Shown here: in pieces, positions 1-62,005 of the stretch
Numbering within the stretch: position 1 is the first letter of the stretch
How the letters are laid out: every line of letters begins with the position of its first letter
Virus record (IMG/VR): IMGVR_UViG_3300037247_002096
Coordinates: 1 to 62,005 of that record
Source of the DNA: a virus
Length of the DNA stretch: 62,005 bases
Strand: one strand, 5' to 3'
Notes under the pieces: generated by a model
What the model was told of the DNA's origin: nothing
The model's input: the letters and a program-made list of their open reading frames with translations, nothing else
Database searches by the model: none
Position numbers and translations under genes: made by a program

Positions 1-127
1 TTGTCACCACGCCGGATGTTCTGACTGATTTGGCCATTGTGATTGGCGGCGGCACAAGTGTTGTTCAATCCGGGGATGGGGGCATTGCCGGAACGGTCAC
101 GCTTGATGCGGACGCTATTACTTTCAC
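1..127. repeat. 127-bp terminal overlap (copy 1), circular contig join
   Basis: Bases 1-127 are identical to 61879-62005. The tail-fibre reading frame runs unbroken from the right end into the left end, so the two ends are the same physical sequence. A 127-base overlap equals a common assembler k-mer size, so the simplest reading is a circular or circularly permuted genome of 61,878 bp and not a real packaged terminal repeat. Confidence 0.95.
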
Positions 128-3100
128 CGCAATCAATCAAATCAGCCTAGCCTCGGAAGTTGATTTTGTCGGTGGTACGCAAAATTATCGCGTTGGGCAT
201 GACAACGATAAATTAACTTTACAAAGTCTTGACACTGGTGTCGATTTTGCTTTTGATTTTTATACAAATGATGGTGACGGCACAGATGAACTCGGCATCA
301 CTTTTTACAACGTTGGGACACCTGGCTCTATTATAAACAATGAAAACTTATTTATTGGCTCTGAAAATAATGAATGGTGGTTGCTAAGCAATAAGGCTGG
401 AACAGGAACGCTACGAGATATTGTAATTGGCGTATCGCTTGGCAACCCAAATCAAATTAGGGCTTCTGCTAATGGCGTTGTGACCTTGAACAGTCTGGTC
501 ACTGTGGATACCACTGGTCAGACGCTAGACATTGAAGCGGTAACTTCGGGCATTGCCTTATTCACCCTAAGTGATGATTTGGGTGCTCCTGGTCTATCAA
601 TATCGTTTAACGATTCAACCGACCGATCATTAATTACTGCGCTCAACACCATCGACATAATCTCACAAGGTGCTGATGTTGACATTGTTGCTGATAATGA
701 TCTTACCTTAGAAGGCGATAACCAAGTACGCATACTCAGTTTAAGTGCGCCCATATTATTGAATGCACAGACATCGATATCAGCAAACGGTCAGACGTTG
801 GACATTGAGCCTATTACCAATGGCACAGCGAAATACTCGCTGAGTAATTCTGTCGGAGCGGAGTCGTTCTTCGTATCGTTCAACGATCTCACTGCTGATA
901 CCCAAATGGTTGCACCGTTCTTGTTCGATATCATATCGGACGCTGGCAATCTCAACCTTACGGCAACAGCAGGTGAGATCAATCTTACCGCCGGAGCAGG
1001 TGGCATGACGCTTGACTCGACTGGACTGCTTATCATCCGCTCGGATGCCGCAAGCGATGTTGCAATATCTGCTGGCGTTGCGATGAATATCACTGCTGAC
1101 ACAGGCGATACTTTCATCACCACCTCCGTTGGGGATCTCAACCTTGTCACTGGCGGTCAGATCGTAATGAATAGTCTGGTCACTGTTGATACCACAGGCC
1201 AGACACTTGATGTCGAGGCTCTAACTTCTGGTATTGCTAGATTTACCCTGAGTGATGACGCTGGCGTTGTCGTTGCTGATTTTAATTTCAACGATAGCAC
1301 TGATGGAACCGAGCTTAGCGCGACAGGTGAACTCGTGATTAATACCCCGATGTTTTTAGGCGTTAACGGCGGCCAACTTGAGCTTACGAGCGGCACAACC
1401 CTTAGCATCACTTCGGGAGGAACAGGCGACATAACGATAAACGGGGCAGATGACGTTAATATCATTGCAACAGATAACATCACTTTTTCTGCAGTTGGCG
1501 TTGGTAACGGAATTGTAGAGCCACTCGCACTTTTTCATAACAGAAACGATGGTGGCGATTTCATCATTAATTTCCGTTATGAGAATGACGGAAGCAACCC
1601 TGCCGTAATTGATAAATTCATAGGTGATCGAGATCCGAATGGCAACGTCACCGGATCGGGTGGCGATGAATATAATCGAGGTAGTGGTGAAACGTCTGGC
1701 TCTTATGAAAGCCTTGAAGAAACAACCGGAAACGAATGGCACAAGAGGGATGTCAGCCCACCGACTAGAATAATAATCAACAGCACTGCTGAGTATGAAG
1801 CACTAGGGAGTGGCGATGTCATCACTGTTACCGGAACGCTTACGCTGATATTTAATGTCAGAGTTTTTTCAGCTACAGTTTTTGATGTTCAAGCTGGAGC
1901 CGATCTTGCTCTTGTCAGGGGCAACATTGGCGGAGGAATATTTTCTGATGCAATTACAGCCGCCACTATGTTTACCGGAAGCGATGCTTCACTTGTATTG
2001 GATGGCGTGGTTCTTATTTCTCAAAATGGCATGACTTTATTTGATTGGGAGCATGGCGAGTCACAAAATGCACCGCAAAATGTGGGCATCCGAAACAACG
2101 CTGTTTTTATAGGCTTCCAAACGGGAGAAATTCGCAAGATATCTACTTCACCAACAGGTGGTGCTTTTCAGGTCAGAGATTCGTCTTTTATAAATTGGTT
2201 GAGTGGGCTTACGATAATCGACACCTTTGTCAATACAAGTAACGTTGGCTTGGGACAGTTAACTACAGGTGATGCAGGAGAGGCTTTTTATAATGTTCTC
2301 AGCACCACGCAAACACTTCCGCCACAGGTAAAAATCACCAACCCAACAGGGCAACTCAAAGCTGGCGAAACGCTTGTACGTTTTGATCCTGGTGGCAGTA
2401 GTATTGCCAACTTGTCCATATCAGGAAGCAACCTTGATTTCTTGGGAGACTTTTTCGACACGACAGGAATTGCCCCGACTGCGTTTACCGGCGTGGTTGA
2501 TAATTCTCTCGCCGCGACTGCTATCACCAGCGTTGCCGCTGGAACCAACGGCACAGTTGCCCGTTTTGACACAGGCGGTGCTATTCCCATTTTGGGGCAG
2601 ACTGCAACGATATCTGGTTTTATCACCAATACGGATTACAACGTAACTGGGCGGATATCCTTCACATCTGGCACTACTTTTGAAATTGAATTTGTTGTTT
2701 TCGGCACGACTGAAACAGGCAGTGTTCTTGCTAATGGCGTGACAATCACATCGACCGCACATGGGCTGGCCGATGATACCGGCGTGTTGCTTGATACGGA
2801 TGATGTCACGGACTATGACGGCGGTTTTCACATCTACAATGAAACCACCAACACGTTCGATGTTTCCACTGTCTTCACTGAAACACAAACAGGCACATGG
2901 AGCACTCAGGGTCTTGACCAGCAAGCGGTGTCGGTACTCGCAATAAATAATCAGGATTTGGTAGACAGTCATTATATTGCAACGGCATTTGTAAATAATA
3001 ATGTTGCCGCCTCCGGCCCAATAGTTAATGGTGTCTTTACCGACATGACCTTTGGGTTTACGCCAAGCACATCGTTGATCGAAGGCTCCACGCGAGAGCG

Positions 3101-3653
3101 GTGGAAGCTGATTGATCCCGTTATTTGCTTATATGAATACACAGGCAACGAACCTTTCGATGGGCTTATCACTTCCGATGCTACTTCCGAAAGTTCTGGT
3201 GGTGCTCAGGATTTCAGATATAAATGGTTGCACACAATCACCGCTTTTATATCAGAAAACACTATTGGCTTTGATGTCAGTGGCGTTATAGCTGACACTG
3301 GATTTGGATTTTTGAATGCTGGATTTCGAGTTGGTGACAATTTTGCTGTTACAAACACGGCATCCAATAACGGGAATTACAAAATTGCGGCCATACAAGC
3401 AGATCAAATTACTGTATCTGACGAAGATACTTTAGTTTCCGAGGCGGTAGGCACGGCAACGCTTACTGGAACGTTTGGGAATTTACCGGATGACGTAGAG
3501 GGTCAATCTTCTATTGGCAGTACCGCAAAGAGTATTTCAAAAACGTTTCCACTTGCGGCTGTGAAAGGCGACCAGATCAAACCAGCACAAACACGCAATA
3601 GCGGATCAAGTTCAATCATTCACCAATTCTTTTCAATGTACGCAACGATGTGA
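1..3653 (+). CDS. Giant tail fibre protein, C-terminal two thirds (continues from 60177)
   Basis: This is the downstream part of a single 1784-residue gene that starts at ATG 60177 and crosses the contig join. The frame is already open at base 3 and there is no ribosome site near an apparent TTG start at 30. The protein is low in Cys and rich in Gly, Thr, Asn and Asp, with beta-type repeats. A module with the signature LVTVDTTGQTLD(I/V)E followed by a (S/T)LSDD and FND(S/L)T pattern recurs near 490-620, 780-900 and 1165-1310. Near 2520-2720 it has a module (LGQTATISGFITNTDYNVTG) shared with the gp10-like protein at 17316. It probably forms a long trimeric host-recognition fibre. No enzymatic domain is recognised. 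Small virion genes follow at once. Confidence 0.88.
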   Translation, partial: VTTPDVLTDLAIVIGGGTSVVQSGDGGIAGTVTLDADAITFTAINQISLASEVDFVGGTQNYRVGHDNDKLTLQSLDTGVDFAFDFYTNDGDGTDELGITFYNVGTPGSIINNENLFIGSENNEWWLLSNKAGTGTLRDIVIGVSLGNPNQIRASANGVVTLNSLVTVDTTGQTLDIEAVTSGIALFTLSDDLGAPGLSISFNDSTDRSLITALNTIDIISQGADVDIVADNDLTLEGDNQVRILSLSAPILLNAQTSISANGQTLDIEPITNGTAKYSLSNSVGAESFFVSFNDLTADTQMVAPFLFDIISDAGNLNLTATAGEINLTAGAGGMTLDSTGLLIIRSDAASDVAISAGVAMNITADTGDTFITTSVGDLNLVTGGQIVMNSLVTVDTTGQTLDVEALTSGIARFTLSDDAGVVVADFNFNDSTDGTELSATGELVINTPMFLGVNGGQLELTSGTTLSITSGGTGDITINGADDVNIIATDNITFSAVGVGNGIVEPLALFHNRNDGGDFIINFRYENDGSNPAVIDKFIGDRDPNGNVTGSGGDEYNRGSGETSGSYESLEETTGNEWHKRDVSPPTRIIINSTAEYEALGSGDVITVTGTLTLIFNVRVFSATVFDVQAGADLALVRGNIGGGIFSDAITAATMFTGSDASLVLDGVVLISQNGMTLFDWEHGESQNAPQNVGIRNNAVFIGFQTGEIRKISTSPTGGAFQVRDSSFINWLSGLTIIDTFVNTSNVGLGQLTTGDAGEAFYNVLSTTQTLPPQVKITNPTGQLKAGETLVRFDPGGSSIANLSISGSNLDFLGDFFDTTGIAPTAFTGVVDNSLAATAITSVAAGTNGTVARFDTGGAIPILGQTATISGFITNTDYNVTGRISFTSGTTFEIEFVVFGTTETGSVLANGVTITSTAHGLADDTGVLLDTDDVTDYDGGFHIYNETTNTFDVSTVFTETQTGTWSTQGLDQQAVSVLAINNQDLVDSHYIATAFVNNNVAASGPIVNGVFTDMTFGFTPSTSLIEGSTRERWKLIDPVICLYEYTGNEPFDGLITSDATSESSGGAQDFRYKWLHTITAFISENTIGFDVSGVIADTGFGFLNAGFRVGDNFAVTNTASNNGNYKIAAIQADQITVSDEDTLVSEAVGTATLTGTFGNLPDDVEGQSSIGSTAKSISKTFPLAAVKGDQIKPAQTRNSGSSSIIHQFFSMYATM

Positions 3654-3660
3654 TGAAATT

Positions 3661-3939
3661 ATGAACAAACCAATGAGCGATGAGGTGCTTGAAGAACTCG
3701 AAGAACTTACGAATGTTCCCCACGATGTTGGTGGTGCTAATGATCTTATTTTGAAAGCTGTTAGCGAGATCAAGAGAGCGCAATCTTCGGAAAAAGCATA
3801 CATGGAGAGAAATCGTTTTCTTGAAAAAAAAGAACTCAATAAATGTGGGAATTGTCGTTTTTGGGGAGAAGACGGTGAAGGAGCATTAAGCATTTGTGTA
3901 GATACTATAAGGGATTTCAAATGCGACAACTGGGAATGA
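3661..3939 (+). CDS. Small Cys-rich phage protein
   Basis: A 92-residue protein starting 8 bp after the tail-fibre stop. The N-terminal half is acidic and helical. The C-terminal part has CGNC, then single cysteines about 15 and 24 residues later and a final aromatic (CDNW), a layout common in small phage zinc-binding proteins of unknown role. It sits inside a run of virion genes in the same direction, so it is co-expressed late, but I cannot say it is a virion component. Confidence 0.7.
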   Translation: MNKPMSDEVLEELEELTNVPHDVGGANDLILKAVSEIKRAQSSEKAYMERNRFLEKKELNKCGNCRFWGEDGEGALSICVDTIRDFKCDNWE

Positions 3940-3978
3940 AAACCAGCCAAATATTCAAGAAACGATTTAGGTGACAAT

Positions 3979-4668
3979 ATGCCCCTAACTTATAAAGGTG
4001 AAATTTACCGGGACGACCTTCTCAACAGGTTCACAAGTCATACTTTCGATACTCCAACCACAGTTGGATCGAAGACAAGGATTGTGTTCAGAGATGGTGG
4101 TTCTGTTCTGATTGATGAAGCGACTAAACTTGAAGTCGATGACGCTTACAAAGCGATAAGGCTTAGGCTTGTGGGCACGTTTGATGAAGTAATGCCCAGG
4201 CTCACAGTGGCACAAAGGGATGCTCTGACAGCCCCTGATGATGCCTTACAATTTTTTGAAACAGATGCAGATGAAGTGCAGATTCACTATCAGGGTTTAT
4301 TTGAAACGGTTGGTGCCGGTGAGTGGAAAGTACGCACAGCAACAACTGTCCAAACCACCGATGCCACCCAAACGACTATTGACTCGTTCACAATAGATGA
4401 CCTTGAGACTTACATGGTCAGGATACACGTGGTTTGCACAGAATCAACGGCAGCACAACGTGGGTCTTTTATTAAAACGGCTACCGTTTATAGATCAGGC
4501 GGTGGTGCCGTTGTGGAAGGGGCTGTCAGTTCTCAACATGATGTGTCAAGCGTGGTTCAATATGATGCGACTATAACAGTCTCAGGAAATGAAGTCCGTG
4601 CCAGTGTGACAGGCTTTGGTACGGATATTCTTAACTGGAAATGTTCAATGCAATTCATTGAGCAATAA
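3979..4668 (+). CDS. Putative tail/virion structural protein
   Basis: A 229-residue protein with an AGGTGA ribosome site 4 bases before ATG. It begins with a short domain of the kind seen at the base of phage tail proteins (residues 1-95, containing RLTVAQRDAL) and continues with a beta-rich segment of Thr/Val-rich strands that looks like a receptor-facing jelly-roll. No signal peptide or membrane segment. It lies between the giant fibre and other small tail genes, so a tail-tip or accessory-fibre role is inferred from context and composition; the family is not recognised. Confidence 0.7.
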   Translation: MPLTYKGEIYRDDLLNRFTSHTFDTPTTVGSKTRIVFRDGGSVLIDEATKLEVDDAYKAIRLRLVGTFDEVMPRLTVAQRDALTAPDDALQFFETDADEVQIHYQGLFETVGAGEWKVRTATTVQTTDATQTTIDSFTIDDLETYMVRIHVVCTESTAAQRGSFIKTATVYRSGGGAVVEGAVSSQHDVSSVVQYDATITVSGNEVRASVTGFGTDILNWKCSMQFIEQ

Positions 4669-4681
4669 GAAAGGTAAAACT

Positions 4682-4840
4682 ATGACTACAACAGAAGCAT
4701 TGGCTCTATTGGAAAATACTTGTCTCGTTCATATGGTTCAAATTCCAAAAGATAATAGACCAAAAATATTAGAAGCAGCAGATATTTTGAGGAACCTAAT
4801 TGATCTCCACAATGATAAAGAAGAAAAAAAGGATGAATAA
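4682..4840 (+). CDS. Small hypothetical phage protein
   Basis: A 52-residue helical protein that starts at ATG 4682 behind GAAAGG. Its stop overlaps the next start by one base (TAATG at 4838-4842), so translation is probably coupled. Composition is Leu/Glu/Lys-rich with a charged tail ending KKDE. The next protein also ends KKDE before another TAATG junction, so both gene ends share a short duplicated sequence. Function unknown. Confidence 0.55.
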
Positions 4841-5151
4841 TGGCTAAATTTAGAAAGAAACCAGTCGTGATTGAAGCGGTTCAATACACGGGAAAAAATT
4901 TCAAAGAAATTATGGAATTCGCAAAGGATTCTGGTCGTGAATTTGGGGAGGATTTTTTGGGAGATGAAATGACCATAAAAACCCTTGAAGGAGAAATGAC
5001 AGCTAATAAAAATGATTGGATCATCAAAGGCGTGAAAGGTGAATTTTACCCGTGCAAGCCTGATATTTTCGAGCTAACTTATGAATCAGAAAACCAAGAA
5101 CTCCGCTCCATTGAGAAACAAAAAGCCGATAATGGTAAAAAGGATGAATAA
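4840..5151 (+). CDS. Conserved phage protein (PGDYG-like family)
   Basis: A 103-residue protein with the hallmark layout of a widespread phage family: an N-terminal [14 protein letters not shown], a central T-EG-M segment, then [19 protein letters not shown] near residues 62-82 (the place where relatives carry PGDY/GDWII). The family is a small beta-rich domain of unknown biochemical role. It is coupled by TAATG overlaps to both neighbours. A distant relative with the same plan lies at 49552. Confidence 0.8.
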
Positions 5152-5606
5152 TGGCCGAACCAATAAAGGGATTGCCATGGACGTTTCCGATAACCCTCGA
5201 CAGCGTGTTGAACTCAGGGTTTCAGGTGAACCCTACCCTCTCCGCTGGAGATTTCCAAATATCCCTGGACGGCTCTGCTTTCTCAAATCTTGCCACCTTG
5301 CCAGTGGTTTCACCGGCAGGGTCTGCCCAAGTTCTGATTTCCTTAAGCGGGGCCGAAAGAGATGCTGACGTTGCACTTTTATTGGCAGTTGACCAGGCCG
5401 GTGATGAATGGGAACAACTGGCCGTTCAAATGGATATTCCGGTATCCACCTCTGAAACGGCGGTTGATCTTTTGGAGGGCGATCATATTGAAACAAGTTC
5501 GAGTTTGATAATAAACAAAAAGGGAACAACAACACCCGTATTATCAAAAACCATTACAGGGAGTTTGCTCCCTGTAACGGTGACAATCAGGACACTTGAT
5601 ACTTAA
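5151..5606 (+). CDS. Putative tail accessory protein, beta-sandwich type
   Basis: A 151-residue protein starting by a one-base overlap with the previous stop. Residues 30-90 carry a pattern familiar from small phage tail proteins: a SLDGSAFSNLATLP strand pair and SPAGSAQVLISLS. No transmembrane segment and few charged residues. This fits a beta-sandwich adaptor in the tail or receptor-binding complex; that role is inferred from gene context. Confidence 0.65.
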   Translation: MAEPIKGLPWTFPITLDSVLNSGFQVNPTLSAGDFQISLDGSAFSNLATLPVVSPAGSAQVLISLSGAERDADVALLLAVDQAGDEWEQLAVQMDIPVSTSETAVDLLEGDHIETSSSLIINKKGTTTPVLSKTITGSLLPVTVTIRTLDT

Positions 5607-5629
5607 TAATCTAAAAAAGGAGATTAATC

Positions 5630-5701
5630 ATGTCAATTCAAAGCATTCAACAAGTGGTTCATAAACCAGGAACAAGAAAACCCCGTAAACCCAGGAAGTG
5701 A
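5630..5701 (+). CDS. Tiny basic peptide, 23 residues
   Basis: ATG 5630 follows a strong AAAAAAGGAGA ribosome site, which is the main evidence for translation. The peptide ends in a run of Lys/Arg/Pro (TRKPRKPRK) and has no hydrophobic segment. Basic mini-proteins of this kind often sit among late phage genes and may bind DNA or act as decoys; no homology can be claimed. The next start is 4 bases after the stop. Confidence 0.5.
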   Translation: MSIQSIQQVVHKPGTRKPRKPRK

Positions 5702-5705
5702 AAAA

Positions 5706-5915
5706 ATGAATCAGTATATGGCACTTCATTGGGGGCAGGTCAAGGCCGCCGATATTTTTGCGATTGGCACCGGAACATATCGTGGCAGGATAACCAAGGG
5801 TAGAGGCTGTGTATCGTCTATGGAACAACCAATTTTTATTATGAGAATAGCAGCATCTTCATTGGAATATGACCAAGAGTTGAAATTGAACGATGGCAAA
5901 CACAATAAATCCTAA
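5706..5915 (+). CDS. Small hypothetical protein
   Basis: A 69-residue protein directly after the basic peptide at 5630. Residues 6-30 (HWGQVKAADIFAIGTGTYRG) look folded, the tail is polar. It overlaps the next gene by 23 bases. No family is recognised; gene spacing and direction support it as part of the late operon. Confidence 0.5.
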   Translation: MNQYMALHWGQVKAADIFAIGTGTYRGRITKGRGCVSSMEQPIFIMRIAASSLEYDQELKLNDGKHNKS

Positions 5916-6072
5916 ACAATGTAGGAAAGGATGCCGCAATCTGACTGGGCAGATATTATCTAACCCTGCCAGAGGTTTTATTGTCGATGGAATCAATTTA
6001 ATTGGAAACATTCCACCGAAAACCGGTAGAGGGAGGATTAAACTCCGACCGTTTCGGGGAGGCATATTTTAA
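5893..6072 (+). CDS. Small basic hypothetical protein, 59 residues
   Basis: ATG 5893 opens a 59-residue frame ending at TAA 6070-6072, with the next gene's ATG directly after the stop. The product is Arg/Gly/Pro-rich with two cysteines near the N-terminus (QCRKGCRN) and a C-terminus GRGRIKLRPFRGG. The tight fit between neighbours supports it; function unknown. Confidence 0.45.
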   Translation: MANTINPKQCRKGCRNLTGQILSNPARGFIVDGINLIGNIPPKTGRGRIKLRPFRGGIF

Positions 6073-6447
6073 ATGAGTGCTATCCCGATCACCACAAAAG
6101 GCGGCGATTTACCTTTTCAGTTTGATTTGGATGGGTTGCCGCTCGATGGTTTCATTTGCACCATTACGGTTAAAAAAAGGCCAGAGTTGGAAGATGAAAT
6201 CACCCCCAGGGTGATAGAACCAACCGATGACCTTTGGACTGGGTTTTTGACCACAACAGAAATTGCTTCTTTATCAGTTGGCCGCCATGAACTTATTGCG
6301 TTGATTGAAAATACCAACACTTTGGAAGGACAACAAAGGCCAAAGAGGTTCTTTGTTATAGATTCTTTCTCAACTACTGACCCAATTTCTTGGGACAGTC
6401 TCGTAGGCAATTGGGACAGTCTTGTAGGGAATTGGGACAGTCTTTAA
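6073..6447 (+). CDS. Receptor-binding-type beta module, paralogue A
   Basis: A 124-residue protein whose first 95 residues are close to those of the gene at 7435 (shared [18 protein letters not shown] and WTGFLTTTE segments). This looks like a beta-sandwich module such as those at the N-terminus of phage baseplate or receptor proteins. The C-terminus is unusual: the octapeptide WDSLVGN is tandemly repeated and finally cut short, reflecting tandem DNA repeats at 6393-6447. The paralogue lacks this tail. The pair flanks the fibre gene at 6465. Confidence 0.7.
6393..6447 (+). repeat. Tandem 21-bp repeat at gene end
   Basis: The unit GGGACAGTCT(C/T)GTAGG followed by (C/G)AATT occurs twice and is followed by a third partial copy that runs into the stop codon. 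It encodes the WDSLVGN repeat at the end of the 6073 gene. Replication slippage would change the repeat number without shifting frame. Confidence 0.85.
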
Positions 6448-6464
6448 AAATAAATGAGCCAATT

Positions 6465-7433
6465 ATGCCACAAGCCGACTATGTCATAGAAGACCAATTA
6501 ATGCAGCCTGCCAGGTTAGAAATAAATACTAACCTGCAAGCCATAGCGACAAATAATTCCGGTGCTGTGGAACCTTCTTCAACATTCCCTTATCAGTGGT
6601 GGGTGGACACAACTACCGGGTTATTGAAAATAAGAAATGCGTTGAATACAGACTGGATAACAGTCGGGTTCGTAGCTCTTGATAATTTGGGTCATGCTTT
6701 AACTGCTAATCCATTATCCCAATTTGCTTCAACTACATCTGCTGAATTATTGGGAGTGATCTCGGATGAAACCGGAACCGGCCAACTTGTTTTTGCAACA
6801 AACCCCACGCTTGTAACTCCCAGTTTAGGGACTCCTTCTGCAATAATTCTTACAAACGGCACCGTTCTTCCATTGACCACTGGAGTTACTGGCAACCTTC
6901 CCGTCACAAATTTAAACAGTGGAACCAATGCTTCGGCTGACACATTTTGGCGTGGGGATACGACCTGGGCGGCGGCAGGAATAGTAGTTCAGGAAGTGAA
7001 TTTTCAGGATGGGATATTAAACACCGGCACGACTACATTCCCTGTCGATAACACAACCCCACAAATTACAGAAGGTGATGAATATATGACATTGGCAATA
7101 ACCCCAACAAATGCAGCCAACCGACTCTTGATCGAGGTTGATTGGTTTGGAGCACATAGTGCCGCAGACGTTCAGATGTCTATGGCTTTATTCCAGGATT
7201 CCACTGCCGACGCATTGGCATCTGCGTTAGAACCAAGACCGGGGGTTATAAATCAACGTTCACATATCAGTTTAAGGCATTCCATGATCGCCGGAACGAC
7301 TTCATCGACCACTTTTAGAGTAAGAGCAGGTTCGGCTTCTCCTGGAACAACAACATTTAATGGTGCTGGGGGAATTGGTAATTATAACGGCACATTGGCT
7401 TCGGTAATAATCATCACTGAATCAAAAGTATGA
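6465..7433 (+). CDS. Tail fibre / receptor-binding protein
   Basis: A 322-residue protein. ATG 6465 is chosen because the frame upstream only reads through the 6393 repeats. The N-terminal part has the phage-fibre pattern [17 protein letters not shown] (residues 40-57). The middle is a Thr/Gly/Asn-rich stalk with [14 protein letters not shown], and the region [12 protein letters not shown] is typical of fibre proteins. The last ~115 residues resemble the C-terminus of the tailspike at 25875 (shared Q-TEG-E-LTL-ITP, FQDSTA-AL and AGTTS-TTF), so the receptor tip appears to be shuffled between two fibres. Confidence 0.82.
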
Positions 7434-7434
7434 A

Positions 7435-7740
7435 ATGAGCGTTATTCCTACAACTACCAGAGGTGGCGATTTACCTTTTCAATTCGATTTGGATGGATTG
7501 CCTCTAGATGGTTTCATCTGCACAATCACGGTTAAAAAGCGTTCAGAATTGCCGGATGAAATCATCCGTAGGGTCATCACCCCAACAGACGATCTTTGGA
7601 CGGGGTTTTTAACCACAACAGAAGTCGCTGGTTTGTCCATTGGCCGTCATGAACTTATTGCGTTGATAGTCAATTCGAGCACTTTGGAAGGACAGGAAAA
7701 ACCAAAACGCTTTCAGGTCACAGCCAGTTGGAAAACTTGA
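7435..7740 (+). CDS. Receptor-binding-type beta module, paralogue B
   Basis: A 101-residue paralogue of the gene at 6073, without its repeat tail. Start ATG 7435 overlaps the preceding stop region. The two copies flank the fibre gene at 6465, so an A-fibre-B arrangement probably arose by duplication together with fibre exchange. Likely a small tail adaptor; no enzymatic signature. Confidence 0.7.
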   Translation: MSVIPTTTRGGDLPFQFDLDGLPLDGFICTITVKKRSELPDEIIRRVITPTDDLWTGFLTTTEVAGLSIGRHELIALIVNSSTLEGQEKPKRFQVTASWKT

Positions 7741-7743
7741 ATT

Positions 7744-8922
7744 ATGACAACTTTAAAAGATTTAAAACCGGACACCAAAAACGCCCGCAAGCATAACCCC
7801 AGAAATATCGGCATGATAGCCGATGCGTTGCGCGAAGTTGGCGCGGCCCGATCCGGAGTCATCGACGAAGATGGCAATATTTTAGCTGGCAATGGCACCT
7901 ATGAAGCCCTCGCCGAAGCTGGGATTGAAAAAGTAAAAATCGTTGAAGCCGATGGAAATGAGTGGGTCGTTGTAAAACGGTCCGGATTGACCAAAAAAGA
8001 AAAAGCCAAACTCGCTCTTTATGACAACCGCACGGCGGAATTGGCCGATTGGGACATTGATAACCTTGGCCTGCTGGATGACGAACACGAAAATATTTTT
8101 GACAATATTTTCTCCCAAGATGAATTGGATGAATTGTTCGGAGATGACTCAGGCCCTGGTGAATTGGAAGGCGAAGACGATGCCCCAGAACCACCAGTAG
8201 AACCGACAACCAAACTGGGGGATATGTATCAGTTGGGCGATCATTTTCTTTTGTGTGGCAATTCAACTGATAAGGCCCAAGTTGACAGGCTTATGGATGG
8301 GCAGAAGGCCGACATGGTTTTTACTGACCCGCCGTATGGGATCAACGAAAAAACTGACAGAGTTTTTGCGAGTCGTACACGTGTGACAAAAGGAAATAGT
8401 TTCCCAAAAATTATTGGGGACAAATCTATTGACACCGCTTTAATTGCTTTTGAAATTGCCAATAGTCTGTCAGATATTGTTTGTTATTGGGGAGGCAATT
8501 ATTTTTCTTATAAACTTCCGCCATCTCCTTGCTGGATTGTTTGGGATAAGAGGGTTGAGGATAAACAAAGAGATGTTAATAGCGATTGCGAACTTGCGTA
8601 TATTAAACATCCCTCAAAAAAATCAGTAAGGATTTTTAGGCATCTTTGGAAGGGAATGATTAAAGGTTCCGAGAATGGCCAACGTCGAATTCATCCAACC
8701 CAAAAACCAATTGCCTTAGCAGAGTGGTGTTTTATTGAACTTGATAAAGAAGGCAGATCTGTAGTCGATCTTTTCGGCGGATCCGGATCGACCATGATCG
8801 CCTGCGAAAAAATGAATCGAAAATGCTACATGATGGAAATTGACCCTGCTTACTGTGATGTGATTGTCGAACGATATAGGAATTTATTTCCGGAAAAAGA
8901 AATATGTCTGATGAAGATGTAA
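7744..8922 (+). CDS. DNA methyltransferase with N-terminal ParB/Srx-like domain
   Basis: A 392-residue protein. Residues 1-90 match the ParB/sulfiredoxin-like domain that precedes many phage methyltransferases (N-R-HNPRN, GNGTYEAL). Residues 195-198 are DPPY, the catalytic motif IV of amino-methyltransferases, and VVDLFGGSGSTM near 340-351 is the SAM-binding motif I after it, giving the beta-class order. It should methylate adenine N6 or cytosine N4. It lies just before the terminase genes, where relatives may mark DNA against host restriction. It overlaps the next gene by 19 bp. Confidence 0.92.
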   Translation: MTTLKDLKPDTKNARKHNPRNIGMIADALREVGAARSGVIDEDGNILAGNGTYEALAEAGIEKVKIVEADGNEWVVVKRSGLTKKEKAKLALYDNRTAELADWDIDNLGLLDDEHENIFDNIFSQDELDELFGDDSGPGELEGEDDAPEPPVEPTTKLGDMYQLGDHFLLCGNSTDKAQVDRLMDGQKADMVFTDPPYGINEKTDRVFASRTRVTKGNSFPKIIGDKSIDTALIAFEIANSLSDIVCYWGGNYFSYKLPPSPCWIVWDKRVEDKQRDVNSDCELAYIKHPSKKSVRIFRHLWKGMIKGSENGQRRIHPTQKPIALAEWCFIELDKEGRSVVDLFGGSGSTMIACEKMNRKCYMMEIDPAYCDVIVERYRNLFPEKEICLMKM

Positions 8923-9263
8923 AAGAATATCCCAATTTAAAACCCTTTGAACCAGGTAAATCTGGCAACCCAAAAGGCCGACCAACAGGTGCAAAGACTG
9001 GGCTTAGAGCACGTCTGTTGCGGGCTCTGGATGATAAAGCCGACGCTGATATTTTAGAAAAGCTCAAAGAAAAGGGCATAAATCTCAAAGATAATGATTA
9101 TGCGGAAGTCATTGCCCACGTTTTGATAAGGCAAGCTGTCAAAGGAAATATTCAATCGATCAGAACCCTTTTGGAAAACACCGAAAGCCCAATGCCAAAA
9201 GAAATTAACTTAACCGGCGATATGATTGTATATATTGGAGACAAAGATGCTGGCAACCTCTGA
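8904..9263 (+). CDS. Terminase small subunit (probable)
   Basis: A 119-residue protein with the N-terminal signature FEPGKSGNPKGRP(T)G at residues 14-28, the DUF5681-type motif often found directly before large terminase genes, followed by a helical domain (RARLLRALDD, AHVLIRQAVKG). It overlaps the large-terminase start. Role: recognises packaging DNA and recruits the motor. The family link to small terminase is by position. Confidence 0.8.
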   Translation: MSDEDVKEYPNLKPFEPGKSGNPKGRPTGAKTGLRARLLRALDDKADADILEKLKEKGINLKDNDYAEVIAHVLIRQAVKGNIQSIRTLLENTESPMPKEINLTGDMIVYIGDKDAGNL

Positions 9264-10632
9264 TGGGATAATACAAAACAAAGAATTTGTATTGACTGCT
9301 AAACAGAGTGAAGCCGTTGATCTTATCAGTTCACCGGCCACTAACATATTGTTTTATGGCGGTGCCCGCTCTACAAAAACATTCACTTTCGTTCGTTCTA
9401 TCCTCAATCGTGCGATTGGTGTTCCAAAATCCCGCCATTTGATTGCTCGGTTCCGTTTCAACCATGTCAAAGCCTCTATCGTTTACGATACTTTCCCAAA
9501 AGTCATGGAACTGTGTTTTCCCCAAGTACGTTACAAGTCCAATAACGTCGATTGGTTTGTCGAATTCAAAAACGGATCTCGCATTTGGTTTGGCGGGCTG
9601 GATGATAAGGAACGCACTGAAAAAATCCTAGGGAATGAATATGCCACCATATTTCTAAATGAAGTTTCACAATTATCTTACGGAAGTTACCTGACCCTGG
9701 TCACACGATTGGCTCAACAGTGTTTTTATGAGAAGGACGGAGAGATTAAGGAATTGCGTTTGAAAATGTTTTGTGATGAAAATCCACCGTTTAGGAGCCA
9801 TTGGAGCCACAAACTTTTTATAGACAAAATTGAACCTGAAGAAAAACTTGCCTTAAAAGACCCGGAAAATTACATCAGTTTCAAGATGAACCCAGTTGAC
9901 AACCGGGAGAACCTTTCAGAAAAGTATTTGAAATCGCTTGATAACTTGCCAAAACGTAGGCGTGACAGGTATTACCTCGGACTTTTCGGCGATGACACTG
10001 AAAACGCTCTTTGGACTGATAAAATTCTGAACGACAACCGAGTCGATAATATTCCCGAAAACGTCACCATCGTCCGCACCGTGGTTGCGGTGGATCCATC
10101 CGGTGCAAGCGATAACCCCGAAGAACACAATGACGATATTGGCATCGGCGTGATTTCATTAGGATCGGACGGCATCGCCTATGTTTTGGAAGACTTGACC
10201 TTACACGTCGGCCCCGCAGAATGGGGCAAAGTGGTCGCCTCGGCTTATGACCGTCATGAAGCGGACCGAGTGGTCGGCGAAGAGAATTTTGGCGGTGCTA
10301 TGGTTCAGCACGTGGTAAGAACGGCAAAACCACTCATTTCATACAAATCTGTCCGGGCATCCAAGGGTAAAGCAATAAGAGCCGAACCTATCAGTGCGTT
10401 GCACGAGACCGGGAAAATAAAATTTGTCGGTCGATTCGATGAACTGGAGGACGAATTAACCTCCTTCACCACGACAGGTTATACCGGTAGCAAATCTCCT
10501 AATAGAGCGGATTGGTTTGTATGGGGGATTTATGAATTATTCCCCGGCTTGACCAAACCAAAAAAGAAAAGTCATGATGAAATCTATAAAAATGTTCCCA
10601 AACTAAAACGCTTCGGGCACACCGGAAGATAA
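9247..10632 (+). CDS. terL: Terminase large subunit
   Basis: A 461-residue ATPase-nuclease. ATG 9247 is chosen because GGAG lies 6 bases upstream. Walker A is GGARSTKT at residues 38-45 (deviant, as in many terminases) and Walker B is ATIFLNEVSQ near 132-141. The C-terminal RNase H-like nuclease begins VVAVDPSGASD near residue 279, giving the first catalytic Asp. It drives headful-type DNA packaging through the portal encoded nearby. Length is typical. Confidence 0.95.
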   Translation: MLATSDGIIQNKEFVLTAKQSEAVDLISSPATNILFYGGARSTKTFTFVRSILNRAIGVPKSRHLIARFRFNHVKASIVYDTFPKVMELCFPQVRYKSNNVDWFVEFKNGSRIWFGGLDDKERTEKILGNEYATIFLNEVSQLSYGSYLTLVTRLAQQCFYEKDGEIKELRLKMFCDENPPFRSHWSHKLFIDKIEPEEKLALKDPENYISFKMNPVDNRENLSEKYLKSLDNLPKRRRDRYYLGLFGDDTENALWTDKILNDNRVDNIPENVTIVRTVVAVDPSGASDNPEEHNDDIGIGVISLGSDGIAYVLEDLTLHVGPAEWGKVVASAYDRHEADRVVGEENFGGAMVQHVVRTAKPLISYKSVRASKGKAIRAEPISALHETGKIKFVGRFDELEDELTSFTTTGYTGSKSPNRADWFVWGIYELFPGLTKPKKKSHDEIYKNVPKLKRFGHTGR

Positions 10633-10646
10633 CCAAAGAAAACGTT

Positions 10647-10838
10647 ATGTCTAAAGAAAATAAAAAAATCAGTGATTTGGATCATGCTGACCCTGGATGC
10701 CCAAATTGCGAAGGTGAAGGATGGGTTTGTGAAGTTCACGAAACAATCCCTTGGGATTTTGGCGATGGTTGTTGTGGCGAAGCTGGGACACCGTGCCAAT
10801 GTAACCCGTTGAGTGAGCGTAAATCCATTCTCAATTAG
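10647..10838 (+). CDS. Small Cys-rich protein
   Basis: A 63-residue protein with CPNCEGEGWVCEVH, a CC pair and a CQC near the end, eight cysteines in all. The CP-C-G-GW pattern resembles DnaJ-like or small phage zinc-binding proteins found next to terminase or portal genes. It ends in TAG. It overlaps nothing and is followed by the portal ribosome site. Function unknown. Confidence 0.7.
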   Translation: MSKENKKISDLDHADPGCPNCEGEGWVCEVHETIPWDFGDGCCGEAGTPCQCNPLSERKSILN

Positions 10839-10860
10839 TTTTTTATTAAAGGAAATTAAT

Positions 10861-13038
10861 ATGGTCGTTAAAGTACTGGATCTAGACGATATCCCGATCC
10901 TAATACGAGATACCTCAGACGTTCAGGAACTATTAGAGAAATATAAAGTTGATATTGCGCGGGATGGCGATGCAACGCAGGTTCAACGCGAACAAGCCAG
11001 CCAGGATATGCGCTATATCCACGTTGTCGGTGGCTCCTGGGAAGGTTTTTTTGATAATGAAACTGCGGATCGAGTGCGGCTCGAATTTCCATTAATAACA
11101 AACTTCACGACAAGGCTTTTAGGTGAGTGGAACAAAAACCGTATGGGGGTTGATTTCAAACCCGGCGACAACCCTAAAACAACCGACAAAGAAGCAAAGT
11201 TAATGAATGGTATTTACCGCCGAGATTTTAATTCTTTCGGCAGTGGAAAAAAGGCCCTCGACAATGCCGTGGCCGAAGCCATAACCTGCGGATATGGTGC
11301 AATAAAACTTGGTGAAAAATTCGTTGACAAAACTGACCCCGAAAATGAATTAACCGACATCGAATTCAGGACGATTCATAACGCCTACAATGCGGTATTT
11401 TGGGACAATGCTTCTCAGGAAATGGACAAAAGTGATGCCCGTCATGTGAACGTGCTGACTCGTTATACTCGTGAAACTTTTAAAGAAAAATTTCCTGATG
11501 CTACTCCATCCTCTGCTTATGACCCTGAGAATTTTCATATAAGCAATACAAGTGGAAACAGGATTAACGATGTCGATGCCGCAATTTATGTTGCAACCCG
11601 ATATCATAGAACCAAATTCAAACAAAAAGTCTTTGTTTATTTCAATAGTGCAACACAAGAAAAGGAACTCTTCGATGAAGAAGATCATGAAGAAAAGTTA
11701 TCAGAAATTAGGAAAAACCCAAGTCTAAAGAAAATCAGGGAACGAACTATTGAAATAGAAGGGATAGAAAAAGCTGTTTTTAGTGGCGATGAAATTTTCG
11801 AGGAACCAAAATTTATCACGGGACAAAGGCTTCCCATCGCTCCCCTTTATGCCCACAGAGGATATGTTGATGGTGAAGAATGGTATCGTGGTGTTGTGCG
11901 ACCACTCAAAGATTCGGGCCGTGTATTTAACTCCTTAATGTCTCAGCTTATGGAGACATCAGCTTCAAGCAACGCTGATATCCCCATCATGACGCCTGAA
12001 CAAATGGAAAATGAATTGGCTCAGCAACAATGGGCCAACCCAGGCGACCAATCTTATTTACTTTTGGATAACGTAACAGATGAAGACGGTAAAATTATCC
12101 AATCCGGACCGGTCGGCTATCTCAAAGCCAGACAAGTTGACCCAAGCTCCGGAATGCTCTTGCAACTCATCCCTCAGATTTTAGATAAATTGATGGGCGG
12201 AGCCCCGCAAGAAACCTTTGATTCTAATACCTCTGGAAAAGCAATTGCGGCCATTAAAAAAGTCCAGGATTTGGCAACCCAGCCCATTATGGAAAATTTC
12301 TCTACTGGCATTCAATGGATTGGCGTCATCTATTTTTCAAAAGCTGTTGAAACATATGCCACCAATCGAATGATGAGAATCGTTGGCATCGACGGCACCG
12401 AAACCTCTGTTGAATTAATGAAAAACGTTTTCGACACCAAAACCGGCAAGGTCATACAAACCAATAATATCAAAGATCAGGAATTCAGAGTCTATTCAGA
12501 CGTTGGCCCACAATACGAAACATTGAGGGAACAGGAAGTCGAAGAAGACAAAGCAATGCTGGCTGCTATGCAAAATATCCCAGGATCTGAACAGTTTGCC
12601 ATGGTCACGCTTTCCAATATGTTCATCAACTCCACTGGCCCTGGCTCTGAATCAAAAAGAAAGATCGGACGCCGTAACCTGATTTTAATGGGTGTTTTGG
12701 AACCTGAAACCGACGAAGAGATCCAAATGTTCCAGCAGGCCACTCAGCAACAACAGGAATCTAATTCGCAGGAAGATTTGGTCAAAGCGGCAACCGCTCA
12801 GGCGGCTGGAGAAGCGCAAAAATTCATATCTGAAGCCAAAAACCTTGATTCTAAATCGCTTGATAACTTGGCAAGTTCGGAATTGAAGAAAACTCAAGCC
12901 GTTAAAAACATTGTAGAACTTTCTTTGAATCAGGCAAAAACTCAGTCCGACATCCGCGTCAATGAATCGAAAATAAAAAAGGAACAGGCTGACCTTGACA
13001 TGGAAATTTTACAGCAAATTGCAGCTTTGCCCATTTAA
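10861..13038 (+). CDS. Portal protein, P22 type
   Basis: A 725-residue protein; ATG 10861 follows AAAGGAAATTA and is preferred over upstream in-frame codons. Length equals P22 portal (725). The N-terminal region REQASQDMRYIHVVGGSWEG with R-EFPLITNFT and NRMGVDFKPGD is the P22-portal signature. A long C-terminal helical tail (residues 620-725, Gln/Glu/Lys-rich) matches the P22 barrel. It forms the dodecameric ring at the capsid vertex, contacts gp4 and terminase, and begins the head operon. Confidence 0.93.
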   Translation: MVVKVLDLDDIPILIRDTSDVQELLEKYKVDIARDGDATQVQREQASQDMRYIHVVGGSWEGFFDNETADRVRLEFPLITNFTTRLLGEWNKNRMGVDFKPGDNPKTTDKEAKLMNGIYRRDFNSFGSGKKALDNAVAEAITCGYGAIKLGEKFVDKTDPENELTDIEFRTIHNAYNAVFWDNASQEMDKSDARHVNVLTRYTRETFKEKFPDATPSSAYDPENFHISNTSGNRINDVDAAIYVATRYHRTKFKQKVFVYFNSATQEKELFDEEDHEEKLSEIRKNPSLKKIRERTIEIEGIEKAVFSGDEIFEEPKFITGQRLPIAPLYAHRGYVDGEEWYRGVVRPLKDSGRVFNSLMSQLMETSASSNADIPIMTPEQMENELAQQQWANPGDQSYLLLDNVTDEDGKIIQSGPVGYLKARQVDPSSGMLLQLIPQILDKLMGGAPQETFDSNTSGKAIAAIKKVQDLATQPIMENFSTGIQWIGVIYFSKAVETYATNRMMRIVGIDGTETSVELMKNVFDTKTGKVIQTNNIKDQEFRVYSDVGPQYETLREQEVEEDKAMLAAMQNIPGSEQFAMVTLSNMFINSTGPGSESKRKIGRRNLILMGVLEPETDEEIQMFQQATQQQQESNSQEDLVKAATAQAAGEAQKFISEAKNLDSKSLDNLASSELKKTQAVKNIVELSLNQAKTQSDIRVNESKIKKEQADLDMEILQQIAALPI

Positions 13039-13050
13039 CAGGAGACAATT

Positions 13051-13257
13051 ATGGCTGACATTGCGGTTCGGCTGGGGAAATCACCAAAAAGAATGAAGCA
13101 AGTGACTGGTAATAAGAATATATTAAAAAAGGTCAAAGAATTAAAATCCGTTAATAAGCAAATTGCAATACGGGAAAAGTCTTTACAGAAAAGGTTTGAA
13201 ACGAGTGATAAGCTTTTCACAAAACGGCGGAAAATTGAAGAGCAATTGGGGATATGA
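13051..13257 (+). CDS. Small basic coiled protein
   Basis: A 68-residue Lys-rich helical protein with a strong AGGAGACAATT ribosome site. Heptad-like spacing suggests a short coiled coil. It lies between portal and scaffold; a head-assembly or DNA-binding role is possible but not shown. It overlaps the next small frame by ATGA. Confidence 0.6.
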   Translation: MADIAVRLGKSPKRMKQVTGNKNILKKVKELKSVNKQIAIREKSLQKRFETSDKLFTKRRKIEEQLGI

Positions 13258-13385
13258 AAATATTATTTCTTTTTTTAAGATCTAAATTGTCCTATCTCTG
13301 GAGGATTGGTTTGATAGAAAGAACAACGGCTTTTCGATGGGAAATGGATTTTTACGTATCTCCGTTAAAACCTTGGTGGAGATAA
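13254..13385 (+). CDS. Small hypothetical protein, 43 residues
   Basis: An ATGA overlap with the preceding gene (13254-13257) couples this frame. The N-terminus is hydrophobic (ILFLFLRS) and the end has tryptophans. Only the overlap and codon fit support it; no family recognised. Confidence 0.4.
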   Translation: MKILFLFLRSKLSYLWRIGLIERTTAFRWEMDFYVSPLKPWWR

Positions 13386-13417
13386 GATTTACTTTATTGA
13401 TTTGTTAGGTATTTAAA

Positions 13418-13543
13418 ATGTTTCGTGAATTACTTGAGTTTTTAAAATTGCTTGTAAAAAAGCAATGGACTGGTAAAATAACACTTGATTTCCACAAAGG
13501 TGGATTAAAAAAAATTAAAAAGGAAGAAGAAATTAAAATCTAA
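13418..13543 (+). CDS. Small basic hypothetical protein, 41 residues
   Basis: ATG 13418 after TTAGGTATTT encodes a 41-residue Lys-rich peptide with a helical N-terminus (FRELLEFLKLLVKK). It ends just before the strong terminator at 13580, so it would be the last gene of the terminase-portal transcript. No homology claimed. Confidence 0.4.
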   Translation: MFRELLEFLKLLVKKQWTGKITLDFHKGGLKKIKKEEEIKI

Positions 13544-13579
13544 ATACAGGTAGCAACACACAGAGGCCACTATTTATAT

Positions 13580-13630
13580 GCCCTGTTTGGAGTCTTTATG
13601 ACTCTGAGCAGGGCTTTTTTTTGTTTTTTT
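13580..13630 (+). terminator. Rho-independent terminator after portal operon
   Basis: GCCCTG and CAGGGC form an outer stem, GAGTC and GACTC an inner stem, followed by T8, G, T8. This separates the packaging genes from scaffold and coat and lets the coat operon be expressed independently. Confidence 0.9.
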
Positions 13631-13651
13631 TCAATCGGGCTACGCGATGCC

Positions 13652-13725
13652 TGAACCGTTTCTCGGAACGAAAAACCGTGCCGTTCACGGACGTATAACC
13701 GTGCCGTTTCATGGAACGTAAAACC
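13652..13725 (+). repeat. Three imperfect hairpin-forming tandem repeats
   Basis: Three ~23-bp units start AACCGT and end GGAACG or GGACGT, near 13653, 13674 and 13698. The second contains CCGTG/CACGG, the third CCGTG/CATGG, so each can fold. They lie between the terminator and the scaffold gene. They may be a protein or RNA regulatory site of the coat operon, or the scaffold gene's leader. Confidence 0.6.
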
Positions 13726-13777
13726 ATTGGCCATCAGAAATGATTGCACTCTCTAAAATCCATACCGGAGAAAAAAC

Positions 13778-14746
13778 ATGGGACAAGAACAGGATCAAGA
13801 CGAGCAAACAGCAACAGTGACCCTGGATGAAAAGCCAAAAGTTGACCAAGAAAACGTTGAAAACCTGGAACAAATCGACGGTCAAGTTTTAGAACAGGAT
13901 GACGGTCAGGGCCAGGAAGAAGACGACCAAAAAGGTGAGACCAAAGCTGAAGAAGAAGATCTTGGGGTCGAAGTTGTATTGGAATCTTCTGATAAAGCTC
14001 CCGAAAAAGAAACGCGAAAAAACTTCGGGAAACGCATTCAGAAGATGAACGAGAAAATTGATGTTGCGGAGCAAGGCGAACAAAAAGCCAACGATAAGTT
14101 GCAAAAGGCCAATGATCGCATCGCTCAGTTGGAGGACCAAAATAAGATTCAAAACTTGGCTTTGGACAAAAATGGCCAAGGTTCTGATCCCAATGGTCCG
14201 CCTGATCCGGAAAAATTTGATGCTGGTGAATATGACCCGGAATACAGGAAACAACTCAACGCATATCAGGACGCTCGCCAAGACGCTCGCATGGATCAGC
14301 GATTTGCGAAAAAGGTGCAAGAGGTTGAAGGAACTGCCAAAGAAAGGCAGGTGCAAAATGCACGGGATTACGCTCTGGAACAAAAGCAGGAAGTTCATTA
14401 CGACAGAGCCTTGAATATGGGAGTGCCCAAGCAGGATTACTACGATACAGAAGATAAAGTCATCGCTGTATTAGGTAAGGCTGCGGTCAATACCATTATC
14501 AAGAGCATCCCCAACGCGCACAAAATTCTTTATTACCTCGGTAAAAATCCTAAAGCCGTTGAAGAAATTGCTGATTCCTTAAATGCTGATCCTGTCACTG
14601 GGATTAATGACATAGCAGTTATGGGCGCAAAAATAACTGTTAAAAAAATAACAAAACATGTCCGCGACCCTGACAAGGAATTGGAAGGGGGAACGCCCGC
14701 ATCTTCTAAAAAGATGAGGGGGCCACCAGGCGCGACATTTTCATAA
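13778..14746 (+). CDS. Scaffolding protein (probable)
   Basis: A 322-residue, extremely acidic and Gln-rich N-terminus (residues 1-80) is followed by a coiled coil (residues 85-135) and a helical C-terminal domain ending in basic residues (SSKKMRG). This matches the style of P22 gp8 scaffolds, which bind coat through a basic C-terminal helix-turn-helix. It lies directly before the coat gene with 11 bp between. It should guide procapsid assembly and leave the mature head. Confidence 0.85.
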   Translation: MGQEQDQDEQTATVTLDEKPKVDQENVENLEQIDGQVLEQDDGQGQEEDDQKGETKAEEEDLGVEVVLESSDKAPEKETRKNFGKRIQKMNEKIDVAEQGEQKANDKLQKANDRIAQLEDQNKIQNLALDKNGQGSDPNGPPDPEKFDAGEYDPEYRKQLNAYQDARQDARMDQRFAKKVQEVEGTAKERQVQNARDYALEQKQEVHYDRALNMGVPKQDYYDTEDKVIAVLGKAAVNTIIKSIPNAHKILYYLGKNPKAVEEIADSLNADPVTGINDIAVMGAKITVKKITKHVRDPDKELEGGTPASSKKMRGPPGATFS

Positions 14747-14757
14747 GGAATTAGAAA

Positions 14758-16062
14758 ATGGCAAACAATTTTGACAGTAATTTTACTGAAAAACTCATGC
14801 GGATATTTCTGGAGAAATTCGAGTCCGCACGTGTGTTGTCGAAAAACGTAAACACACAGCTTTTGAGTGGAGTTTACGACCCAAACAGCGGTGATGTTGT
14901 TTCATTCAAACGACCTACGGATTTCACCGCTGTTGAGAATGCTACAGGTGATTTAACGGGTGTTACCCCGGACGACATTATTGCTGGTAAAGCATCTGGT
15001 GTTGTGCAGAATTACATCACGGTTTTTGTAAATTTTGATGAAGCGGACCAAGCTCTTAAAATGGGGCAAATAGACGAGTTGTTGGCACCAATGGCGACTC
15101 GTGTTGTCACCCAATTGGAGTTAAATTTTGCAAGATTCATGATGAGAAATTCCGGTCTGTTGTCTGGTGATTATGGTGTGCCAGTCACAATTTGGGATCA
15201 TGTCGCAAATTTTAGTTCTGTCATGCAAGCCACCGGCGTTCCGATGGACAGCACCTGGAATGTTGCGATCAACCCGTTCACTCAAACTGCTTTGGCATCA
15301 AATCAAAGGTCTTTGGGTTCTGGCGGAGTTTCTGGTGCTTTGGTTATGAGCGCACATGAACGAGCTATGATTTCCTCTAGCTTCGCAAATATGCAGGTCA
15401 TGTCTGCAACGACTTTGGCCACACATACTCAACCTGCAACAGGTGACAGGAGCGGTACAGTCGTTGGAACGCCGTCACCTACTTATGTAGCTGCCAAGGA
15501 CACAATGACCCAGCTTATCAACGTTGATGGATTTGGTACATTCACCGGAACCATTCCTGCTGGTACGGTTATTCAGATAACGGGTGCTGTTGATGCTTTG
15601 AACAGACTCAATCTTTCAACCCGTGAAGAAATCGTCGATGGTTCAGGTAACGCGGTGTTATTCACCGGCGTTTTGGAACTAGATTTGGTTCTTGCAACTG
15701 GTGCAGGTCCAGCGACAATAACTGGTCCCGCAATTTTTGAAAATGCTCCTGGTACTGGTGGTCATAACACGGTTAATCGTGCCATTGTTGCCGCTGATGT
15801 TGTAACCCTTTTAGGTTTGGATTCTGTAACTTACCAACCGAATCTTTTTTGGCACAGGCAGGCTTTTTCCATTGGATCAGTTGACATCAAGAAATTGTTC
15901 TCAACCGATACTTTGGGCCAGACGGAAGACGGTATGAAACTACGTGTCAGTAAATTTGCTGATGGTGTGACCAACGTTCAGAAAATCAGAATTGATTTGC
16001 GGCCTGCTTTTGCAGCCTTGAATCCGTTCTTCGCTGGGCAGGGTTGGGGTATCACTCCGTAA
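14758..16062 (+). CDS. Major capsid protein, P22 coat family
   Basis: A 434-residue protein (P22 gp5: 430). The N-terminal SARVLSKNVNTQLLSG followed by GDVV-FKRP and the segment LTQL-like ALKMGQIDELLAPMATRV are typical of the P22 coat family. Residues 220-310 (TYVAAKDTM through FTGVLE) correspond to the inserted I-domain region, and the end is a conserved beta strand set ending LNPFFAGQGWG. HK97-like fold forms the icosahedral shell. A hairpin terminator follows. Confidence 0.94.
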   Translation: MANNFDSNFTEKLMRIFLEKFESARVLSKNVNTQLLSGVYDPNSGDVVSFKRPTDFTAVENATGDLTGVTPDDIIAGKASGVVQNYITVFVNFDEADQALKMGQIDELLAPMATRVVTQLELNFARFMMRNSGLLSGDYGVPVTIWDHVANFSSVMQATGVPMDSTWNVAINPFTQTALASNQRSLGSGGVSGALVMSAHERAMISSSFANMQVMSATTLATHTQPATGDRSGTVVGTPSPTYVAAKDTMTQLINVDGFGTFTGTIPAGTVIQITGAVDALNRLNLSTREEIVDGSGNAVLFTGVLELDLVLATGAGPATITGPAIFENAPGTGGHNTVNRAIVAADVVTLLGLDSVTYQPNLFWHRQAFSIGSVDIKKLFSTDTLGQTEDGMKLRVSKFADGVTNVQKIRIDLRPAFAALNPFFAGQGWGITP

Positions 16063-16086
16063 CTGCAATTCAATTTGTTTGGATGA

Positions 16087-16113
16087 TGTGGGGCGTTCTT
16101 CGCCCCGCATTTA
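16087..16113 (+). terminator. Hairpin after coat gene
   Basis: TGTGGGGCG and CGCCCCGCA pair as a 9-bp stem (one U-G) around TTCTT, followed by only TTTAATC. The weak T tract suggests partial termination or mRNA 3' end protection, which would give high coat and lower gp4 expression. Confidence 0.75.
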
Positions 16114-16132
16114 ATCTCCTATAAGGACAAAA

Positions 16133-16585
16133 ATGTCTTCTGGGACCAAAATAATAACAAAAGCGTTTAAGCGGCTCGGTGTATTCACCGTTTTTAACAT
16201 CCCTCCCAATGAAGCAATCATTGAAGGAATGGAGAGATTAAACGGCATGTTGGACAGTTGGAGAACAAAATTTGTAAATATTCCATTCAACGAATTGACC
16301 GTGCCAGGCCAAGAATTGGGTGAACCTGTTGATGCAACAAATACCATTATCGATAATTTAGCAATAAATTTGGCGCCAGATTATGACGGTACTGAAACCG
16401 GAAATGTTTCTCCGACTTTAATACGAAATGCCAGAGTAGGCTTGATCAATTTGAAGAGGGCTTATCGATGTCAGCCCATTCCGCAGTTCACCTTATCCAG
16501 CACAACACCAGTCGGCCAAGGCAATCAAGATGGATTGTTTAATCTTAGCGTTTTTTGGGGTGTCAATAGACCAAAAGGTGGGTAA
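16133..16585 (+). CDS. Tail accessory factor, P22 gp4-like
   Basis: A 150-residue protein in the gp4 position between coat and gp10. The N-terminal II-KAFKRLGV and ERLNGMLDSW segments fit the P22 tail accessory factor family, which binds below the portal ring. Some relatives have muramidase activity; I see no clear catalytic residue here. The final bases of this gene (16566-16584) recur after the next two genes, which marks an insertion. Confidence 0.82.
   Translation: MSSGTKIITKAFKRLGVFTVFNIPPNEAIIEGMERLNGMLDSWRTKFVNIPFNELTVPGQELGEPVDATNTIIDNLAINLAPDYDGTETGNVSPTLIRNARVGLINLKRAYRCQPIPQFTLSSTTPVGQGNQDGLFNLSVFWGVNRPKGG
16566..16584 (+). repeat. 19-bp direct repeat, left copy
   Basis: ATAGACCAAAAGGTGGGTA at the end of the gp4-like gene is repeated exactly at 17291-17309, just before the gp10-like gene. 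The pair brackets the 16613 and 16788 genes, as expected if that cassette was inserted at the gp4-gp10 junction with duplication of the target. Confidence 0.95.
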
Positions 16586-16612
16586 ATTTTAATAAAAATT
16601 CAGGAGAAGAAG

Positions 16613-16819
16613 ATGTCTCAAAATTTGGAAGATAGGAACGAATTTGCATCTAGTTCAATATTTAAAAAAATGTTTCAGCATTCTGATCCAGAAAAAAACC
16701 CGGAATCAGATGCAATTAATAATTTGGATAAATTACTTTCCAAAATACCGAAAAAAGAAAATTTAAATATTTTAGAATGGGAAGATCTTGAAAAACTACA
16801 ATCCAATAATCTGCGTTGA
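16613..16819 (+). CDS. Small hypothetical protein in inserted cassette
   Basis: A 68-residue polar helical protein with an AGGAGAAG ribosome site before ATG 16613. It overlaps the start of the HAD-like gene by about 30 bases. It is rich in Asn, Lys and Glu, unlike the virion genes around it, consistent with a cargo origin. Function unknown. Confidence 0.55.
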   Translation: MSQNLEDRNEFASSSIFKKMFQHSDPEKNPESDAINNLDKLLSKIPKKENLNILEWEDLEKLQSNNLR

Positions 16820-17294
16820 TTTTGATGGAGTTATCCATTCGTATAATTCGGGATGGAAAGGTGCTGATATTATCCCTGACCCGCCTGTCCCTGGTGCTAT
16901 TAAATGGCTTGAGGATCATTTGCCTGTCCCCGATGAATTGGGTATGAGCGGTGAATATAAGGGGCCTATCGTTCAAATATATTCCTCTCGCTCAAAGCAA
17001 AGTGGCGGAATTAAGGCAATGAAGGAATGGCTGATCCGGCATGGTTTGCACAAGAGTTATATCTCGGATGGAATTTTAGAATTTCCAACACAGAAACCAG
17101 CGGCATTTTTAACGATAGATGATCGGGCAATCTGTTTTCGAGGGACGTTTCCAACTACTGATGAAATGATGCAGTTTAGACCTTGGAATAAAAAACCTGA
17201 AATTGGCGAGCTTGAAGCTATCATTGACCGGTTTCCTGATTCGATAGAATTAGGATCAAACGGCTCAATTATTGTCAAACAACCCAATCGATAG
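16788..17294 (+). CDS. HAD-superfamily phosphatase/hydrolase
   Basis: A 168-residue protein starting at TTG 16788 with GGAAG 5 bases upstream. Residues 11-17 DFDGVIH are the HAD motif I nucleophile loop; YSSRS near 63 corresponds to motif II, a conserved Lys precedes FLTIDDRA near 104-110, the motif III-IV acidic pair. A cytoplasmic phosphatase acting on a small metabolite or nucleotide is likely; substrate unknown. It ends in TAG and is in frame with gp10: reading UAG would add seven codons and fuse the two proteins. Confidence 0.88.
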   Translation: MKNYNPIICVDFDGVIHSYNSGWKGADIIPDPPVPGAIKWLEDHLPVPDELGMSGEYKGPIVQIYSSRSKQSGGIKAMKEWLIRHGLHKSYISDGILEFPTQKPAAFLTIDDRAICFRGTFPTTDEMMQFRPWNKKPEIGELEAIIDRFPDSIELGSNGSIIVKQPNR

Positions 17295-17309
17295 ACCAAA
17301 AGGTGGGTA
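17291..17309 (+). repeat. 19-bp direct repeat, right copy
   Basis: Second copy of the repeat at 16566-16584. It holds the TAG stop of the HAD gene and lies 7 bases before the gp10-like ATG. Confidence 0.95.
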
Positions 17310-17315
17310 GAAACA

Positions 17316-19154
17316 ATGGCTGAAATCCCATTTCCTGATGGACTGCAAGGCGTAAACGCTTTGCCAAAAACCAAAAGGGTTCTCACAAATTGTTATAGGA
17401 ATAGAAAAGGGGAGCTTTTGGGTCGCCGTGGAATCGATCAACTGAATACCACTGGAAAAGTTGCCAGAGGGCAATTTGAATGGGATGAAAATCTTTATCA
17501 GGTGGTTTCGTCAAGCCTTATCAAAATAACCGATTTGACAACCGGTGCTTTTGTAACCATCGGCACAATTGCAGGATCCGCAACTATTCAAACAGCTATC
17601 GGATTCAATGATGCAGTCATTATCGTTAAGAACGGTGCCCTTTATACTCTAGGGAAAGAAACCGACACAACTGCCATTTCAAGCGTTGGAAGTGCATTCG
17701 GTGGCGTTGCCAGATTCAATCATGGCGGTTCTGCAGTGGGTGGGATTTCGACAGTCACCATAATAAATTTTGCAGCAAATCCTTTATACAATGTGGAAAA
17801 CACGAGCGTTTCATCTGTGGAACCTGAAATTTTTTCCACTGGTATTTCGAGTGTCACAGACAATGGAGGTATTGCTGTATTCAATCATTCCGGAACCTCA
17901 CCCCAATTAGGCCAGGAAGTCACAATTTCTGGTTACATAACCAACACCGCCTACAACACAACAGGCACGGTCACTGCCAGAACAGCATCCAACTTTGAAA
18001 TCTCAGCAATTGCTTTTGGCACCGACGAAGCTGTTGGAAGTTATGTTGGGCAAGCCTCATTTACCATCTCTTCAATAACGTTTGGAACTTCTGAAACGGT
18101 TGGTTTTTTTGCATCAATTTTGACCAATATTCTTGGCAATGCGAATTTTCGTACTTGTGTCAGCGTTACTCACAAAGACAATCGATTTATTTATTGTCCT
18201 GCAGACGGCTCCCCAGTTTTCTTTTCTGATGTGGGTGACGCTGGGAGTGTGCAGGTAGCCAGTTTTTTTGATGCAGAACAATTACCGGATGAAAATAATC
18301 AAGTATGGACATTAAAAAATATTCTCTTTATTACCGGAACGGATTCAATAGAACAATTCCAAAACAGAGGAACCACACCGGTTCCATTCGTCAGAAGTGA
18401 TGCCGGTGCAATTGATGCCGGTTTTATCGGCGGGGCGTTGGAATATAGAAACACCTTTTTATTTGTGGGCAGAGACAAAAATCAAGATTTTGGCATATAC
18501 AGCATAGGCTCTGGCATCGCCCCAAAGATCTCTAACAAAGCAATAGATACAATTCTTGGCACCTACACCATCAATGAATTATCCGAAGCGGTTGCAAGCC
18601 GAGTGAAATGGGAGGGTGATGACATCGCTACCTTTACGTTCAGGCGAGATTCCTTCGGTTTCTTTAATGGCGAGTGGTTTAGATTGGACACATTAATAAA
18701 CGGAACTTCTCGACCTTGGAGAGCCGGTTTTATAACTGAATTTGCAGGCGATTATTACACAGCGTTTGAAAACAAAATTGGCATATTTCAAGATTTAAAT
18801 ACCGACTATGGCGAAAGAACCATCCGTGTTATTCAATTCGGCATAAAACAACCAAATGATGATTGGTTCAGAGTGCAAAGCGTGACCCTTGGCATTAGCC
18901 AAGGCTTTAACGATATCGACACTTCTTCAGGTGTGGCAATTCAAATCAGCTTAGATAACCGCCTATTTTCTGAACCGTTTTTTCGCAACCTAAGTGCCAT
19001 TGGGAATTATGCCAGCAAATTAGTGTGGAATTATCCTGGAGGCATTGGGAATTTTGAAGGGTTTATGGCTATAAGAATTTCCACTGCAGAAGATGTGAAA
19101 TTCTCATCCGATCATTTAATCGTTGATGCAAAAGGGGCACTTGAACTGGCATGA
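17316..19154 (+). CDS. DNA stabilization / tail protein, P22 gp10-like
   Basis: A 612-residue protein in the gp10 position. The N-terminus (PFPDGLQGVNALPKTKRVLTN with NCYRN, RRGID) and the later FSDVGDAGS, NILFITGTDSIEQF and FVRSDAGAIDAGFIGG segments fit the P22 gp10 family of beta-propeller tail hub proteins (P22: 472). The extra ~140 residues (about 115-260) are inserted beta modules; one (LGQEVTISGYITNTAYNTTG) also occurs in the giant tail fibre. It closes the tail below gp4 and binds the fibres or needle. Confidence 0.85.
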   Translation: MAEIPFPDGLQGVNALPKTKRVLTNCYRNRKGELLGRRGIDQLNTTGKVARGQFEWDENLYQVVSSSLIKITDLTTGAFVTIGTIAGSATIQTAIGFNDAVIIVKNGALYTLGKETDTTAISSVGSAFGGVARFNHGGSAVGGISTVTIINFAANPLYNVENTSVSSVEPEIFSTGISSVTDNGGIAVFNHSGTSPQLGQEVTISGYITNTAYNTTGTVTARTASNFEISAIAFGTDEAVGSYVGQASFTISSITFGTSETVGFFASILTNILGNANFRTCVSVTHKDNRFIYCPADGSPVFFSDVGDAGSVQVASFFDAEQLPDENNQVWTLKNILFITGTDSIEQFQNRGTTPVPFVRSDAGAIDAGFIGGALEYRNTFLFVGRDKNQDFGIYSIGSGIAPKISNKAIDTILGTYTINELSEAVASRVKWEGDDIATFTFRRDSFGFFNGEWFRLDTLINGTSRPWRAGFITEFAGDYYTAFENKIGIFQDLNTDYGERTIRVIQFGIKQPNDDWFRVQSVTLGISQGFNDIDTSSGVAIQISLDNRLFSEPFFRNLSAIGNYASKLVWNYPGGIGNFEGFMAIRISTAEDVKFSSDHLIVDAKGALELA

Positions 19155-19450
19155 GTGAAAAAACATCTGGCAGACCGCATCATAGTATTCCATTTGGAAC
19201 AGCGGAAAATGGCGTCGTCACAATATCAGATGAATGGCAGGCGTATATCGATACGCTTGACTTTTCAATCAACCTATTTTTGGGCGACAGCTTAATTTTA
19301 GAAAAATACACCGTAGCAACTGTTCCACCAGCTGAAGACAACGCCCTCGGTATCATCGGGATCACCGACGAAGTCGGCGGCCAAACCCCAGCATGGTCAA
19401 ACGGAACCGATTGGTTAAGATTTAGCGATGGAGCGGTTATAACAACATGA
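19151..19450 (+). CDS. Small tail protein
   Basis: A 99-residue protein, ATGA overlap with gp10. The C-terminal half, DNALGIIGITDEVGGQTPAW then GTDWLRFSDGAVI, is a pattern seen near the ends of phage tail proteins. It occupies the place of the P22 needle gene (gp26) but is far shorter than gp26 (233) and has no long coiled coil, so I do not call it a needle. Confidence 0.65.
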   Translation: MSEKTSGRPHHSIPFGTAENGVVTISDEWQAYIDTLDFSINLFLGDSLILEKYTVATVPPAEDNALGIIGITDEVGGQTPAWSNGTDWLRFSDGAVITT

Positions 19451-20064
19451 GCCATAGAAATTTGAATGAAAATGAAGTTCATTGGAAACTCACTACCGGT
19501 TGCACTGTAATTGGACCTGGGTGTGATAGCTGTCCTGCGATGGGCGGGGACTCTTCTCATAAAACAAAAATATTTCCTGAAAGATTGTCTATACCTGCAT
19601 CTATAAAAGAACCAAAAATATTTTATTTGTCGTTAGGATCGGATTTCTTTCAAGACAATGTTACCGAAGAATTTATATTGAATGCGTTTAGAATTATGAT
19701 TTTTAACCCAATGCACAAGTTCGTAATTTTAACAAAACGTGCGGACAGATTACGTCATTTAGCGCCTAAATTAAAATTGACGGACAATATGTATATCGGT
19801 GTGACCGTCGCCTCTAAATCTTGCAAACATCGAATGGAAGCTCTGAGAACGGTTAAAAGTAAAAACAGATTCATTTCAATGGCTCCCTTGCTTGAAGATT
19901 TGGGTGAATTGAATTTGGAGGGTATCAAATCAGTAGGTGTTGTTGAAGAGACTTGGGGGCCGAAAAGGAAAATTCAGCAAGCCTGGGTGGATAATATTGA
20001 AAAACAGTGTCAGGAGCAGGATGTGCTTTTTAATTTTGACGATGCAATTCTATGGAACAAATAA
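19447..20064 (+). CDS. DUF5131 (phage Gp37/Gp68) family protein
   Basis: A 205-residue protein with the family's opening pattern: TGCTVIGPGCDSCP (three Cys, residues 17-30), then SLGSDFFQD near 60, MHKFVILTKRADRL near 93-106 and NMYIGVTVAS near 117. The cysteine motif and LTKR resemble an iron-sulphur or radical-SAM-like layout, but activity is unproven. It overlaps its neighbours by 4 and 13 bp. Found in many phages as a non-virion accessory. Confidence 0.85.
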   Translation: MSHRNLNENEVHWKLTTGCTVIGPGCDSCPAMGGDSSHKTKIFPERLSIPASIKEPKIFYLSLGSDFFQDNVTEEFILNAFRIMIFNPMHKFVILTKRADRLRHLAPKLKLTDNMYIGVTVASKSCKHRMEALRTVKSKNRFISMAPLLEDLGELNLEGIKSVGVVEETWGPKRKIQQAWVDNIEKQCQEQDVLFNFDDAILWNK

Positions 20065-20438
20065 TTGAACGCACTTTCGATTATAGATTAGTAAATAAAA
20101 TTGCAGGGAAAGTTCCTGTAATTTCCAGCAAAATGATTTATCTGGTTTATGAAAAAGAAATGGTTTGGGCATTTGAAGAATATTTGGATGGGTTAATGAT
20201 TCATGTTTCTGTATTGAAATCGGCTCGTGGGAAAAAAGCCGTTGAAGTTTCAAAAATGGCTTTTAAATGGTTGCATGATAACGGATTTAAAAATGTTTAT
20301 GCTTGTATATCACAAAACTTGAAAGACGTTTGTCATTTTGCTATCGCCATTGGAATGAAATTTACTCATAAGGAATCAAGAGAAATGGGAAATATTGAGC
20401 ATAAATTTCGTTGTTATAAAATAATTTTAGGAGCTTAA
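20052..20438 (+). CDS. GNAT-like phage protein (DUF2824 type)
   Basis: A 128-residue protein. Central strands and helix (MIHVSVLKSARGKKAVEVSK then AFKWLHDNGFKNVYACI) resemble a GNAT acetyltransferase fold, with the SARGKKA loop in place of the acetyl-CoA pyrophosphate loop. Proteins of this type lie between gp10 and the ejection genes of P22-like phages. Activity is uncertain. Confidence 0.65.
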   Translation: MEQIIERTFDYRLVNKIAGKVPVISSKMIYLVYEKEMVWAFEEYLDGLMIHVSVLKSARGKKAVEVSKMAFKWLHDNGFKNVYACISQNLKDVCHFAIAIGMKFTHKESREMGNIEHKFRCYKIILGA

Positions 20439-20441
20439 ATC

Positions 20442-21320
20442 ATGGGTGCTTTTGCGGGGGCTGCAATATCTATCGGGGGATCATTGCTGGCAAGTTCTTT
20501 AGCCGGTGATGGCGATGGTGGCGGTGATGAAGGCGCAGGAATAAGCCAAGCTGCCATTGAGGAATTGAAAAGACAATTTGGACTTGTAGAGGAAAACGTT
20601 CAGCCTTTTATTGATGTTGGTGCACGGCAAATACCGGGTGTGGAACGTGCTGCCACAGTAGGAGGGCTTGACGAAATTCTTGGCGAAATATTCGGTACTG
20701 AAACTTTTAGAAATCTTGTTGGTGAAAGAACACGGGGAGTTCAGGGTGCCTTGTCTGCTGGTGGATTGACAAGATCAGGAACGGCAGTACAAGAACTCTC
20801 TGCAGTTCCACAAGATATTGGATTGGCTATTGAGCAATTAATTTCAGGAAGGCAAACAGATTTATTCAAAACTGGACTTGGAGCTACCTTAGATTTAGGT
20901 GGTTTAGGTATTCAAGGCGCATCCGCACAAGCTGGTGTCGGATCTGCCCAAGCTCAAAGAAGTTTTCAAGCCGGACAGGGTGCAAGTAGCAGACGTTCAG
21001 ATTTGATTGGAGGGCTTATTGGTGGTGGTGGTTCAATTATTGGTGGATTGGCACAAAGTGGATTTTTTAATTCCGATCCGTGGTTGAAAGAAAATGTAGA
21101 AATAATTGGGAAAATTGGTTCACTGAATCTATATCAGTGGGATTGGAGACCTGAAGTTGCTGATACATTTATCGGGAAATTCCCCACCATTGGTTTCATG
21201 GCAGACGAAGTGAAAAAACTTTACCCGCAATTTGTTAAGCCTTTATTCGGATTTGATGCTGTTCATTATTCAAACCTGTTAGACAAAATCGAGAGCGAAA
21301 ACGTTCTCGCTGCCGCATAA
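20442..21320 (+). CDS. Ejection protein, P22 gp7-like, with S74-type chaperone end
   Basis: A 292-residue Gly/Ala-rich protein with a hydrophobic N-terminus (AGAAISIGGSLLASSLA), in gp7 position. The segment VGERTRGVQGALSAGGLTRSG is common in DNA-transfer proteins. From residue ~210 the sequence SDPWLKENVEIIGKIGSLNLY fits the start of an S74-type intramolecular chaperone/autoprotease domain, usually seen at the ends of fibres. It is delivered into the cell with the DNA in P22-like phages. Confidence 0.8.
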   Translation: MGAFAGAAISIGGSLLASSLAGDGDGGGDEGAGISQAAIEELKRQFGLVEENVQPFIDVGARQIPGVERAATVGGLDEILGEIFGTETFRNLVGERTRGVQGALSAGGLTRSGTAVQELSAVPQDIGLAIEQLISGRQTDLFKTGLGATLDLGGLGIQGASAQAGVGSAQAQRSFQAGQGASSRRSDLIGGLIGGGGSIIGGLAQSGFFNSDPWLKENVEIIGKIGSLNLYQWDWRPEVADTFIGKFPTIGFMADEVKKLYPQFVKPLFGFDAVHYSNLLDKIESENVLAAA

Positions 21321-21332
21321 GAGGAAAATAAC

Positions 21333-23045
21333 ATGGCAACAATCGGACAAGGTCTTTTACAAGCTGGTCAAAGTATCGGTACTGGATTTGCGCGGGCAGG
21401 TGAAGACCGTAGGTTGCGGGAAAGAGAAGACACTCGCAGGCAATCTGTGATTGATGCCGCTGCCCTACAGCGTACTCAAAAGCTCGAAGACCAAAACCGT
21501 TTGGCTGGAAATGTTGAGCAGATCATCCGACAAAAACTTGGATTGCCTTCAACTCAAATTCAAGAGCCTATTTCTCCAGTAACCCCGGATGTGACCGATG
21601 ACGCTACAAAAGTATCTCAAGTCAGCCAAAGCGGAACCCCACAAGTAATCGCCGGTGTCGGGTTTACCCCTGCTATGGCAAAACCATTTGCTAAAATTTT
21701 GGCCCAAAACCCGCAAGCTTTTACAACCCTGATTGGTTTTCTTAAAACGGCTGACAATCAAAAGTTGGCGGTGGCGGCAAAGACCACTGAACAAAATTTA
21801 CAATTGTCAACTCTGTTGTCAAGAGCAAAGACCAATGGGCAAATGGATTTCATGATTAAAAATATCATAGAAACCAAACCAAACTTGTCTCAACAACAAA
21901 GAGAACAATTATTGCGATTGCAAAATGACCCGGATTTTGACAATAGAAAATTGAGGTTGAACCGTTTCACCGATGAAAACCGATCAACAAAGGATTTATT
22001 GATTGAACACAATAAAGTAAGAGCCGAAACACGGGCTTTGGAAACTTCAGAAATCGGGCGTGGCAGAGATGCCGTACTCGGTGTTTTGTCTACTGTTCAA
22101 AACCAGACAGACCCAAATGTCCAAGTACAGATGCTGGAACAAGGGGTGGCAGATTTAAAAGCCCAAGGTTTGGATGCCCGTCCACTCGAACGAATTGTGG
22201 CTCATCCGCAAAGAAATTTGCGATTGCCAAATTTGATCGCAGGAACCATCGGAGCATTTACACCTGGAGCGGTCACCACGGCCCAGCTTGGTAGGGTCAA
22301 AACACCTGCTGAAATTGTTCAACAAGCTCCTGCAACTGCTGTTGGCAAGGCAAGGGACGATTTTAATAGAGGAAAGATTACCAAAAAAGATTTAAATATT
22401 ATTACCAATGCTCCGCCACAGTTCCAAACAAATCTTGGAAAATCGCTTGGTGACAAGCAGGCGGCAATAAATCTTTTTGGTGCTGATAGTGAACAAGCTA
22501 AAATTTTCGATGAAGTCATAGCATCAGATGCAAAGGGGGAGCCTGCAAAATTAACTGATATAGCTGGCTTGCGAAAGGAATATACCGGTCTTTCAGGCGA
22601 TTTTATTAAATTACGAGATGCTATCGGAAAAGTAGATGAGAATTTCAATTTTCCTTCTGCGGCTGGTGATTTGTCTATGATTTTTAATTTTATGAAGATA
22701 TTAGACCCTGGCTCCGTAGTAAGAGAGAGCGAGTTTGCTACAGCACAGAATGCGGCTGGCGTACCAGAGAGAATCAGGGCGCAATGGAATAGAGCCCTTA
22801 GAGGCGAAAGATTGTCGCCCGTCACAAGGAAAGACTTCTTTGATACAGCAAATAGATTATTCAAGTCTCAGGAAGATAAGCAAATCCAATTGGAGGCAAG
22901 TTTTACCAGACTTGCAAACGAACTAAATATTGATCCTAAGAAGGTGATTATAAATTTCAGGACCGCCAAAAAAGGTAATGGACAAATAACTCCGACACAG
23001 CAAACCAGGTTGAATGAACTGCGTCAAAAACAAAGGGTTCAATAA
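21333..23045 (+). CDS. Ejection protein, P22 gp20-like
   Basis: A 570-residue, Gln/Arg-rich, mostly helical protein in gp20 position (P22 gp20: 471). The N-terminus MATIGQGLLQAGQSIGTGF followed by RRLREREDTRR is a common opening of podovirus internal proteins. No enzyme motif. It overlaps the next start by TAATG. Likely part of the transenvelope DNA channel. Confidence 0.78.
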   Translation: MATIGQGLLQAGQSIGTGFARAGEDRRLREREDTRRQSVIDAAALQRTQKLEDQNRLAGNVEQIIRQKLGLPSTQIQEPISPVTPDVTDDATKVSQVSQSGTPQVIAGVGFTPAMAKPFAKILAQNPQAFTTLIGFLKTADNQKLAVAAKTTEQNLQLSTLLSRAKTNGQMDFMIKNIIETKPNLSQQQREQLLRLQNDPDFDNRKLRLNRFTDENRSTKDLLIEHNKVRAETRALETSEIGRGRDAVLGVLSTVQNQTDPNVQVQMLEQGVADLKAQGLDARPLERIVAHPQRNLRLPNLIAGTIGAFTPGAVTTAQLGRVKTPAEIVQQAPATAVGKARDDFNRGKITKKDLNIITNAPPQFQTNLGKSLGDKQAAINLFGADSEQAKIFDEVIASDAKGEPAKLTDIAGLRKEYTGLSGDFIKLRDAIGKVDENFNFPSAAGDLSMIFNFMKILDPGSVVRESEFATAQNAAGVPERIRAQWNRALRGERLSPVTRKDFFDTANRLFKSQEDKQIQLEASFTRLANELNIDPKKVIINFRTAKKGNGQITPTQQTRLNELRQKQRVQ

Positions 23046-25318
23046 TGGCTTTATCGGAATTAGAAGAATTGGATTTTCGTGAACGACTGGATGCTGGCAC
23101 TTTAACCGAATTGGAAGAATTGGATTTTCGTGAACGATTGGAAACTGTCCCTGCAGGTGTGGGAGCCAAACCATCCCCGGTTGATCTGTCTCAACAGACG
23201 ACGGCTCCCGCGCCTGCAACTACTGACCCTAACATTCAAGGACAACCGACCCAACAAACTCCAGAGGGTTTTTTTGAGGGCTTGAAGGACAACCCCATCG
23301 CCCAAAATATTATAGGCAATCTTGATTTGGCTAAAAATATTATTGCACAAACAGCGTTGTTACCTGTTGCTGGTATGGCAGGCATCGTACAAGGGTTAAA
23401 CCCCTTTGCAGAAGAACGTGCGAGTCTCAGGGCTATTGAGGATGTTCAAGCTTTAGCCCCTGAATTAAGCCCGCAGGGAGCGCAAGCGGCTCAAACAATT
23501 GGTGGAATAGTTCAAGATGTTGTGGGGGCTGTGCCTAAACCCGTTCGGGAAGCTGTTTCGGCCACAACTGGATTTATAGGGGAAAAATTTCGTGCACTGG
23601 AAGAAGCAGCTTTTCAGAAATTTGGCCCAATAGGAGGGACAATAGTCGGGGTTGCACCCGAAGCCGCATTAGAAATCATCCCTGGTTTTTCTATTATCAA
23701 AAAAGCCCGTAATGTTCGCACAACAGCGGCGGACGATATCATCCAAAGCACAAACGATAATTTAAGACAACAGAATGTGCAGGCTTTGAAAGCCGATATC
23801 CCCGCCGAAGCAAAAGATTATGGCAACTTGGTTGAGGATATTCGTAAAGAAAAGGTGCAAAATGTCGCCCGACAAGTCCTGCCCGATCAAGAAATTCTAA
23901 AATCTGCTGAAAATCTCAATGTTGATTTAAATCCTTCTCATTACTCCACAAACCGCAAGTTTATTGAGGTCGAGCAATCTCTAAAATCCGTTGCGCCTGG
24001 TTCCAGGCTCGGTCAGGTAGAAACCGCAGCGATTGTCAAAACCGGCGAGGGGGCTGACAATTTAATACGCGATTTAAGTGGAGAAATCGATAAGAGCTTG
24101 GTTGATATCAGGGTAAAAAACGAAGTTCAAAAGAATATTGCCAACCTAAATAAAAAATCTGATATTGCTTATGCAACTGTCAACAAGGCCATTCCCGCAC
24201 CCACCAAAGTTGTGCCCACAGATTCCAAAGCATATATCAAACAAAGACTGGACGATTTGGGCCAGGACGTGTCTCTCCTAACAACAGCAGAGAAACAGTT
24301 GAAAAGGTTGACTGACACGGGAGCGAACCCCACCTATGGGGCCTTGGACCAAGTGCGAAGAAACGTAGGCGATGCTCTGGGTAAAAACCGTGGCCCTTTT
24401 AAGGACGATGAAAGAGGCGTTCTTGAGCAAACCTATAAAGTTTTGAGCAATGATCAACAAGGCGTGGCCGATGCTTTTGGCGTTGGGGGTGAATATGCGT
24501 TGGGCCGTAAATTGGTTTTTGGCCGCAAAAACTTGGAAAAAAAAGCGGTTGATATCTTCGGGAAAGATGTTGAACGCGGTACGTTTTTACCAAAATTGCG
24601 GTCTGCAGCAGTGGCACTCACCAAAGGAGACGTTTCGCGTTTCAATAAATTGTTGAATGCCCTGCCCCCAAACCGGAGAAGAGAAGTTGCGGCGACAATG
24701 CTCAATGAAATATTTACCCAAGGTTCCCGGACCGGGCGGGATCTGGGACAAGGTTTTGTGAACGCTTTCGCCTCTTTGAATCGTAATAAAGGCGCAAAGG
24801 ATGCCCTTTTTGGTCCATTACCTACAGGGGCCCGTGCAAGATTTGACGATATTGGTCGTGTTGCCACCGGCATATTCAAATCCAAAGCGTTTCAAAATAA
24901 TTCCCGAACAGCTATTGCCACTTCTCTTGTTCGCTCTATGGATGATGGCACTTTTTTCGGCAAAATTCTTAGCAGTGGTCAAGATGTGCTTGTTGGAGGT
25001 GCAATAGGTTCGGCTTTTGGTGGCCCAGTCGCTGGTGCGGCTTCGGGTTTGTTTAAGGGCCTTTTAACACCGAAGGGAAAGTCCTCAATACAGGCGGCAG
25101 ATGCGTTTTTAACTTCACCTAAATTCAAACGGGCAATAGAGGATGCCTTGACTGGTGATGTCGAAAAATCCAATGTAATTATGAAATCTCAGGTTTTTAA
25201 AAATTGGGTGAAACAACAGCCTCCGGATATCAAAAAAGAGATTGCTGCGATTGGGTTGGTGCCTTGGTTGGTGGGGGGCGATACCGGGCTTACTTTGTCT
25301 TTACAAGAGGAACAATAG
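23045..25318 (+). CDS. Ejection protein, P22 gp16-like
   Basis: A 757-residue protein in gp16 position (P22 gp16: 609). It opens with a tandem repeat of the peptide ELEELDFRERL (residues 4-34), a sequence often found at the start of such proteins. The rest is helical with Gly/Ala-rich amphipathic stretches near 90-125 and 650-690 that could insert in membrane. No transglycosylase motif seen. It ends with TAG. Confidence 0.78.
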   Translation: MALSELEELDFRERLDAGTLTELEELDFRERLETVPAGVGAKPSPVDLSQQTTAPAPATTDPNIQGQPTQQTPEGFFEGLKDNPIAQNIIGNLDLAKNIIAQTALLPVAGMAGIVQGLNPFAEERASLRAIEDVQALAPELSPQGAQAAQTIGGIVQDVVGAVPKPVREAVSATTGFIGEKFRALEEAAFQKFGPIGGTIVGVAPEAALEIIPGFSIIKKARNVRTTAADDIIQSTNDNLRQQNVQALKADIPAEAKDYGNLVEDIRKEKVQNVARQVLPDQEILKSAENLNVDLNPSHYSTNRKFIEVEQSLKSVAPGSRLGQVETAAIVKTGEGADNLIRDLSGEIDKSLVDIRVKNEVQKNIANLNKKSDIAYATVNKAIPAPTKVVPTDSKAYIKQRLDDLGQDVSLLTTAEKQLKRLTDTGANPTYGALDQVRRNVGDALGKNRGPFKDDERGVLEQTYKVLSNDQQGVADAFGVGGEYALGRKLVFGRKNLEKKAVDIFGKDVERGTFLPKLRSAAVALTKGDVSRFNKLLNALPPNRRREVAATMLNEIFTQGSRTGRDLGQGFVNAFASLNRNKGAKDALFGPLPTGARARFDDIGRVATGIFKSKAFQNNSRTAIATSLVRSMDDGTFFGKILSSGQDVLVGGAIGSAFGGPVAGAASGLFKGLLTPKGKSSIQAADAFLTSPKFKRAIEDALTGDVEKSNVIMKSQVFKNWVKQQPPDIKKEIAAIGLVPWLVGGDTGLTLSLQEEQ
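23053..23145 (+). repeat. Tandem repeat at start of gp16-like gene
   Basis: Two near-identical 54-bp-spaced segments encode L-ELEELDFRERL. The DNA copies differ at few positions, so the duplication is recent or kept by selection. Confidence 0.8.
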
Positions 25319-25510
25319 TTATTTTGTTTTTAGCCAATTGGTGCCAAATTTTAACAACAAGAATAACAACAAAATGTAACCGCCTTGTTGAAATGTAAGG
25401 GGTTGAATATTCAAGGCTGTCATAATTTCAGGGAAAATATATCCCATTAAATAAACAAGGGGCAACAGTATTAATCCGATTAAAATTTTTTCAAAAATAG
25501 TGTTTTTCAT
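25319..25510 (-). CDS. Small membrane protein, two helices
   Basis: A 63-residue protein on the opposite strand to the virion genes, with hydrophobic segments near residues 8-32 and 42-57 and a Lys-rich end. Size and topology would suit a holin or a superinfection-exclusion peptide, but there is no family match and no strong ribosome site. Confidence 0.5.
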   Translation of the reverse strand: MKNTIFEKILIGLILLPLVYLMGYIFPEIMTALNIQPLTFQQGGYILLLFLLLKFGTNWLKTK

Positions 25511-25526
25511 AGGCTTAAAAACGGGA

Positions 25527-25781
25527 TTAACTCCGTAAATTTTTGGATGTGTCCCATCTTTTAATAATTGTATTTCGATGTTTCATTTCCTGTTCAACAT
25601 TCTGAAACATATCATCTAAAAGGCCAATAACCCATCCCAAAAGAAGAAATAGGACAAAAGCACCAAAAATACCAAAAAGGAAACCATTGAAAAAGAAATT
25701 TGCACCAACAGCACTTATGAAAATAACAAAAATGAAAACATTAAGAAGAGCGAAAACCGCAAAAGACAATTTCATAATCAT
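25527..25781 (-). CDS. Small membrane protein, two helices
   Basis: An 84-residue protein with two strongly hydrophobic segments (residues 4-27 and 30-54) separated by a tight Asn/Gly turn, then a charged cytoplasmic tail. It is transcribed with the 25319 gene, 16 bp apart. The pair lies between the ejection genes and the tailspike, pointing left; possible roles are holin/antiholin or lysogenic membrane proteins. Confidence 0.5.
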   Translation of the reverse strand: MIMKLSFAVFALLNVFIFVIFISAVGANFFFNGFLFGIFGAFVLFLLLGWVIGLLDDMFQNVEQEMKHRNTIIKRWDTSKNLRS

Positions 25782-25874
25782 TTCAAGTGATCCAAATTGA
25801 GATTATAGATTATTCAGGATGTTTCATAGCATTTCAAGTATACCATTTTTAAAAGGATTGTAAAGGATAAAACC

Positions 25875-27212
25875 ATGGCAGCGCAACTCGTTGAAAACAT
25901 ACAATATTTCGGTAGTGACGGCCTCCCCCTGGTGGGGGGGCTCATTTACATCGGAACAGTGGGGACAGAACCCATAGGAAACCTGATTTCTATTTTTGCC
26001 GACGAAGAACTCACTATCCCTATAGCCAACCCGCAAACAATTGGCATCGATGGCTTCTCGGCCAATAAAATCTTCATTCCTGAAAAATACAGTCTAAGGG
26101 TCAATACTGTTCTGGGAGCCCAATTTTTATTGGATCTGAACGTTGGTTCTGTTCCCGAAACAGGGATCACCGTTCTCAGTAACATTCAGGGAATAAATGT
26201 AATCAATGCTGACACATCCGCTGGCATAACCTCCTATAAAGACCAAGAAACTTTTGTGTTGACAGTGGTTGGGACCAATTCGGGCACCTCAGGTGTCACT
26301 CTAAGCATTGACAATCTGGATCCAAAACCAATCGTTAAGAATTTTGACCAAGCAATTGACCCCGGTGACTTTACCAGCACTCAGCCAATTATAGTCATTT
26401 ACAACTCAAGCAATGATAATTTTCATTGGACAAATGCCAGCGTTAAAACAAAACGTCAAACCAAAGGGAGTGATATTCCTTCCGCAATATCCATCACCGT
26501 TCCCGATAACGATGGCAATAGATTCGACATTACAGGCTCTGCAACCATTGCAACGATCAATGGTGTGCCTGGGACAGAATTTGAATTACAAACAGACAGT
26601 GCTCTCACTTTTACCAATTCCGCATCCCTTGCCATGATAACCAGCGCCGATATTTTAACGGAACCAGGCGATAGGTTGACATTTTTCCAGATAACTTCAA
26701 ATACTGCGGTCAATACAAATATTGCGAAGGCTGATGGCACGGCAGTTTTCTTAGCTGCAAATTCCGGTGTTAAACAGATTGTGACTGCCTCTACCGTGGT
26801 ATTTTCGACCAACGCAGTTACAACACCAGCGTTTGATGACACTATTCCACAAAATACAGAAGGTTTTGAGATTTTAACACTCTCAATAACGCCACAAAAA
26901 TCAACAAATAGACTTGTCTTTTTTTATAATGGGAGCCATACGAATTCAAGTAATGTTACAATTGTTGCCTCTATATTCCAAGATTCAACGGCAAACGCCT
27001 TAACTGCACAAGGTTTTTTACCTAATAGTCCTGGAATTGTTAACTCATTTCAACTTAATCATGAGATGCAAGCGGGGACAACTTCATTAACGACATTTAA
27101 TATACGCATTGGAGCCTCTGCAGGGACCATCGCAACCAACGGGACTACAAGTGCCCGTATTTATGGCGGAGTTTTAACAACAAGGCTGATAATTATGGAG
27201 TTCGAGCCATGA
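25875..27212 (+). CDS. Tailspike/fibre with P22-type head-binding domain
   Basis: A 445-residue protein with GGATTGTAAAGGATAAAACC before ATG. Residues 1-95 match the P22 tailspike head-binding domain plan: GLPLVGGLIYIGTVGTEP, IPIANPQTIGIDG and YSLRVNT. The middle is a beta-rich stalk, and the last ~115 residues are shared with the fibre at 6465. No parallel beta-helix depolymerase is evident and length is short for one (P22: 667). It probably attaches to the tail and binds receptor. Confidence 0.85.
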   Translation: MAAQLVENIQYFGSDGLPLVGGLIYIGTVGTEPIGNLISIFADEELTIPIANPQTIGIDGFSANKIFIPEKYSLRVNTVLGAQFLLDLNVGSVPETGITVLSNIQGINVINADTSAGITSYKDQETFVLTVVGTNSGTSGVTLSIDNLDPKPIVKNFDQAIDPGDFTSTQPIIVIYNSSNDNFHWTNASVKTKRQTKGSDIPSAISITVPDNDGNRFDITGSATIATINGVPGTEFELQTDSALTFTNSASLAMITSADILTEPGDRLTFFQITSNTAVNTNIAKADGTAVFLAANSGVKQIVTASTVVFSTNAVTTPAFDDTIPQNTEGFEILTLSITPQKSTNRLVFFYNGSHTNSSNVTIVASIFQDSTANALTAQGFLPNSPGIVNSFQLNHEMQAGTTSLTTFNIRIGASAGTIATNGTTSARIYGGVLTTRLIIMEFEP

Positions 27213-27234
27213 GATTAGATACTGGAATGATAAA

Positions 27235-27495
27235 ATGAGTGAAATTACAAAAGAAGATTTAACTCAATCTAATTCTGACCTGAAAACTTTTATAAATGAT
27301 AAATTTGATGAAAATGAAAAACGCCAAAACATATTATTTAAACAACTATCAGAAACAGTAGGAGAACATGAAGATATATTGCGGGGGAAAGATAGAACCT
27401 CTGGGATGATAAAAAAAATAAATTACCTATGGATTGTTGCCGGAACCGGCGCGGGTGGTCTCATTTGGAAACTATGGGAATATATGTCTTTATGA
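27235..27495 (+). CDS. Holin candidate, XhlA-like
   Basis: An 86-residue protein: charged coiled coil to residue ~60, then a single C-terminal hydrophobic helix (YLWIVAGTGAGGLIWKLW). This is the topology of XhlA/HP1-type holin or lysis proteins. It follows the tailspike by 22 bp. The endolysin is far away at 59520, so the assignment rests on topology alone. Confidence 0.6.
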   Translation: MSEITKEDLTQSNSDLKTFINDKFDENEKRQNILFKQLSETVGEHEDILRGKDRTSGMIKKINYLWIVAGTGAGGLIWKLWEYMSL

Positions 27496-27695
27496 TTCAG
27501 GAAAATCCGAACATATATTTTCTCCAGTCTGACACATTCAACCGCCCTTGTTAATTGAAATATCGTATCCGACCCACAAATTTAGAAAAATTAACAAATA
27601 TTTACAAAAGTATATTAACGTTATAAAAAAAAGACAATAAAACAACCACAATAAAAGGGTTTTCATATTATGATTCATGGAAATCCGGCTCATCA
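27496..27695. other. AT-rich convergent intergenic region
   Basis: A 200-bp AT-rich gap where the rightward tail operon meets leftward genes. The phrase TATGATTCA(T/G)G(A)GAAATCCG-like occurs near 27490 and 27668 as an imperfect repeat. No gene or clear terminator is seen. Confidence 0.4.
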
Positions 27696-27956
27696 TTATC
27701 CCCTTTCAGGTATTAACACCTTTTTTTTAATTTGTGAAATAAATTGGGGGCCAAATTCAAATGTAAAATCAAATTTTGAATCAATTGTATGACGATGAAA
27801 ACGATACCCCTTGCGGGTAAATTTTGGATTAAAGCAAAATACTATTTGTTTGTCCACAATACGAACAATAGTTATTTTCTTAATTTTAAAATTATCAGGA
27901 TTGATAATCCTAGACATAATTTTAGCTCTGTTCAACGACATATTTTCTATATCCAT
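27696..27956 (-). CDS. Small basic hypothetical protein
   Basis: An 86-residue Lys/Arg/Phe-rich protein read leftward, 13 bp after the stop of the secreted protein at 27970. A run of GGGGAT precedes its start. Basic composition might suggest nucleic-acid binding. Only position and length support it. Confidence 0.4.
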   Translation of the reverse strand: MDIENMSLNRAKIMSRIINPDNFKIKKITIVRIVDKQIVFCFNPKFTRKGYRFHRHTIDSKFDFTFEFGPQFISQIKKKVLIPERG

Positions 27957-27969
27957 CTCATATCCCCTT

Positions 27970-28377
27970 TTATTTTACCACCCCTATACATTCACCAAAA
28001 TGAACCGTCCCCCGGCCATTGTTTTCTAAATATTTTGATTTACCCGTAACCGAATCGTTGAACACCTGCACATCAAATTGGCCTTTGAAATGATAATATT
28101 TTTCTATCCCATTCGTTATTGAACGACGGTCAATTTTATAATTGTCGCAAGTGCGCTTTTCTTCGATCATTGAAAAAGAACATCGTTTCAAAATATCTGG
28201 CCTTCCTGCTTCATTCCAAATAATCACTGTGCCAGGAGCCCACCTATATATATATTCCTCACTCCATTTACCATCAGAGTCCACCACTCGGCTGGCAATA
28301 CAATGATATTGAACAGCCTGAGAGTGACCAGCAACCAACAAAAATAAGATAATTAGAAATGCTTTTATCCCTATCAT
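27970..28377 (-). CDS. Secreted hypothetical protein
   Basis: A 135-residue protein with a clear signal peptide (residues 1-21, ending AGHSQA before VQYHC). The mature part has four cysteines spaced to form disulphides and is beta-rich, so it should fold in the periplasm. It overlaps the 28374 gene by ATGA. Candidate lysogenic-conversion factor; family not recognised. Confidence 0.65.
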   Translation of the reverse strand: MIGIKAFLIILFLLVAGHSQAVQYHCIASRVVDSDGKWSEEYIYRWAPGTVIIWNEAGRPDILKRCSFSMIEEKRTCDNYKIDRRSITNGIEKYYHFKGQFDVQVFNDSVTGKSKYLENNGRGTVHFGECIGVVK

Positions 28378-28736
28378 TGAACTTTCTTTTTTGGTATAAA
28401 ATTAGGATCCAAACCTTCAAACCAAACACGTGTTATATCTTCAGTGTGCTTTCTGAGCACAATTACATAACCTAAATGACGACAACGATTCCCAAATGCA
28501 GCAGCTAGTTTCGTTTCTAATTCGATGCAATCGCCTTCTTCCATTCTAACAATCAAATGATCCCACTTACCTCCACCCCACCTATTAGTTGGAGGCATTA
28601 AATTCTTAAGGATTTTGATATTTTTTATTTCATCAGGAACGGGACCGCTTAAATTCAATTGTTCGCTATGTTTAAAGGTTTTCTTGGAGTTTACATTAGA
28701 AGCTTTTTTAGATTTTTTCTTTGTCGCTGTCACCAT
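28374..28736 (-). CDS. Hypothetical protein with Lys-rich start
   Basis: A 120-residue protein. Residues 1-25 are Lys/Ser-rich and probably flexible; residues 50-115 form a compact alpha/beta segment (WDHLIVRMEEGDCIELE, GYVIVLRKH). A GGAGAATTTC ribosome site lies upstream. It is translationally coupled to the secreted protein after it. Function unknown. Confidence 0.6.
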   Translation of the reverse strand: MVTATKKKSKKASNVNSKKTFKHSEQLNLSGPVPDEIKNIKILKNLMPPTNRWGGGKWDHLIVRMEEGDCIELETKLAAAFGNRCRHLGYVIVLRKHTEDITRVWFEGLDPNFIPKKKVQ

Positions 28737-28882
28737 TGAAATTCTCCTTTAACAAAAATCGAAATCAGTATATGAAGAAAATTCCAATGGGGGTGAATAG
28801 AACCGATAATAGACTCAAAATATAACGAAATTCACAACAATCCTATCACCCCCTTGGAGGGCATTAGAAATTCTGTTTGCGA

Positions 28883-29515
28883 TTAGAACGCATATCTGAG
28901 CCCCAGATTTACGTTGTGACTTGTGTAATCAGCCTCAAACTTATTACCAAGCCCATCTTCAAAATCTAAATCTGCTGTTGCAAAAAGTTCATAGCCACCA
29001 GTAAGGGATATATTTGGAGTAACTTCATAGGCTGCGCCGACACCAATTTTCCAGGCAAATACCGTATCAGAGTCATCATTTTCCAACGCACTACCAACAA
29101 AGGAGGCATCGTTAATGCTTACTTTTGCGATTCCGACTCCACCACCAATATAGGGTGTGATTGGGCTGTTGTTTTCGACATCATAAAACGCGTTAAACAT
29201 ATAACTGATTGCGGAAACATCCCCAGTTAAATCAAAACTTACAGGGCCGATGCTTGTTTGATTCAAATCGTTTTGCCGATAAGCGATTTCAAATTCTGTG
29301 CGGTACTTGCCAAAATCGTAACCCACAGCACCCCCGACAGAAAAACCGGTTTCGTAAGAAACGTCTTGGTCTGGAACGGCAATTTCAAATTCCTGAGTTG
29401 TATCATTGAGAAAATTCACACCACCCGAAAGTGAAGTATAAACATTACCTGCGAATGCTGACGTTGCCCAGAGGGACAACCCAACCACAAACACTACATT
29501 AATAAAATTTTTCAT
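28883..29515 (-). CDS. Outer-membrane beta-barrel protein
   Basis: A 210-residue protein with a signal peptide ending SAFA (residue 22), alternating beta strands and a terminal aromatic (GLRYAF), the signal for outer-membrane barrel assembly. It resembles OmpA/OmpX-type 8-stranded porins. It is a shorter paralogue of the next gene. Phage barrels such as lambda Lom are expressed from the prophage and change the cell surface; a role here in receptor masking or adhesion is inferred. Confidence 0.85.
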   Translation of the reverse strand: MKNFINVVFVVGLSLWATSAFAGNVYTSLSGGVNFLNDTTQEFEIAVPDQDVSYETGFSVGGAVGYDFGKYRTEFEIAYRQNDLNQTSIGPVSFDLTGDVSAISYMFNAFYDVENNSPITPYIGGGVGIAKVSINDASFVGSALENDDSDTVFAWKIGVGAAYEVTPNISLTGGYELFATADLDFEDGLGNKFEADYTSHNVNLGLRYAF

Positions 29516-29532
29516 TACTTCTCCTTTTCAAA

Positions 29533-30318
29533 TTAAAATGAATAAACAAATCCCATCTCTACTGAATGGGAATCAAGTCTGTAAGACTCACCTAATATTT
29601 CCACACCTGGAACTCCAAGAAAGCGATAAAACACTTGGCCATTTAAATTTTCTATGATTTCAGCGGACAATCCAACCAGACCCTGCCATGCAAATGTAAC
29701 ATCCGATTCATCGATGACTTCACCATTAAGATTTACAATTGCAAGGCCCAAACCGATGGCGGCAAATGGTGTGACCCTTTTGTCTAAATCAAAATCCCAA
29801 ATAAGGTTCGTCATTATTGTTTGAACCGTAAGGTCAGCCTCCAGATCAAAAGAGTTTGCGGTTGCAACTTCATCAATGGAAATCTGGGTAATATCTGTGT
29901 TGGGTTCACCATCAGTACCATCAGGGTCGGTTATCACCTTTTCTTCAATGAGTGTTTCAGTTGAGAAAGACTCTGAAAAATTATCAGTATCGGTAAGTTT
30001 ATATGTATATTCCAATTCAATACGAATGAATTTATGTAAACGTTTACCGACAGCTGCATAACCTGCATAGCCAGTGGATAAATTGTAGTTTCGACTTGCT
30101 AAATCTGTGATTGTTGTAATTGTAGAAGTTAAGGTGTCATTGGGTGGAGCACCACCATCTGCCACGGGATCGGTTTCAGTAATTGATTCACCAATGATTT
30201 CTGATTTTAAATTTTGGCCTGCCACCAACCCACCACCAGCAGAAAAATAAAAGTGTTCAGCAAATGCAGAAGTCGCAAACAAGGAAAAACCGACAACGAA
30301 TAATACATTTTTTACCAT
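29533..30318 (-). CDS. Outer-membrane beta-barrel protein, paralogue
   Basis: A 261-residue protein with signal peptide ending SAFA (residue 20) and terminal F (GFVYSF). It shares leader DNA (TTTGAAAAGGAGAA before the start) and signal sequence with the 28883 gene, so the pair arose by duplication. Acidic extracellular loops near residues 40-70 and 105-140 (Thr/Asp/Glu-rich) are longer than in its partner. It is first in a two-gene transcript. Confidence 0.85.
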   Translation of the reverse strand: MVKNVLFVVGFSLFATSAFAEHFYFSAGGGLVAGQNLKSEIIGESITETDPVADGGAPPNDTLTSTITTITDLASRNYNLSTGYAGYAAVGKRLHKFIRIELEYTYKLTDTDNFSESFSTETLIEEKVITDPDGTDGEPNTDITQISIDEVATANSFDLEADLTVQTIMTNLIWDFDLDKRVTPFAAIGLGLAIVNLNGEVIDESDVTFAWQGLVGLSAEIIENLNGQVFYRFLGVPGVEILGESYRLDSHSVEMGFVYSF

Positions 30319-30344
30319 TTCATTACTTTCTCCTTTTCAAATTA

Positions 30345-30406
30345 AATAAAAAAAAATGCCCGACCAAGGCGTGAAGGCTTCGAGACCTTACAATCTTGAT
30401 CGGACA
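30345..30406 (-). terminator. Terminator or attenuator before the barrel genes
   Basis: Read leftward, TGTCCGATCAAG pairs with CTTGGTCGGGCA (12 bp with U-G pairs) and is followed by T10. It ends the transcript from the 30488 gene and lies only ~27 bp before the barrel start, so the barrel genes either depend on readthrough (attenuation) or have a promoter inside this segment. Confidence 0.85.
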
Positions 30407-30487
30407 TTTTGAAACTATAAATTTATTCTCGAAGATATCACGCTTAATATAAGATTAGTCGATATGCCGATATTTGTCAAAGACAAT

Positions 30488-30889
30488 TTATTGCTTAATT
30501 TGGTAATAGAACTTTTTGACTTGCTTGATTTGTGATTTGTGCTTAAATTTCCTAAAATGATGGGAAATAAGCATAGATATCGTCCCTTTTGTAATTATTG
30601 AACCACGCTCAGTCCCGACTTTCTGACAAATTTCATCTAAATGAAGTGTCTTTTTGGCTTTCTTAAGGACAGATTCAATCTCATCGAATTTAACTTTTCC
30701 GTTTACGATTTTGGTGGGGATTTTGTCGATTGTGGTGGGGATTTTGTCTTCTATTTGGCGTAAAGTTGAGACATCCATCGCTTCTACATTCAAAATCAGA
30801 ATATCGAGCCGTTGAATGAATTCGTCATGTTCCAAAACAGCCTGATCTCGTGCTTTCTTTAAGGTAGTGAGAATATCTTCAAATAACAT
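30488..30889 (-). CDS. Putative regulatory protein, helical
   Basis: A 133-residue protein. The N-terminal 50 residues form an amphipathic helix pair; residues 68-133 look like a winged-helix (KTLHLDEICQKVG followed by ISMLISHHFR). The middle carries a repeated IPT-IDKIPTKI. It lies leftward, downstream of the CI-like gene, as expected for a lysogeny-region regulator. Family not certain. Confidence 0.6.
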   Translation of the reverse strand: MLFEDILTTLKKARDQAVLEHDEFIQRLDILILNVEAMDVSTLRQIEDKIPTTIDKIPTKIVNGKVKFDEIESVLKKAKKTLHLDEICQKVGTERGSIITKGTISMLISHHFRKFKHKSQIKQVKKFYYQIKQ

Positions 30890-31024
30890 AATCTGGGCTC
30901 CTTAGATCATCGTTATTCGCCTCGCTTGAATCGACGAATGACTAGGTTTCCATTAGATTTACACGGCAATGAAGTTATATTGGAATTAATGCTGTTTATA
31001 CACCTAATTTTGGTAGGTTTACTA

Positions 31025-31453
31025 CTACTTACCTTTCCGATTTTTTTTTTGCTGACCCAATAATTGGGCCTCTAGGTTTTCAATTCTTACTTTAAGACGT
31101 GTAATTTCCTCAACAACTTCAAGCATTTGGATTCCCAGCATGTGAATATCCTCCCCTGAAGAATTTTCCAGATGTTGATCCCCTATTATTTTTTGAATAT
31201 TGGAAGGATATCGCTTTTGCCCGTTCCCTGTCAACAGCCAAACAAAGTTTACTAAATAAATTTTGCTCGTCAATAATATGACATGGGATGAAACGTTTGT
31301 TCTTTTGCCCTTTTCGATGTCATTGATATAACCCGAAGATACCTTTATAGAATCCCCAAATTTGCTCATACTCAGACCAGATTTTTGTCTCAGGTAGCAA
31401 AAACGCTCCCCTAGCGAATAATATTCGCTTTCTGCTGCATTTTCTGTTGACAT
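31025..31453 (-). CDS. CI-like repressor, XRE family
   Basis: A 142-residue protein with an XRE helix-turn-helix at residues 12-70 (LRQKSGLSMSKFGDSI, then GYINDIEKGKR). There is no LexA-like peptidase domain; instead residues 105-140 form a coiled coil likely used for oligomerisation, so induction would not follow RecA cleavage. It is transcribed away from the early operon at 31716 and the 262-bp gap contains operator-like repeats. Confidence 0.87.
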   Translation of the reverse strand: MSTENAAESEYYSLGERFCYLRQKSGLSMSKFGDSIKVSSGYINDIEKGKRTNVSSHVILLTSKIYLVNFVWLLTGNGQKRYPSNIQKIIGDQHLENSSGEDIHMLGIQMLEVVEEITRLKVRIENLEAQLLGQQKKNRKGK

Positions 31454-31715
31454 TTACTCTCCCAGTGAGTAGACTATTAGCTTAGTGAATAGATACAACG
31501 TTCGATAGGGATTCGTGGCTAATGAAAAAAACTAAAATACATACAAATTTGCCCCTGCGGAAACAAACCTACCTTTCGTGCCACGAATCCGTAGTTACCT
31601 GTGCCCAAGGGGGCATTCACAGTTTAGCACAAAAACTCGTTTTAGTGCCTCGGTATTCGCGTCTTATTTTTTGTGGTACTCGATATTAAGTAAACAAGCC
31701 CAAAAAGTCAAGGTC
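31454..31715. promoter_or_regulatory. Divergent control region of the lysis-lysogeny switch
   Basis: Between the repressor and the first early gene. Two direct repeats, AGTGAGTAGA near 31467 and AGTGAATAGA near 31486, are about two helical turns apart, and the second lies in CTATT-N9-AATAG. These are candidate operators overlapping the repressor promoter. The region further right is read as open frame but has no good start. Confidence 0.55.
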
Positions 31716-32039
31716 ATGACTGACAACGAATTAGAACGATCAGATAAATTACAAAATGAATACTGGACGTTAATGGCCAATGTCATGGGCTTGCACCAAA
31801 TCATTACTAAAATTTATGCCCAATTAGACTCTGCCCAGGAGGGGCTAGACCACAACAAGACCAAATGTTCCCTGGCCGAAGCGAAAAAAGTGGCCGCTTT
31901 CTTTGATAAACAATTTCCGGATGGCATTGAGTATGTGATTGGTTGCCATGAAATGGAAATCGAAGAACTCAATGACGACATTGCCGCCGAGAAGTTTGAT
32001 CCTATAACGGCGTTAAAAACAGAGATTTTTAGGTGCTAA
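31716..32039 (+). CDS. First early-operon protein, coiled-coil
   Basis: A 107-residue acidic helical protein; ATG 31716 is preferred to upstream codons since the segment before it is operator-like and poorly coding. It occupies the cro position but has no helix-turn-helix that I can see. The second half (CHEMEIEELNDDIA) is coiled. Function unknown. Confidence 0.55.
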   Translation: MTDNELERSDKLQNEYWTLMANVMGLHQIITKIYAQLDSAQEGLDHNKTKCSLAEAKKVAAFFDKQFPDGIEYVIGCHEMEIEELNDDIAAEKFDPITALKTEIFRC

Positions 32040-32130
32040 TAAACCGGAGTCGCCTTCCCTTTAAGGCGGCTTCCATCCGGGTCCGGCACGTGCAGTGGGA
32101 AGGCGTGTCGGGCTTGGGATAATCAATACC
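32040..32130 (+). other. GC-rich structured intergenic RNA candidate
   Basis: A GC-rich block in AT-rich surroundings. CGCCTT-CCCTTT-AAGGCG forms a 6-bp hairpin at about 32051-32072, CCGG-GT-CCGG and CACGTG follow, and GGGAAGGCG may pair with CGCCTTCCC. Possible leader or small RNA of the early operon. A 24-codon frame (32159-32233) after it has only weak support. Confidence 0.5.
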
Positions 32131-32238
32131 TTTTTTTCATGGGGATGGAAAATGCAATATGAGGCTTCCGTTGAAAACCAGCATTAAGAAATTAATCCCA
32201 GAAAAAACATTGCAAAAATTGATGGAAATATAAGAGCA

Positions 32239-32457
32239 ATGACCATACAGATGAAAAAAAGGAAAAGCAAACTTGAGATCACCTGTCACGCTTGCGGTGA
32301 ACTTATTAAAAGAAATTCTGATGTTGCATGGGTTCCTATCGGACCTGGAATTAACAAAAAAGAAAGAAGGAAATGCAGAGATGGCGACACATACAATTCG
32401 ATTGGCATTGAAATTCATTGGGTGTGTGCCACAGGCGAGGAATCGAAAGAACAATGA
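32239..32457 (+). CDS. Small zinc-binding-type protein
   Basis: A 72-residue basic protein with CHAC near residue 16 and further Cys at 46 and 63. Start may be ATG 32239 or 32251. Such small proteins are common in early phage operons and may bind nucleic acid. An ATGA overlap at the end leads to a 20-codon frame (32454-32516) that could be translated but is unsupported otherwise. Confidence 0.55.
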   Translation: MTIQMKKRKSKLEITCHACGELIKRNSDVAWVPIGPGINKKERRKCRDGDTYNSIGIEIHWVCATGEESKEQ

Positions 32458-32519
32458 CCAACCAACCGAGCGGGGATTGGTGGGATGACAAACTAGACGA
32501 CTTAAAAGGGAAATAAAAA

Positions 32520-32915
32520 ATGAAACTTTACCATTTCACTGCGGATCAATTCTTATACGGGATTAGAAATGAAGGCATCACCAAAGGCGTTTTCCCTCTT
32601 TTAAAAAAAAATGAATTGATCTTTATTAAAGATTGCCAATGGTTGACAAAAAATTCCAGCTACGAACAACCCTGGCATGACCCCGAATTTTCCACCCTCC
32701 CTTACGACCGCCGAAGGAACCGCCTCACCATAAACATCCCAAAAAATCAACGACATCAATTAATGGATTGGAAAGCTATTAAATTCGTGTTCGGAGATTA
32801 TATTATAAAAGATTTTGATTTCGATGATGATTGTGAAAATTGGTATATTTTCAAAGGAAGAATAAAGCCTTCCTGGATACGACTGATTGAAAAACGAGAT
32901 GCGGTGCCGGTTTAA
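32520..32915 (+). CDS. YHFT-type protein, possible ADP-ribosyltransferase fold
   Basis: A 131-residue protein beginning LYHFTADQFLYGIRNEGITKG, a pattern typical of proteins with a YHxT opening and a following Gly-Ile/Leu turn, as in ART-fold enzymes (DarT-like, Tpt1-like). Later WL-T, RRNRLTINIP and FK-RIKPSWI segments fit the conserved small phage family that carries this start. The activity is not demonstrated. It lies directly before the replication protein. Confidence 0.6.
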   Translation: MKLYHFTADQFLYGIRNEGITKGVFPLLKKNELIFIKDCQWLTKNSSYEQPWHDPEFSTLPYDRRRNRLTINIPKNQRHQLMDWKAIKFVFGDYIIKDFDFDDDCENWYIFKGRIKPSWIRLIEKRDAVPV

Positions 32916-32937
32916 CTTTAAGTTTGAAAGAAGAACA

Positions 32938-33609
32938 ATGAAGTGGTTCAAACATGATACCGATGCTGAAGATTCGGAGGGATTGAACGTGTTGATTGAC
33001 AATTTTGGGATGGAAGGTTATGGAAGATGGTTTCGGTTACTGGAGACCATCGCCAAAAAAATGGAGCGCGGATCAAACCGTTGTCATGTAGAATATACCG
33101 AGGGCAAATGGTGTGAGATTCTTAAAACAAAACGCAAGAAATTGAGTTGCTTCCTGACAGTAATCCAAAAGCAACTTAAAACAAAAGTAAAACGAAAAGG
33201 CAACAAACTCAGAATCGAATGCCCTAACCTTCTGAAAAAACGAGATGAGTATTCAGAAAGAACCCGATACTCTCCCGATAAAGTAAGCCTTAAGAATAAA
33301 GAAAAAAGAATTAAGAATAAACTTATAAGAAAAGTCTTGCCACCTCCTGGGGTGGACCCTGAACAATCCAAAAAATGGAGCAAGTGTTTAGGTCATATCG
33401 AGGCTCAAATTTTACCAGAAAACTTTACAACTCTTTTTGAGACGATGGCTTTTGCCGGGGTAATGTCTGGCAAGGCCAGTTTGATTTGTAGCGATAAAGA
33501 CCATTCAGATTGCTTATCTGAAAACTACACAGACCTGATCCAAGCGACCATGACGGAAATATTCGACAAGCCGTTGACACCTGAATTTGTGATTGAGGCG
33601 CGATTATGA
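32938..33609 (+). CDS. Replication initiator-like protein
   Basis: A 223-residue protein; ATG 32938 follows GAAAGAAGAAC. Residues 1-30 (MKWFKHDTDAEDSEGLNVLI then EGYGRWFRLLE) are the N-terminal winged domain seen in phage and plasmid replication proteins (Lin1244/DUF4373 type). Residues 155-220 resemble the DnaA N-terminal interaction fold (W-KCLGHIEAQI-PENF-TLFETM). It probably marks and opens the phage origin and recruits host helicase; no phage helicase or polymerase is encoded. Confidence 0.8.
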   Translation: MKWFKHDTDAEDSEGLNVLIDNFGMEGYGRWFRLLETIAKKMERGSNRCHVEYTEGKWCEILKTKRKKLSCFLTVIQKQLKTKVKRKGNKLRIECPNLLKKRDEYSERTRYSPDKVSLKNKEKRIKNKLIRKVLPPPGVDPEQSKKWSKCLGHIEAQILPENFTTLFETMAFAGVMSGKASLICSDKDHSDCLSENYTDLIQATMTEIFDKPLTPEFVIEARL

Positions 33610-33950
33610 AAATCACAGCAACCAATGTTGAAAACGCAATCTGCGATTACATCCGCGCACGAGGTGGGTGGGCCCGCAAAATTCATGTCCTGCCAATACC
33701 CATAAAAAAGAAGTTTGGTAGTCAATGGTTGCTTGTCGGCTGGCGGAAAAATCCTAAAATGGTTGGCTTGGGCGATGTATATGTCATGGAAAAAGGTATC
33801 ACCACTAGGGTCGAGGTCAAACGGCCAGGTGATACTGAATCAGTGGAACAGAAAGCCGACCGGGGAATCTGGGAAAGGGCGGGCGGACCGTCACTCATCG
33901 TTAAAGATATCGACGACTTTATAAAACAATACAAGAGGCTTAGAATGTAA
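33606..33950 (+). CDS. VRR-NUC nuclease
   Basis: A 114-residue protein. GLGDVYVM near residue 58, EVKRPGD near 74-80 and a following Q form the D-(E)xK-Q set of the VRR-NUC branch of PD-(D/E)XK nucleases. Family members resolve or cut branched DNA. It overlaps the initiator end by ATGA, so it belongs to the replication operon; it is also only 390 bp from the Tas-like gene that lacks a nuclease. Confidence 0.88.
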   Translation: MKITATNVENAICDYIRARGGWARKIHVLPIPIKKKFGSQWLLVGWRKNPKMVGLGDVYVMEKGITTRVEVKRPGDTESVEQKADRGIWERAGGPSLIVKDIDDFIKQYKRLRM

Positions 33951-34282
33951 TGAAACCGGTTAAAATCGACCAATATAAATGCGGAAATTGTGGAAACATT
34001 GAAAATGTTTTTGCAGGCAAAACCCCAAATATGATGACTATCATTGTGGTTGGCAATGAGCATCAATGGTGCCCGGACTGCGTTTATAAAATCGAATCAT
34101 GGCGTATCCACGTCGATGAAGAGAATTTGACCAGGACTTCAACTGATAAGAAAAAAGACGCTTTAGAACTTAAAGACCTAATTGACGGGATGGAAAAACG
34201 CTTGAAAAAACATTCCAAGCCGATGCAACATCTGAATCTAGAAACGGGTCAGATCACCAAATTTCCGCAAAATGCCGGGTGA
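33950..34282 (+). CDS. Zinc-ribbon protein
   Basis: A 110-residue protein with CGNC at residues 11-14 and CPDC near 43-46, a classic zinc ribbon, and a basic helical tail. It is coupled by TAATG to the nuclease before it. DNA or RNA binding is expected. It is the gene directly before tas. Confidence 0.75.
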   Translation: MKPVKIDQYKCGNCGNIENVFAGKTPNMMTIIVVGNEHQWCPDCVYKIESWRIHVDEENLTRTSTDKKKDALELKDLIDGMEKRLKKHSKPMQHLNLETGQITKFPQNAG

Positions 34283-34341
34283 TGACCGCCAAAGTTGAAT
34301 AGCTGTTTATTTTTTTCCCACTTTAACAGGAGTTGAAAATC

Positions 34342-35403
34342 ATGGAAATAAACAATTTAAAAATCTTCGTTCGCGGTGCTTACGATCTACAAAAACTTCG
34401 TATCCAAATGGGGAATCGTATCGTTGCCAATTTCAAGGCGCGATTGGGCCAAAAGGCCGGTGAAAGTGAAGAAACCCTGGATGAAAAGGGTAAAGAACTG
34501 CTATCGCAAATTAGGAAAAGTTATAAAAAAATAACCGACAATGTAAAAACCTTCCCCCGACAATCAACATTTACTGGTGATCAGGTTATCAGCACGTTTA
34601 CCGAGCTTTGTTTGGTCGCACAATATGTCAGCCTTGAGACCCAGGAAGACAGCCACTTTAAAAGGCTGGGTTCCATGTTGAACGAGTATCCCATCTTTAC
34701 CGAATATCTCAAAGACGTTAGGGGCATCGGCCCAGCGATGGCTGGTGTGTTGATATCCGAAATCGATATCGAAAAATGCCAGTATCCATCCAGCTTGTGG
34801 AAATATTGCGGGCTTGACGTGGTTGCTGAATGGACATTGGACAGAGTTGTTGCTCTTGTTAATCCTGACAAAATTCCGCACAAGTTCCCTGAGAAAAGAC
34901 CTTTTTATATATTTAAAGACCAGTTTAACTTTTTGCACTTTGAGAAGGAAGGTGAGCCAAATGAATTGCATATTTTTTATAAAGAAAAAACCCTGAAAGC
35001 TAAATTAATTTATGTTTGGACAGGTGACCTTAAAGGACGTTCCAAGAAAAAGGAGCATTTGGTGCAAACTGAGTATATCGATAAAAACAATGAAGTGGCT
35101 TTTAAAATGGGCATCACTTTTAACCCATGGCTAAAATCCAAATTGATTGGTGTGCTGGCATCCTCATTTTTACGGGCGGGGGATAACATCTATAGCCAAG
35201 CCTATCGAGACTATAAAAACAGGATCGAGAATCACCCCGATCACCTTGAAAAGACAAAAGGACATCGCCATAACATGGCAATGCGCTACATGATTAAAAT
35301 ATTTTTAATCGACTTTCATAGAACTTGGCGAGCTATTGAGGAGTTGCCCGTTACCACCGTTTATTCTAAAGGCAAACTCGGAATTGTTCATAAAGCAGGA
35401 TAG
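34342..35403 (+). CDS. Tas-like RNA-guided protein (Nop/IS110-type, no nuclease)
   Basis: A 353-residue protein; ATG 34342 is used as AGGAG lies 9 bases upstream. Residues 120-160 (FTEYLKDVRGIGPAMAGVLI, then SSLWKYCGLDVV) are the helix-hairpin-helix core of IS110/IS116 transposases. Residues 258-335 are a paired-helix segment with RAG, A-R-Y and GHRHNMAMRYMIKIFLI, as in the IS110 C-terminus and Nop-like domains. Residues 165-250 are a beta-rich insert. There is no DEDD or RuvC domain, no HNH and no serine-recombinase-like nucleophile region of IS110. Directly after the TAG stop comes a 36-bp-period dual-spacer array, so it fits the nuclease-less TasA branch of TIGR-Tas systems. It should bind 36-nt guide RNAs. 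Confidence 0.87.
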   Translation: MEINNLKIFVRGAYDLQKLRIQMGNRIVANFKARLGQKAGESEETLDEKGKELLSQIRKSYKKITDNVKTFPRQSTFTGDQVISTFTELCLVAQYVSLETQEDSHFKRLGSMLNEYPIFTEYLKDVRGIGPAMAGVLISEIDIEKCQYPSSLWKYCGLDVVAEWTLDRVVALVNPDKIPHKFPEKRPFYIFKDQFNFLHFEKEGEPNELHIFYKEKTLKAKLIYVWTGDLKGRSKKKEHLVQTEYIDKNNEVAFKMGITFNPWLKSKLIGVLASSFLRAGDNIYSQAYRDYKNRIENHPDHLEKTKGHRHNMAMRYMIKIFLIDFHRTWRAIEELPVTTVYSKGKLGIVHKAG

Positions 35404-36342
35404 TCATGCCATATAAGAAACCCAATAGATAAGAGCGAGTCATAAAACTGAAGAAACCCAATATATGAAAGCGAGTCATTACATTATAGAAAACCATAAA
35501 AAGGAAGCGGGTCATTGAAGCAAAGAAACCCAAATCAATATAGCGAGTCAAAAAAATCCAGAAACCCAATGAAACGAAGCGAGTCATTAAACTTAAGAAA
35601 ACCAGAATGAAGAAGCGAGTCAACTATGGCTAGAAAACCAAAAATCTAAAGCGTGTCAAAAAGTAAAAGAAAACCAAATGAATGAAGCGTGTCAAAAAGA
35701 TTTAGAAAACCATATGAACGAAGCGTGTCAAGTAAAGAGAGAAAACCAATAATTCCAAGCGTGTCAATACTACATAGAAAACCAGTATCAATAAGCGTGT
35801 CATAGGAGAATAGTAATCCACTTTCCTAAAGCGGGCCAATAGTTTTTAGAAAACCAATAAAAGAAAGCGAGTCAAATTGAGGTAGAAACCCATTAGAGAA
35901 AAGCGTGTCATAAAAGCTTAGGAAACCAAAAAACTAAAGCGTGTCACTTCCAACGAGTAAACCTAATGAAGGAAGCGCGTCAATAAGAAAAAGGAAACCA
36001 ATATCGTTTAGCGAGTCAATGTATAGAAGAAAACCATAATGAGGAAGCGTGTCATAGTGAGCAAGAAAACCAAGAGGAAAAAGCGTGTCAATAGGCATGA
36101 GAAACCCACAGAAAATAAGCGAGCCAGTGAAAGCGAGAAAACCAAGCTAAAAGAGCGAGTCACAACCACTAAGAAACCCAACAATATGGAGCGTGTCAAT
36201 GAAGTTTAGAAACCCAATGTCTAGAAGCGAGTCACTACATCAAAGAAAACCATTATAAGGAAGCGAGCCACAGCAATAAAGAAAACCATAATAGTTAAGC
36301 GAGTCAAAAGACAAAAGAAAACCACAGAAGAAAAGCGATTAT
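35398..36342 (+). repeat. TIGR array 1, 26 units
   Basis: Exact 36-bp period with no indel. Loop box AGAAA(A/C)CCA first at 35416 and last at 36316; edge box AGCG(A/T)GTCA; each is separated by a 9-base spacer. The first edge (35398-35406, ending AGTCA) is degenerate and contains the tas stop codon; the last edge (36334-36342, AGCGATTAT) is also degenerate. 52 spacers, nearly all different. Examples before/after the loop box: tgccatata/atagataag, taaaactga/atatatgaa, ttacattat/taaaaagga, aaagacaaa/cagaagaaa. Drifted loops: AGTAATCCA (35812), AGTAAACCT (35956). It is probably transcribed with tas and cut into 36-nt RNAs. Confidence 0.93.
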
Positions 36343-36359
36343 CAAATAGGAATTTTTAA

Positions 36360-36545
36360 ATGATCTATGAATGTAAAATATTAAAACCAAATGGGAAATT
36401 GCAAAAAATTTATACCCAAAAAGACCTCAAAAAAAAATTCTGGGAAGAATTCAACTCAGACCCCCTTGGGAAAAGAGGCTCCAACCTCGGTAAACAGGAG
36501 CCAACTAAAATTAAGAATTTGCAAAGCAATATAATGGAGGAATGA
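36360..36545 (+). CDS. Small hypothetical protein
   Basis: A 61-residue Lys-rich protein 17 bp after the array, with AGGAATTTTTAA before ATG. The first 30 residues (IYECKILKPNGKLQKIY) look like a small beta domain. It ends 3 bp before the next start. Whether it relates to the array system is unknown. Confidence 0.5.
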   Translation: MIYECKILKPNGKLQKIYTQKDLKKKFWEEFNSDPLGKRGSNLGKQEPTKIKNLQSNIMEE

Positions 36546-36547
36546 TT

Positions 36548-36772
36548 ATGGGATGGTTCTGGCTAGTTTTTTTAATTTTACTTTTGATCGGTAATATTTG
36601 GCTTTGGCACAATGTGGGGATGGACAGAGGCCGTGTGGAATCTTTAAAATTGATGTTAGAGATTAGCAAAATCGTTACAGAACAAAAAATTGAAATTATG
36701 AAACTTAAAAAAAATAGAAAACAAATGAAAGTAGAATATTTTCACACCCATATATTTTCAACATACAACTAA
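36548..36772 (+). CDS. Small single-pass membrane protein
   Basis: A 74-residue protein. ATG 36548 is preferred to 36542 because GGAGG at 36536-36540 is 7 bases from it. Residues 2-20 form a transmembrane helix (GWFWLVFLILLLIGNIWLW), followed by a basic coiled segment. Last gene of the early operon. Function unknown. Confidence 0.6.
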   Translation: MGWFWLVFLILLLIGNIWLWHNVGMDRGRVESLKLMLEISKIVTEQKIEIMKLKKNRKQMKVEYFHTHIFSTYN

Positions 36773-36773
36773 A

Positions 36774-36839
36774 GGTTCAAGTCCGGAAGGTGCTTGAAAC
36801 CCAGAAGGGGGTGGCTCGGTGAAAATGCCACCCTCCTTC
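36774..36839 (+). other. Two hairpins before integrase, possible attP or terminator
   Basis: GGTTCAAG (36774) pairs with CTTGAAACC (one bulge), and GAAGGGGGTGGC (36804) pairs with GCCACCCTCCTTC (one bulge). The second is very stable but has no T tract. They separate the early operon from int. They may stop transcription or form part of the attachment region. GGTTCAAGTCC looks like a tRNA T-loop but no tRNA folds around it. Confidence 0.55.
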
Positions 36840-36945
36840 GCACTGATTACCATAAATGACCAATTCCATCAAAAGAAAAAGTATGGTATATAATGCAACG
36901 CACTGGAAAGGTCGGTGGCTTCGGTTTTCCGAAAGGGAGGATCCG

Positions 36946-37908
36946 ATGGCCGAATACATGGTCCAGCGAGGCGTCAACAAGATTTGGTATGCTCAGAAAC
37001 GCATCAACGGCTTGAGAATCAGAGATTGCCTGGGCACCACAGACGAACGTTTAGCACGTAAAAAATTCGCTGAATTAGAACTCGCTGTTGAAAAAGGAGA
37101 ATATAACTCGTTTAAAAAAGATTTCATGGTTGTTGTTGAGCAATTTCTTCCCACTGCGACGGTTCGTGAAGAGTTCATCATCCGTTGTCACTTGGTTCCT
37201 TATTTTTCCGCTTTTAAAATCGGAGAAATCAATGAATATGAAGTTTTCAAATACCATGAAGCCAATAAACTCAAACCAGAAAGTACCCTAAAAAAAGAGC
37301 TACGGTGCCTCAAAAAGATTGTCTGCCTAGGAAATCGAAATTTTCAACTCCCAAAACTGAAATTCGAGAATAAAGGCGAAAGATTCAATGAAACTCAGAT
37401 TCTCGAAGAATGTGACGTTTTAAATGTGATCAATCAATACGTATACCCTATATATCGAATTCCATGCTTAGTTTCGGCCTACTCCGCCTTACGCATGGGC
37501 AACGTGGTCCACCTTAAAAAGAAAAACGTCGATCTCAGAGATGGCTGGATCAACGTCCTTCAAACCAAAACCGGGCGACCGGTCAGCATCCCCATCAGCG
37601 GGAAATTGCGTAAAGTTTTCATGCAAATCAAGGTTTGGCCCTTAGGCGATGAGGACTTATTCTTCCCTGGAATATCATCAAAAGCCATGACAAACCAAGT
37701 TCTCCGGGCATTCAGACGTGCTGGCTTCTCCTGGGCCAGTTTTCATCATTTCCGACATTTTGCGGCTTGTTTCATGATCAACGCTGGTGTTCCCATCGAA
37801 GTGGTGCAAAAGATCCTCGGCCACGCTGATATCCGCTCAACACTCGTTTATGCACGTTTAAAAAGGCAAACATTAAAGGAGCACATGAAGGTTTGGGATG
37901 TAAAATAA
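36946..37908 (+). CDS. int: Tyrosine recombinase / integrase
   Basis: A 320-residue protein; ATG 36946 has GGGAGG 5 bases upstream. The catalytic set is complete: R183 (SALRMGN), K208 (LQTKTGR), H267-x-x-R270 (FHHFRHF), H293 (ILGHAD) and Y302 (VYARL). The N-terminal ~95 residues are the arm and core-binding parts. It should integrate and excise the genome. The gene reads rightward, away from the early operon hairpins. Confidence 0.95.
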   Translation: MAEYMVQRGVNKIWYAQKRINGLRIRDCLGTTDERLARKKFAELELAVEKGEYNSFKKDFMVVVEQFLPTATVREEFIIRCHLVPYFSAFKIGEINEYEVFKYHEANKLKPESTLKKELRCLKKIVCLGNRNFQLPKLKFENKGERFNETQILEECDVLNVINQYVYPIYRIPCLVSAYSALRMGNVVHLKKKNVDLRDGWINVLQTKTGRPVSIPISGKLRKVFMQIKVWPLGDEDLFFPGISSKAMTNQVLRAFRRAGFSWASFHHFRHFAACFMINAGVPIEVVQKILGHADIRSTLVYARLKRQTLKEHMKVWDVK

Positions 37909-37926
37909 TCAAAAAAGGAGTCCGTT

Positions 37927-38445
37927 ATGATTCTGTTCACCCACGTTAGATATGGCATTCTCCTGGCCTTGGTTGCCATTTTGTTTGGCGGCTCACTGGG
38001 ACTTACGTTTGGTTGTTGTGAAGAAGATATAAAAGGATTTCTGAAAATACAGGCAGATTCCGTCTCCCAGGAAAAATATGGCGGGGTGCAGGAAAAGATA
38101 GATAAAGTCATCAATAAATCCTGGATCTATCTAAAACGCGCTCATCTGCATTCTCAAACCATGGGCGTCATTTCGATTGCCTTTTCACTATTGGTCGTCT
38201 GGGTCAATTTCCATCCCAAAATTCAAACAGGTGTTTCTTTATTAAGTGGGCTTGGAAGTTTGGGATACGGAATGTTCTGGTTGTTATCCGCCTTACTTGC
38301 ACCAACAATGGGCGGAACACACCAAGCAAAAGAAGCAGTCAGCTTGCTTGCCCAGGCGTCCGGGGCTTCATTTTTTTTGGCGGGTCTTACCTTATTCTCG
38401 CTTCTCGTTTATAAAATGTTTGCCAAAGTATCGGTTGTAAAATAG
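37927..38445 (+). CDS. Four-helix membrane protein
   Basis: A 172-residue protein with hydrophobic segments near residues 8-28, 79-95, 103-125 and 145-165, an AAGGAG ribosome site and a CC pair near residue 30 after the first helix. Composition looks like a cellular gene, not a virion gene. It is co-directional with int, 18 bp after it, so it is probably cargo expressed in the lysogen. Family unknown. Confidence 0.6.
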   Translation: MILFTHVRYGILLALVAILFGGSLGLTFGCCEEDIKGFLKIQADSVSQEKYGGVQEKIDKVINKSWIYLKRAHLHSQTMGVISIAFSLLVVWVNFHPKIQTGVSLLSGLGSLGYGMFWLLSALLAPTMGGTHQAKEAVSLLAQASGASFFLAGLTLFSLLVYKMFAKVSVVK

Positions 38446-38480
38446 TCAAATGAAAAGCGTTTGAATTAAAGGGGAGGGAA

Positions 38481-38732
38481 ATGAAAAAATTCTTTTTAGT
38501 TGAAGAAGTAGGTAAAAAAAAAGTAGGTAGGGTGTTGAAAATTGTTGTTCCTTTTGGACGAATAACCTTCCAAGAAATGAAAAAGTTAATGGATGAAAAC
38601 CAAATAATTCTGATCGATAATTATAAATATAAACTAATTAGTTTTGATGACGATATGTTGTTTCATAAGCCTGATGATGAGTTTACCTTTTTTGGGAAAT
38701 CGATGTTTGGCTTGTTGGTTGAGGATCCTTAA
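38481..38732 (+). CDS. Small hypothetical protein
   Basis: An 83-residue protein with a GGGGAGGGAA ribosome site. It has alternating hydrophobic and charged residues and a C-terminal FGKSMFGLLVEDP. No family recognised. It opens the series of cargo genes with G-rich ribosome sites. Confidence 0.55.
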   Translation: MKKFFLVEEVGKKKVGRVLKIVVPFGRITFQEMKKLMDENQIILIDNYKYKLISFDDDMLFHKPDDEFTFFGKSMFGLLVEDP

Positions 38733-38746
38733 AATGGATATTTACT

Positions 38747-38962
38747 ATGAGAAATATTCTCACAAAAAAACAAGTAATGAAAATCTGTGGTTTGAGTTAC
38801 ACAACAATCTGGCGTGAAGAAAACGCAGGTCGTTTCCCCTCAAGAGTATCACTTACACTTAGGCGTGTTGGCTGGTTTGAAGATGAAATTGAAGCTTGGT
38901 TGGAATCCAGAGTCCGATTAAAAGAAAGCATAGAAGATGAAATTGACAATAGCTCAAATTGA
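38747..38962 (+). CDS. AlpA-type regulator
   Basis: A 71-residue MerR-like winged helix: ILTKKQVMKICGLSYTTIWR, then AGRFPSRVSLTLRRVGW and EIEAWLESR, the AlpA hallmark. AlpA proteins act as excisionase or transcription activators next to integrases. Its stop codon overlaps the first base pairs of the structured RNA at 38961. A second AlpA-like gene is at 42960. Confidence 0.88.
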   Translation: MRNILTKKQVMKICGLSYTTIWREENAGRFPSRVSLTLRRVGWFEDEIEAWLESRVRLKESIEDEIDNSSN

Positions 38963-39079
38963 GACGTGCGGCTTATCCTCTATACCCATCCCCATTAGAG
39001 GATGGGCACCGGCGGTTTAATACGTCTGTCGCACCGTGGAAAAGGACTGCGTCATATGGCGTAACACGGCGCACGTCTC
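38961..39079 (+). ncRNA. Structured RNA element, copy A
   Basis: GAGACGTGCG pairs with CGCACGTCTC as a perfect 10-bp outer stem. Inside are a CCTCTA/TAGAGG hairpin, a CCGTG/CACGG stem and a CGTC-ATAT-GGCG hairpin. Two more copies (53419, 56187) keep the fold while outer and inner pairs change together. It follows the AlpA gene, so a comparison with the known int-alpA RNA motif is warranted. Confidence 0.75.
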
Positions 39080-39100
39080 ATTCAATGAAAGGAATTCTAA

Positions 39101-39397
39101 ATGGCGTTTCATGGAGGATATGTTTTCCCCGTAAAATTTAAAGAAATTTTGTTAAGTAACCAACAAGGTGAACCAGAGGAACTTAATTTCCCCGGAATGA
39201 CTCGTCGGGATTGGCTAGCAGGATTGGCGATGCAATCTATCCTGGGAAATTATCAATATGTGTATGAATTGAGAAAAAAAATTGAAACAAAAACAAAAAA
39301 TATTGAAAACGTTGATGCGATTTTGCAAAAACTAATCAGTAAATTATCTTATAACTATGCAGATAAATTGATTGCTCAATCAATAAATGACATATGA
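39101..39397 (+). CDS. Hypothetical protein
   Basis: A 98-residue protein 21 bp after the structured RNA. The N-terminus MAFHGGYVFPVKFKE and a central NFPGMTRRDWLAGLAMQ (a DWLAG-M motif often seen in small phage proteins of unknown role) are followed by a charged helical tail. Function unknown. Confidence 0.6.
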   Translation: MAFHGGYVFPVKFKEILLSNQQGEPEELNFPGMTRRDWLAGLAMQSILGNYQYVYELRKKIETKTKNIENVDAILQKLISKLSYNYADKLIAQSINDI

Positions 39398-39415
39398 AAA
39401 ATGAAAGGGGGTGGG

Positions 39416-39502
39416 ATGCGTAATTACTATAATCAAACATTTAAGGTGGGCCTGGTATCGCTTATTCTTTATGCGATTGTTTTGGCGTTGTCAAACTCGT
39501 AA
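39416..39502 (+). CDS. 28-residue membrane peptide
   Basis: ATG 39416 follows AAGGGGGTGGG. The peptide has one hydrophobic helix (VGLVSLILYAIVLAL). A similar-sized membrane peptide behind the same kind of G-rich site lies at 49413, and the start resembles that of the 48981 protein (YY-K-FKVGL vs YYRKTFKIGL), suggesting remnant or miniature relatives. Confidence 0.45.
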   Translation: MRNYYNQTFKVGLVSLILYAIVLALSNS

Positions 39503-39544
39503 GTACGTTCGTAATAACACTAAACCTACTGTGGAAAAAAAACT

Positions 39545-40975
39545 ATGATTATTTTAGCCAAAAGATTTATACCGATCCAAATGATGGTAATTTTTATCGT
39601 TGTATTGCTATCAGTATCCACAACACATGCGGCTCGCAACAAATGCGGAGGATGGGATCCATTGTTTAAAGCTTTAGAAAACGTGATTTGGAATAATATA
39701 ACAGTTGATCAAAATAGGAATCACTATTGCAAAAGATTGAGGATTGACCAACAGAAAAAATTATACTCAGCTAAATGGTCCTTAAAAACGATTAAAGATC
39801 TTGAATATTTTATCGTTAAGTTTAACCACAAAGCTGAGATGATAGAAAGGTCTAAACGTCCACCAGTTATCCCCGATGAAATCTTGAAATTATATCCCGA
39901 AGCCGCTGAGAAGTTAAAGAAAATGCAAAATCCTTCAAATTCCGATTATATCTCTAAATTAATTTCCGTAGAATCTGCGGAGTTGTTGATTGCTGAGACT
40001 AATGTGCTGATCCTCAAATTGAAAGAAAAAGTGGAAAAACAAGCGGCTTTGCCAAAAGACCCCGGAGAAGCGGACAAAGCCACGTTGGAGGGGATTGACT
40101 CTGACAATGACGGAGTACGCGATGACATTCAACGCTTCATTGCTTTTAATTTCATCCAGAAAGATAAATTACAGGATTTTCTGACTTTATATGCGAAAAC
40201 GTATCAACAAACCTTGTTAAATGCCAAGGATAAAATAAAATCGAGGCAAAATTACAAAACACTTCATAGTTTATTGAAATGTAGAATTTTTATGGAATTT
40301 AGATATGGTGGGCATTATATAATTCCAATAACTAAACTAATAAAGAAATTAATAAATACGGATTTAAGGAAGTTAGCAGATAAACAATATAAACTGCATT
40401 TAACAATTGTCGATTTGGATTTAAAAGGAAATGTTTTTGACCAAAAAGAATTTTGCCATTCTGATCTGGTTGACCATAACGAAGTGTCTCACCCAATAGA
40501 AGTAAAAATTGAACTGCCTGATGATCCCGGTAAAGCTGGCAAAGCCACGTTGGAAGGAATTGATTCTGATAACGACGGAGTGAGGGACGACCTCCAACGT
40601 TTCATTGCCTTGACCCATACGCATTCCGCAAAGTTCAGGGCTTACTTAACTCAAGAGGTAAAGAGTATGCAACGATCTTTGATCGTTGCTGACAGTAAAA
40701 TCTTGTCAGTTGAGCTTGCTCATAAAGGAAGTCTTGATAGTGAATGTGGGAGTTATATAGATTCGGTTACGGTTCATTCTTATCAATGGGGGAACCAATC
40801 CCCAGTTTTGGAATTACTTACCGAAGTTCTAAATACTAAAGAAAGAAGCCTGGCTTATATTCGTTACAACAGTAAACTTGGCGGTGAAATTTATGGATCT
40901 GGGGAACCAGCAAGATATGAAAAAACTCATTTAAAAAAATATTGTGAATTTGATCCCGACGTACTACCTAATTAA
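39545..40975 (+). CDS. Secreted protein with two Asp-rich calcium-type motifs
   Basis: A 476-residue protein with a signal peptide (cleavage near THA, residue 29). Two copies of an acidic motif, DPG-A-KATLEGIDSDNDGVRDD-QRFIA, occur near residues 172-204 and 326-358; DSDNDGVRDD resembles thrombospondin type-3 or dockerin-like calcium loops. Each is followed by a helical domain with few cysteines. It should act in the periplasm or outside. Likely cargo for lysogenic conversion; the exact family is unknown. Confidence 0.72.
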   Translation: MIILAKRFIPIQMMVIFIVVLLSVSTTHAARNKCGGWDPLFKALENVIWNNITVDQNRNHYCKRLRIDQQKKLYSAKWSLKTIKDLEYFIVKFNHKAEMIERSKRPPVIPDEILKLYPEAAEKLKKMQNPSNSDYISKLISVESAELLIAETNVLILKLKEKVEKQAALPKDPGEADKATLEGIDSDNDGVRDDIQRFIAFNFIQKDKLQDFLTLYAKTYQQTLLNAKDKIKSRQNYKTLHSLLKCRIFMEFRYGGHYIIPITKLIKKLINTDLRKLADKQYKLHLTIVDLDLKGNVFDQKEFCHSDLVDHNEVSHPIEVKIELPDDPGKAGKATLEGIDSDNDGVRDDLQRFIALTHTHSAKFRAYLTQEVKSMQRSLIVADSKILSVELAHKGSLDSECGSYIDSVTVHSYQWGNQSPVLELLTEVLNTKERSLAYIRYNSKLGGEIYGSGEPARYEKTHLKKYCEFDPDVLPN

Positions 40976-40999
40976 AGGGTTATGGGGATGCGGTTTTTT

Positions 41000-42781
41000 C
41001 TATTCTAAAAAACCCAATCTCTCCATTGTAAAGATAGAAGGGATATACGGCGGCCAATAATCAGGGTTGGCGAAGTTAGTATCCCAACCATAGTTTCTTC
41101 TGGGGGGTGAGTAACATTTTCCACTCAAGCAAAAATCGCCATCAGCTTGTGAACTGATCCATAAGTTGATGAAAGCTCCCCGATAATTCAATGGTTTACT
41201 CCAGCGTTCATGCAAACGGGGATAATTATGCACTCCGCCACCCTTTTTACCATTCAATATTGATGGACTATTGCCGGAGAAAAACGCGGCGTTAACAGAA
41301 GTGCTTATATTGGCACTGGGTGCTGACAGATTGCATTCTTTTGTGGTCCAAGCGTTGGAAAGGATATTGATAGAATCTGAAATGATCGCCACACCCTTCC
41401 TGTTCACAGTATTAAAATCAGCCTCTATATATAACGGGTTGTCAGTCGCTATTGTGGTGTTGGACAACAATTGTGAGTCTGAATAGGTATTTATTTTTTT
41501 CAGACGGATGGCCTGTAAAGGATCTGCATCATTAACAAAAGTGGCGTCTGGAGACCGGGATGTATAAACTAAAATTCCATTTTCGCCCAGTGCGCCAAGT
41601 CCGTTGAAAGCTAAATAATCCTCGAACCAGAGTTCAAGAGCGTATAAATCAATATCAGTGGTGTCAACCCGGCGTTCTTCCCGCCAATCGCAAAAATCAT
41701 CTGGTGAATCTTGAATAATATCATCTGGCCCTGTGTAATACGGTCTTAATAATGGGTTAAAAATTTGATCGGTTACATCAGTACCAGGCGCGGGCCTTGA
41801 AACAAAAACTTTGATGTTTGAGCCTTGGCCGATAATAGTGATACCATCGACTCCGGGGATCAACGGGTTGAGTGCAACACCCTCGTAAAATCCGTTGCGT
41901 TGGAATAAAACCTTTCCGGGAGTTTTATGTGGCTGCTCATTGACTCTGATAAAACCTTTAAAATCATCTTCTAATGCAACTAAGTTGGAGGAATCATAGG
42001 TTTTGTCAAGCTCAATAAAATCCTCCCAAACGGTACTGGTATTCGAGATTTTCATTTCTGCAAATTTTGTTGCTGTGCCACCCGTTTTTTTATTAGTCAA
42101 TAAACTTCCAGTCACCGTTATTGAAAGAGGTGTTTGAATGAGTCCATCGGGGTCAAAATTTTGAAACCTGACATAGGGTTTTGTGCCGCCATTGCCGTAG
42201 GTTGCAACATGAAAATTTCCGTTGGTATGAATCCTGCCCCAACTGGTCCAATTTTTTCCGGGCATTAATTCCAGATCAGGGTCACCACCGGGATCGCCAT
42301 CGCCGCCATAAAATATAAACCATTGCACCAATGGGGTTTCCAATATGCGTATTTGTTCTGTCAAAGTTTCTTTAGAATTATCTGTGGTGGATCTGGAAGT
42401 GGCAATTATTTCATATTCGTGAGCATAATTATTGATGATGTTCTTACCATTTATGGTTTGGGTGAGATAACGGTCTTGGATTTTTGTGATGCTGTATTCA
42501 ACCTGGTGGTCGCGATATTCAGGCAGAGCAATGGCACCTCCTATAGGCTGATAAGGCACCAGATTCTCGAAACTTGTCACTATGGTAGCCACGGCTTGAT
42601 CCAACCCGGATTCTGCAGTGTAAAACGACTTCTTACCCTTTAAAAGCGCACGAGCAGATTCAAGGTTTAGCGAGGTCATTTGCAACGCGCCTACGGATAA
42701 AGCAAGCATTGCCGCCATCATGAACATAAATATAATGAGTGTGGAGCCTTTTTCCTGTTTCAACAGAGAGTGATAACACAT
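41000..42781 (-). CDS. PilX-like pilus assembly protein
   Basis: A 593-residue protein read leftward with GGAG 7 bases before ATG. Residues 9-60 are a class III prepilin-like start (KQEKG, then STLIIFMFMMAAMLALSVGA, then E/S-rich AESGLDQA), as in PilX N-terminal domains of minor pilin operons. The rest is a large beta-rich extracellular part. It is opposite to its neighbours, which fits independent capture from a host genome. Together with the pilin at 58216 it suggests the prophage alters type IV pili. Confidence 0.78.
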   Translation of the reverse strand: MCYHSLLKQEKGSTLIIFMFMMAAMLALSVGALQMTSLNLESARALLKGKKSFYTAESGLDQAVATIVTSFENLVPYQPIGGAIALPEYRDHQVEYSITKIQDRYLTQTINGKNIINNYAHEYEIIATSRSTTDNSKETLTEQIRILETPLVQWFIFYGGDGDPGGDPDLELMPGKNWTSWGRIHTNGNFHVATYGNGGTKPYVRFQNFDPDGLIQTPLSITVTGSLLTNKKTGGTATKFAEMKISNTSTVWEDFIELDKTYDSSNLVALEDDFKGFIRVNEQPHKTPGKVLFQRNGFYEGVALNPLIPGVDGITIIGQGSNIKVFVSRPAPGTDVTDQIFNPLLRPYYTGPDDIIQDSPDDFCDWREERRVDTTDIDLYALELWFEDYLAFNGLGALGENGILVYTSRSPDATFVNDADPLQAIRLKKINTYSDSQLLSNTTIATDNPLYIEADFNTVNRKGVAIISDSINILSNAWTTKECNLSAPSANISTSVNAAFFSGNSPSILNGKKGGGVHNYPRLHERWSKPLNYRGAFINLWISSQADGDFCLSGKCYSPPRRNYGWDTNFANPDYWPPYIPSIFTMERLGFLE

Positions 42782-42959
42782 GCCATATCTCCAAAATTAG
42801 TTTATATATAGGAAATTATGCAAACTGTGTGCCAATGAGCAACTTGAACGCAAGTAACGAAAACAATGGTTTACAGGATTTATTTTTTGGTTATAATACA
42901 AAAGTGACTAAAATATTATTATTCTGACAATTTATGTCGCTAAATAAAAGGGGATGGTA

Positions 42960-43148
42960 ATGCGGCTATTAACCAAAAAGCGGGTTAAGGATTTGGTTCT
43001 TTATAGTTTCTCGCACATAGATCGTCTTGAAAAGGCTGGGAAATTTCCTAAAAAGGTTCGACTCGGCACTCACAGGATTGCCTATATAGAAAGTGAGATT
43101 ATAGAGTGGATAGAAAAAAAAGTCAGCGAAAGGGATAACTCCACTTGA
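42960..43148 (+). CDS. AlpA-type regulator 2
   Basis: A 62-residue AlpA-like protein (LLTKKRVKDLVLYSFSHIDR, AGKFPKKVRL, IEWIEKKV). ATG 42960 is used since AAAAGGGG lies 6 bases before it. It is a paralogue of the 38747 gene and precedes the chemoreceptor, so it may control that cargo or excision. Confidence 0.82.
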   Translation: MRLLTKKRVKDLVLYSFSHIDRLEKAGKFPKKVRLGTHRIAYIESEIIEWIEKKVSERDNST

Positions 43149-43231
43149 TACTCCCTAACGGGAGGGAACAGGAAAGGGAAGCCCGCAGAAAACCAATATT
43201 TTAAAATATTAAGAAACCGGGGAGTTTGTAA

Positions 43232-45325
43232 ATGAAAGATGATTTTTTAAAAAAAAATATGACAAAAATGATGTTTTCGGTAGTAGCAATATTGGCTTTT
43301 AGCATTATTGGACTGATCATTTACATTTCAACCACCAGCTTTAACAACACGGTGGCATCCAGCAAACTCAACGCCCTGTCTATCATCGATCAATTCAAAA
43401 CTTTACGTGCCTATTACGTTAAAAGCGTTATCAAAAAGGTCAAAGCCAATGACACCGGCTTGCAAATATCTATCGACCACAAAAACATGGACGATGCTAT
43501 CCCCCTACCTGCAACCATGATTCATGATATGAGCGAATTATTGAGCGGAAAAGGTAAAGACAATATAAAATTGAAACTTTACAGTGATTTCCCGTTTCCA
43601 AATCGTAAAGGTAGAAAATTGGATAGTTTTGGAAAGTCAGCTTTAGCGTTCTTTCAAGCCACTCCGGATCAACCTTTTGTAAAAGAAGAAACATTGAATG
43701 GCCAGTCCGTTGTTCGCGTTGCCGTTGCCGATAAAATGATCGCCAAGGCTTGTGTGAATTGCCACAATACCCGCTACGACACCCCAAAAAATGATTGGAA
43801 ACTGGGCGATGTGCGTGGTGTGCTCGAAGTCATTTCCCCCATCGATACTCAATTAGCAGCAAACAGCGCGATGTTAACCAAAGTAATTAGTATCACCGTT
43901 TTCTGTTTGATCCTGGTGGCTTTGATGGTCGCAGGCGTCTTGATGCAAATGAAGGCAATGAGAAGATCACAAACTGAAAACGCAAAAATAATCTCGATAA
44001 TTGAAAACGCTCCTATCAATATCCTTTTTGCGGATACAGACTTTGATTTGCAATATATGAATAAAGCTTCATTTAAAACTTTAAAGACTTTGGAAAAGAG
44101 TCTTCCTGACAGGGTGGAAAACCTTGTTGGGCAATCGATTGATATTTTCCACAAAAATCCGGCTGTGCAACGAAGAATTCTTTCCGACCCAAAAAATCTC
44201 CCACATCAAGCTAATATCCAACTGGGTCCAGATACTCTGGATCTTTTGTCAAACGCGATTTACGATAATGATAAAAACCATATGGGGTCTATGGTCACAT
44301 GGGCGGTGATCACTGATAAACTTGCGCGGGAACAAAAAACAAAGGAGATGCAAGAACGTGAACAAATGCAGTCTAAAGAGTTGCAAGAAAACGTGGATAG
44401 CATTCTTGATGTTGTGAGTGCCGCCGCCATGGGGGATCTCACCCAAGAGATCACCGTGCAGGGTGATGATGCCATTGGGCAAATGGGCAAAGGGCTGACA
44501 CAATTTTTCTTGGATCTGCGTAAAAATATTTCAGAGATTGCGGATACAGCCCAGACCCTCAGCAGTTCATCAGAGGAATTGAGCACAATCAGTCAAACCA
44601 TGGCGGGCAATGCGGAACAAACTTCCGCTCAGGCAAATGTCGTGTCAACCGCGTCCGAGGAAATCGCTCGCAATGTTGAAACAGTAGCAACAGGTGCGGA
44701 AGAAATGGGCGCAAGCATTAAAGAAATTGCCCGCAATGCCAATGAAGCGGCAAAGGTGGCCAAATCCGCTGTGGTCATCGCCGAAAAGACCAACGAAACA
44801 GTGGGCAAACTGGGTGTCAGTAGTACAGAAATAGGGCAAGTCATAAAAGTCATCACCTCGATTGCAGAGCAAACCAACTTGCTGGCTTTGAACGCAACCA
44901 TCGAGGCGGCTCGTGCTGGAGAAGCCGGAAAGGGCTTTGCAGTTGTCGCCAACGAAGTCAAAGAACTGGCGAACCAAACAGCCAAGGCAACTGAGGAAAT
45001 CAGCCAAAAAATCGAGGCCATTCAATCGGATACTCAAAGCTCCGTTGATGCCATTGCCGAGATCACCATGGTCATTAACCAGATCAACGATATTTCTAAC
45101 ACCATCGCCAGCGCGGTTGAGGAACAGACCGCAACCACGGCGGAAATTGGGCGCAACGTGGAACAAACCGCCAAAGGGAGTAATGAAATATCAGAAAATA
45201 TTTCCGGAGTGGCTAAGGCGGCTCAGGAAACCTCTACAGGTGTCGGGCAAACTCAGCAAGCGGCAACAGACCTGTCAAAAATGGCCGCTGATCTGCAAAA
45301 ACTTGTCAGCCGATTCACTTATTGA
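43232..45325 (+). CDS. Methyl-accepting chemotaxis receptor with heme-type sensor
   Basis: A full-length 697-residue receptor. TM1 at 13-34, a periplasmic DUF3365/Tll0287-type domain with CVNCH at 174-178 (c-type heme motif), TM2 at 217-240, a PAS-like region (255-370), then the long cytoplasmic helices with the conserved tip [20 protein letters not shown] near 548-567. The end lacks a CheR pentapeptide. It would sense redox or a gas and signal through host CheA. A complete receptor in a phage is rare; it probably steers motility of lysogens. ATG follows ACCGGGGAG. Confidence 0.93.
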
Positions 45326-45347
45326 TTATGATGAAAGGGGATGGGGG

Positions 45348-46298
45348 ATGGGATTAGAAAAACTTGGTAGGATTGAGAAAATCGATATTAGGGATCAATG
45401 GAAACATGAAGCCAATGATTTTACGCCTTGGTTAGCTGAAGATAGAAATATTCAAATTCTTTCCGAAGCAATTGGCATTGATATTGAGGTTGAAGGAATT
45501 GAAGTCCCGATTGGATCATTTATTGCTGATATTATTGGGAAAGATGAAGAAGGTAGAAAAATTATTATAGAAAATCAATTATCGAAAACCGACCACAAGC
45601 ATTTGGGCCAAATCATCACCTATGCTTCTGGCATCGATGCAAAAATTCAAATATGGATATGTAAAGAAGTCACAGAGGAACATCGGCGGGCAATAGATTG
45701 GTTGAATGAATTTACAACCTCCGAGGTAATATTCTTCGCTTGTGAAATCGAGTTGTGGAAAATTAATGAATCTTTATGCGCCCCTATGTTTAAAGTGGTT
45801 TCAAGTCCAAATGATTGGTCCAAAACAATTAAAACTAACCCAAGTGAAATAAAATCACCTCTTAAAAAAATTCGGTTAGAATTCTGGAATGGCTTTAAAG
45901 AATATATGACAGAAAAAGGAACGGATTTAAGATTGAGAACTCCAGGCTCTAACCATTGGTATACTGTATCTCTAGGCACATCCCATTTTAGTTTAGCCTG
46001 GACTATCAATACAAAAGAAAACCGATTGGGATGTGAACTTTATATGGGCGGGAAACCCGCAAAGAAATATTTTTCTAAGCTCTGTGAAATGAAAGAAGAA
46101 ATCGAAAACGAAATTGGACCCCTAATTTGGATGGAATTGCCTGATAAAACAGCTTGCAGGATCATTGTTTACCATGATGGTGATATTAAAAACAAATCTC
46201 AATGGCCAGATCTCTATAATTGGCTCGGTGAAAAAGCGGAGGCGTTTCATTTGGCGTTCTCTAAAAGGGCAAAAAAAATATCAACTGAGCAGGAATAA
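45348..46298 (+). CDS. DUF4268 nuclease-like protein
   Basis: A 316-residue protein; ATG 45348 with GGGG upstream is chosen over a longer open frame that lies under the receptor gene. Residues 28-90 (WLAEDRNIQILSEAIGI, FIADIIGKDEEGR, IIIENQLSKTDHKHLGQ) match the N-terminal D-ExQ restriction-like fold of DUF4268/NucS relatives; the C-terminus is the DUF4268 domain. Family members are linked to defence and restriction. It stands directly before the methyltransferase. Confidence 0.85.
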   Translation: MGLEKLGRIEKIDIRDQWKHEANDFTPWLAEDRNIQILSEAIGIDIEVEGIEVPIGSFIADIIGKDEEGRKIIIENQLSKTDHKHLGQIITYASGIDAKIQIWICKEVTEEHRRAIDWLNEFTTSEVIFFACEIELWKINESLCAPMFKVVSSPNDWSKTIKTNPSEIKSPLKKIRLEFWNGFKEYMTEKGTDLRLRTPGSNHWYTVSLGTSHFSLAWTINTKENRLGCELYMGGKPAKKYFSKLCEMKEEIENEIGPLIWMELPDKTACRIIVYHDGDIKNKSQWPDLYNWLGEKAEAFHLAFSKRAKKISTEQE

Positions 46299-46324
46299 AA
46301 GGCAGTTATGGAAAGGATTGAATA

Positions 46325-47281
46325 ATGCCTAGTTATAATATTGGGAGTTTATTTGCAGGGATAGGTGGTATTGACCGTGGTTTTCAGGATGCGGGTTTTA
46401 AAATAAAATGGTCCAATGAAATTGACAAAAAAGCTTGTAAAACCTTTTCAGTCAATTTCAGTCACAAAATGTATTCCGGCGATATAAAAAATTTAATTGT
46501 AGCGAATTTGTCAAAAGTTGATGTTTTGACAGCTGGTTTTCCTTGTCAACCTTTTTCCATAGCTGGTTATAGAAAAGGGTTGATGGATGAGCGGGGAGGA
46601 GCTATTTTTTTTCAAATGATGCGGATAATAAAAGGATTAAAACCGAGAGTTATTTTCCTTGAAAATGTTAAAAATTTAACTACTCATGATAAGGGAAGAA
46701 CGTTAAAGATTATAATGGAAGCTCTTATAGAGGCGGGATATCAATCCCCGAAGTATGCGATTTTAAACACTTGCGAATATTCTCAGTTGCCACAAAATCG
46801 GGAACGGCTTTTTATTGTTGGTTTTAAATATAAAAAAGATCAAGTCCGCTTTAATTTTCCAGAAAAAGAAAAGAAACAAAAAACCATTAAACAATTATTG
46901 GAAACAAAAATTCCAGAAAAATTTTATTATGATCAATTAGGATCAAAAATTTTTCCTACGTTGCAGAAAGCCATTACAAGAGTGGATACATGTTATCAAT
47001 GGCGAAGGAAATATGTCCGGGAAAATAAAAGCAATATGTGCCCAACTCTAACAGCTAATATGGGGACCGGTGGCCATAATGTTCCTTTGATATTGGATAA
47101 GGGCCGAATAAGAAAACTGACCCCAAAAGAATGTGCCAAGTTTCAAGGCTTTCCAAAAGATTTTATTCTTCCAGAAAATATGACAAATTCGGACCTTTAT
47201 AAACAGATTGGCAATAGTGTCAGCGTCCCAGTTGTAACTCGAATCGCACATAATATTCTGGAGGCCATTAGTAATTCATGA
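46325..47281 (+). CDS. DNA cytosine-5 methyltransferase
   Basis: A 318-residue enzyme with motif I LFAGIGGIDRGF (residues 9-20), motif IV GFPCQPFS (catalytic C74), ENVKN (motif VI), QNRERLFIVGF (motif VIII) and a C-terminal QIGNSV (motif X). It methylates C5 of cytosine at an unknown site. It overlaps the next gene by ATGA, the layout of a type II restriction-modification pair. Confidence 0.95.
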   Translation: MPSYNIGSLFAGIGGIDRGFQDAGFKIKWSNEIDKKACKTFSVNFSHKMYSGDIKNLIVANLSKVDVLTAGFPCQPFSIAGYRKGLMDERGGAIFFQMMRIIKGLKPRVIFLENVKNLTTHDKGRTLKIIMEALIEAGYQSPKYAILNTCEYSQLPQNRERLFIVGFKYKKDQVRFNFPEKEKKQKTIKQLLETKIPEKFYYDQLGSKIFPTLQKAITRVDTCYQWRRKYVRENKSNMCPTLTANMGTGGHNVPLILDKGRIRKLTPKECAKFQGFPKDFILPENMTNSDLYKQIGNSVSVPVVTRIAHNILEAISNS

Positions 47282-47754
47282 ATAAAAAATTCACTGAAAA
47301 AAAATGGGAAATTAACCTTACTGGAATTTCTGAAGGAATTTTCAAACCGCAACATGGAACTGCAAATGAAATGATCGCTGTTGGAAGAACAATCAAAGCA
47401 GGATTCCCTACCTCCAGGTCAGATATTACAAATGCCACCTATGATGCAATCGTTGAAGTTGATGGGGGTAAAAAATTATTAAGAATCCAAATCAAAGGAA
47501 CAACCACCGGGACTGTGTCTCTTATTGGTGGACATAGAAGTGGCAAACAAATAGATAAAAATGCACCAAAAAGAATATATAAATATTCAGAAAAAAATTG
47601 CGATATTTTTATTGGAATAAATTCTCATAATGGTGATTGCTACATAATCCCAGCATCACACCTTAAAAAATGGGGTGGTACTAAGGCATTATCAAAATTA
47701 CAAGATTATAAGGAAAAATGGCAACATTTGGTCGATGTTGCAAAGAAAGCTTAA
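47278..47754 (+). CDS. PD-(D/E)XK endonuclease, likely restriction partner
   Basis: A 158-residue protein with TYDAIVEVDGGKKLLRIQIK near residues 57-79, that is D, then a Q-I-K strand as in the PDDEXK_5 group of group-I-intron endonucleases and related restriction enzymes. It is translationally coupled to the C5 methyltransferase, so a restriction role is inferred. The catalytic E is replaced by Q, as in some of this group. Confidence 0.75.
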   Translation: MNKKFTEKKWEINLTGISEGIFKPQHGTANEMIAVGRTIKAGFPTSRSDITNATYDAIVEVDGGKKLLRIQIKGTTTGTVSLIGGHRSGKQIDKNAPKRIYKYSEKNCDIFIGINSHNGDCYIIPASHLKKWGGTKALSKLQDYKEKWQHLVDVAKKA

Positions 47755-47762
47755 AACATAAT

Positions 47763-47790
47763 GCCAAAAATGAGTAAATGAACGGGGATG
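47763..47790 (+). repeat. Cassette leader repeat, copy 1
   Basis: GCCAAAAATGAGTAAATGAA followed by CGGGGATG. Same sequence type as 48531, 49516, 49857 and 50136. It contains a three-codon frame (ATG AGT AAA TGA) and ends in the ribosome site of the next cargo gene. Confidence 0.85.
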
Positions 47791-47794
47791 TGTG

Positions 47795-48514
47795 ATGGTG
47801 ATAGTACCGTGGGAATATTACAATGTTTTGTGCGATAAAAGATTAGAAATATTTTGTTGCATTTTTTGTGGTGATAAAACAGAATCACGAGATCATGTCA
47901 TATCAAAAGTTTTTTTAGATAAACCTTATCCAAACGAATTACCAACAATTGGTGCGTGTATAGATTGCAATCGAGGATTTTCTATGGATGAAGAATACCT
48001 TGCTTGTTTGATTGAATGTGTTTTGAGCGGAACTACCAACTATGAAAATATTAAACGAGAAAAAGTAAGACACATTTTAAAACGCAAACCCTCTTTAGTA
48101 ATAAGATTAAAAAAAAGTAAAAAATCAACTTATGGGCAAATATGTTTTATCCCGGAAAATGATAGAGTCAAAAATATTATTATCAAAATTGCAAAGGCTC
48201 TAATAGGATTTGAGCTTACAAAACTGGTATTTCAAAAACCGTTTAAAGTAAGTTACTTACCGATTCCCAATATGACGCAAAAAGAAAGATTAAGTTTTGA
48301 AAGATTACCAGATTGTCTTTTGTGGCCAGAGATTGGTACAAGAACATTTCAAAGGATGGTTTTGGGAAATTTTGGAATGGGGAAAAACGCAATATGGTGC
48401 GATGTTCAACCAGGAAGGTTTCGTTTCTCAGCTATTCATTTACAAACAGAAATAATTATTCGCTTTGTCATCTCAGAATATCTGGCTTGTGAGGTTGTTT
48501 GGGATGATGATTGA
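47795..48514 (+). CDS. HNH-type endonuclease
   Basis: A 239-residue protein, ATG 47795 with CGGGG upstream. CIFCGDKTESRDHVISK (residues 21-37) and CIDCNRGFS (residues ~54-62) give the C-x2-C ... DHV ... C-x2-CN layout of a zinc-bound HNH nuclease. The long C-terminal region is beta-rich and unassigned. Directly follows the restriction-modification pair, so defence is likely. Confidence 0.8.
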   Translation: MVIVPWEYYNVLCDKRLEIFCCIFCGDKTESRDHVISKVFLDKPYPNELPTIGACIDCNRGFSMDEEYLACLIECVLSGTTNYENIKREKVRHILKRKPSLVIRLKKSKKSTYGQICFIPENDRVKNIIIKIAKALIGFELTKLVFQKPFKVSYLPIPNMTQKERLSFERLPDCLLWPEIGTRTFQRMVLGNFGMGKNAIWCDVQPGRFRFSAIHLQTEIIIRFVISEYLACEVVWDDD

Positions 48515-48530
48515 TTTTTAAGTAAATAAC

Positions 48531-48558
48531 CCGGCCAAAAATGAGTAAATGAAGGGGG
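48531..48558 (+). repeat. Cassette leader repeat, copy 2
   Basis: CCGGCCAAAAATGAGTAAAT then GAAGGGGGG. No rightward gene follows at once: the HicB gene reads toward it. This copy seems to be left from a lost or displaced cassette. Confidence 0.88.
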
Positions 48559-48564
48559 GTTGAC

Positions 48565-48924
48565 CTACCTGAATCCTTTGCCAATTCCTGCGGCAATAAA
48601 AGATAAAGCTAATTTATTCATAGATATATTTTCAGCTTTTGCCATCGCCGCCAATCTTGCATGGAGTGATTTTGGTAATCGCTGGACATACTGGCCGCTG
48701 TGAGATTTCCCCGGTTTTGGTATTTCCTGTTTAAGGCTCTTGGCAATTTTCAGCCAATACCACACGGCGTCCTGCCCGTTTTTAAGCACATCTTCCAGTG
48801 TCTTCCCATCCGACATACAACCGGGCAGATCGGGATAGGTTATAAAAAACCCACCTCCAGCACCATCCTCCGGTAATATTGTCACCTCAAAAGGGTATTT
48901 CGTGATCTCTTTATCTTTTTTCAT
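48565..48924 (-). CDS. HicB-like antitoxin, orphan
   Basis: A 119-residue protein with the HicB domain (FEVTILPEDGAGGGFFITYP, DLPGCMSDG) and a C-terminal ribbon-helix-helix type end (RLPKSLHARLAAMAKAENIS). No HicA toxin lies on either side, so it is an orphan. HicB proteins repress their own promoter; a perfect palindrome sits just upstream. It may act as a repressor or neutralise a host HicA. Confidence 0.87.
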   Translation of the reverse strand: MKKDKEITKYPFEVTILPEDGAGGGFFITYPDLPGCMSDGKTLEDVLKNGQDAVWYWLKIAKSLKQEIPKPGKSHSGQYVQRLPKSLHARLAAMAKAENISMNKLALSFIAAGIGKGFR

Positions 48925-48930
48925 TTACAG

Positions 48931-48952
48931 ATGATACCATATATGGTATCAT
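48931..48952. promoter_or_regulatory. 22-bp palindromic operator
   Basis: ATGATACCATA and its exact reverse complement meet at 48941/48942. It lies 6 bp before the HicB start and 28 bp before the 48981 gene, so it can control both directions. HicB autorepression is the likely use. Confidence 0.88.
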
Positions 48953-48980
48953 TAAGGAAGCTAAATAAAGGAGGATGGGG

Positions 48981-49397
48981 ATGAAGATATACTATCGTAA
49001 AACATTTAAAATCGGCCTGATATTTCTGGTCTCTTGGGCGATTCTATCCGCTGGTATTGCACGAGCGGATGCGCCGACCATTTCAACTGGTATTGGTTTC
49101 ATGGAGATTTGTGAATCAAAAGAAACCCATTTTGTGTGGGCTTGCCTATCTTATATTGAGGGTTGGCGGTATGGTTTTTTTGCCGCACGGTACAAAGGGG
49201 GGGGAACCCACCAGTCTGAGTTTAATTTACCTGCTGAAGCAACCTATGACCAAATCAAAATGGTGGTGTTGAAATATTTACACGCTCATCCCGAAGAGCT
49301 TCACAAGGCCTCTTATTGGTTGATAAAAGATGCGCTTGTGGAAGCGTTCCCCTGGGAAAACAAACACAAGCTTGGGGTTCAAGGTTTTCTTAATTAA
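48981..49397 (+). CDS. Secreted Rap1a/Tai-type immunity-like protein
   Basis: A 138-residue protein; ATG 48981 is 6 bases after AAGGAGG. Signal peptide to ARA-DA (residue ~30). The mature part has the Rap1a/Tai plan: FMEIC, W-C-SYIEGWRYGF, LP-EATYDQIKMVVLKYL-HPEELHKAS, AL-EAFPW. Such periplasmic proteins neutralise type VI secreted amidases. The usual second disulphide cysteines appear reduced in number. Likely protects the lysogen. Confidence 0.8.
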   Translation: MKIYYRKTFKIGLIFLVSWAILSAGIARADAPTISTGIGFMEICESKETHFVWACLSYIEGWRYGFFAARYKGGGTHQSEFNLPAEATYDQIKMVVLKYLHAHPEELHKASYWLIKDALVEAFPWENKHKLGVQGFLN

Positions 49398-49412
49398 TAA
49401 TGGGGGATGGGG

Positions 49413-49499
49413 ATGAAAGATGGAATGAAATTTTGGCTTTTCGTCCTTTTTATGATCAGCTTTTATTGGTCGTGGAAATATTTCACATCTACTTACTAA
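49413..49499 (+). CDS. 28-residue membrane peptide
   Basis: ATG 49413 follows TGGGGGATGGGG. The peptide KFWLFVLFMISFYWSWKYF is one hydrophobic, aromatic helix. It sits between the immunity-like gene and a leader repeat. Evidence is the ribosome site and sharp hydrophobicity only. Confidence 0.45.
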   Translation: MKDGMKFWLFVLFMISFYWSWKYFTSTY

Positions 49500-49515
49500 T
49501 TATCAGGATTCCAAA

Positions 49516-49543
49516 CCGGCCAAAAATGATTAAATAAAGGAGG
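49516..49543 (+). repeat. Cassette leader repeat, copy 3
   Basis: CCGGCCAAAAATGATTAAAT followed by AAAGGAGG. It leads to the 49552 gene, whose ribosome site is within it. Confidence 0.88.
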
Positions 49544-49551
49544 ATTAAATT

Positions 49552-49845
49552 ATGTTAAAAAGGTTCAAACTTAAAATGCCGGATTTAGAGGGGTTGCAAT
49601 ATAATGGTGATAACCGTCAACAAATACTTGAATTTATAAGACCCAAAATTAAAATTTCTCTTGATTACGAAGAAGAATCCCCTAAAAAGTTGATTATTAA
49701 TACAGCGGATGATGAACATCATCTTGAAATCGGAAGTTGGATTTTGAAATGGGAGGAACAAATGGGTATTAGTCTCGAATATAAATATGTATTTTTAGTC
49801 TGCAATGCCTTTATGGTTAGAATATTTTTAGAGGAAAAGAAATAG
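49552..49845 (+). CDS. PGDYG-like small protein
   Basis: A 97-residue protein with LQYNGDNRQQILEFI near residues 16-30 and GSWILKWEEQ near 64-73, the same plan as the phage protein at 4840 (VQYTG, DWIIKG). It is therefore a divergent relative of that family within the cargo region. Role unknown. It ends with TAG. Confidence 0.6.
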   Translation: MLKRFKLKMPDLEGLQYNGDNRQQILEFIRPKIKISLDYEEESPKKLIINTADDEHHLEIGSWILKWEEQMGISLEYKYVFLVCNAFMVRIFLEEKK

Positions 49846-49856
49846 CTAGCGGAAAA

Positions 49857-49887
49857 CCGGCCAAAAATGAGTAAATGAAGGGGGATG
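49857..49887 (+). repeat. Cassette leader repeat, copy 4
   Basis: CCGGCCAAAAATGAGTAAAT followed by GAAGGGGGATG. Leads to the 49899 gene. Confidence 0.88.
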
Positions 49888-49898
49888 GGGGATGGGGG

Positions 49899-50150
49899 AT
49901 GTGGGATTGGAAAATTTGGCGAATAACTGATTCTCCATTAAAAAATTTATTGCGATCTTTTGCCATAATAGGAATCGGAACGATCATTATTCCTGATAAC
50001 CATTGGATGACCCATGTTGTTGTGGCGAATGAAGCTCTAAAGATGTATAGATTATGGGCCGAGGGAAGAGCTCTGGATAAAAAATTTAAGGCCGATATGA
50101 AAAAATACGTGGATGATATAAAAAAATGGCAAATAGCCAGCCAAAACTGA
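49899..50150 (+). CDS. Small membrane-anchored protein
   Basis: An 83-residue protein; ATG 49899 after GGGGGATGGGGG. A hydrophobic helix at about residues 17-34 (LRSFAIIGIGTIIIP) and a basic helical end. Its last bases belong to the next leader repeat. Function unknown. Confidence 0.5.
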   Translation: MWDWKIWRITDSPLKNLLRSFAIIGIGTIIIPDNHWMTHVVVANEALKMYRLWAEGRALDKKFKADMKKYVDDIKKWQIASQN

Positions 50151-50166
50151 GTAAATGAAGGGGGAT
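50136..50166 (+). repeat. Cassette leader repeat, copy 5
   Basis: GCCAGCCAAAACTGAGTAAA followed by TGAAGGGGGAT. It overlaps the end of the 49899 gene and supplies the ribosome site of the 50171 gene. Confidence 0.82.
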
Positions 50167-50170
50167 TGGG

Positions 50171-51055
50171 ATGGAGAAAAATAAAATACCTAAAGCCACG
50201 CATTCAGGAATTCTTGAAATCGGGGAAATAAAAATTCAATGTTATGTTTTAGAAGATCGAACAAGGGTAATTTCCCAGGGCGGAATGGGAAAGGCACTTG
50301 GAAAAAGTCGAGGACGCGATTTAGCCGTTTTCTTAACAAGAAAGGGACTCAAACCCTTTATTTCTAAACAACTCCTCGACGACATCAAAAAACCCAGACT
50401 TTTCATTCCGCCGCATGGCGGAAAGCCTGGATATGCATATAAAGCAACGGTTCTAGCTGATATTTGTGAAGCTGTTTTAAAATGTAGAGCAGAAGGAAAA
50501 CTTAAAGCCCAACTTAAACATATTGCGACACAATGTGAAATTCTTGTGCGAGCTTTTATGAAAGTTGGAATTATCGCATTGGTGGATGATGCGACTGAAT
50601 TTTCCAAGCTGAAATCTGAATATAGACAATTATTTAAAGAGTTTATAAGAGATGAAGCGGGAAAATGGGAGAAGCAATTCCCAGATGATATTTATGATAT
50701 TTTCTATAAAATTTATGAGCTTCCTAGGTCCGAGAATAAAAATAAGCACCCTTTATTTTTTGCTAATTTGACACGTAAATATATTTATGAGCCATTGGCT
50801 GGAAGCAATGGTGGGCTTTTAAAAATGCTTGATGAAAAAAATCCAATATTAATTTCAAATTCTGGGAAAAAAAAGAGAAAATTTAAATTTCACCAATTTC
50901 TTGAAAAAATAGGAATAAATACCCTCCAGCAACATATGTGGCAATTAATTGGTATTGGGAAGGCATCTTCAAATAAAAATTCATTTAATAGAAATTTTAA
51001 TAGGACATTTTCTAAAAATTATCAATTCCATTTATTTGATGAAGATGAAGAATAA
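50171..51055 (+). CDS. P63C-domain protein 1
   Basis: A 294-residue protein. The C-terminal half (ALVDDATEF, FIRDEAGKWEKQFPDDIYDIFYKIYEL) matches the P63C domain found in phage antirepressor-like proteins. The N-terminal half (CYVLEDRTRVISQGGMGKALG) is the companion DNA-related domain. A paralogue is at 51842, with a HigA-like regulator and shared repeats between them. Probable antirepressor or regulator. Confidence 0.85.
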   Translation: MEKNKIPKATHSGILEIGEIKIQCYVLEDRTRVISQGGMGKALGKSRGRDLAVFLTRKGLKPFISKQLLDDIKKPRLFIPPHGGKPGYAYKATVLADICEAVLKCRAEGKLKAQLKHIATQCEILVRAFMKVGIIALVDDATEFSKLKSEYRQLFKEFIRDEAGKWEKQFPDDIYDIFYKIYELPRSENKNKHPLFFANLTRKYIYEPLAGSNGGLLKMLDEKNPILISNSGKKKRKFKFHQFLEKIGINTLQQHMWQLIGIGKASSNKNSFNRNFNRTFSKNYQFHLFDEDEE

Positions 51056-51114
51056 CCAAAATAAGGCCGAATTTACATAATTTATCTTATGGAAATTAAT
51101 AATAATATAAGAAC

Positions 51115-51139
51115 TTGGCCACAAACCGTCCACAAGTCG
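51115..51139 (+). repeat. Double GGCCACAA-type site 1
   Basis: TTGGCCACAAACCGTCCACA followed by AGTCG: two boxes (GGCCACAA and GTCCACAA) one helical turn plus apart. Repeated at 51342, 51401 and 51802. Candidate operator for the HigA-like protein; GTCCACA also resembles part of a DnaA box. Confidence 0.85.
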
Positions 51140-51184
51140 AAAATCGGGGTTAAAGCGGGTTGTTAAGTCATTGATTTATAAAGT

Positions 51185-51227
51185 GGCCCCATCGTCTAGG
51201 GGTAAGGACGCTGGCCTCTCACGCCAG
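51185..51227 (+). tRNA. 5' half of a tRNA-Glu(CUC), truncated
   Basis: GGCCCCATCGTCTAGGGGTA then AGGACGCTGGC with loop CTCTCAC and GCCAG reproduces acceptor 5' strand, D-arm and anticodon arm of a tRNA-Glu with anticodon CTC. Variable loop, T-arm and 3' acceptor strand are missing, so it is not a working tRNA. It is what an attachment core copied from a host gene would look like. The arm is extended by GAC/GTC and followed by TTT, so it may also terminate transcription. Confidence 0.8.
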
Positions 51228-51341
51228 CGTCTTTCTCATATTATCAAAATACGAGCCATCGATTCTTTCCAGTTTCCTTTATTTTTCAATAGCATAGCCT
51301 ACCTCGCTTTAACCCCATTCTCAAAAAGGCCAAATTTTAGG

Positions 51342-51366
51342 TGGCCACAAACCGTCCACAAGTCGC
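51342..51366 (+). repeat. Double GGCCACAA-type site 2
   Basis: Same 25-bp sequence as 51115 except the first base pair. Lies before the HigA-like gene. Confidence 0.85.
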
Positions 51367-51400
51367 CATTTTAGGTTATTATAGGGGGTGTAATTCACAG

Positions 51401-51425
51401 GTGGCCACAAGTTGGCCACAAGTCG
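51401..51425 (+). repeat. Double GGCCACAA-type site 3
   Basis: GTGGCCACAAGTTGGCCACA then AGTCG. Both boxes are GGCCACAA here. It ends at the ribosome site of the HigA-like gene, ideal for autorepression. Confidence 0.87.
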
Positions 51426-51439
51426 AAAGGGGGATGGAT

Positions 51440-51799
51440 ATGGAAATTTGGGTTATCAAAACCAAAGAACAACATCAAAAATATTTAAAGGAAATTGAGA
51501 AATTGATGGGGTTGTCTATTAAACTCAATTCCTTGGAATCAAAACGATTAGAATTGTTGGGAGTTTTGGTGGAGAAATATGAAAAGGAAAAATTTCCTTT
51601 TGAAATACCAACTGCCATCGAAGCTGTTAAATTTCGGATGGAACAGCAAAATTTATCCAGGAAAGATCTGATCCCTTATATGGGTTGCCGTAGTAGGGTT
51701 TCGGAATTCTTTTCTGGAAAACGCGCTTTATCAAAAAATGTCATCCGTTCACTAAGTGAGGGTCTTGAAATTCCAATAGAGATTCTATTTGGAAAATAA
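51440..51799 (+). CDS. HigA-like antitoxin/regulator, orphan
   Basis: A 119-residue protein; ATG 51440 is favoured by AAAGGGGG upstream (51434 is possible). The N-terminal LIKTKEQHQKYLKEIEKLMG-like helix, LESKRLELLGVLVEKYEKE, and the helix-turn-helix PTAIEAVKFRMEQQNLSRKD with SRVSEFFSGKRALS are the HigA-family plan. No HigB toxin is next to it. It sits between two P63C genes and double repeats that it may bind. Confidence 0.88.
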   Translation: MEIWVIKTKEQHQKYLKEIEKLMGLSIKLNSLESKRLELLGVLVEKYEKEKFPFEIPTAIEAVKFRMEQQNLSRKDLIPYMGCRSRVSEFFSGKRALSKNVIRSLSEGLEIPIEILFGK

Positions 51800-51801
51800 C
51801 C

Positions 51802-51827
51802 TTGGCCACAAGTTGGCCACAAATCGA
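51802..51827 (+). repeat. Double GGCCACAA-type site 4
   Basis: TTGGCCACAAGTTGGCCACA then AATCG, followed by AAAGGGGGATGG before the P63C protein 2. The same 40-bp leader precedes the HigA-like gene. Confidence 0.87.
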
Positions 51828-51841
51828 AAGGGGGATGGATA

Positions 51842-52720
51842 ATGTCACCAGAAAAAGAAGAAGAAAAAATTAAAAACCAATCTGATTTACCATTTGCCAA
51901 ATGGCGCGGGATAATAGATTTAGGCGGCAATGAGCTTGATTGTTATGTTTTGGACACTGGTCAAAGAGTAATTTCTATTCGTGCCACAATTAAAGCCATC
52001 GCAGATATTGACTCTGGAAACCTGGGCAGTTATATAGAGGCAAATGCACTTAAACCCTTTATAAATAACGATAAAATCCTGGGCGAACTTTTGGAGTTTT
52101 CGATCCCTGGAACACAATTAAAGGGTCTTGGTCTTACGACAGAACATTTTGAATTAATATGCCGTGGTTATGTGCAGGCTCTTTATACAAAAGCAGTTTT
52201 AACTGATAGGCAAACAGAAATCGCTATCAAATGCGCTGTATTGTCTGCTGGTTTGACAAGAACCGGTCTTGATGCCCTGGTCGATGAAGCCACAGGTTAT
52301 CAATTTGAGCGTTCTACTGATGCTCTGCAAATTAAACTTAAAGCTTTTATTGCAGAGGAATTGCGTGCATGGGAAAAAACATTCCCTGATCAACTTTGGG
52401 AAGAATTTGGTCGTCTAACAAACTGGCAAGGAGCTCTGAGAAGTAGACCAAAATGGTGGGGTAAATTAGTTATAGAATTGATTTATGACACACTTGATCC
52501 TGACGTTGCAGAATATCTGAAGAACAACAAGCCAGAACCGGGCATTCATTGGCATAGGAGGTTAACCGAAAATTTAGGCGTCAGTCAGTTAGTCTCTCGG
52601 TGCTATGAGGTGATTGGTATGGCCAAAGTCTGTAAAGATATAAAACAACTCAGACAGATGGTCGCACAACATTATGGTAAAAAACCTTTGCAATTCACAA
52701 TGTATTTCTATGAAAAATAA
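51842..52720 (+). CDS. P63C-domain protein 2
   Basis: A 292-residue paralogue of the 50171 protein. ALVDEATGYQFERSTDAL and FIAEELRAWEKTFPDQLWEEF are the core P63C signature, closer to the consensus than copy 1. The N-terminal part has CYVLDTGQRVISIRATIKA. Start ATG 51842 lies after AAAGGGGGATGGATA. Probable antirepressor-like regulator. Confidence 0.88.
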   Translation: MSPEKEEEKIKNQSDLPFAKWRGIIDLGGNELDCYVLDTGQRVISIRATIKAIADIDSGNLGSYIEANALKPFINNDKILGELLEFSIPGTQLKGLGLTTEHFELICRGYVQALYTKAVLTDRQTEIAIKCAVLSAGLTRTGLDALVDEATGYQFERSTDALQIKLKAFIAEELRAWEKTFPDQLWEEFGRLTNWQGALRSRPKWWGKLVIELIYDTLDPDVAEYLKNNKPEPGIHWHRRLTENLGVSQLVSRCYEVIGMAKVCKDIKQLRQMVAQHYGKKPLQFTMYFYEK

Positions 52721-52757
52721 TTTTGTAACCCTGACCAAAAAATTTTAAAGGTTCTAA

Positions 52758-52967
52758 ATGAAATACATTTTAATCGTGGTGTGGTTGTCAGTGTCCGGGG
52801 AGGAGATCCACCAGGAAAATTTTGTGGATTATCCTACCCTCGAAGCTTGCGAAGCGCACCGGGATGATGCGTTGGGTCGAATCGGGAAAGAACATTACCC
52901 TTTTATGACTGACGAGCTATATACTCTGAAAGATGCCTATTGCAAAAAAAAGGAAGGGAAAATATAG
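52758..52967 (+). CDS. Small hypothetical protein
   Basis: A 69-residue protein with a short hydrophobic start (YILIVVWLSV) and two cysteines (residues 30 and 63) that could pair. It begins 37 bp after P63C protein 2 behind TTAAAGGTTC. It ends in TAG. Small proteins of this plan occur widely in phages and cell genomes without known role. Confidence 0.6.
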   Translation: MKYILIVVWLSVSGEEIHQENFVDYPTLEACEAHRDDALGRIGKEHYPFMTDELYTLKDAYCKKKEGKI

Positions 52968-52968
52968 C

Positions 52969-53319
52969 ATGTGTGATCCTCAAAAAGATCTAAACCAAAT
53001 TCAAAAAGAATCTCCATTTCTATTTTTCAAACTGTTACCAATTTTCTTTATCGTCGTTGTGGTTTTGTCCCTAATCGGGTTTACAATGTATAACCTGGGT
53101 ATGCTCGGTCAAACTGAAATTGAACACAAAATAGTGGAAGACTCTACCCAACCCACTACGGCTATTCAAATGACTATCGCAAATGAAGAAGAACTCATCA
53201 CGAAACTGGAAGGGAGATTGATGAACCCAAAATTGGACCAAAACATCCGGTTCAACCTCAATACGCAAATCATCTCGGCTCAACTACGAATCAACAGTGC
53301 AAAACGATTAAAAAAATGA
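52969..53319 (+). CDS. Single-pass membrane protein
   Basis: A 116-residue protein; ATG 52969 follows the previous stop by 1 base. Transmembrane helix at about 24-46 (LLPIFFIVVVVLSLIGFTMY); the C-terminal domain is helical and polar. ATGA overlap with the next gene. Function unknown. Confidence 0.6.
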   Translation: MCDPQKDLNQIQKESPFLFFKLLPIFFIVVVVLSLIGFTMYNLGMLGQTEIEHKIVEDSTQPTTAIQMTIANEEELITKLEGRLMNPKLDQNIRFNLNTQIISAQLRINSAKRLKK

Positions 53320-53543
53320 AGCAAATTATATTTTTTGCCCTTATTTTGTTAATATTCTTGATCAGTCATAAAAGCTGTCAAACCAAAAGTCCTAAAAAGG
53401 GGGACATCGAATTTGCTGAAAGGACGTGCGGCCCTTCGGGGATGCTATGGAACCCTACAGACCCACGCACCGTGACAGACCAATTCGCCTCGTGGCGTTC
53501 ACGGCCACGTCTTTTAATTTTGGGGCCTTCCGGGAAAATGTAA
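53316..53543 (+). CDS. Short signal/lipoprotein-like frame, end invaded by RNA element
   Basis: A 75-codon frame coupled by ATGA. Residues 1-16 are hydrophobic, followed by SHKSCQ, a weak lipobox. From residue ~36 the frame simply reads the structured RNA copy B, so the natural end was probably replaced by the element. Possibly a truncated gene. Confidence 0.45.
   Translation: MKQIIFFALILLIFLISHKSCQTKSPKKGDIEFAERTCGPSGMLWNPTDPRTVTDQFASWRSRPRLLILGPSGKM
53419..53515 (+). ncRNA. Structured RNA element, copy B
   Basis: AAAGGACGTG pairs with CACGTCTTTT (10 bp, one G-U). Inner CCC-UUC-GGG hairpin, CCGTGA/TCACGG stem and CGCC-TCGT-GGCG hairpin. The outer stem differs from copies A and C at several paired positions while pairing is kept. 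It lies 65 bp before TIGR array 2. Confidence 0.78.
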
Positions 53544-53579
53544 AACCGGTAAATCATGAGTACCGGAAGTGCTTCATTA

Positions 53580-54937
53580 ATCGTGTCATTTTAATCTAGA
53601 AACCCAAAAAGGAAAAGCGAGTCATTCACGCAAAGAAAACCACAATCACAAAGCGAGTCAAAGTACCGAGAAACCCAAAAAAATATAGCGAGTCAAACGT
53701 CCGCAGAAAACCAGACCCAAAGAGCGAGTCAAATCATTTTAGAAAACCAATGGATTCAAGCGAGTCATGTTATGACAGAAAACCAATAAGCCAAAGCGTG
53801 TCATTATCTGGAAGAAACCCAAAGCATGTAAGCGTGTCAGTACTGATAAGAAAACCAGTGATAATAAGCGTGTCAAGTTGACTTAGAAACCCAATATAAT
53901 AAAGCGAGTCAATAAGTTCTAGAAAACCACATAAAGTAAGCGTGTCAAACGTCCGCAGAAAACCAGACCCAAATAGCGAGTCATGTTATGACAGAAAACC
54001 AATAAGCCAAAGCGTGTCAAAATCACAAAGAAACCCAATGCCATATAGCGAGTCATGATATATGAGAAACCCATAGTGATAAAGCGCGTCATAAGAATTG
54101 AGAAACCCAGAGCCAAAGAGCGAGTCAATATTTCCAAGAAACCCAATATAATAAAGCGAGTCAAATCTATTGAGGAAACCAATAAATCTAAGCGTGTCAA
54201 TACCAACTAGAAAACCAAAATCACAAAGCGAGTCATTACATTATAGAAACCCAGAAAAACGAAGCGTGTCATAATTATCAAGAAACCCAAAAAGCTGGAG
54301 CGAGTCAAATTTGACTAGAAACCCATAATAAGTAAGCGTGTCAAAATCACAAAGAAACCCAATGCCATATAGCGAGTCATACCATTACAGAAACCCAATG
54401 AAGCAGAGCGCGTCATTTCATCGAAGAAACCCATAGTGGTAAAGCGAGTCAATATTACGAAGAAACCCAAAGAGGAAAAGCGAGTCAAATTTGACTAGAA
54501 ACCCATAATAAGTAAGCGTGTCAACTCAACCAAGAAACCCAGATTAATAAAGCGAGTCATTCAACAGTAGAAAACCACAGAAGAAAAGCGTGTCATTTTA
54601 ATTGAGAAATCCAGAAAAAAGAAGCGAGTCAGTATAGCGAAGAAACCCATAGTGGTAAAGCGAGTCAATATTACGAAGAAACCCAAAATAGGGAAGCGAG
54701 TCATACCAGCCTAGGAAACCAAAGTATGTAAGCGAGTCATGTTGAGAAAGAAAACCACATAAAGTAAGCGTGTCAAACGTCCGAAGTAAACCAATGGAAA
54801 AGAGCGAGTCATTTCATCGAAGAAACCCATAGTGGTAAAGCGAGTCATTTGAAACTAGAAACCCAGGGTAAAGTAGCGCGTCATTAAAATAAAGAAAACC
54901 AAGAGAAAAAAGCGATTCAAATAATCTTAGAAAACCA
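53580..54937 (+). repeat. TIGR array 2, 37 full units plus remnant
   Basis: 38 loop boxes AGAAA(A/C)CCA from 53598 to 54929 alternate with AGCG(A/T)GTCA edges at 36-bp spacing; only one unit (loop at 53669) is 35 bp. First edge ATCGTGTCA (53580) and the terminal edge AGCGATTCA (54911) are degenerate. Repeated units keep spacer-loop-spacer together: aacgtccgc/gacccaaa(g,t), tgttatgac/ataagccaa, aaatcacaa/atgccatat, aatttgact/taataagta and tttcatcga/tagtggtaa each occur twice. ttacattat and cagaagaaa are also in array 1. No tas gene is next to it, so it probably uses the one at 34342. Confidence 0.93.
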
Positions 54938-55032
54938 TATAAAGGAGACTGCCATGACCTAGATATATAAACCTCCCTGATAAATTCTCCCACACTCAGC
55001 CCTTCAATTAATTTTAATACCGGAGAATTAAA
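54938..55032. other. Gap after TIGR array 2
   Basis: TATAAAGGAGACTGCCATGA after the last loop box resembles a ribosome site and start, but the frame (ATG ACC TAG) ends at once. No terminator is clear. Confidence 0.4.
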
Positions 55033-55422
55033 ATGAAATCGATTTATTGTTGGAACAAAAGAATGGCATTAAAAAGGAAGCTGTCCATCTTGGCATATAT
55101 GATCGTCCGTCTCAAAGACGATAGAAAAACTGTGCGGCCAAAAAAGTTTCCCGAATTTATCCGACCTTGCGGGGTGTGGTTGGACACTACCCAATCAGAA
55201 TTTCGTTATCATCACATTGCCGCGTCTATGATGCGTGGTAAAACTATTGAAGAAATTGAAAGATTGCCAAAAGATCCAAATACCAAGGATTCTAGGATTC
55301 GACCTAATATGCGAATGGTCAACACAATTATGGAGGGTTGTTTGGATGAAAATGTATGTGCTGGTATTGAACAGCCTAACGAGGTCTCAGCAAGCGGTGC
55401 AGGGCGGCCATGCCCTGGCTGA
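55033..55422 (+). CDS. Hypothetical protein
   Basis: A 129-residue basic protein with GGAGAATTAAA before ATG. The middle (FRYHHIAASMMRGKTIEEIE and DSRIRPNMRMVN) looks like a compact helical DNA-related domain, but no family is recognised. It overlaps the Pth2-like start by 77 bp. Confidence 0.55.
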   Translation: MKSIYCWNKRMALKRKLSILAYMIVRLKDDRKTVRPKKFPEFIRPCGVWLDTTQSEFRYHHIAASMMRGKTIEEIERLPKDPNTKDSRIRPNMRMVNTIMEGCLDENVCAGIEQPNEVSASGAGRPCPG

Positions 55423-55645
55423 ATATATTATGCGGAAATGGGATAATGGCAGATTAACCGTTGAATGGGAAAATGGGGATCTTGTCTATCTCAGAGCAAC
55501 TTGGGGTGAATTAATGCTTTATAATTCCGAATCTTCTAATAATGCCGTTGCTTTTTATGAACCGGATATGAGAGGCGAAATCACCGCTGTTGCCATGCTG
55601 GGCGATGACAAAGACATCCGCTTCAGGGGTTTTCGTTTGATGTAA
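55346..55645 (+). CDS. Peptidyl-tRNA hydrolase Pth2-like protein
   Basis: A 99-residue protein; ATG 55346 (or 55352). MYVLVLNSLTRSQQAVQGGH followed by ALAEYI is the opening of the Pth2 family (V-x-L-x-x-x-G/Q-QAVQ-x-GHA), with later strands (LVYLRAT) in place. Pth2 frees tRNA from stalled peptidyl-tRNA. It lies 12 bp before a phage tRNA gene, so a joint role in tRNA economy is attractive. The length is slightly short for the family (about 115). Confidence 0.75.
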   Translation: MKMYVLVLNSLTRSQQAVQGGHALAEYIMRKWDNGRLTVEWENGDLVYLRATWGELMLYNSESSNNAVAFYEPDMRGEITAVAMLGDDKDIRFRGFRLM

Positions 55646-55657
55646 ACTTTTTCACAA

Positions 55658-55727
55658 GCCTATGTAGCAGATTGGAATGCAACTGGTTCTAAACCAGGTT
55701 ATGCGGGTTCGATCCCCGCCATAGGCT
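55658..55727 (+). tRNA. tRNA with anticodon CUA (amber suppressor)
   Basis: Perfect 7-bp acceptor GCCTATG/CATAGGC, D-stem GCA/TGC, anticodon stem CTGG/CCAG with loop TTCTAAA (U33, anticodon CTA, A37), T-stem GCGGG/CCCGC with TTCGATC. Discriminator T, no encoded CCA, then T6 terminator. The anticodon reads UAG. The D-arm is minimal and 27-43 is an A-G mismatch. The charging amino acid cannot be fixed from the sequence. Confidence 0.92.
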
Positions 55728-55770
55728 TTTTTGGAGTACAATATCTGTACTATAAAGAAAGGACACATCC

Positions 55771-56028
55771 ATGCCCGATAGTCACGGACAAATTCAAAGC
55801 GAAATCAAAGAGAAAATGCAATGCTGGGGTGAAGTGCTCGATGAAACTTTCAATGGCAAAGATTACAAAACAAAAGAGCCTAAATGGGGATTCGCTCTTT
55901 TGGTATTTCAGTTAGGGGAGGATGATGATGATGGAACGCATCGGATGAATTACATCAGCAATGCCAGAAGGCGAGATATGATCAAAGCCATGAAGGAATT
56001 CATCGCACGAGATGCCTTGAATAATTAA
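55771..56028 (+). CDS. Hypothetical protein
   Basis: An 85-residue acidic protein with GAAAGGACA before ATG. PKWGFALLVFQLGEDDDDGTHRMNYISNARRRDMIKAMKEF (given here as two parts: WGFALLVFQLG and MNYISNARR, then MIKAMKEFIAR) is a pattern known from a common small phage protein family. Role unknown. Confidence 0.65.
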   Translation: MPDSHGQIQSEIKEKMQCWGEVLDETFNGKDYKTKEPKWGFALLVFQLGEDDDDGTHRMNYISNARRRDMIKAMKEFIARDALNN

Positions 56029-56099
56029 TCCCCTGGCAACCGCTTTCCGTTTGGGTTAAGAACGCCCATTAAAACAGCCATGGTGTTTGAGGCGGCGGT

Positions 56100-56171
56100 G
56101 TGGTTGGCTCTTTTGATGCCGGACAGGATCAGGCCATCTATGCGGGGACGCAGAGAGTGCGTACCAACCAT
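56100..56171 (+). other. Three-way-junction fold candidate
   Basis: GTGGTTGG pairs with CCAACCAT (8 bp, one G-U), enclosing GATGCC/GGCCATC and GCG-GGGA-CGC hairpins. Total 72 nt, 15 bases before RNA copy C. It occurs once, so covariation cannot be tested here; part of the sequence could instead be a coding relic (VVGSFDAGQDQAIYAG). Confidence 0.45.
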
Positions 56172-56186
56172 ATGCTAGGGAAAAAT

Positions 56187-56282
56187 TTGACGTGCGGTCC
56201 TTTGGGGAATGCTGTGGGTAAAGTCATTGAGCCCATGCACCGTGAAAGACGTAAACGCCTCGTGGCGTCACGGCCACGTCAA
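56187..56282 (+). ncRNA. Structured RNA element, copy C
   Basis: TTGACGTG pairs with CACGTCAA. CC-UUU-GG, TGGG/CCCA, CCGTGA/TCACGG and CGCC-TCGT-GGCG follow in the same order as copy B, with different loop sequences. Strong primary identity to B in GTGCGG, GGGG-ATGCT, GCACCGTGA and CGCCTCGTGGCG. Confidence 0.78.
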
Positions 56283-56328
56283 TTTCCCATTAACAGTGGG
56301 GTAACAGTGGGAATATGGATTTAGTGAA

Positions 56329-56637
56329 ATGCCTGAAATCAGCGAAAAAGATGCGGTGAAGGTGGCGAAATGGTTGGGGCCCGATATCGTTCGCGTCGAG
56401 TGGGTGAACGGAACAGCGAATTCTGAGTGTGACGGTATGTTATTGCCAACTAGCCACTGGCTTCTTTCCCCACCCGGCCAGGATGCGATTATGTATAAGG
56501 CTTTAAAAGATTACGGTTACATTACATTCGATGTTAATAAACCAAGAAATAAATGCAGGGTCCAAACCGGGAACGCTCAGTGCAGAGCCCCAACCCGTCA
56601 AGTTGCACTTATCAAAACGGTTTTGAAGATGATATAA
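56329..56637 (+). CDS. Hypothetical protein
   Basis: A 102-residue protein. The first half (AVKVAKWLGPDIVRVEWVNG then LLPTSHWLLSPPGQDAIMYK) is typical of small phage or plasmid proteins that follow a W-P-x-D plan; the C-terminus is basic. ATG lies 16 bp after a GTGGGAATATGG segment with only a weak ribosome site. Function unknown. Confidence 0.55.
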   Translation: MPEISEKDAVKVAKWLGPDIVRVEWVNGTANSECDGMLLPTSHWLLSPPGQDAIMYKALKDYGYITFDVNKPRNKCRVQTGNAQCRAPTRQVALIKTVLKMI

Positions 56638-56673
56638 ATTAAATAATTCCGGCGAAACTGGTCCGCTGGGAAA

Positions 56674-56731
56674 AGGTCAGGTCTTTTGTCTGTGTTAAAA
56701 TTCTCCACAGTGGAGGCAGAAGACCTGGCCT
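56674..56731 (+). other. Stable nested hairpin
   Basis: AGGTCAGGTCTT pairs with AAGACCTGGCCT (12 bp, one U-G). Inside, CTGTG pairs with CACAG. 58 nt in all. It lies before the 56755 gene and could be an attenuator, a leader RNA or a processing site. Confidence 0.65.
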
Positions 56732-56754
56732 ATAATAAATATTCTGAGTTTTGT

Positions 56755-56937
56755 ATGATTAACTTTATTAAAAATTATTTCAAAATAGCAAGTAATATCA
56801 ACCTTTGTTATCCTTGGATTCATCATTGGACAGATTGGAAATTTAAAATTAGAAAAAATTTGGAAACAGAAACTCCAATAAAATTCCGTACTTGCAGAAA
56901 TTGCTTAAAGATTCAAACGCGGAATGTATTGAGATAG
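56755..56937 (+). CDS. Small zinc-knuckle-like protein
   Basis: A 60-residue protein rich in Trp and Lys with FRTCRNCLKIQTR near the end (one C-x2-C). An upstream TTG is inside the hairpin, so ATG 56755 is preferred. Small phage proteins with W-x-W ... C-x2-C-x-x-Q occur widely. It ends with TAG. Confidence 0.45.
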   Translation: MINFIKNYFKIASNINLCYPWIHHWTDWKFKIRKNLETETPIKFRTCRNCLKIQTRNVLR

Positions 56938-57304
56938 ATAATCCAGTATGCACATTGCACTCTGGGTTTTTGTCAACATTAAATCGAAAAGATTATCATG
57001 AAAACAGCATACATTTTTTCCAAGATGCGTAATTAAATTCCCTTCTATTGTGGGAAAGTCGGCCAGTGAAATCTTTGTCAAGGGGCTGGCTCACTTTCTC
57101 CGCTGATTCTCTTTCCCCATAAATTTAGAGCGGTATCGCAGTGTTTGTGGTTTTACCAAAAGAACGGCACCTCTTACACAAACATTGCTTTACCGTTCTT
57201 CCTTCCTTCTTTCAATATGTTATCATTAAACCCAGAAAGGAATTCTATATCTAAAATCGTTCAAAATGTTTTTGTAATGTAAAAATTCAAAATGTGAGGA
57301 TGCA
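56938..57304. other. 367-bp intergenic region with hairpins
   Basis: No gene seen. GCCAG ... CTGGC (57061-57089) and AAGAACGG ... CCGTTCTT (57160-57200, then T/C-rich TTCCTTCCTTC) can fold; the second may end the accessory transcript. AT-rich sequence near 57230-57290 is a possible promoter for the KH-protein operon. Confidence 0.5.
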
Positions 57305-57538
57305 ATGAGAGAATTGATCTTGTTTATTTGCAAATCTCTAGTGGATTTGCCCGATTCTGTAAAAGTAAATGAAATAAATAGCTGCGGGTCAGTTATCGTT
57401 TATGAGATTTTTGTGGATAAAACAGATGTGGGAAAGATTATTGGTAAGCAAGGAATCACCGCAAGGGCTCTCCGAACGATTGTCAATGCGGTCGCATCAA
57501 AATTAAAAAAACGCGTGGTAATTGAAATTATTGAATAA
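57305..57538 (+). CDS. KhpA-like KH-domain RNA-binding protein
   Basis: A 77-residue single KH domain, nearly the size of KhpA/YlqC. VGKIIGKQGITARALRTIV (residues 42-60) holds the GxxG loop (GKQG) and flanking helices. It binds RNA. ATG has GTGAGGATGC before it. A phage-coded KH protein in a genome with two guide-RNA arrays and several structured RNAs is worth note, but a link is only a guess. Confidence 0.88.
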   Translation: MRELILFICKSLVDLPDSVKVNEINSCGSVIVYEIFVDKTDVGKIIGKQGITARALRTIVNAVASKLKKRVVIEIIE

Positions 57539-57544
57539 AATATC

Positions 57545-57814
57545 ATGGCATCCTATACATGGTTACAGGAAAAATATGATTTAGATGAATTTGAAGCTGC
57601 AGCTGTGGAATGGCAATATCGGTTTTGTGGAGATTTTCATTCGGCTCTTTGGCGAGCAATCGACAACGCAGATCCTATTAATTTACATTTATTGGCTTCC
57701 GGGTTTCCAGTTTATGTAAAATCTTATACATTATTTGCCTTCTATAATGATTGGTGGCCTGATGTTCAGAAAAAGATTCCTTTTGCTAGGAGTGAGTTAA
57801 AAAATGGCAAATGA
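57545..57814 (+). CDS. Hypothetical protein
   Basis: An 89-residue protein, Trp/Phe/Tyr-rich (FEAAAVEWQYRFCGDFHSAL then LLASGFPVYVKSY). 6 bp after the KH gene. This plan is found in small phage proteins of unknown function. Confidence 0.6.
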   Translation: MASYTWLQEKYDLDEFEAAAVEWQYRFCGDFHSALWRAIDNADPINLHLLASGFPVYVKSYTLFAFYNDWWPDVQKKIPFARSELKNGK

Positions 57815-57842
57815 AGAGTAAATTTCCATCAGGAGAATTAAA

Positions 57843-58019
57843 ATGCCGCTCAAAAAAGGCAAGTCTCAAAAAACAATATCAAAGAATATCAGTGAGTTGG
57901 TGGCTTCTGGTCGCCCTCAAAAGCAGGCCGTGGCCATAGCCCTGGACACAGCAAGGAAACCTAAAACAACTCGCACTAGCAAAAGCAAAAAGCCCAAAAA
58001 ACGTAAGACAACGAAATGA
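57843..58019 (+). CDS. Small Lys-rich protein (MPLKKGKS family)
   Basis: 58 residues with CAGGAGAATTAAA before [23 protein letters not shown] followed by [13 protein letters not shown] is a known small phage family signature; the tail is Lys/Thr/Pro-rich and may bind DNA. Conserved phage protein of unknown role, often near structural genes. Confidence 0.8.
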
Positions 58020-58151
58020 AGTGCCCTGCCCTACCCAAAATTGTCAGTTTTATAACTTACTGACCACATTTTCATTTTACTAATAAAAATTAATACAGTT
58101 AAACCTAATGATTTAATGGGTTTTATGCGTTTTTGCGTGGATTTTCATGAC

Positions 58152-58168
58152 TTGGCACCTGGATTGCA
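58152..58168 (+). promoter_or_regulatory. Sigma-54 promoter of pilin gene
   Basis: TTGGCACCTGGATTGCA has the GG-N10-GC spacing (GG 58154-58155, GC 58166-58167) and TGGCAC/TTGCA boxes of sigma-54 promoters. It lies 48 bp before the pilin ATG, as for pilA genes under PilR and RpoN. The upstream 58021-58140 may hold activator sites. Confidence 0.9.
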
Positions 58169-58215
58169 AACTATCAAAAATATACAATTCATAATCGTCC
58201 AAAAGGAGACAATTC

Positions 58216-58638
58216 ATGCTGACCAAATTAAACGCCCATAAGAATCAAAAGGGTTTCACCCTGATCGAGTTGTTGATCGTCATCGCTATCATTGGTATTT
58301 TGGCCGCAGTTGCCATTCCTCAGTTTGCCCAGTATCGCGCTCGTGCAAATGCTGCACAAATCACTTCAGATTTGCATAATGTATATTTGTCTTGTAAAGC
58401 TTTCTGGGGAACAGGACAGAATAATTCAACAAGCTTATGCACCATTGATGATGCTGGTATCTTGGGTCCACTGTATGGCTTTGTAGCAACCAATTTAATA
58501 ACTTTAGAAATTACTACAGGGACTGAACGTGGCTTTATAGCCACCGGTACTCATCCAAATGTTTTAGATGATACTGATACTGAAGTTTTATTCACAGTAA
58601 GCGAAAATGGTAACGTTACTAATCCGGGCGGTTTCTAA
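58216..58638 (+). CDS. pilA: Type IV pilin (PilA-like)
   Basis: A 140-residue major-pilin-type protein. Prepilin leader of 12 residues ends KG before FTLIELLIVIAIIGILAAVA, with E at +5, then the standard pilin helix. A cysteine pair (residues ~59 and 76) may form the D-loop. AAAGGAGACAATTC ribosome site and a sigma-54 promoter upstream; a hairpin downstream. It is a self-contained host-type transcription unit between late phage genes. It could be built into host pili, changing adhesion or phage receptor properties. Confidence 0.93.
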   Translation: MLTKLNAHKNQKGFTLIELLIVIAIIGILAAVAIPQFAQYRARANAAQITSDLHNVYLSCKAFWGTGQNNSTSLCTIDDAGILGPLYGFVATNLITLEITTGTERGFIATGTHPNVLDDTDTEVLFTVSENGNVTNPGGF

Positions 58639-58690
58639 GTAACATAATATAAAAGGCTGGGCGTCTTCTTACCGGTTTACGCCTACTTAC

Positions 58691-58730
58691 AAGGAAGGGG
58701 AATCCGCCGACAACCGGGTTCCCCTTTGCC
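58691..58730 (+). terminator. Hairpin after pilin gene
   Basis: AAGGGGAA pairs with TTCCCCTT across a 15-base loop, followed by TGCCTGTTTT. It closes the pilin transcription unit. Confidence 0.7.
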
Positions 58731-58832
58731 TGTTTTAACATCCCTTTCCTTCCCACCCCTATTCCCCCCCGACTTGTGGTATAATTCTCTGTGAAATTCA
58801 CTCAGTGAACAAAATGATTGCGATAGAATTTT

Positions 58833-59213
58833 ATGCAAGAGGATTTTAAATATTTTATTCTAAAAGATAAAATTCCAATTGCTTGCAGTCTATTGGATTG
58901 GGCGCGTTTTTTTAACACATTCTCCAATCGTTTCGTTGTTAGAAATGAACTGCTCGAAGGAGTGGTTGCTATTTCAACGGTGTTCCTTGGGATAGATCAT
59001 AGTTTCAGTATGGAAAAGGATCACATTCCTGTTCTCTTTGAAACCATGATATTCGGTGGTACGCTCGATCAAACTATGAATCGATATTGCACCTGGGAAC
59101 AAGCTGAAGAGGGTCATGCAAACATGGTGGCTCAGGTGAAGAAAAATCTTGAAAAATGGGATAAGGATTTAAAAAATCTCAGTCAGATAATTCCCAAAAA
59201 AAATGATGAATGA
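58833..59213 (+). CDS. Conserved phage protein
   Basis: A 126-residue protein. SNRFVVRNELLEGVVAISTV then FLGIDHSF and VLFETMIFGG(T)LD, ending in a helix, is the pattern of a common phage family of unknown function (VSTVFLGLDH-F-G-P-LFETMVFG). Four-gene cluster with the endolysin. Role unknown. Confidence 0.75.
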   Translation: MQEDFKYFILKDKIPIACSLLDWARFFNTFSNRFVVRNELLEGVVAISTVFLGIDHSFSMEKDHIPVLFETMIFGGTLDQTMNRYCTWEQAEEGHANMVAQVKKNLEKWDKDLKNLSQIIPKKNDE

Positions 59214-59421
59214 TATTGAAAAAGAAGTTCGCGCTGAAGATATCAGGGCAATAAATAAAGCCGGTGACCCTAATATTTGGAGAGAGGTTGCTGACCGGTT
59301 CGGCGTAGAAGTTGTGATATTCATATCAAAAAAAGCCGAAAAAACCAGGCTGGACGTGCCCGCATATAAAAGATTGTTGGCTCCGGCTCTTGACCGCAAT
59401 CTTAAAATAACCCACCTATAG
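59206..59421 (+). CDS. Small hypothetical protein
   Basis: A 71-residue protein overlapping the previous gene (ATGATGAATG). DPNIWREVADRFGVEVVIFI resembles a small helical-beta unit found beside phage lysis genes; no confident family. Ends in TAG. Confidence 0.55.
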   Translation: MNDIEKEVRAEDIRAINKAGDPNIWREVADRFGVEVVIFISKKAEKTRLDVPAYKRLLAPALDRNLKITHL

Positions 59422-59519
59422 TTTCCCCCTTAACAACCTCCCTTACCCTCCATCTGTTCCACAACAAACAATTTCCGTAAAATCCAAACAGAATTTATCA
59501 ATTTTGTTTGGAGAAACTT

Positions 59520-59894
59520 GTGCAAATCAGCAGGGATTTTTTTCAATCCGAATTTGAGTGTCCCTGCATACTTTGCAAAGAATCCGGCCACAGCACATTT
59601 GTAATTGACAATCTACTTTTGGATAAGTTACAGGAAGTGCGCGATGAACTCAAACAACCCATTGTCATTAATTCTGGCTTCCGGTGCGACACCCATAACA
59701 AAACAGTTGGCGGAAAAACCACATCCTCACATTTACTTGGAAGAGCTGCGGATATTGGCATTCTCGTACCATCTTATCGTTATGAACTTCTACGTATCTT
59801 GCTCACTAAATTCAACCGCATAGGCATCGGTAAAGAATTCATCCATGTCGATGTCGATCATGACAAAACCCAAAATTTAACTTGGGTTTATTGA
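59520..59894 (+). CDS. Endolysin-like peptidase M15A
   Basis: A 124-residue protein starting at GTG 59520 with GGAG 6 bases upstream. INSGFRCDTHNKTVGGKTTS then SHLLGRAADIG places H71 and D78, with H109 in FIHVDVD, the three zinc ligands of M15A peptidases. It cuts peptide cross-links of peptidoglycan during lysis. No signal peptide, so a holin is needed. Confidence 0.9.
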   Translation: MQISRDFFQSEFECPCILCKESGHSTFVIDNLLLDKLQEVRDELKQPIVINSGFRCDTHNKTVGGKTTSSHLLGRAADIGILVPSYRYELLRILLTKFNRIGIGKEFIHVDVDHDKTQNLTWVY

Positions 59895-59895
59895 T

Positions 59896-60177
59896 ATGCC
59901 TCTATCAATCGAACGCTCGGCCCCCATCGATGTAACAAAAACCAACCCCATTCAAAGGCTGTTCTCCGTTGGTGATAAAGACACTATAGGCAGTTTTACT
60001 ATTGCCTTCGATAACACCAATCCATTCCCCCATATTGAACTTGTCATACAAACGGGTTTGGGCCTGGGTTTTATAGATTTGGGTAGCATTGTGATCGAAA
60101 GCTTCATGCTGGATCTAGACCTTGGCATCATGTTTGACCAGGACTTGAACCCAATGTATTCGGAGCCTTACCCATAA
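59896..60177 (+). CDS. Small virion-type protein
   Basis: A 93-residue protein, starting next to the endolysin stop and joined by TAATG to the giant fibre. It is rich in hydrophobic beta strands (HIELVIQTGLGLGFIDLGSI) without a signal. It may be a chaperone or base of the fibre. Not recognised. Confidence 0.6.
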   Translation: MPLSIERSAPIDVTKTNPIQRLFSVGDKDTIGSFTIAFDNTNPFPHIELVIQTGLGLGFIDLGSIVIESFMLDLDLGIMFDQDLNPMYSEPYP

Positions 60178-62005
60178 TGGGCACTTCACACGCCCTTTCA
60201 TTGGGCCAAAATAACCACGCCTTCACCGCCAACCCAAATGTCTTGGGGACAGGATACTCCGACATCGCGGCCAGAGATGCGGATTCCATATTTAACACAA
60301 ACGCAGACAACATCAATAATGTAGTCCGGGTCGAGGATTCGGACGGCGGTGGGACCGTTGGATATTTCGTGCTTGTGTCCACTGTGCCGCTTTGGGTAGG
60401 AATCGCAGGAGCCATTGGCCCTGGCACTGATACGTGGACTGCGTTGCTCGATACGCCGGGTGCAATATCGGCTGGTTTGGTGGTGCAAGGCAACGCCGGT
60501 GGGACGGCTCTTGAATTTGGTCAGGATTTAAATACAACTGGAAACCCGATATTCAACCTTCTCAGCCTTGCTGGTAATCTTGTATTCACGGGTGTTGGAA
60601 CCGGGACGATTATCAGTGTTGGTGATCTTTTAATAAACCCTGTTAGTGGTGATTTTAGAGTCAGTGCATCCGTTATTCCTGATTTTGACGACAATGATTT
60701 TCTAGGCACGGCTTCAAACCGATGGCTTGGCCTATTCATAGGGGGTGTTACCGCACCTGCTGAAATCAATTTTAAAGATGATCTTGAGTTCAACGCAACT
60801 GGGTCGGGCACGATTGCATCTCGACTGGCCACCACGTCTACTGATGTTGACCTTGAAATCATTGCACCGAATATTGCGGGTCGGGCAAGTCTTAATTTCA
60901 GAGATGTCAGTGATGTGTTGCGTTCATCTATTGAGTTTGACGATGGCTTAGATCAGCTGATTATTAATAGTGACACGATTTTAACTTTAGACGCCACCAC
61001 ACTGATCGAGGCAAAACAAAATTTTACCCTTTCGCATACCCAGAACGGGTCAGATGTTTTTCTTGAGGTGATCAATGAAAGTCTCACTCCCGGCAGTGGT
61101 GCTGTTCTTTTTCTTGGCGTGGCTGGTTCAACAGCCGGTGATCCTTATATTCATTTTGGCGTGACTGCTGGTGAACAATGGTCTATGGGGGCGGACAACT
61201 CATTCGGCGACCAGTTCAAAATATCAAACAGTGCCATTCTCGGTGTCAATGACTTCCTGGTCATTAATCCAGATACCAATATTATCACTATATCCGCCGA
61301 CTTGGTTCCGGATACCGATGGTGGCCGGAATTTAGGATCGGTACTCTTGCGTTGGAATACATTTTTCACTGCTTCGGTGATTGATTATATTGGCCCGTTG
61401 GAATTTACCAGTCAAGACGGGACGCACATGACGTTTAATACTAGCCCGACCACTTCTGACATTAATATTTTCTCTCCTGATGCTGTAGCTGGTAAAGCAC
61501 AGATCAATTTATTTGACAGCTTGGGCGCACAACAGGCATCGCTTCAATTTGATGAAGCAACGGGTTTTATGGACTTGGTTTCTGATAGCACTATTGGCTT
61601 ACAAGTCGGGTCGGGTGGTTCTGTTGGAATTCAACAATTAGGTGGTGGCGCAACCTTTAAGGTGTTCGACCTCGTTAACTCATCTGGTTCATTCGGTGCT
61701 TCGGTTGCAAGCTATGTTGGGAGCATTACACCTATTGGAAATATCACGGCAAATCCTGGAGACATTTATTATCGGGCAGTTGCGGCGAACCCCGAATTTT
61801 GGATTCACAAGGGCAGTGGATCGGACGATTCAAGTTGGGAAGAAATCCCCAGCATCCCTGGAGGCTTCACCGGAACGCTTGTCACCACGCCGGATGTTCT
61901 GACTGATTTGGCCATTGTGATTGGCGGCGGCACAAGTGTTGTTCAATCCGGGGATGGGGGCATTGCCGGAACGGTCACGCTTGATGCGGACGCTATTACT
62001 TTCAC
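60177..62005 (+). CDS. Giant tail fibre protein, N-terminal third (continues at 1)
   Basis: ATG 60177 overlaps the previous stop (TAATG). Residues 1-609 are in this part; the gene continues through the contig join to 3653 for 1784 residues. The N-terminus (LSLGQNNHAFTANPNVLGTG) is followed by modules with GTASNRWLGLFIGG and GGRNLGSVLLRWNTFF, a repeated fibre motif also seen in other long phage fibres. Near the end, GDIYYRAVAANPEFWIHKGS leads into the shaft. Host recognition is inferred. Confidence 0.88.
   Translation, partial: MGTSHALSLGQNNHAFTANPNVLGTGYSDIAARDADSIFNTNADNINNVVRVEDSDGGGTVGYFVLVSTVPLWVGIAGAIGPGTDTWTALLDTPGAISAGLVVQGNAGGTALEFGQDLNTTGNPIFNLLSLAGNLVFTGVGTGTIISVGDLLINPVSGDFRVSASVIPDFDDNDFLGTASNRWLGLFIGGVTAPAEINFKDDLEFNATGSGTIASRLATTSTDVDLEIIAPNIAGRASLNFRDVSDVLRSSIEFDDGLDQLIINSDTILTLDATTLIEAKQNFTLSHTQNGSDVFLEVINESLTPGSGAVLFLGVAGSTAGDPYIHFGVTAGEQWSMGADNSFGDQFKISNSAILGVNDFLVINPDTNIITISADLVPDTDGGRNLGSVLLRWNTFFTASVIDYIGPLEFTSQDGTHMTFNTSPTTSDINIFSPDAVAGKAQINLFDSLGAQQASLQFDEATGFMDLVSDSTIGLQVGSGGSVGIQQLGGGATFKVFDLVNSSGSFGASVASYVGSITPIGNITANPGDIYYRAVAANPEFWIHKGSGSDDSSWEEIPSIPGGFTGTLVTTPDVLTDLAIVIGGGTSVVQSGDGGIAGTVTLDADAITF
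61879..62005. repeat. 127-bp terminal overlap (copy 2)
   Basis: Identical to 1-127. See that entry; the unique circle is bases 1-61878. Confidence 0.95.

What the first reader, a model, noticed from the sequence alone, without database searches (positions are those of the whole stretch)
34342..36342. Phage TIGR-Tas system: Nop/IS110-like Tas gene directly followed by a dual-spacer guide array
Seen: a 353-residue protein with the IS110-type helix-hairpin-helix and C-terminal paired helices, but no DEDD/RuvC or HNH domain. It is followed at once by 26 units of exactly 36 bp, each with two conserved 9-mers and two variable 9-mers. Known: TIGR-Tas systems combine Nop-domain Tas proteins with arrays giving 36-nt RNAs that carry two short (about 9-nt) spacers. 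Inferred: this is a TasA-like, nuclease-less member in a temperate P22-like phage, perhaps acting as an RNA-guided DNA binder, repressor or recruiter of another nuclease.
Basis: partly seen in the sequence, partly recalled or inferred. Interest (0 to 1): 0.97.

Follow-up and report, generated by a model that had tools for sequence, protein, structure and literature searches.

The report
Phage TIGR-TasA system, two guide arrays
A temperate phage carries a TIGR-Tas system, a nuclease-less RNA-binding protein with two banks (26 and 38 units) of 36-nucleotide dual-spacer guide RNAs; it is a new member of a system first described in 2025, and its relatives show how the guides are cut and how the banks are reshuffled.

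Summary
A 353-aa gene (34342-35403, +) is followed at its stop codon by 26 tandem 36-bp units: two conserved 9-mers, AGCGWGTCA (edge) and AGAAAMCCA (loop), and two 9-nt spacers. The protein passes NCBI's curated TIGR-Tas model (121.9 bits, cut-off 100). Among solved structures its predicted fold matches only TasR and TasH. It has no RuvC or HNH domain, so it is TasA type.

Both arrays lie at the same places in a sibling phage (Tas 82% identical) whose spacers are almost all different.

72 viral loci encode relatives, and nearly all carry a 36-nt dual-repeat array beside tas. Across 70 arrays, bases 6 and 7 of one edge repeat covary with bases 3 and 2 of the NEXT edge repeat (z 9.5 and 7.2), not with their own. 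That fits mid-edge to mid-edge 36-nt guide RNAs. Related arrays differ by whole-unit turnover without polarity, and half-units are reused.

No target was found in the phage or its relatives. Best reading: guide-directed DNA binding without cutting, probably against other mobile elements or the host. Kind known since 2025; new member.

The parts
34342..35403 (+). tas gene: 353-aa Nop-domain Tas protein without nuclease domain (TasA type), with an extra ~66 residues at 161-229
   Evidence: NF052498 121.9 bits vs cut-off 100; profile vs TasR E 8.5e-30 and TasH E 6.7e-19; fold match to TasR/TasH only; insertion seen in alignment
35402..36338 (+). TIGR array 1: 26 tigRNA units of 36 nt, truncated edge repeat at each end
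   Evidence: both edge pairs standard in all 61 complete window units scored over both arrays
53580..54946 (+). TIGR array 2: 38 tigRNA units (one of 35 nt), same repeats, no tas gene beside it; repeated units and half-units
   Evidence: same place in sibling phage G001 (L007 8158-8688), between homologues of the same flanking genes
33606..33950 (+). small endonuclease-like gene (phrog_93) upstream of tas; possible partner, not shown
   Evidence: phrog_93 E 6e-9; 80% identical in the sibling
36856..37908 (+). tyrosine integrase downstream of array 1 (context)
   Evidence: PF00589 E 7.3e-21

Best explanation
This is a phage-encoded TIGR-TasA system. One nuclease-less Nop-domain protein is served by two guide arrays, one directly behind its gene and one about 17 kb further on. 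Both arrays are read on the + strand and cut inside each edge repeat into 36-nt tigRNAs whose ends close as a two-base-pair edge helix; each carries two 9-nt spacers. By homology to TasR and TasH, a Tas dimer holds one tigRNA and pairs its two spacers with opposite strands of an 18-bp target. Without a nuclease it would unwind and bend that DNA rather than cut it. Its most likely use is to block transcription or replication of DNA that is not its own, first of all competing mobile elements, or else host genes. Shown here: protein family and fold, array anatomy, tigRNA register by covariation, conserved positions of both arrays, turnover of spacers. Inferred: transcription, processing, DNA binding, use of array 2 by this Tas, target class.
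For: Curated TIGR-Tas model passed; TasR/TasH by sequence profile and by fold; dual 9-nt repeats and 9-nt spacers. Edge covariation only between neighbouring edges in the tigRNA register: z 9.5 and 7.2, 98.4% paired with 27 double changes, pair 3-6 repeated in 128 independently found arrays, z 6.2. Array-first search: 37 of 45 contigs also encode a Tas relative. Sibling phage keeps tas and both array positions but not the spacers. tas lies among replication genes in about 15 relatives. Target geometry, tigRNA pull-downs and lack of DNA cutting without a nuclease domain: PMC12045711.
Against: No natural target was found, so DNA targeting by this member and the class of target are unproven. No RNA data. 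No clear terminator behind either array, unlike the published description. Pair 2-7 was not significant in the independent set (z 1.4). That array 2 is used by this Tas is inferred from identical repeats.
Confidence: 0.8

Rival explanations
1. The guides regulate host genes (for example during lysogeny) rather than attacking rival elements; TasA acts as an RNA-guided repressor of chromosomal sites.
For: TasA lacks a nuclease; the phage has an integrase and carries pilin-type genes that could change the host.
Against: Near-complete spacer change between sibling phages is less expected for fixed host promoters; no host genome could be tested.
Confidence: 0.25
2. TasA guides a separate nuclease, such as the small endonuclease encoded two genes upstream, to the target.
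For: phrog_93 endonuclease at 33606-33950 upstream of tas, kept in the sibling; small nuclease-like genes near tas in about 9 relatives.
Against: Such nucleases are ordinary in phage replication modules (general knowledge); most relatives showed no such neighbour within 5.5 kb.
Confidence: 0.1
3. TIGR-TasA helps the phage integrase by bending DNA at guided sites (suggested in PMC12045711).
For: tas and array 1 are followed by the integrase in this phage and its sibling.
Against: No recurrent integrase cluster near tas in the relatives; replication genes recur instead. Dozens of changing guides do not fit a fixed attachment site.
Confidence: 0.05
4. The system regulates the phage's own genes (self-targets).
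For: One 1-mismatch match in the window in the other geometry.
Against: Matches in the phage do not exceed permuted pairs in four layouts; spacers change between siblings while genes stay.
Confidence: 0.05
5. The array is a minisatellite or an antisense-coded 12-residue repeat protein, not RNA guides.
For: 36 bp is a multiple of 3, and antisense ORFs over arrays recur mechanically.
Against: At least 7 stops in every frame of both window arrays; 40 of 70 arrays contain off-length half-units and only 8 array-frame combinations are fully open; compensatory pairs link neighbouring edges.
Confidence: 0.01

Closest known systems
TIGR-TasA with dual-repeat arrays (for example the Flavonifractor plautii locus; Faure et al. 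2025, PMC12045711)
   Same: Solo Nop-domain protein next to an array of alternating ~9-nt edge and loop repeats with 9-nt spacers and a 36-nt unit; truncated edge repeats at the array ends.
   Different: A second array about 17 kb from tas; 26 and 38 units (most published arrays have 5 to 15); ~66-residue insertion in the protein; boxes AG...CA; no clear terminator behind the arrays.
TIGR-TasR (9mty) and TIGR-TasH (21kl, 9w04)
   Same: Homologous Nop domain by sequence profile and fold; same edge-helix pairs as in the TasR structure (PMC12045711).
   Different: No RuvC or HNH domain; TasR repeats are described as UG...CCA whereas here they are AG...CA. The distant relatives L083-L086 have TG...CCA.
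IS110/IS1111 transposases with bridge RNA
   Same: Distantly related RNA-binding domain (weak Pfam Transposase_20).
   Different: No DEDD domain; far below the IS110 model cut-off (18.2 against 140); a guide array instead of one bridge RNA.
CRISPR-Cas arrays
   Same: Repeat-spacer guide array beside an effector gene.
   Different: Two 9-nt repeats and two 9-nt spacers per unit; no adaptation genes noticed; unit turnover is not polarised to one end.

Membership tests
TIGR-Tas | Nop-domain Tas protein of the TIGR family | tested here: met
   NF052498 121.9 bits vs cut-off 100; profile E 8.5e-30 to TasR, 6.7e-19 to TasH; fold
TIGR-Tas | Adjacent array of two alternating 8-12-nt repeats with ~9-nt spacers | tested here: met
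   26 units of 36 bp at the tas stop codon; same in nearly all relatives
TIGR-Tas | Matching box motifs in edge and loop repeats | tested here: met
   AG...CA in both repeats here; TG...CCA in both in L083-L086. In one subclade the edge is AA...CA while the loop is AG...CA, so the match is not perfect
TIGR-Tas | Two-base-pair edge helix between the ends of one tigRNA | tested here: met
   Covariation only at lag +1, z 9.5 and 7.2; 98.4% paired, 27 double changes
TIGR-Tas | Truncated edge repeats at array ends | tested here: met
   AGTCA at the start and AGCGA at the end of array 1; array 2 starts with a degenerate edge ATCGTGTCA
TIGR-Tas | Rho-independent terminator after the array | tested here: inconclusive
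   No + strand terminator-like site close behind either array; a simple consensus scan only
TIGR-Tas | 36-nt RNAs bound by Tas; RNA-guided DNA binding | not testable with these tools
   Needs small-RNA sequencing and binding assays
TasA subtype | No RuvC or HNH nuclease domain | tested here: met
   No nuclease family in Pfam or NCBIfam; Nop helices begin at residue 3; homologues mostly 284-290 aa
IS110 transposase | DEDD transposase domain and full-length IS110 model | tested here: not met
   NF033542 18.2 bits against cut-off 140, residues 6-161 only
CRISPR-Cas | Single 25-36-nt repeats with similar-sized spacers; cas genes | tested here: not met
   9-nt dual repeats; the Tas protein has no PADLOC match; other genes were not scanned for cas families

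The most novel reading that the evidence does not exclude
TIGR arrays in these phages evolve by non-polar, cassette-like unit turnover and by reusing half-units (one spacer kept, its partner changed), and one Tas protein is served in trans by a remote second array. The guide repertoire would then be a recombining, combinatorial library rather than a record of captured sequences.
Probability: 0.4. Interest if true: 0.75.

Novelty: new member of a known kind. Interest (0 to 1): 0.6.

Why it matters
The discoverers of TIGR-Tas name two open problems: what the nuclease-less TasA systems do, and how the arrays arise and expand (PMC12045711). This phage and its sibling, with tas and both array positions conserved but spacers almost fully replaced, together with about 70 related loci, turn the second problem into a data question. 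They already give signatures: non-polar whole-unit turnover, half-unit reuse, base drift inside spacers. The edge covariation gives RNA-free evidence that the mature guide runs from mid-edge to mid-edge in uncultured phages.

Tried and rejected
Targets: spacer pairs from the window and from all relatives were searched in two to four half-site layouts, gaps 0-2, up to 2-4 mismatches, against up to 1.9 Mb of phage DNA with permuted-pair controls; nothing convincing exceeded the null. The favoured geometry, A + rc(B), is my own inference from the published cut sites. Two exact-pattern scans of IMG/VR gave 2 hits, and 3 hits from one virus, with no notable similarity to this phage, much as chance would give. 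An apparent conserved first unit in one subclade (AGGTGCATA/CCTAAGTA) proved to be the end of the tas coding sequence and was discarded. Covariation between spacers A and B: none. Uneven mutation along spacers that would show a seed: none clear in 50 unit pairs. Antisense repeat protein: rejected. TAG recoding suggested by the CTA tRNA: not supported; TAG serves as stop in 9 of 63 mechanical ORFs, including tas. tblastn of the protein against annotated phage records found nothing, and against plasmids only a partial IS110 hit.

Full report
OBSERVATION. The 353-aa ORF (34342-35403, +) and the array behind it are as described. I parse array 1 as 26 units: a truncated first edge AGTCA whose AG belongs to the tas stop codon TAG (35401-35403), 25 complete edges at exact 36-bp steps, and a final truncated AGCGA. 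Over 64 units of both arrays the edge is AGCG[A/T]GTCA and the loop AGAAA[A/C]CCA; the spacers vary. The second array (53580-54946, 38 units, one of 35 nt) was not in the finding. No frame is open through either array.

THE PROTEIN. It passes NCBI's curated TIGR_Tas model (121.9 bits, cut-off 100) and fails IS110 (18.2 against 140). A single-sequence search already finds TasR in the PDB (9mty, E 1.8e-10). A 44-member family profile reaches E 8.5e-30 for TasR and 6.7e-19 for TasH, over the Nop part. The AlphaFold2 model (mean pLDDT 79.6) matches only TasR and TasH chains at E <= 0.001. No nuclease domain precedes the Nop part; the first helix starts at residue 3 and the homologues are mostly 284-290 aa. 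The window protein and its sibling carry about 66 extra residues at 161-229, absent from the other close relatives. The nearest viral model (52% identical) is annotated as an IS110-family transposase, and PHROG 4285 calls its members 'transposase', so such genes are easily mislabelled.

RELATIVES. Scans of IMG/VR found 5, then 72 loci encoding relatives, and two MAG contigs, labelled Hydrogenedentota and Flavobacteriales; the latter's array is nearly that of a viral contig, so it may be phage DNA. Nearly all have an array of two alternating 9-mers in 36-nt steps next to tas. In the other direction, an array-only DNA pattern returned at least 118 viral stretches; of 45 of those contigs searched, 37 encode a Tas relative, and the pattern read backwards gave no match in 15 records. 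Most arrays sit beside tas; a few lie roughly 4-11 kb away (G047, G007).

THE GUIDE RNA REGISTER. In TasR the two ends of the tigRNA pair within the edge repeat (PMC12045711). If the guide runs mid-edge to mid-edge, bases 6 and 7 of one edge must pair with bases 3 and 2 of the next. Among 999 edges in 70 arrays, pairing exceeds within-array permutations only at that lag (921/929 for 3-6, z 9.5; 912/929 for 2-7, z 7.2; 0 of 500 permutations each); within the same edge and at lags -1, 2 and 3 there is no significant excess. On 61 distinct tigRNAs laid in this register, 98.4% of cells pair, with 27 double changes (GC to AU; CG to UA), against 0 of 500 shuffles. All 61 complete window units scored satisfy both pairs. 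In 128 arrays found independently by DNA pattern, pair 3-6 repeats (z 6.2) and pair 2-7 does not reach significance (z 1.4); that set was selected for edges with G at base 2, which leaves little variation there. The common G-T combination at bases 2 and 7 (352 edges) against the rare A-C (34) marks the + strand as the RNA strand, since G-U pairs and A-C does not. I take this as evidence of selection on individual guide units. The published paper reports covariation of this pair for TasR arrays; the test by lag, in TasA arrays, is mine.

HOW THE ARRAYS CHANGE. The sibling phage G001 (Tas 82%, terminase 93%, integrase 87% identical) has both arrays between homologues of the same flanking genes, yet no complete unit is shared with the window. 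Less diverged array pairs share units mostly in the same order (200 of 215) with blocks of unshared units scattered along the array, without significant polarity (P 0.11; some pairs are redundant). Shared units can differ by 1-3 bases. Inside arrays, whole-unit repeats (16 against about 0 expected), A-only reuse (24 against 3.1) and B-only reuse (42 against 8.3) exceed a column-shuffle null; the window's array 2 contributes much of this, but 11, 21 and 25 remain without it. In G001 one complete unit occurs in both arrays. I infer recombination or template switching at the short repeats; the mechanism is not shown.

FUNCTION. No target stood out in the phage, in TIGR-bearing relatives or in related phages. 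In about 15 relatives tas and its array lie near a family A DNA polymerase, and in fewer near a PD-(D/E)XK nuclease, an SNF2-type helicase or SSB. From homology, absence of a nuclease, absence of self-targets and fast spacer turnover I infer guide-directed DNA binding that blocks transcription or replication of DNA outside the phage: competing mobile elements (about 0.5) or host genes (about 0.25). Recruitment of a nuclease, integrase aid and self-regulation are less likely.

KNOWN OR NEW. TIGR-Tas was published in 2025 (PMC12045711). This is a TasA member. I could not check whether this protein is in that paper's tables (supplements were not available). Variant features are the remote second array, the insertion and the AG...CA boxes. 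The covariation-by-lag test and the turnover pattern go beyond what that paper's text reports; I found no later open paper on them.

Noticed in passing
55657-55728 (+); L007 7383-7454 (-): A tRNA gene with anticodon CTA (would read UAG), also present in the sibling phage; TAG is nevertheless used as a stop, including by tas.
   Followed up: partly
58216-58638 (+) and 41000-42781 (-): A type IV pilin-like gene and a large protein with a pilus-type leader, both with homologues in the sibling phage: possible lysogenic conversion of host pili.
   Followed up: no
43232-45325 and 46325-47281 (+): A methyl-accepting chemotaxis-type receptor (Tll0287 + MCPsignal) and a C5 cytosine methyltransferase; neither was found in the held pieces of the sibling, so they may be cargo.
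   Followed up: no
50171-51055 and 51842-52720 (+): Two paralogous P63C-domain proteins (phrog_2384) of unknown function upstream of array 2.
   Followed up: no
L007 8693-8767 (-): In the sibling phage a tRNA-Arg gene lies directly upstream of array 2; none was found at that place in the window.
   Followed up: no
L196, L198, L199, L203, L214, L216, L244, L250 (records G017, G018, G019, G022, G029, G030, G045, G048): Eight viral contigs match the array pattern but gave no Tas match with profile A2: fragments, more divergent Tas proteins, or orphan arrays.
   Followed up: no
spacer position 9 of A and B, 893 unit types: The spacer base just before each box is enriched in A and poor in C in both spacers (A: 0.43 and 0.10; B: 0.52 and 0.06), a symmetric bias that may reflect contact with the protein.
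   Followed up: no
6073-6447 and 7435-7740 (+): Two near-duplicate small structural-region genes (both match the same stretch of the sibling).
   Followed up: no

Follow-up and report, generated by a model that had tools for sequence, protein, structure and literature searches.

The window analysed here is the whole of the phage record IMGVR_UViG_3300037247_002096 (62,005 bases), whose 127-bp terminal direct repeat indicates that the genome is probably complete. Two arrays of alternating short repeats lie on its plus strand, one beside a tas gene and the other, which is longer, in a distant region. The features needed for the description below are the following.

34342-35403, plus strand: tasA, encoding a 353-aa Nop-domain protein without a predicted nuclease domain (sequence matches and AlphaFold model)
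35398-36342, plus strand: tas-adjacent TIGR array (array 1), 26 units and a truncated last edge, with boxes as in array 2
53316-53543, plus strand: 75-aa open reading frame ending 36 bp 5' of array 2, with which it may be co-transcribed
53580-54937, plus strand: distal TIGR array (array 2), 37 complete 36-nt units and a remnant (edge/loop parsing)
53580-53615, plus strand: unit 1 of array 2, with the degenerate first edge ATCGTGTCA (array parsing)
54422-54687, plus strand: an instance of re-paired half-units, with loop-TAGTGGTAA-edge-ATATTACGA-loop standing at 54422 and again at 54638 (50 nt identical) between different outer partners
54911-54953, plus strand: 3' end of array 2, a degenerate edge AGCGATTCA, the last loop and then an RBS-like AAAGGAG kept in a sister phage
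55033-55422, plus strand: 129-aa open reading frame just 3' of array 2; its orthologue in the sister phage anchors the synteny of the distal array

Each unit of array 2 is formed by a 9-nt edge (AGCGNGTCA), spacer A, a 9-nt loop (AGAAAMCCA) and spacer B, both spacers being 9 nt long. The parsing gives 38 edge/loop units, 37 of them flanked by edges at both ends and the last without a following edge; the coordinates and the count of 37 full units plus a remnant given in an earlier note on this DNA are therefore right. The period is 36 nt in all units but one of 35 nt. That unit (53652-53686) has a spacer A of 8 nt, and array 1 of the sister phage likewise contains a few 35-nt units with 8-nt spacers. 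A search of the genome with AGCGNGTCA-N9-AGAAANCCA, allowing up to two mismatches, located 62 sites against a chance expectation of 0.06 from shuffles, all of them on the plus strand and within the blocks 35434-36324 and 53580-54937, and this pattern search of both blocks agrees with the previous claim that the two arrays use the same boxes. With a strict edge/loop pattern there were 45 matches, every one inside the two arrays, and the reversed control gave 0. Both terminal edges of array 2, ATCGTGTCA and AGCGATTCA, are degenerate. TIGR arrays usually begin at the 5' end with a degenerate or truncated edge (PMC12045711), and in TIGR-Tas a truncated edge at the 3' end is followed by an intrinsic terminator. 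No strong RNA structure was found in array 2 (z 0.11).

Array 2 is a real dual-repeat TIGR array, its alternating repeats and spacers of 9/9/9/9 nt lying within the TIGR-Tas definition of 8-12-nt repeats and spacers of about 9 nt. It differs from a CRISPR array in having two 9-nt repeats instead of one direct repeat of 25-36 nt and in the lack of a convincing Cas protein among the phage proteins searched, where a P63C-domain protein gave only a weak partial match to Cas12d (E 0.0005). The location of the array next to tas, a further feature of TIGR-Tas, is seen in array 1 and not in array 2. As array 1 adjoins tas, the whole system is TIGR-Tas and array 2 is an outlying array of the same system. 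Array 1 and the distal array are 17.2 kb apart, and the stop codon of the only tas in the genome is 18.2 kb from the distal array, which thus indeed has no adjacent tas, as had been noted. A profile search (E <= 10) found a single tas per genome in both the window phage and its sister.

The Tas protein matches TasR (9mty, E 1.8e-10) and TasH (21kl) in a PDB sequence search. An AlphaFold model built from 53 relatives (mean pLDDT 75.5) aligns with residues 111-317 of TasR (Z 19.0) and residues 66-298 of TasH (Z 18.9), with weaker fold matches to IS621 and ISCro4 (Z about 13) and to Nop5/Nop56 (Z about 7); a single-sequence fold was uninformative (pLDDT 35) and was set aside. The model begins at about residue 111 of TasR and about residue 66 of TasH, and no match to an HNH or RuvC domain was found. 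Since nothing in it corresponds to the nuclease parts of TasR and TasH, the phage effector is, as judged from its sequence and the predicted model, a nuclease-less TasA. An insertion of about 65 residues after residue ~165 (window 34831-35037), modelled with low confidence, is common to the sister phage and absent from four other aligned Tas proteins. The stop codon of tas lies inside the degenerate first edge of array 1, GGATAGTCA, and is TAG in both phages.

The sister phage, IMGVR_UViG_3300026543_000167 (58,420 bp), encodes a Tas 82% identical to that of the window and carries one array beside tas and a second about 14 kb away. The segment 54497-55732, which takes in the last part of array 2 and the genes that follow, is 72.7% identical in alignment to a stretch of the sister made up of the end of its distal array and the sequence beyond; the two distal arrays are therefore orthologous, and the orphan array is older than the split of the two phages. 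Searching with the 129-aa downstream protein revealed no further phages. A survey of some two dozen further Tas-bearing records of at least 25 kb showed arrays at most about 2 kb from tas and no second array more than 5 kb from it; most of these records are incomplete, three were read in part and arrays of fewer than about four units could escape. Stretches of 36-nt periodicity far from tas in other Tas phages turned out to be coding repeats and were rejected. The distal orphan array is thus present in 2 of about 26 Tas-bearing records of at least 25 kb, in keeping with the earlier note, which had called it unusual.

Concerning the expression of array 2, a terminator-like hairpin is located at 53491-53509, about 70 bp ahead of it, and no sigma-70-like promoter site was detected close upstream on the plus strand. 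On the 3' side there is no terminator-like site directly after the array, which is followed by the conserved RBS-like sequence. Array 2 may be expressed by read-through or by regulated antitermination, and the two arrays could, as the earlier note proposed, be expressed at different times. In the sister about 5 nt separate the end of a tRNA-Arg gene (TCT; L111:8693-8767, minus strand) from the start of the distal array, and the two may therefore be transcribed together.

Right 3' of array 2 there is a tiny open reading frame (54954-54980: ATG ACC TAG ATA TAT AAA CCT CCC TGA) with the RBS-like AAAGGAG and an in-frame TAG; in the sister the TAG, the AAA, two Pro codons (with synonymous changes) and the TGA are kept. 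A tRNA gene with an amber (CUA) anticodon lies at 55657-55728, 0.7 kb 3' of array 2, with an orthologue in the sister (L111:7383-7454, minus strand), and is possibly a phage amber suppressor. The genes around array 2 encode a C5 methyltransferase, a PD-(D/E)XK nuclease, a PDC-S11/DUF4268 protein, an HTH protein and a P63C protein. They resemble an accessory and defence region, which would be consistent with competition against other elements. Within the window, positions 44913-48511 hold a defence-like cluster of a DUF4268/PDC-S11 protein, a C5 cytosine methyltransferase and a PD-(D/E)XK nuclease, and positions 43232-45325 and 58216-58638 encode a chemotaxis receptor with a Tll0287-like sensor domain and a pilin-like protein with an N-methylation motif, cargo that may be able to alter the lysogen.

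The earlier note had proposed that one Tas probably serves both arrays, and several observations lend indirect support to this proposal. Besides the single tas in each phage and the identical boxes, position 5 of the edge is mixed (A/T/C/G) in each of the four arrays that the two phages carry, whereas most other lineages of Tas keep it almost constant (as a rule A, in one lineage T and in another G) and a few vary as well; the mixed position in all four arrays supports service in trans by one TasA. Furthermore, an identical 42-nt stretch comprising one whole unit is found in both arrays of the sister (unit 10 of S1 and unit 13 of S2). As each genome has a single tas, service in trans is the simplest reading, and on these sequence grounds we infer that one TasA serves both arrays, a conclusion that is well supported, if indirectly.

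The repeat boxes of array 2 are the best kept among the four arrays of both phages; within the window perfect boxes are found in 33/37 units of array 2 vs 18/26 of array 1 (Fisher p 0.06). Array 2 contains four exact duplicate unit pairs, and its spacers are shared exactly far more often than expected (A-A, 6 vs 0.02; B-B, 8 vs 0.12), with no exact sharing inside array 1. When both arrays of the window are taken together, eight pairs of units have one spacer in common and the other different. The repeated blocks are often out of phase with the unit, as in the example at 54422 and 54638, and therefore the junctions lie in the repeats and the spacer halves have been re-paired. Such half-sharing is also seen across 44 non-redundant array-bearing records (782 units), where 38 pairs in 17 records compare with 0.6 expected. 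Arrays 1 and 2 of the window have the spacer A TTACATTAT in common (p about 0.015). Hardly any spacers are common to the orthologous arrays of the two phages, although their genomes align at roughly 65-90% nucleotide identity, which indicates a fast turnover of guides. Selection for the same half-site, and not recombination, may account for part of the re-pairing. We advance only tentatively, at somewhat short of even odds, the fuller reading in which array 2 is a dedicated, actively evolving guide library whose spacer halves recombine at the 9-nt repeats into new two-part specificities without adaptation machinery, and which serves TasA in trans, such reassortment being widespread in phage TIGR arrays and the missing mechanism by which they grow.

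Other explanations of array 2 have to be weighed against this evidence. That it is the disused relic of a second TIGR locus that lost its tas might be read from the 18 kb without a tas around it and from the terminator-like hairpin upstream; yet its boxes are the cleanest of the four arrays and bear the signature of the resident Tas lineage, the 36-nt spacing is interrupted in a single unit, and a distal array stands at the same site in a sister of roughly 65-90% nucleotide identity, all of which makes a relic unlikely. The whole unit common to both sister arrays, the shared TTACATTAT and the boxes common to arrays 1 and 2 speak for array 2 as a recent overflow copy of array 1, moved by inter-array recombination and without a role of its own. 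However, its orthologous place in both phages and a set of guides almost wholly different from that of array 1 indicate that array 2 is old and evolves separately, and we consider a recent copy quite unlikely. Protein-coding tandem repeats, or a repeat class other than a guide array, are hardly credible: minus strand frames do stay open for up to 95 aa across the repeats, and coding repeats of the same period exist in other phages, but array 2 alternates two conserved 9-mers with two hypervariable ones, its 35-nt unit would shift any reading frame, and the same boxes recur beside tas and across dozens of Tas loci.

Regulation of the phage's own genes by array 2 RNAs through TasA, acting on lysogeny or on competing promoters, would fit the accessory surroundings of the array, which include an HTH gene, and binding of a nuclease-less TasA to its own genome would not be lethal to it. 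Against this, all the guides of the four arrays match both phage genomes no better than re-paired control guides, in either of two target geometries and with gaps of 0-2 (both half-site orders were tested because their order on one strand is ambiguous in PMC12045711), and we regard self-regulation as very unlikely. Three exact 18-nt scans for viral targets gave matches at chance level only. A triple viral match was rejected as a target, since it represents a single 97-100% identical lineage of an unrelated virus. No targets of a related array were found in its MAG (G040; two guides tested), and the sharing of guides with arrays of other phages is at about chance (50 near pairs vs 25-43 in controls). 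Spacer B is A-rich (53%); this was dropped as a target signature, a weaker purine bias being general in other arrays.

Taken as a whole, the data are best explained by a two-locus TIGR-TasA system with guides acting in trans, a DNA-binding TasA and re-pairing within the arrays, a reading to which we give a probability of about two in three. In this system the nuclease-less TasA (34342-35403) would bind tigRNAs from the adjacent array and from 53580-54937, the latter probably transcribed by read-through from upstream plus strand genes. The array 2 RNA would be cut from mid-edge to mid-edge into 36-nt tigRNAs bound by a TasA dimer, as known for relatives. In TasR and TasH, spacers A and B pair with opposite strands of an 18-bp site (PMC12045711), and by analogy each tigRNA would steer TasA to such a site, which it would bind without cutting. 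By bending and blocking the DNA, TasA would most likely act against competing mobile elements or the host, silencing their genes or their replication; both the target side and the biological effect of the guides are drawn wholly from relatives. Array 2 would diversify without recognisable adaptation machinery by duplication of whole units, of which the duplicates are observed, and by recombination at the 9-nt repeats, which would pair spacer A with the spacer B of another unit to create new 18-nt specificities.

The system itself is a known TIGR-Tas. It resembles the TasA-type dual-repeat systems (Faure et al. 2025, PMC12045711; FpTIGR) in its Nop-only effector and alternating short repeats, its 9-nt spacers and 36-nt unit, its degenerate first edge and an array beside tas, and differs from them in that a further array, the longer of the two, stands 18 kb away from tas and has no effector of its own. 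More than one array block per TasA is also found in the TIGR stem-loop arrays, where a Peromyscus gut contig has three subarrays (PMC12045711), although those blocks are ~450 nt apart and composed of stem-loop units, and the phage has two dual-repeat arrays 17 kb apart. TasA has a Nop fold related to that of the IS110/IS621 bridge-RNA recombinases and the archaeal box C/D snoRNPs; unlike the former it has no DEDD recombinase part, unlike the latter it has no known fibrillarin or L7Ae partner, and in contrast to both its guides stand in arrays. CRISPR-Cas systems may have several or orphan arrays that are served in trans, one effector set using distant arrays, and their spacers turn over faster than the genome, as do those of the phage TIGR arrays. 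Unlike CRISPR-Cas, no Cas1/Cas2-like adaptation was found in the phage, and diversification resembles internal duplication and re-pairing of half-guides.

No description of the two-locus layout or of half-guide re-pairing was found in the literature searched. In the published TIGR-Tas work arrays were sought within 5 kb of candidate genes in either direction, and searching its text located no mention of orphan, distal or second arrays (PMC12045711). The conserved distal array indicates that Tas effectors may use guides located elsewhere in the genome, and therefore surveys centred on tas can miss guides. Where the spacers come from and how the arrays expand are named as open questions of TIGR-Tas in PMC12045711. 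Duplicated and re-paired half-spacers offer a concrete and testable way in which arrays could grow and change their specificity in the absence of Cas1/Cas2-like adaptation; as each sister phage has two arrays, the two phages form a natural pair for such tests.

Follow-up and report, generated by a model that had tools for sequence, protein, structure and literature searches.

A probable orphan amber-suppressor tRNA gene in a standard-code phage with P22-like head genes

A tRNA gene with anticodon CUA

The window, by which we mean the whole stretch of DNA that was analysed, is the 62,005-base IMG/VR virus contig IMGVR_UViG_3300037247_002096. Its head and packaging genes are P22-like. PHROGs matches mark a terminase large subunit (9226-10632), portal (10813-13038), scaffold (13778-14746), major head protein (14758-16062), head-tail adaptor (16133-16585), Hc3-like head closure protein (17316-19154), DNA-ejection protein (20442-21320) and integrase (36856-37908), and DNA methyltransferases are also encoded (PHROGs matches). 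The nearest bacterial matches of the terminase are Alphaproteobacteria loci (41-49%) and its nearest phage matches Synechococcus phages (46.5%). Only one close relative was found, the 58,420-base contig IMGVR_UViG_3300026543_000167, hereafter the relative, whose terminase is 93% identical to that of the window.

A tRNA gene with anticodon CUA lies on the plus strand at 55658..55727, where a sequence-only reading of this DNA had placed it, and ARAGORN, Rfam and the predicted fold all confirm it. ARAGORN called it at 55657-55728 (+) as the sole tRNA within the window and labelled it 'tRNA-Pyl (cta)', a label given by the anticodon alone. tRNA scoring, which that reading had proposed as a check, agreed with this call and returned an intact cloverleaf: 55658-55727 matched Rfam RF00005 over the full model (1-71) with 61.8 bits (gathering score 29, E 5.4e-11), and the fold was predicted at -27 kcal/mol with a z of -2.83. 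The gene comprises a 7-bp acceptor stem (GCCTATG/CATAGGC) with discriminator T73 (U73), a D arm (GCAGATTGGAATGCA), an anticodon arm (ACTGGTTCTAAACCAGG), a 4-nt variable loop (TTAT) and a T arm (GCGGGTTCGATCCCCGC); the anticodon CTA (55689..55691, +) sits in the 7-nt loop TTCTAAA, which reads CTCTAAC in the relative.

No CCA is encoded at the 3' end of the gene. The discriminator T and five further Ts form a T-run (55727..55732, +) that is kept in the alignment with the relative and, together with the acceptor stem, may serve as a terminator or as a 3' processing trailer; it went unflagged in a simple scan for terminators, and the strand of the tRNA showed no promoter-like site. The gene is flanked upstream by an ORF with a weak match to the phrog_3668 hydrolase family (55235..55645, +) and downstream by a gene for 85 aa (55771..56028, +). 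Both adjoin the tRNA in the relative as well, with 66% and 81% identity, respectively.

As tRNA-Pyl shares the CUA anticodon, we considered this identity and rejected it. tRNA-Pyl has a compact D loop and core and goes with a pylS gene. The window tRNA has G18G19, a TTCGA T-loop, an anticodon stem of 5 bp and two bases separating the acceptor from the D stem, all of them ordinary and unlike tRNA-Pyl, and no PylRS was present among the proteins scanned, a subset of the ORFs.

Anticodon and stems are kept in the relative

A syntenic CUA tRNA is present in the relative, flanked by the same two genes. The two tRNAs share 59 of their 70 positions, and the 11 differences are distributed unevenly: only 1 falls among the 40 paired positions and 10 fall among the 30 unpaired ones (Fisher p 0.0006). 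Moreover, the sole paired-position change, G43 to U, regains a Watson-Crick pair with A27. Anticodon, A37, every acceptor pair, U73 and the 3' T-run are the same in both. This pattern fits a functionally maintained tRNA rather than a decaying relic, although it comes from two related carriers with shared ancestry, from which independent retention does not follow. Position and conservation argue against an attachment-site reading of the tRNA, as the integrase lies about 18 kb off and the whole tRNA, including its anticodon, is kept.

When IMG/VR was scanned with DNA patterns for tRNAs of this type, the relative was the sole hit. An RF00005 search of 46 capsid-protein relatives, the majority of them fragments, and 7 further relatives found tRNAs in 3 genomes; any tRNA at all was present in 2 of the 46 other capsid-protein relatives, and in neither was it a CUA tRNA. 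For two of the three tRNA-bearing relatives the anticodons were read with ARAGORN, and CUA was absent among their three tRNAs.

Identity elements point to Cys or Gly

To narrow down the amino acid, we compared the tRNA with a reference set of 108 tRNAs, nearly all from Alphaproteobacteria. In this set, U73 occurs only in tRNA-Cys (4/4) and tRNA-Gly (6/6), and all four tRNA-Gln have G73. The D arm has a stem of 3 bp and apposes G13 to A22, and it scores closest to Ser and Cys; Ser identity is disfavoured because the variable loop has only 4 nt. The published bacterial determinants are U73, G1-C72, C2-G71, G3-C70, C35 and C36 for Gly, and U73, G2-C71, C3-G70 and G34 C35 A36 for Cys (PMC9976931). 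The tRNA matches the Gly set in U73, G1-C72 and C2-G71 and the Cys set in U73 and C3-G70, and its anticodon fully matches neither. Overall, these features suggest that the amino acid is Cys or Gly and that Gln is unlikely. As both CysRS and GlyRS use the anticodon as a major identity element (PMC9976931), charging could be poor and is probably reduced with either synthetase.

TAG is an ordinary stop in the window

The genome of the window reads the standard code 11, with TAG as an ordinary stop. The genes for terminase, portal, scaffold, capsid and Hc3-like protein are uninterrupted under code 11 and have no in-frame TAG, and their homologues in the relative stop at or near the same place. With TAG read as sense, the mechanical coding density went up from 0.772 to 0.827; the control treatments of TGA (0.842) and TAA (0.903) gave larger gains. 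The sequence-only view that the code is not fully changed is thus borne out. In blastp of frames with TAG as X, window against relative, the internal-TAG cases among the matches listed and read proved to be out-of-frame shadows, either of real genes or of a repeat array (described below). Neither contig has a gene of the RF-1 family (PF00472, which includes RF2), so UAG presumably remains a stop for host RF1.

All nine TAG triplets that had been named as gene ends are present, at 10838, 17294, 25318, 35403, 38445, 49845, 52967, 56937 and 59421. Eight of them close credible ORFs; the one at 59421 is doubtful, as its ORF, starting at 59203, overlaps another gene. Two genes on the minus strand with TAG stops (31025-31453 and 41000-42781) had been overlooked. 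In a mechanical set of 68 genes, stop usage was TAG 9, TAA 35 and TGA 24.

A probable orphan suppressor and its alternatives

We consider the best explanation, with a probability of about 0.68, to be an orphan amber-suppressor tRNA in an otherwise standard-code phage. Its transcript would be trimmed by host RNases and receive CCA from a host enzyme. Judging from U73, the acceptor and the D-arm features, host CysRS or GlyRS would then charge it with low to moderate efficiency, and the charged tRNA would compete at UAG with host RF1, so that all UAG stops, of phage and host alike, would be read through in part. Phage genes should tolerate this because TAG ends are few and a further stop is usually reached in about 20 codons or less. 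TAG is rarer in the two carriers (10/94 TAG-ended genes) than in major capsid protein (MCP) relatives of 38-44% GC (56/279; Fisher p 0.04, uncorrected for ancestry), a weak to marginal depletion, as the two carriers are one lineage. A second stop within 22 codons was found for 8/9 TAG genes and 37/59 others, which is not a significant difference (p 0.15). Our best guess is that the benefit lies in general low-level suppression, either rescuing amber mutations of the phage or disturbing UAG-ended host proteins, and not in one dedicated readthrough protein.

Alternatively, the effect might be directed mainly at the host, with UAG readthrough upsetting UAG-ended host proteins or defence factors while phage genes are buffered. 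Such a role has been proposed in an opinion paper for suppressor tRNAs of crAss-like phages (PMC11025619), and the lower TAG use of the two carriers also speaks for it. However, this depletion is marginal and stems from one lineage, and nine genes of the window retain TAG ends. We regard a mainly host-directed role as unlikely. Slightly less likely still is a related reading, in which a standard-code lineage would keep a non-Gln, Cys- or Gly-charged suppressor purely to impose UAG readthrough, global and at a low level, on the host during infection, its own genome buffered by few TAGs and nearby second stops.

A further possibility is programmed readthrough, in which the tRNA would time or tune C-terminal extensions of specific phage proteins. 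The most suggestive case is gene 16788-17294: past its TAG (17292-17294) the frame stays open for 619 codons, into the Hc3-like gene 17316-19154. Yet this gene is without a match in the relative, and there the gene preceding the Hc3-like gene ends in TAA just before it. In the other 8 of the 9 TAG genes the next non-TAG stop is at most 22 codons away, so that readthrough would add no more than 22 codons, and in-frame open neighbours are equally frequent after TAA and TGA: the distance to the next stop did not differ between TAG and TAA/TGA (Mann-Whitney p 0.96). The TAGs at 10838, 35403 and 38445 are conserved in the relative, but the short peptides downstream of them are not. The extension after 10838 runs over the portal gene's ribosome-binding site, that after 35403 enters the guide-RNA array described below and that after 38445 diverges from the relative after one codon. 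Nor can the TAG of the gene ending at 35403, which encodes a Tas protein, be tied to the tRNA, because four more distant Tas genes vary in their stop codons (TAA, TAG, TGA, TAA). In this comparison with one close relative, no conserved readthrough product was found. As the extensions are short and the sole large fusion is missing in the relative, the earlier proposal of a partial readthrough mode that makes extended proteins finds no support, and we judge it quite improbable.

We give equally little credence to a value outside UAG decoding, such as a decoy or replacement tRNA that absorbs tRNA-cutting host nucleases, or to a neutral leftover from a larger set of tRNAs. Phage tRNAs that resist host tRNA nucleases have been published (van den Berg 2023, as cited in PMC11025619), and the relative has two ordinary tRNAs, Arg(UCU) and Pro(UGG), of which one lies about 1.2 kb away. 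Against both versions, anticodon and every stem are kept while the loops vary, and the window retains the CUA tRNA but none of the ordinary ones. Finally, although 375 of 715 predicted code-15 phages have CUA suppressor tRNAs (PMC11210395), genome-wide recoding of UAG to Gln in the style of crAss-like or Lak phages has a negligible chance of being right, as it is contradicted already by the terminase, portal and capsid genes that are whole under code 11, by a density gain smaller than in the TGA and TAA controls, by the lack of RF2 in the PF00472 search of both phages and by U73 in place of the G73 of reference tRNA-Gln.

Comparison with other suppressor-carrying phages

The main paper on recoding phages is Borges et al. 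2022. RF2 is a frequent, although not universal, companion in phages that use code 15. Like the Crassvirales and Lak phages with this code, the window encodes a CUA tRNA (PMC11210395, PMC8346664, PMC9523058); in those phages TAG is sense (Gln) in many genes, whereas in the window it is not sense, and U73 argues against Gln. The orphan-suppressor reading has closer parallels. Stenotrophomonas siphophage Summit has one predicted amber suppressor, 12 TAG-ended genes, no readthrough targets and no synthetase (PMC9022506), and is thus likewise a standard-code phage with a CUA suppressor and no identified targets. Summit is a 95.7-kb siphophage of 58.5% GC with 5 tRNAs; the present contig measures 62 kb and encodes only one tRNA beside its P22-like genes for head and packaging, and here conservation of the tRNA in a relative is demonstrated. 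In the Xanthomonas jumbo phage XacN1, in silico readthrough of 18 ambers yielded no target genes (PMC5852040). A CUA suppressor tRNA is likewise encoded by Ralstonia phage RsoM2USA (PMC8504454). Both resemble the window in encoding a CUA suppressor without known recoding, but are jumbo phages of 340-385 kb with large tRNA sets.

Orphan CUA suppressors in standard-code phages without identifiable targets have therefore been published already, and the present case adds a smaller phage and a conservation test. The pair of genomes forms a comparative case in which anticodon and stems are kept across diverged genomes, with no target genes and with a non-Gln discriminator.

TIGR-Tas system and other features of the window

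The gene at 34333-35403 encodes a Tas protein (NF052498 TIGR_Tas_endo, 121.8 bits, cut-off 100). Directly 3' of it lies an array of about 25 units (35415-36324), and a second, detached array of about 37 units (53598-54930) is located about 18 kb away, upstream of the tRNA. Each 36-nt unit consists of 9-nt boxes, AGAAAMCCA and AGCGNGTCA, alternating with 9-nt variable spacers. TIGR arrays have 8-12-nt dual repeats and 9-nt spacers (PMC12045711), and we identify the 36-nt arrays, on this architecture, as TIGR guide-RNA arrays. Because one frame of the detached array (53992-54762) lacks TAA and TGA and contains eight TAGs, we also tried reading 53598-54930 as a coding repeat with TAG as sense; this was ruled out, as the dual 9-nt boxes and spacers are those of a TIGR array and a Tas gene is present in the window. 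Both arrays exceed the 5-15 units described as usual, and both have counterparts in the relative. In two other IMG/VR contigs (L211 and L213), Tas homologs (58-67% identity in the best segments) precede TIGR-like boxes, and in two more (L210 and L212) the Tas gene has no obvious array immediately 3' of it.

ORFs 6073-6447 and 7435-7740 both match one gene of the relative (68-69%), which suggests a duplication in the window around the putative tail or structural ORF 6390-7433. Elsewhere, two paralogs of the phage family phrog_2384 (50171-51055 and 51842-52720; E about 1e-81 and 1e-83) flank a regulator-like gene (51341-51799). A stretch at the start of this regulator-like ORF, 51302-51421, shows 87.5% translated identity to the relative over 40 residues, spanning a TAG, and its counterpart in the relative sits about 300 bases from the rest of the gene; this segment is possibly a conserved regulatory element.
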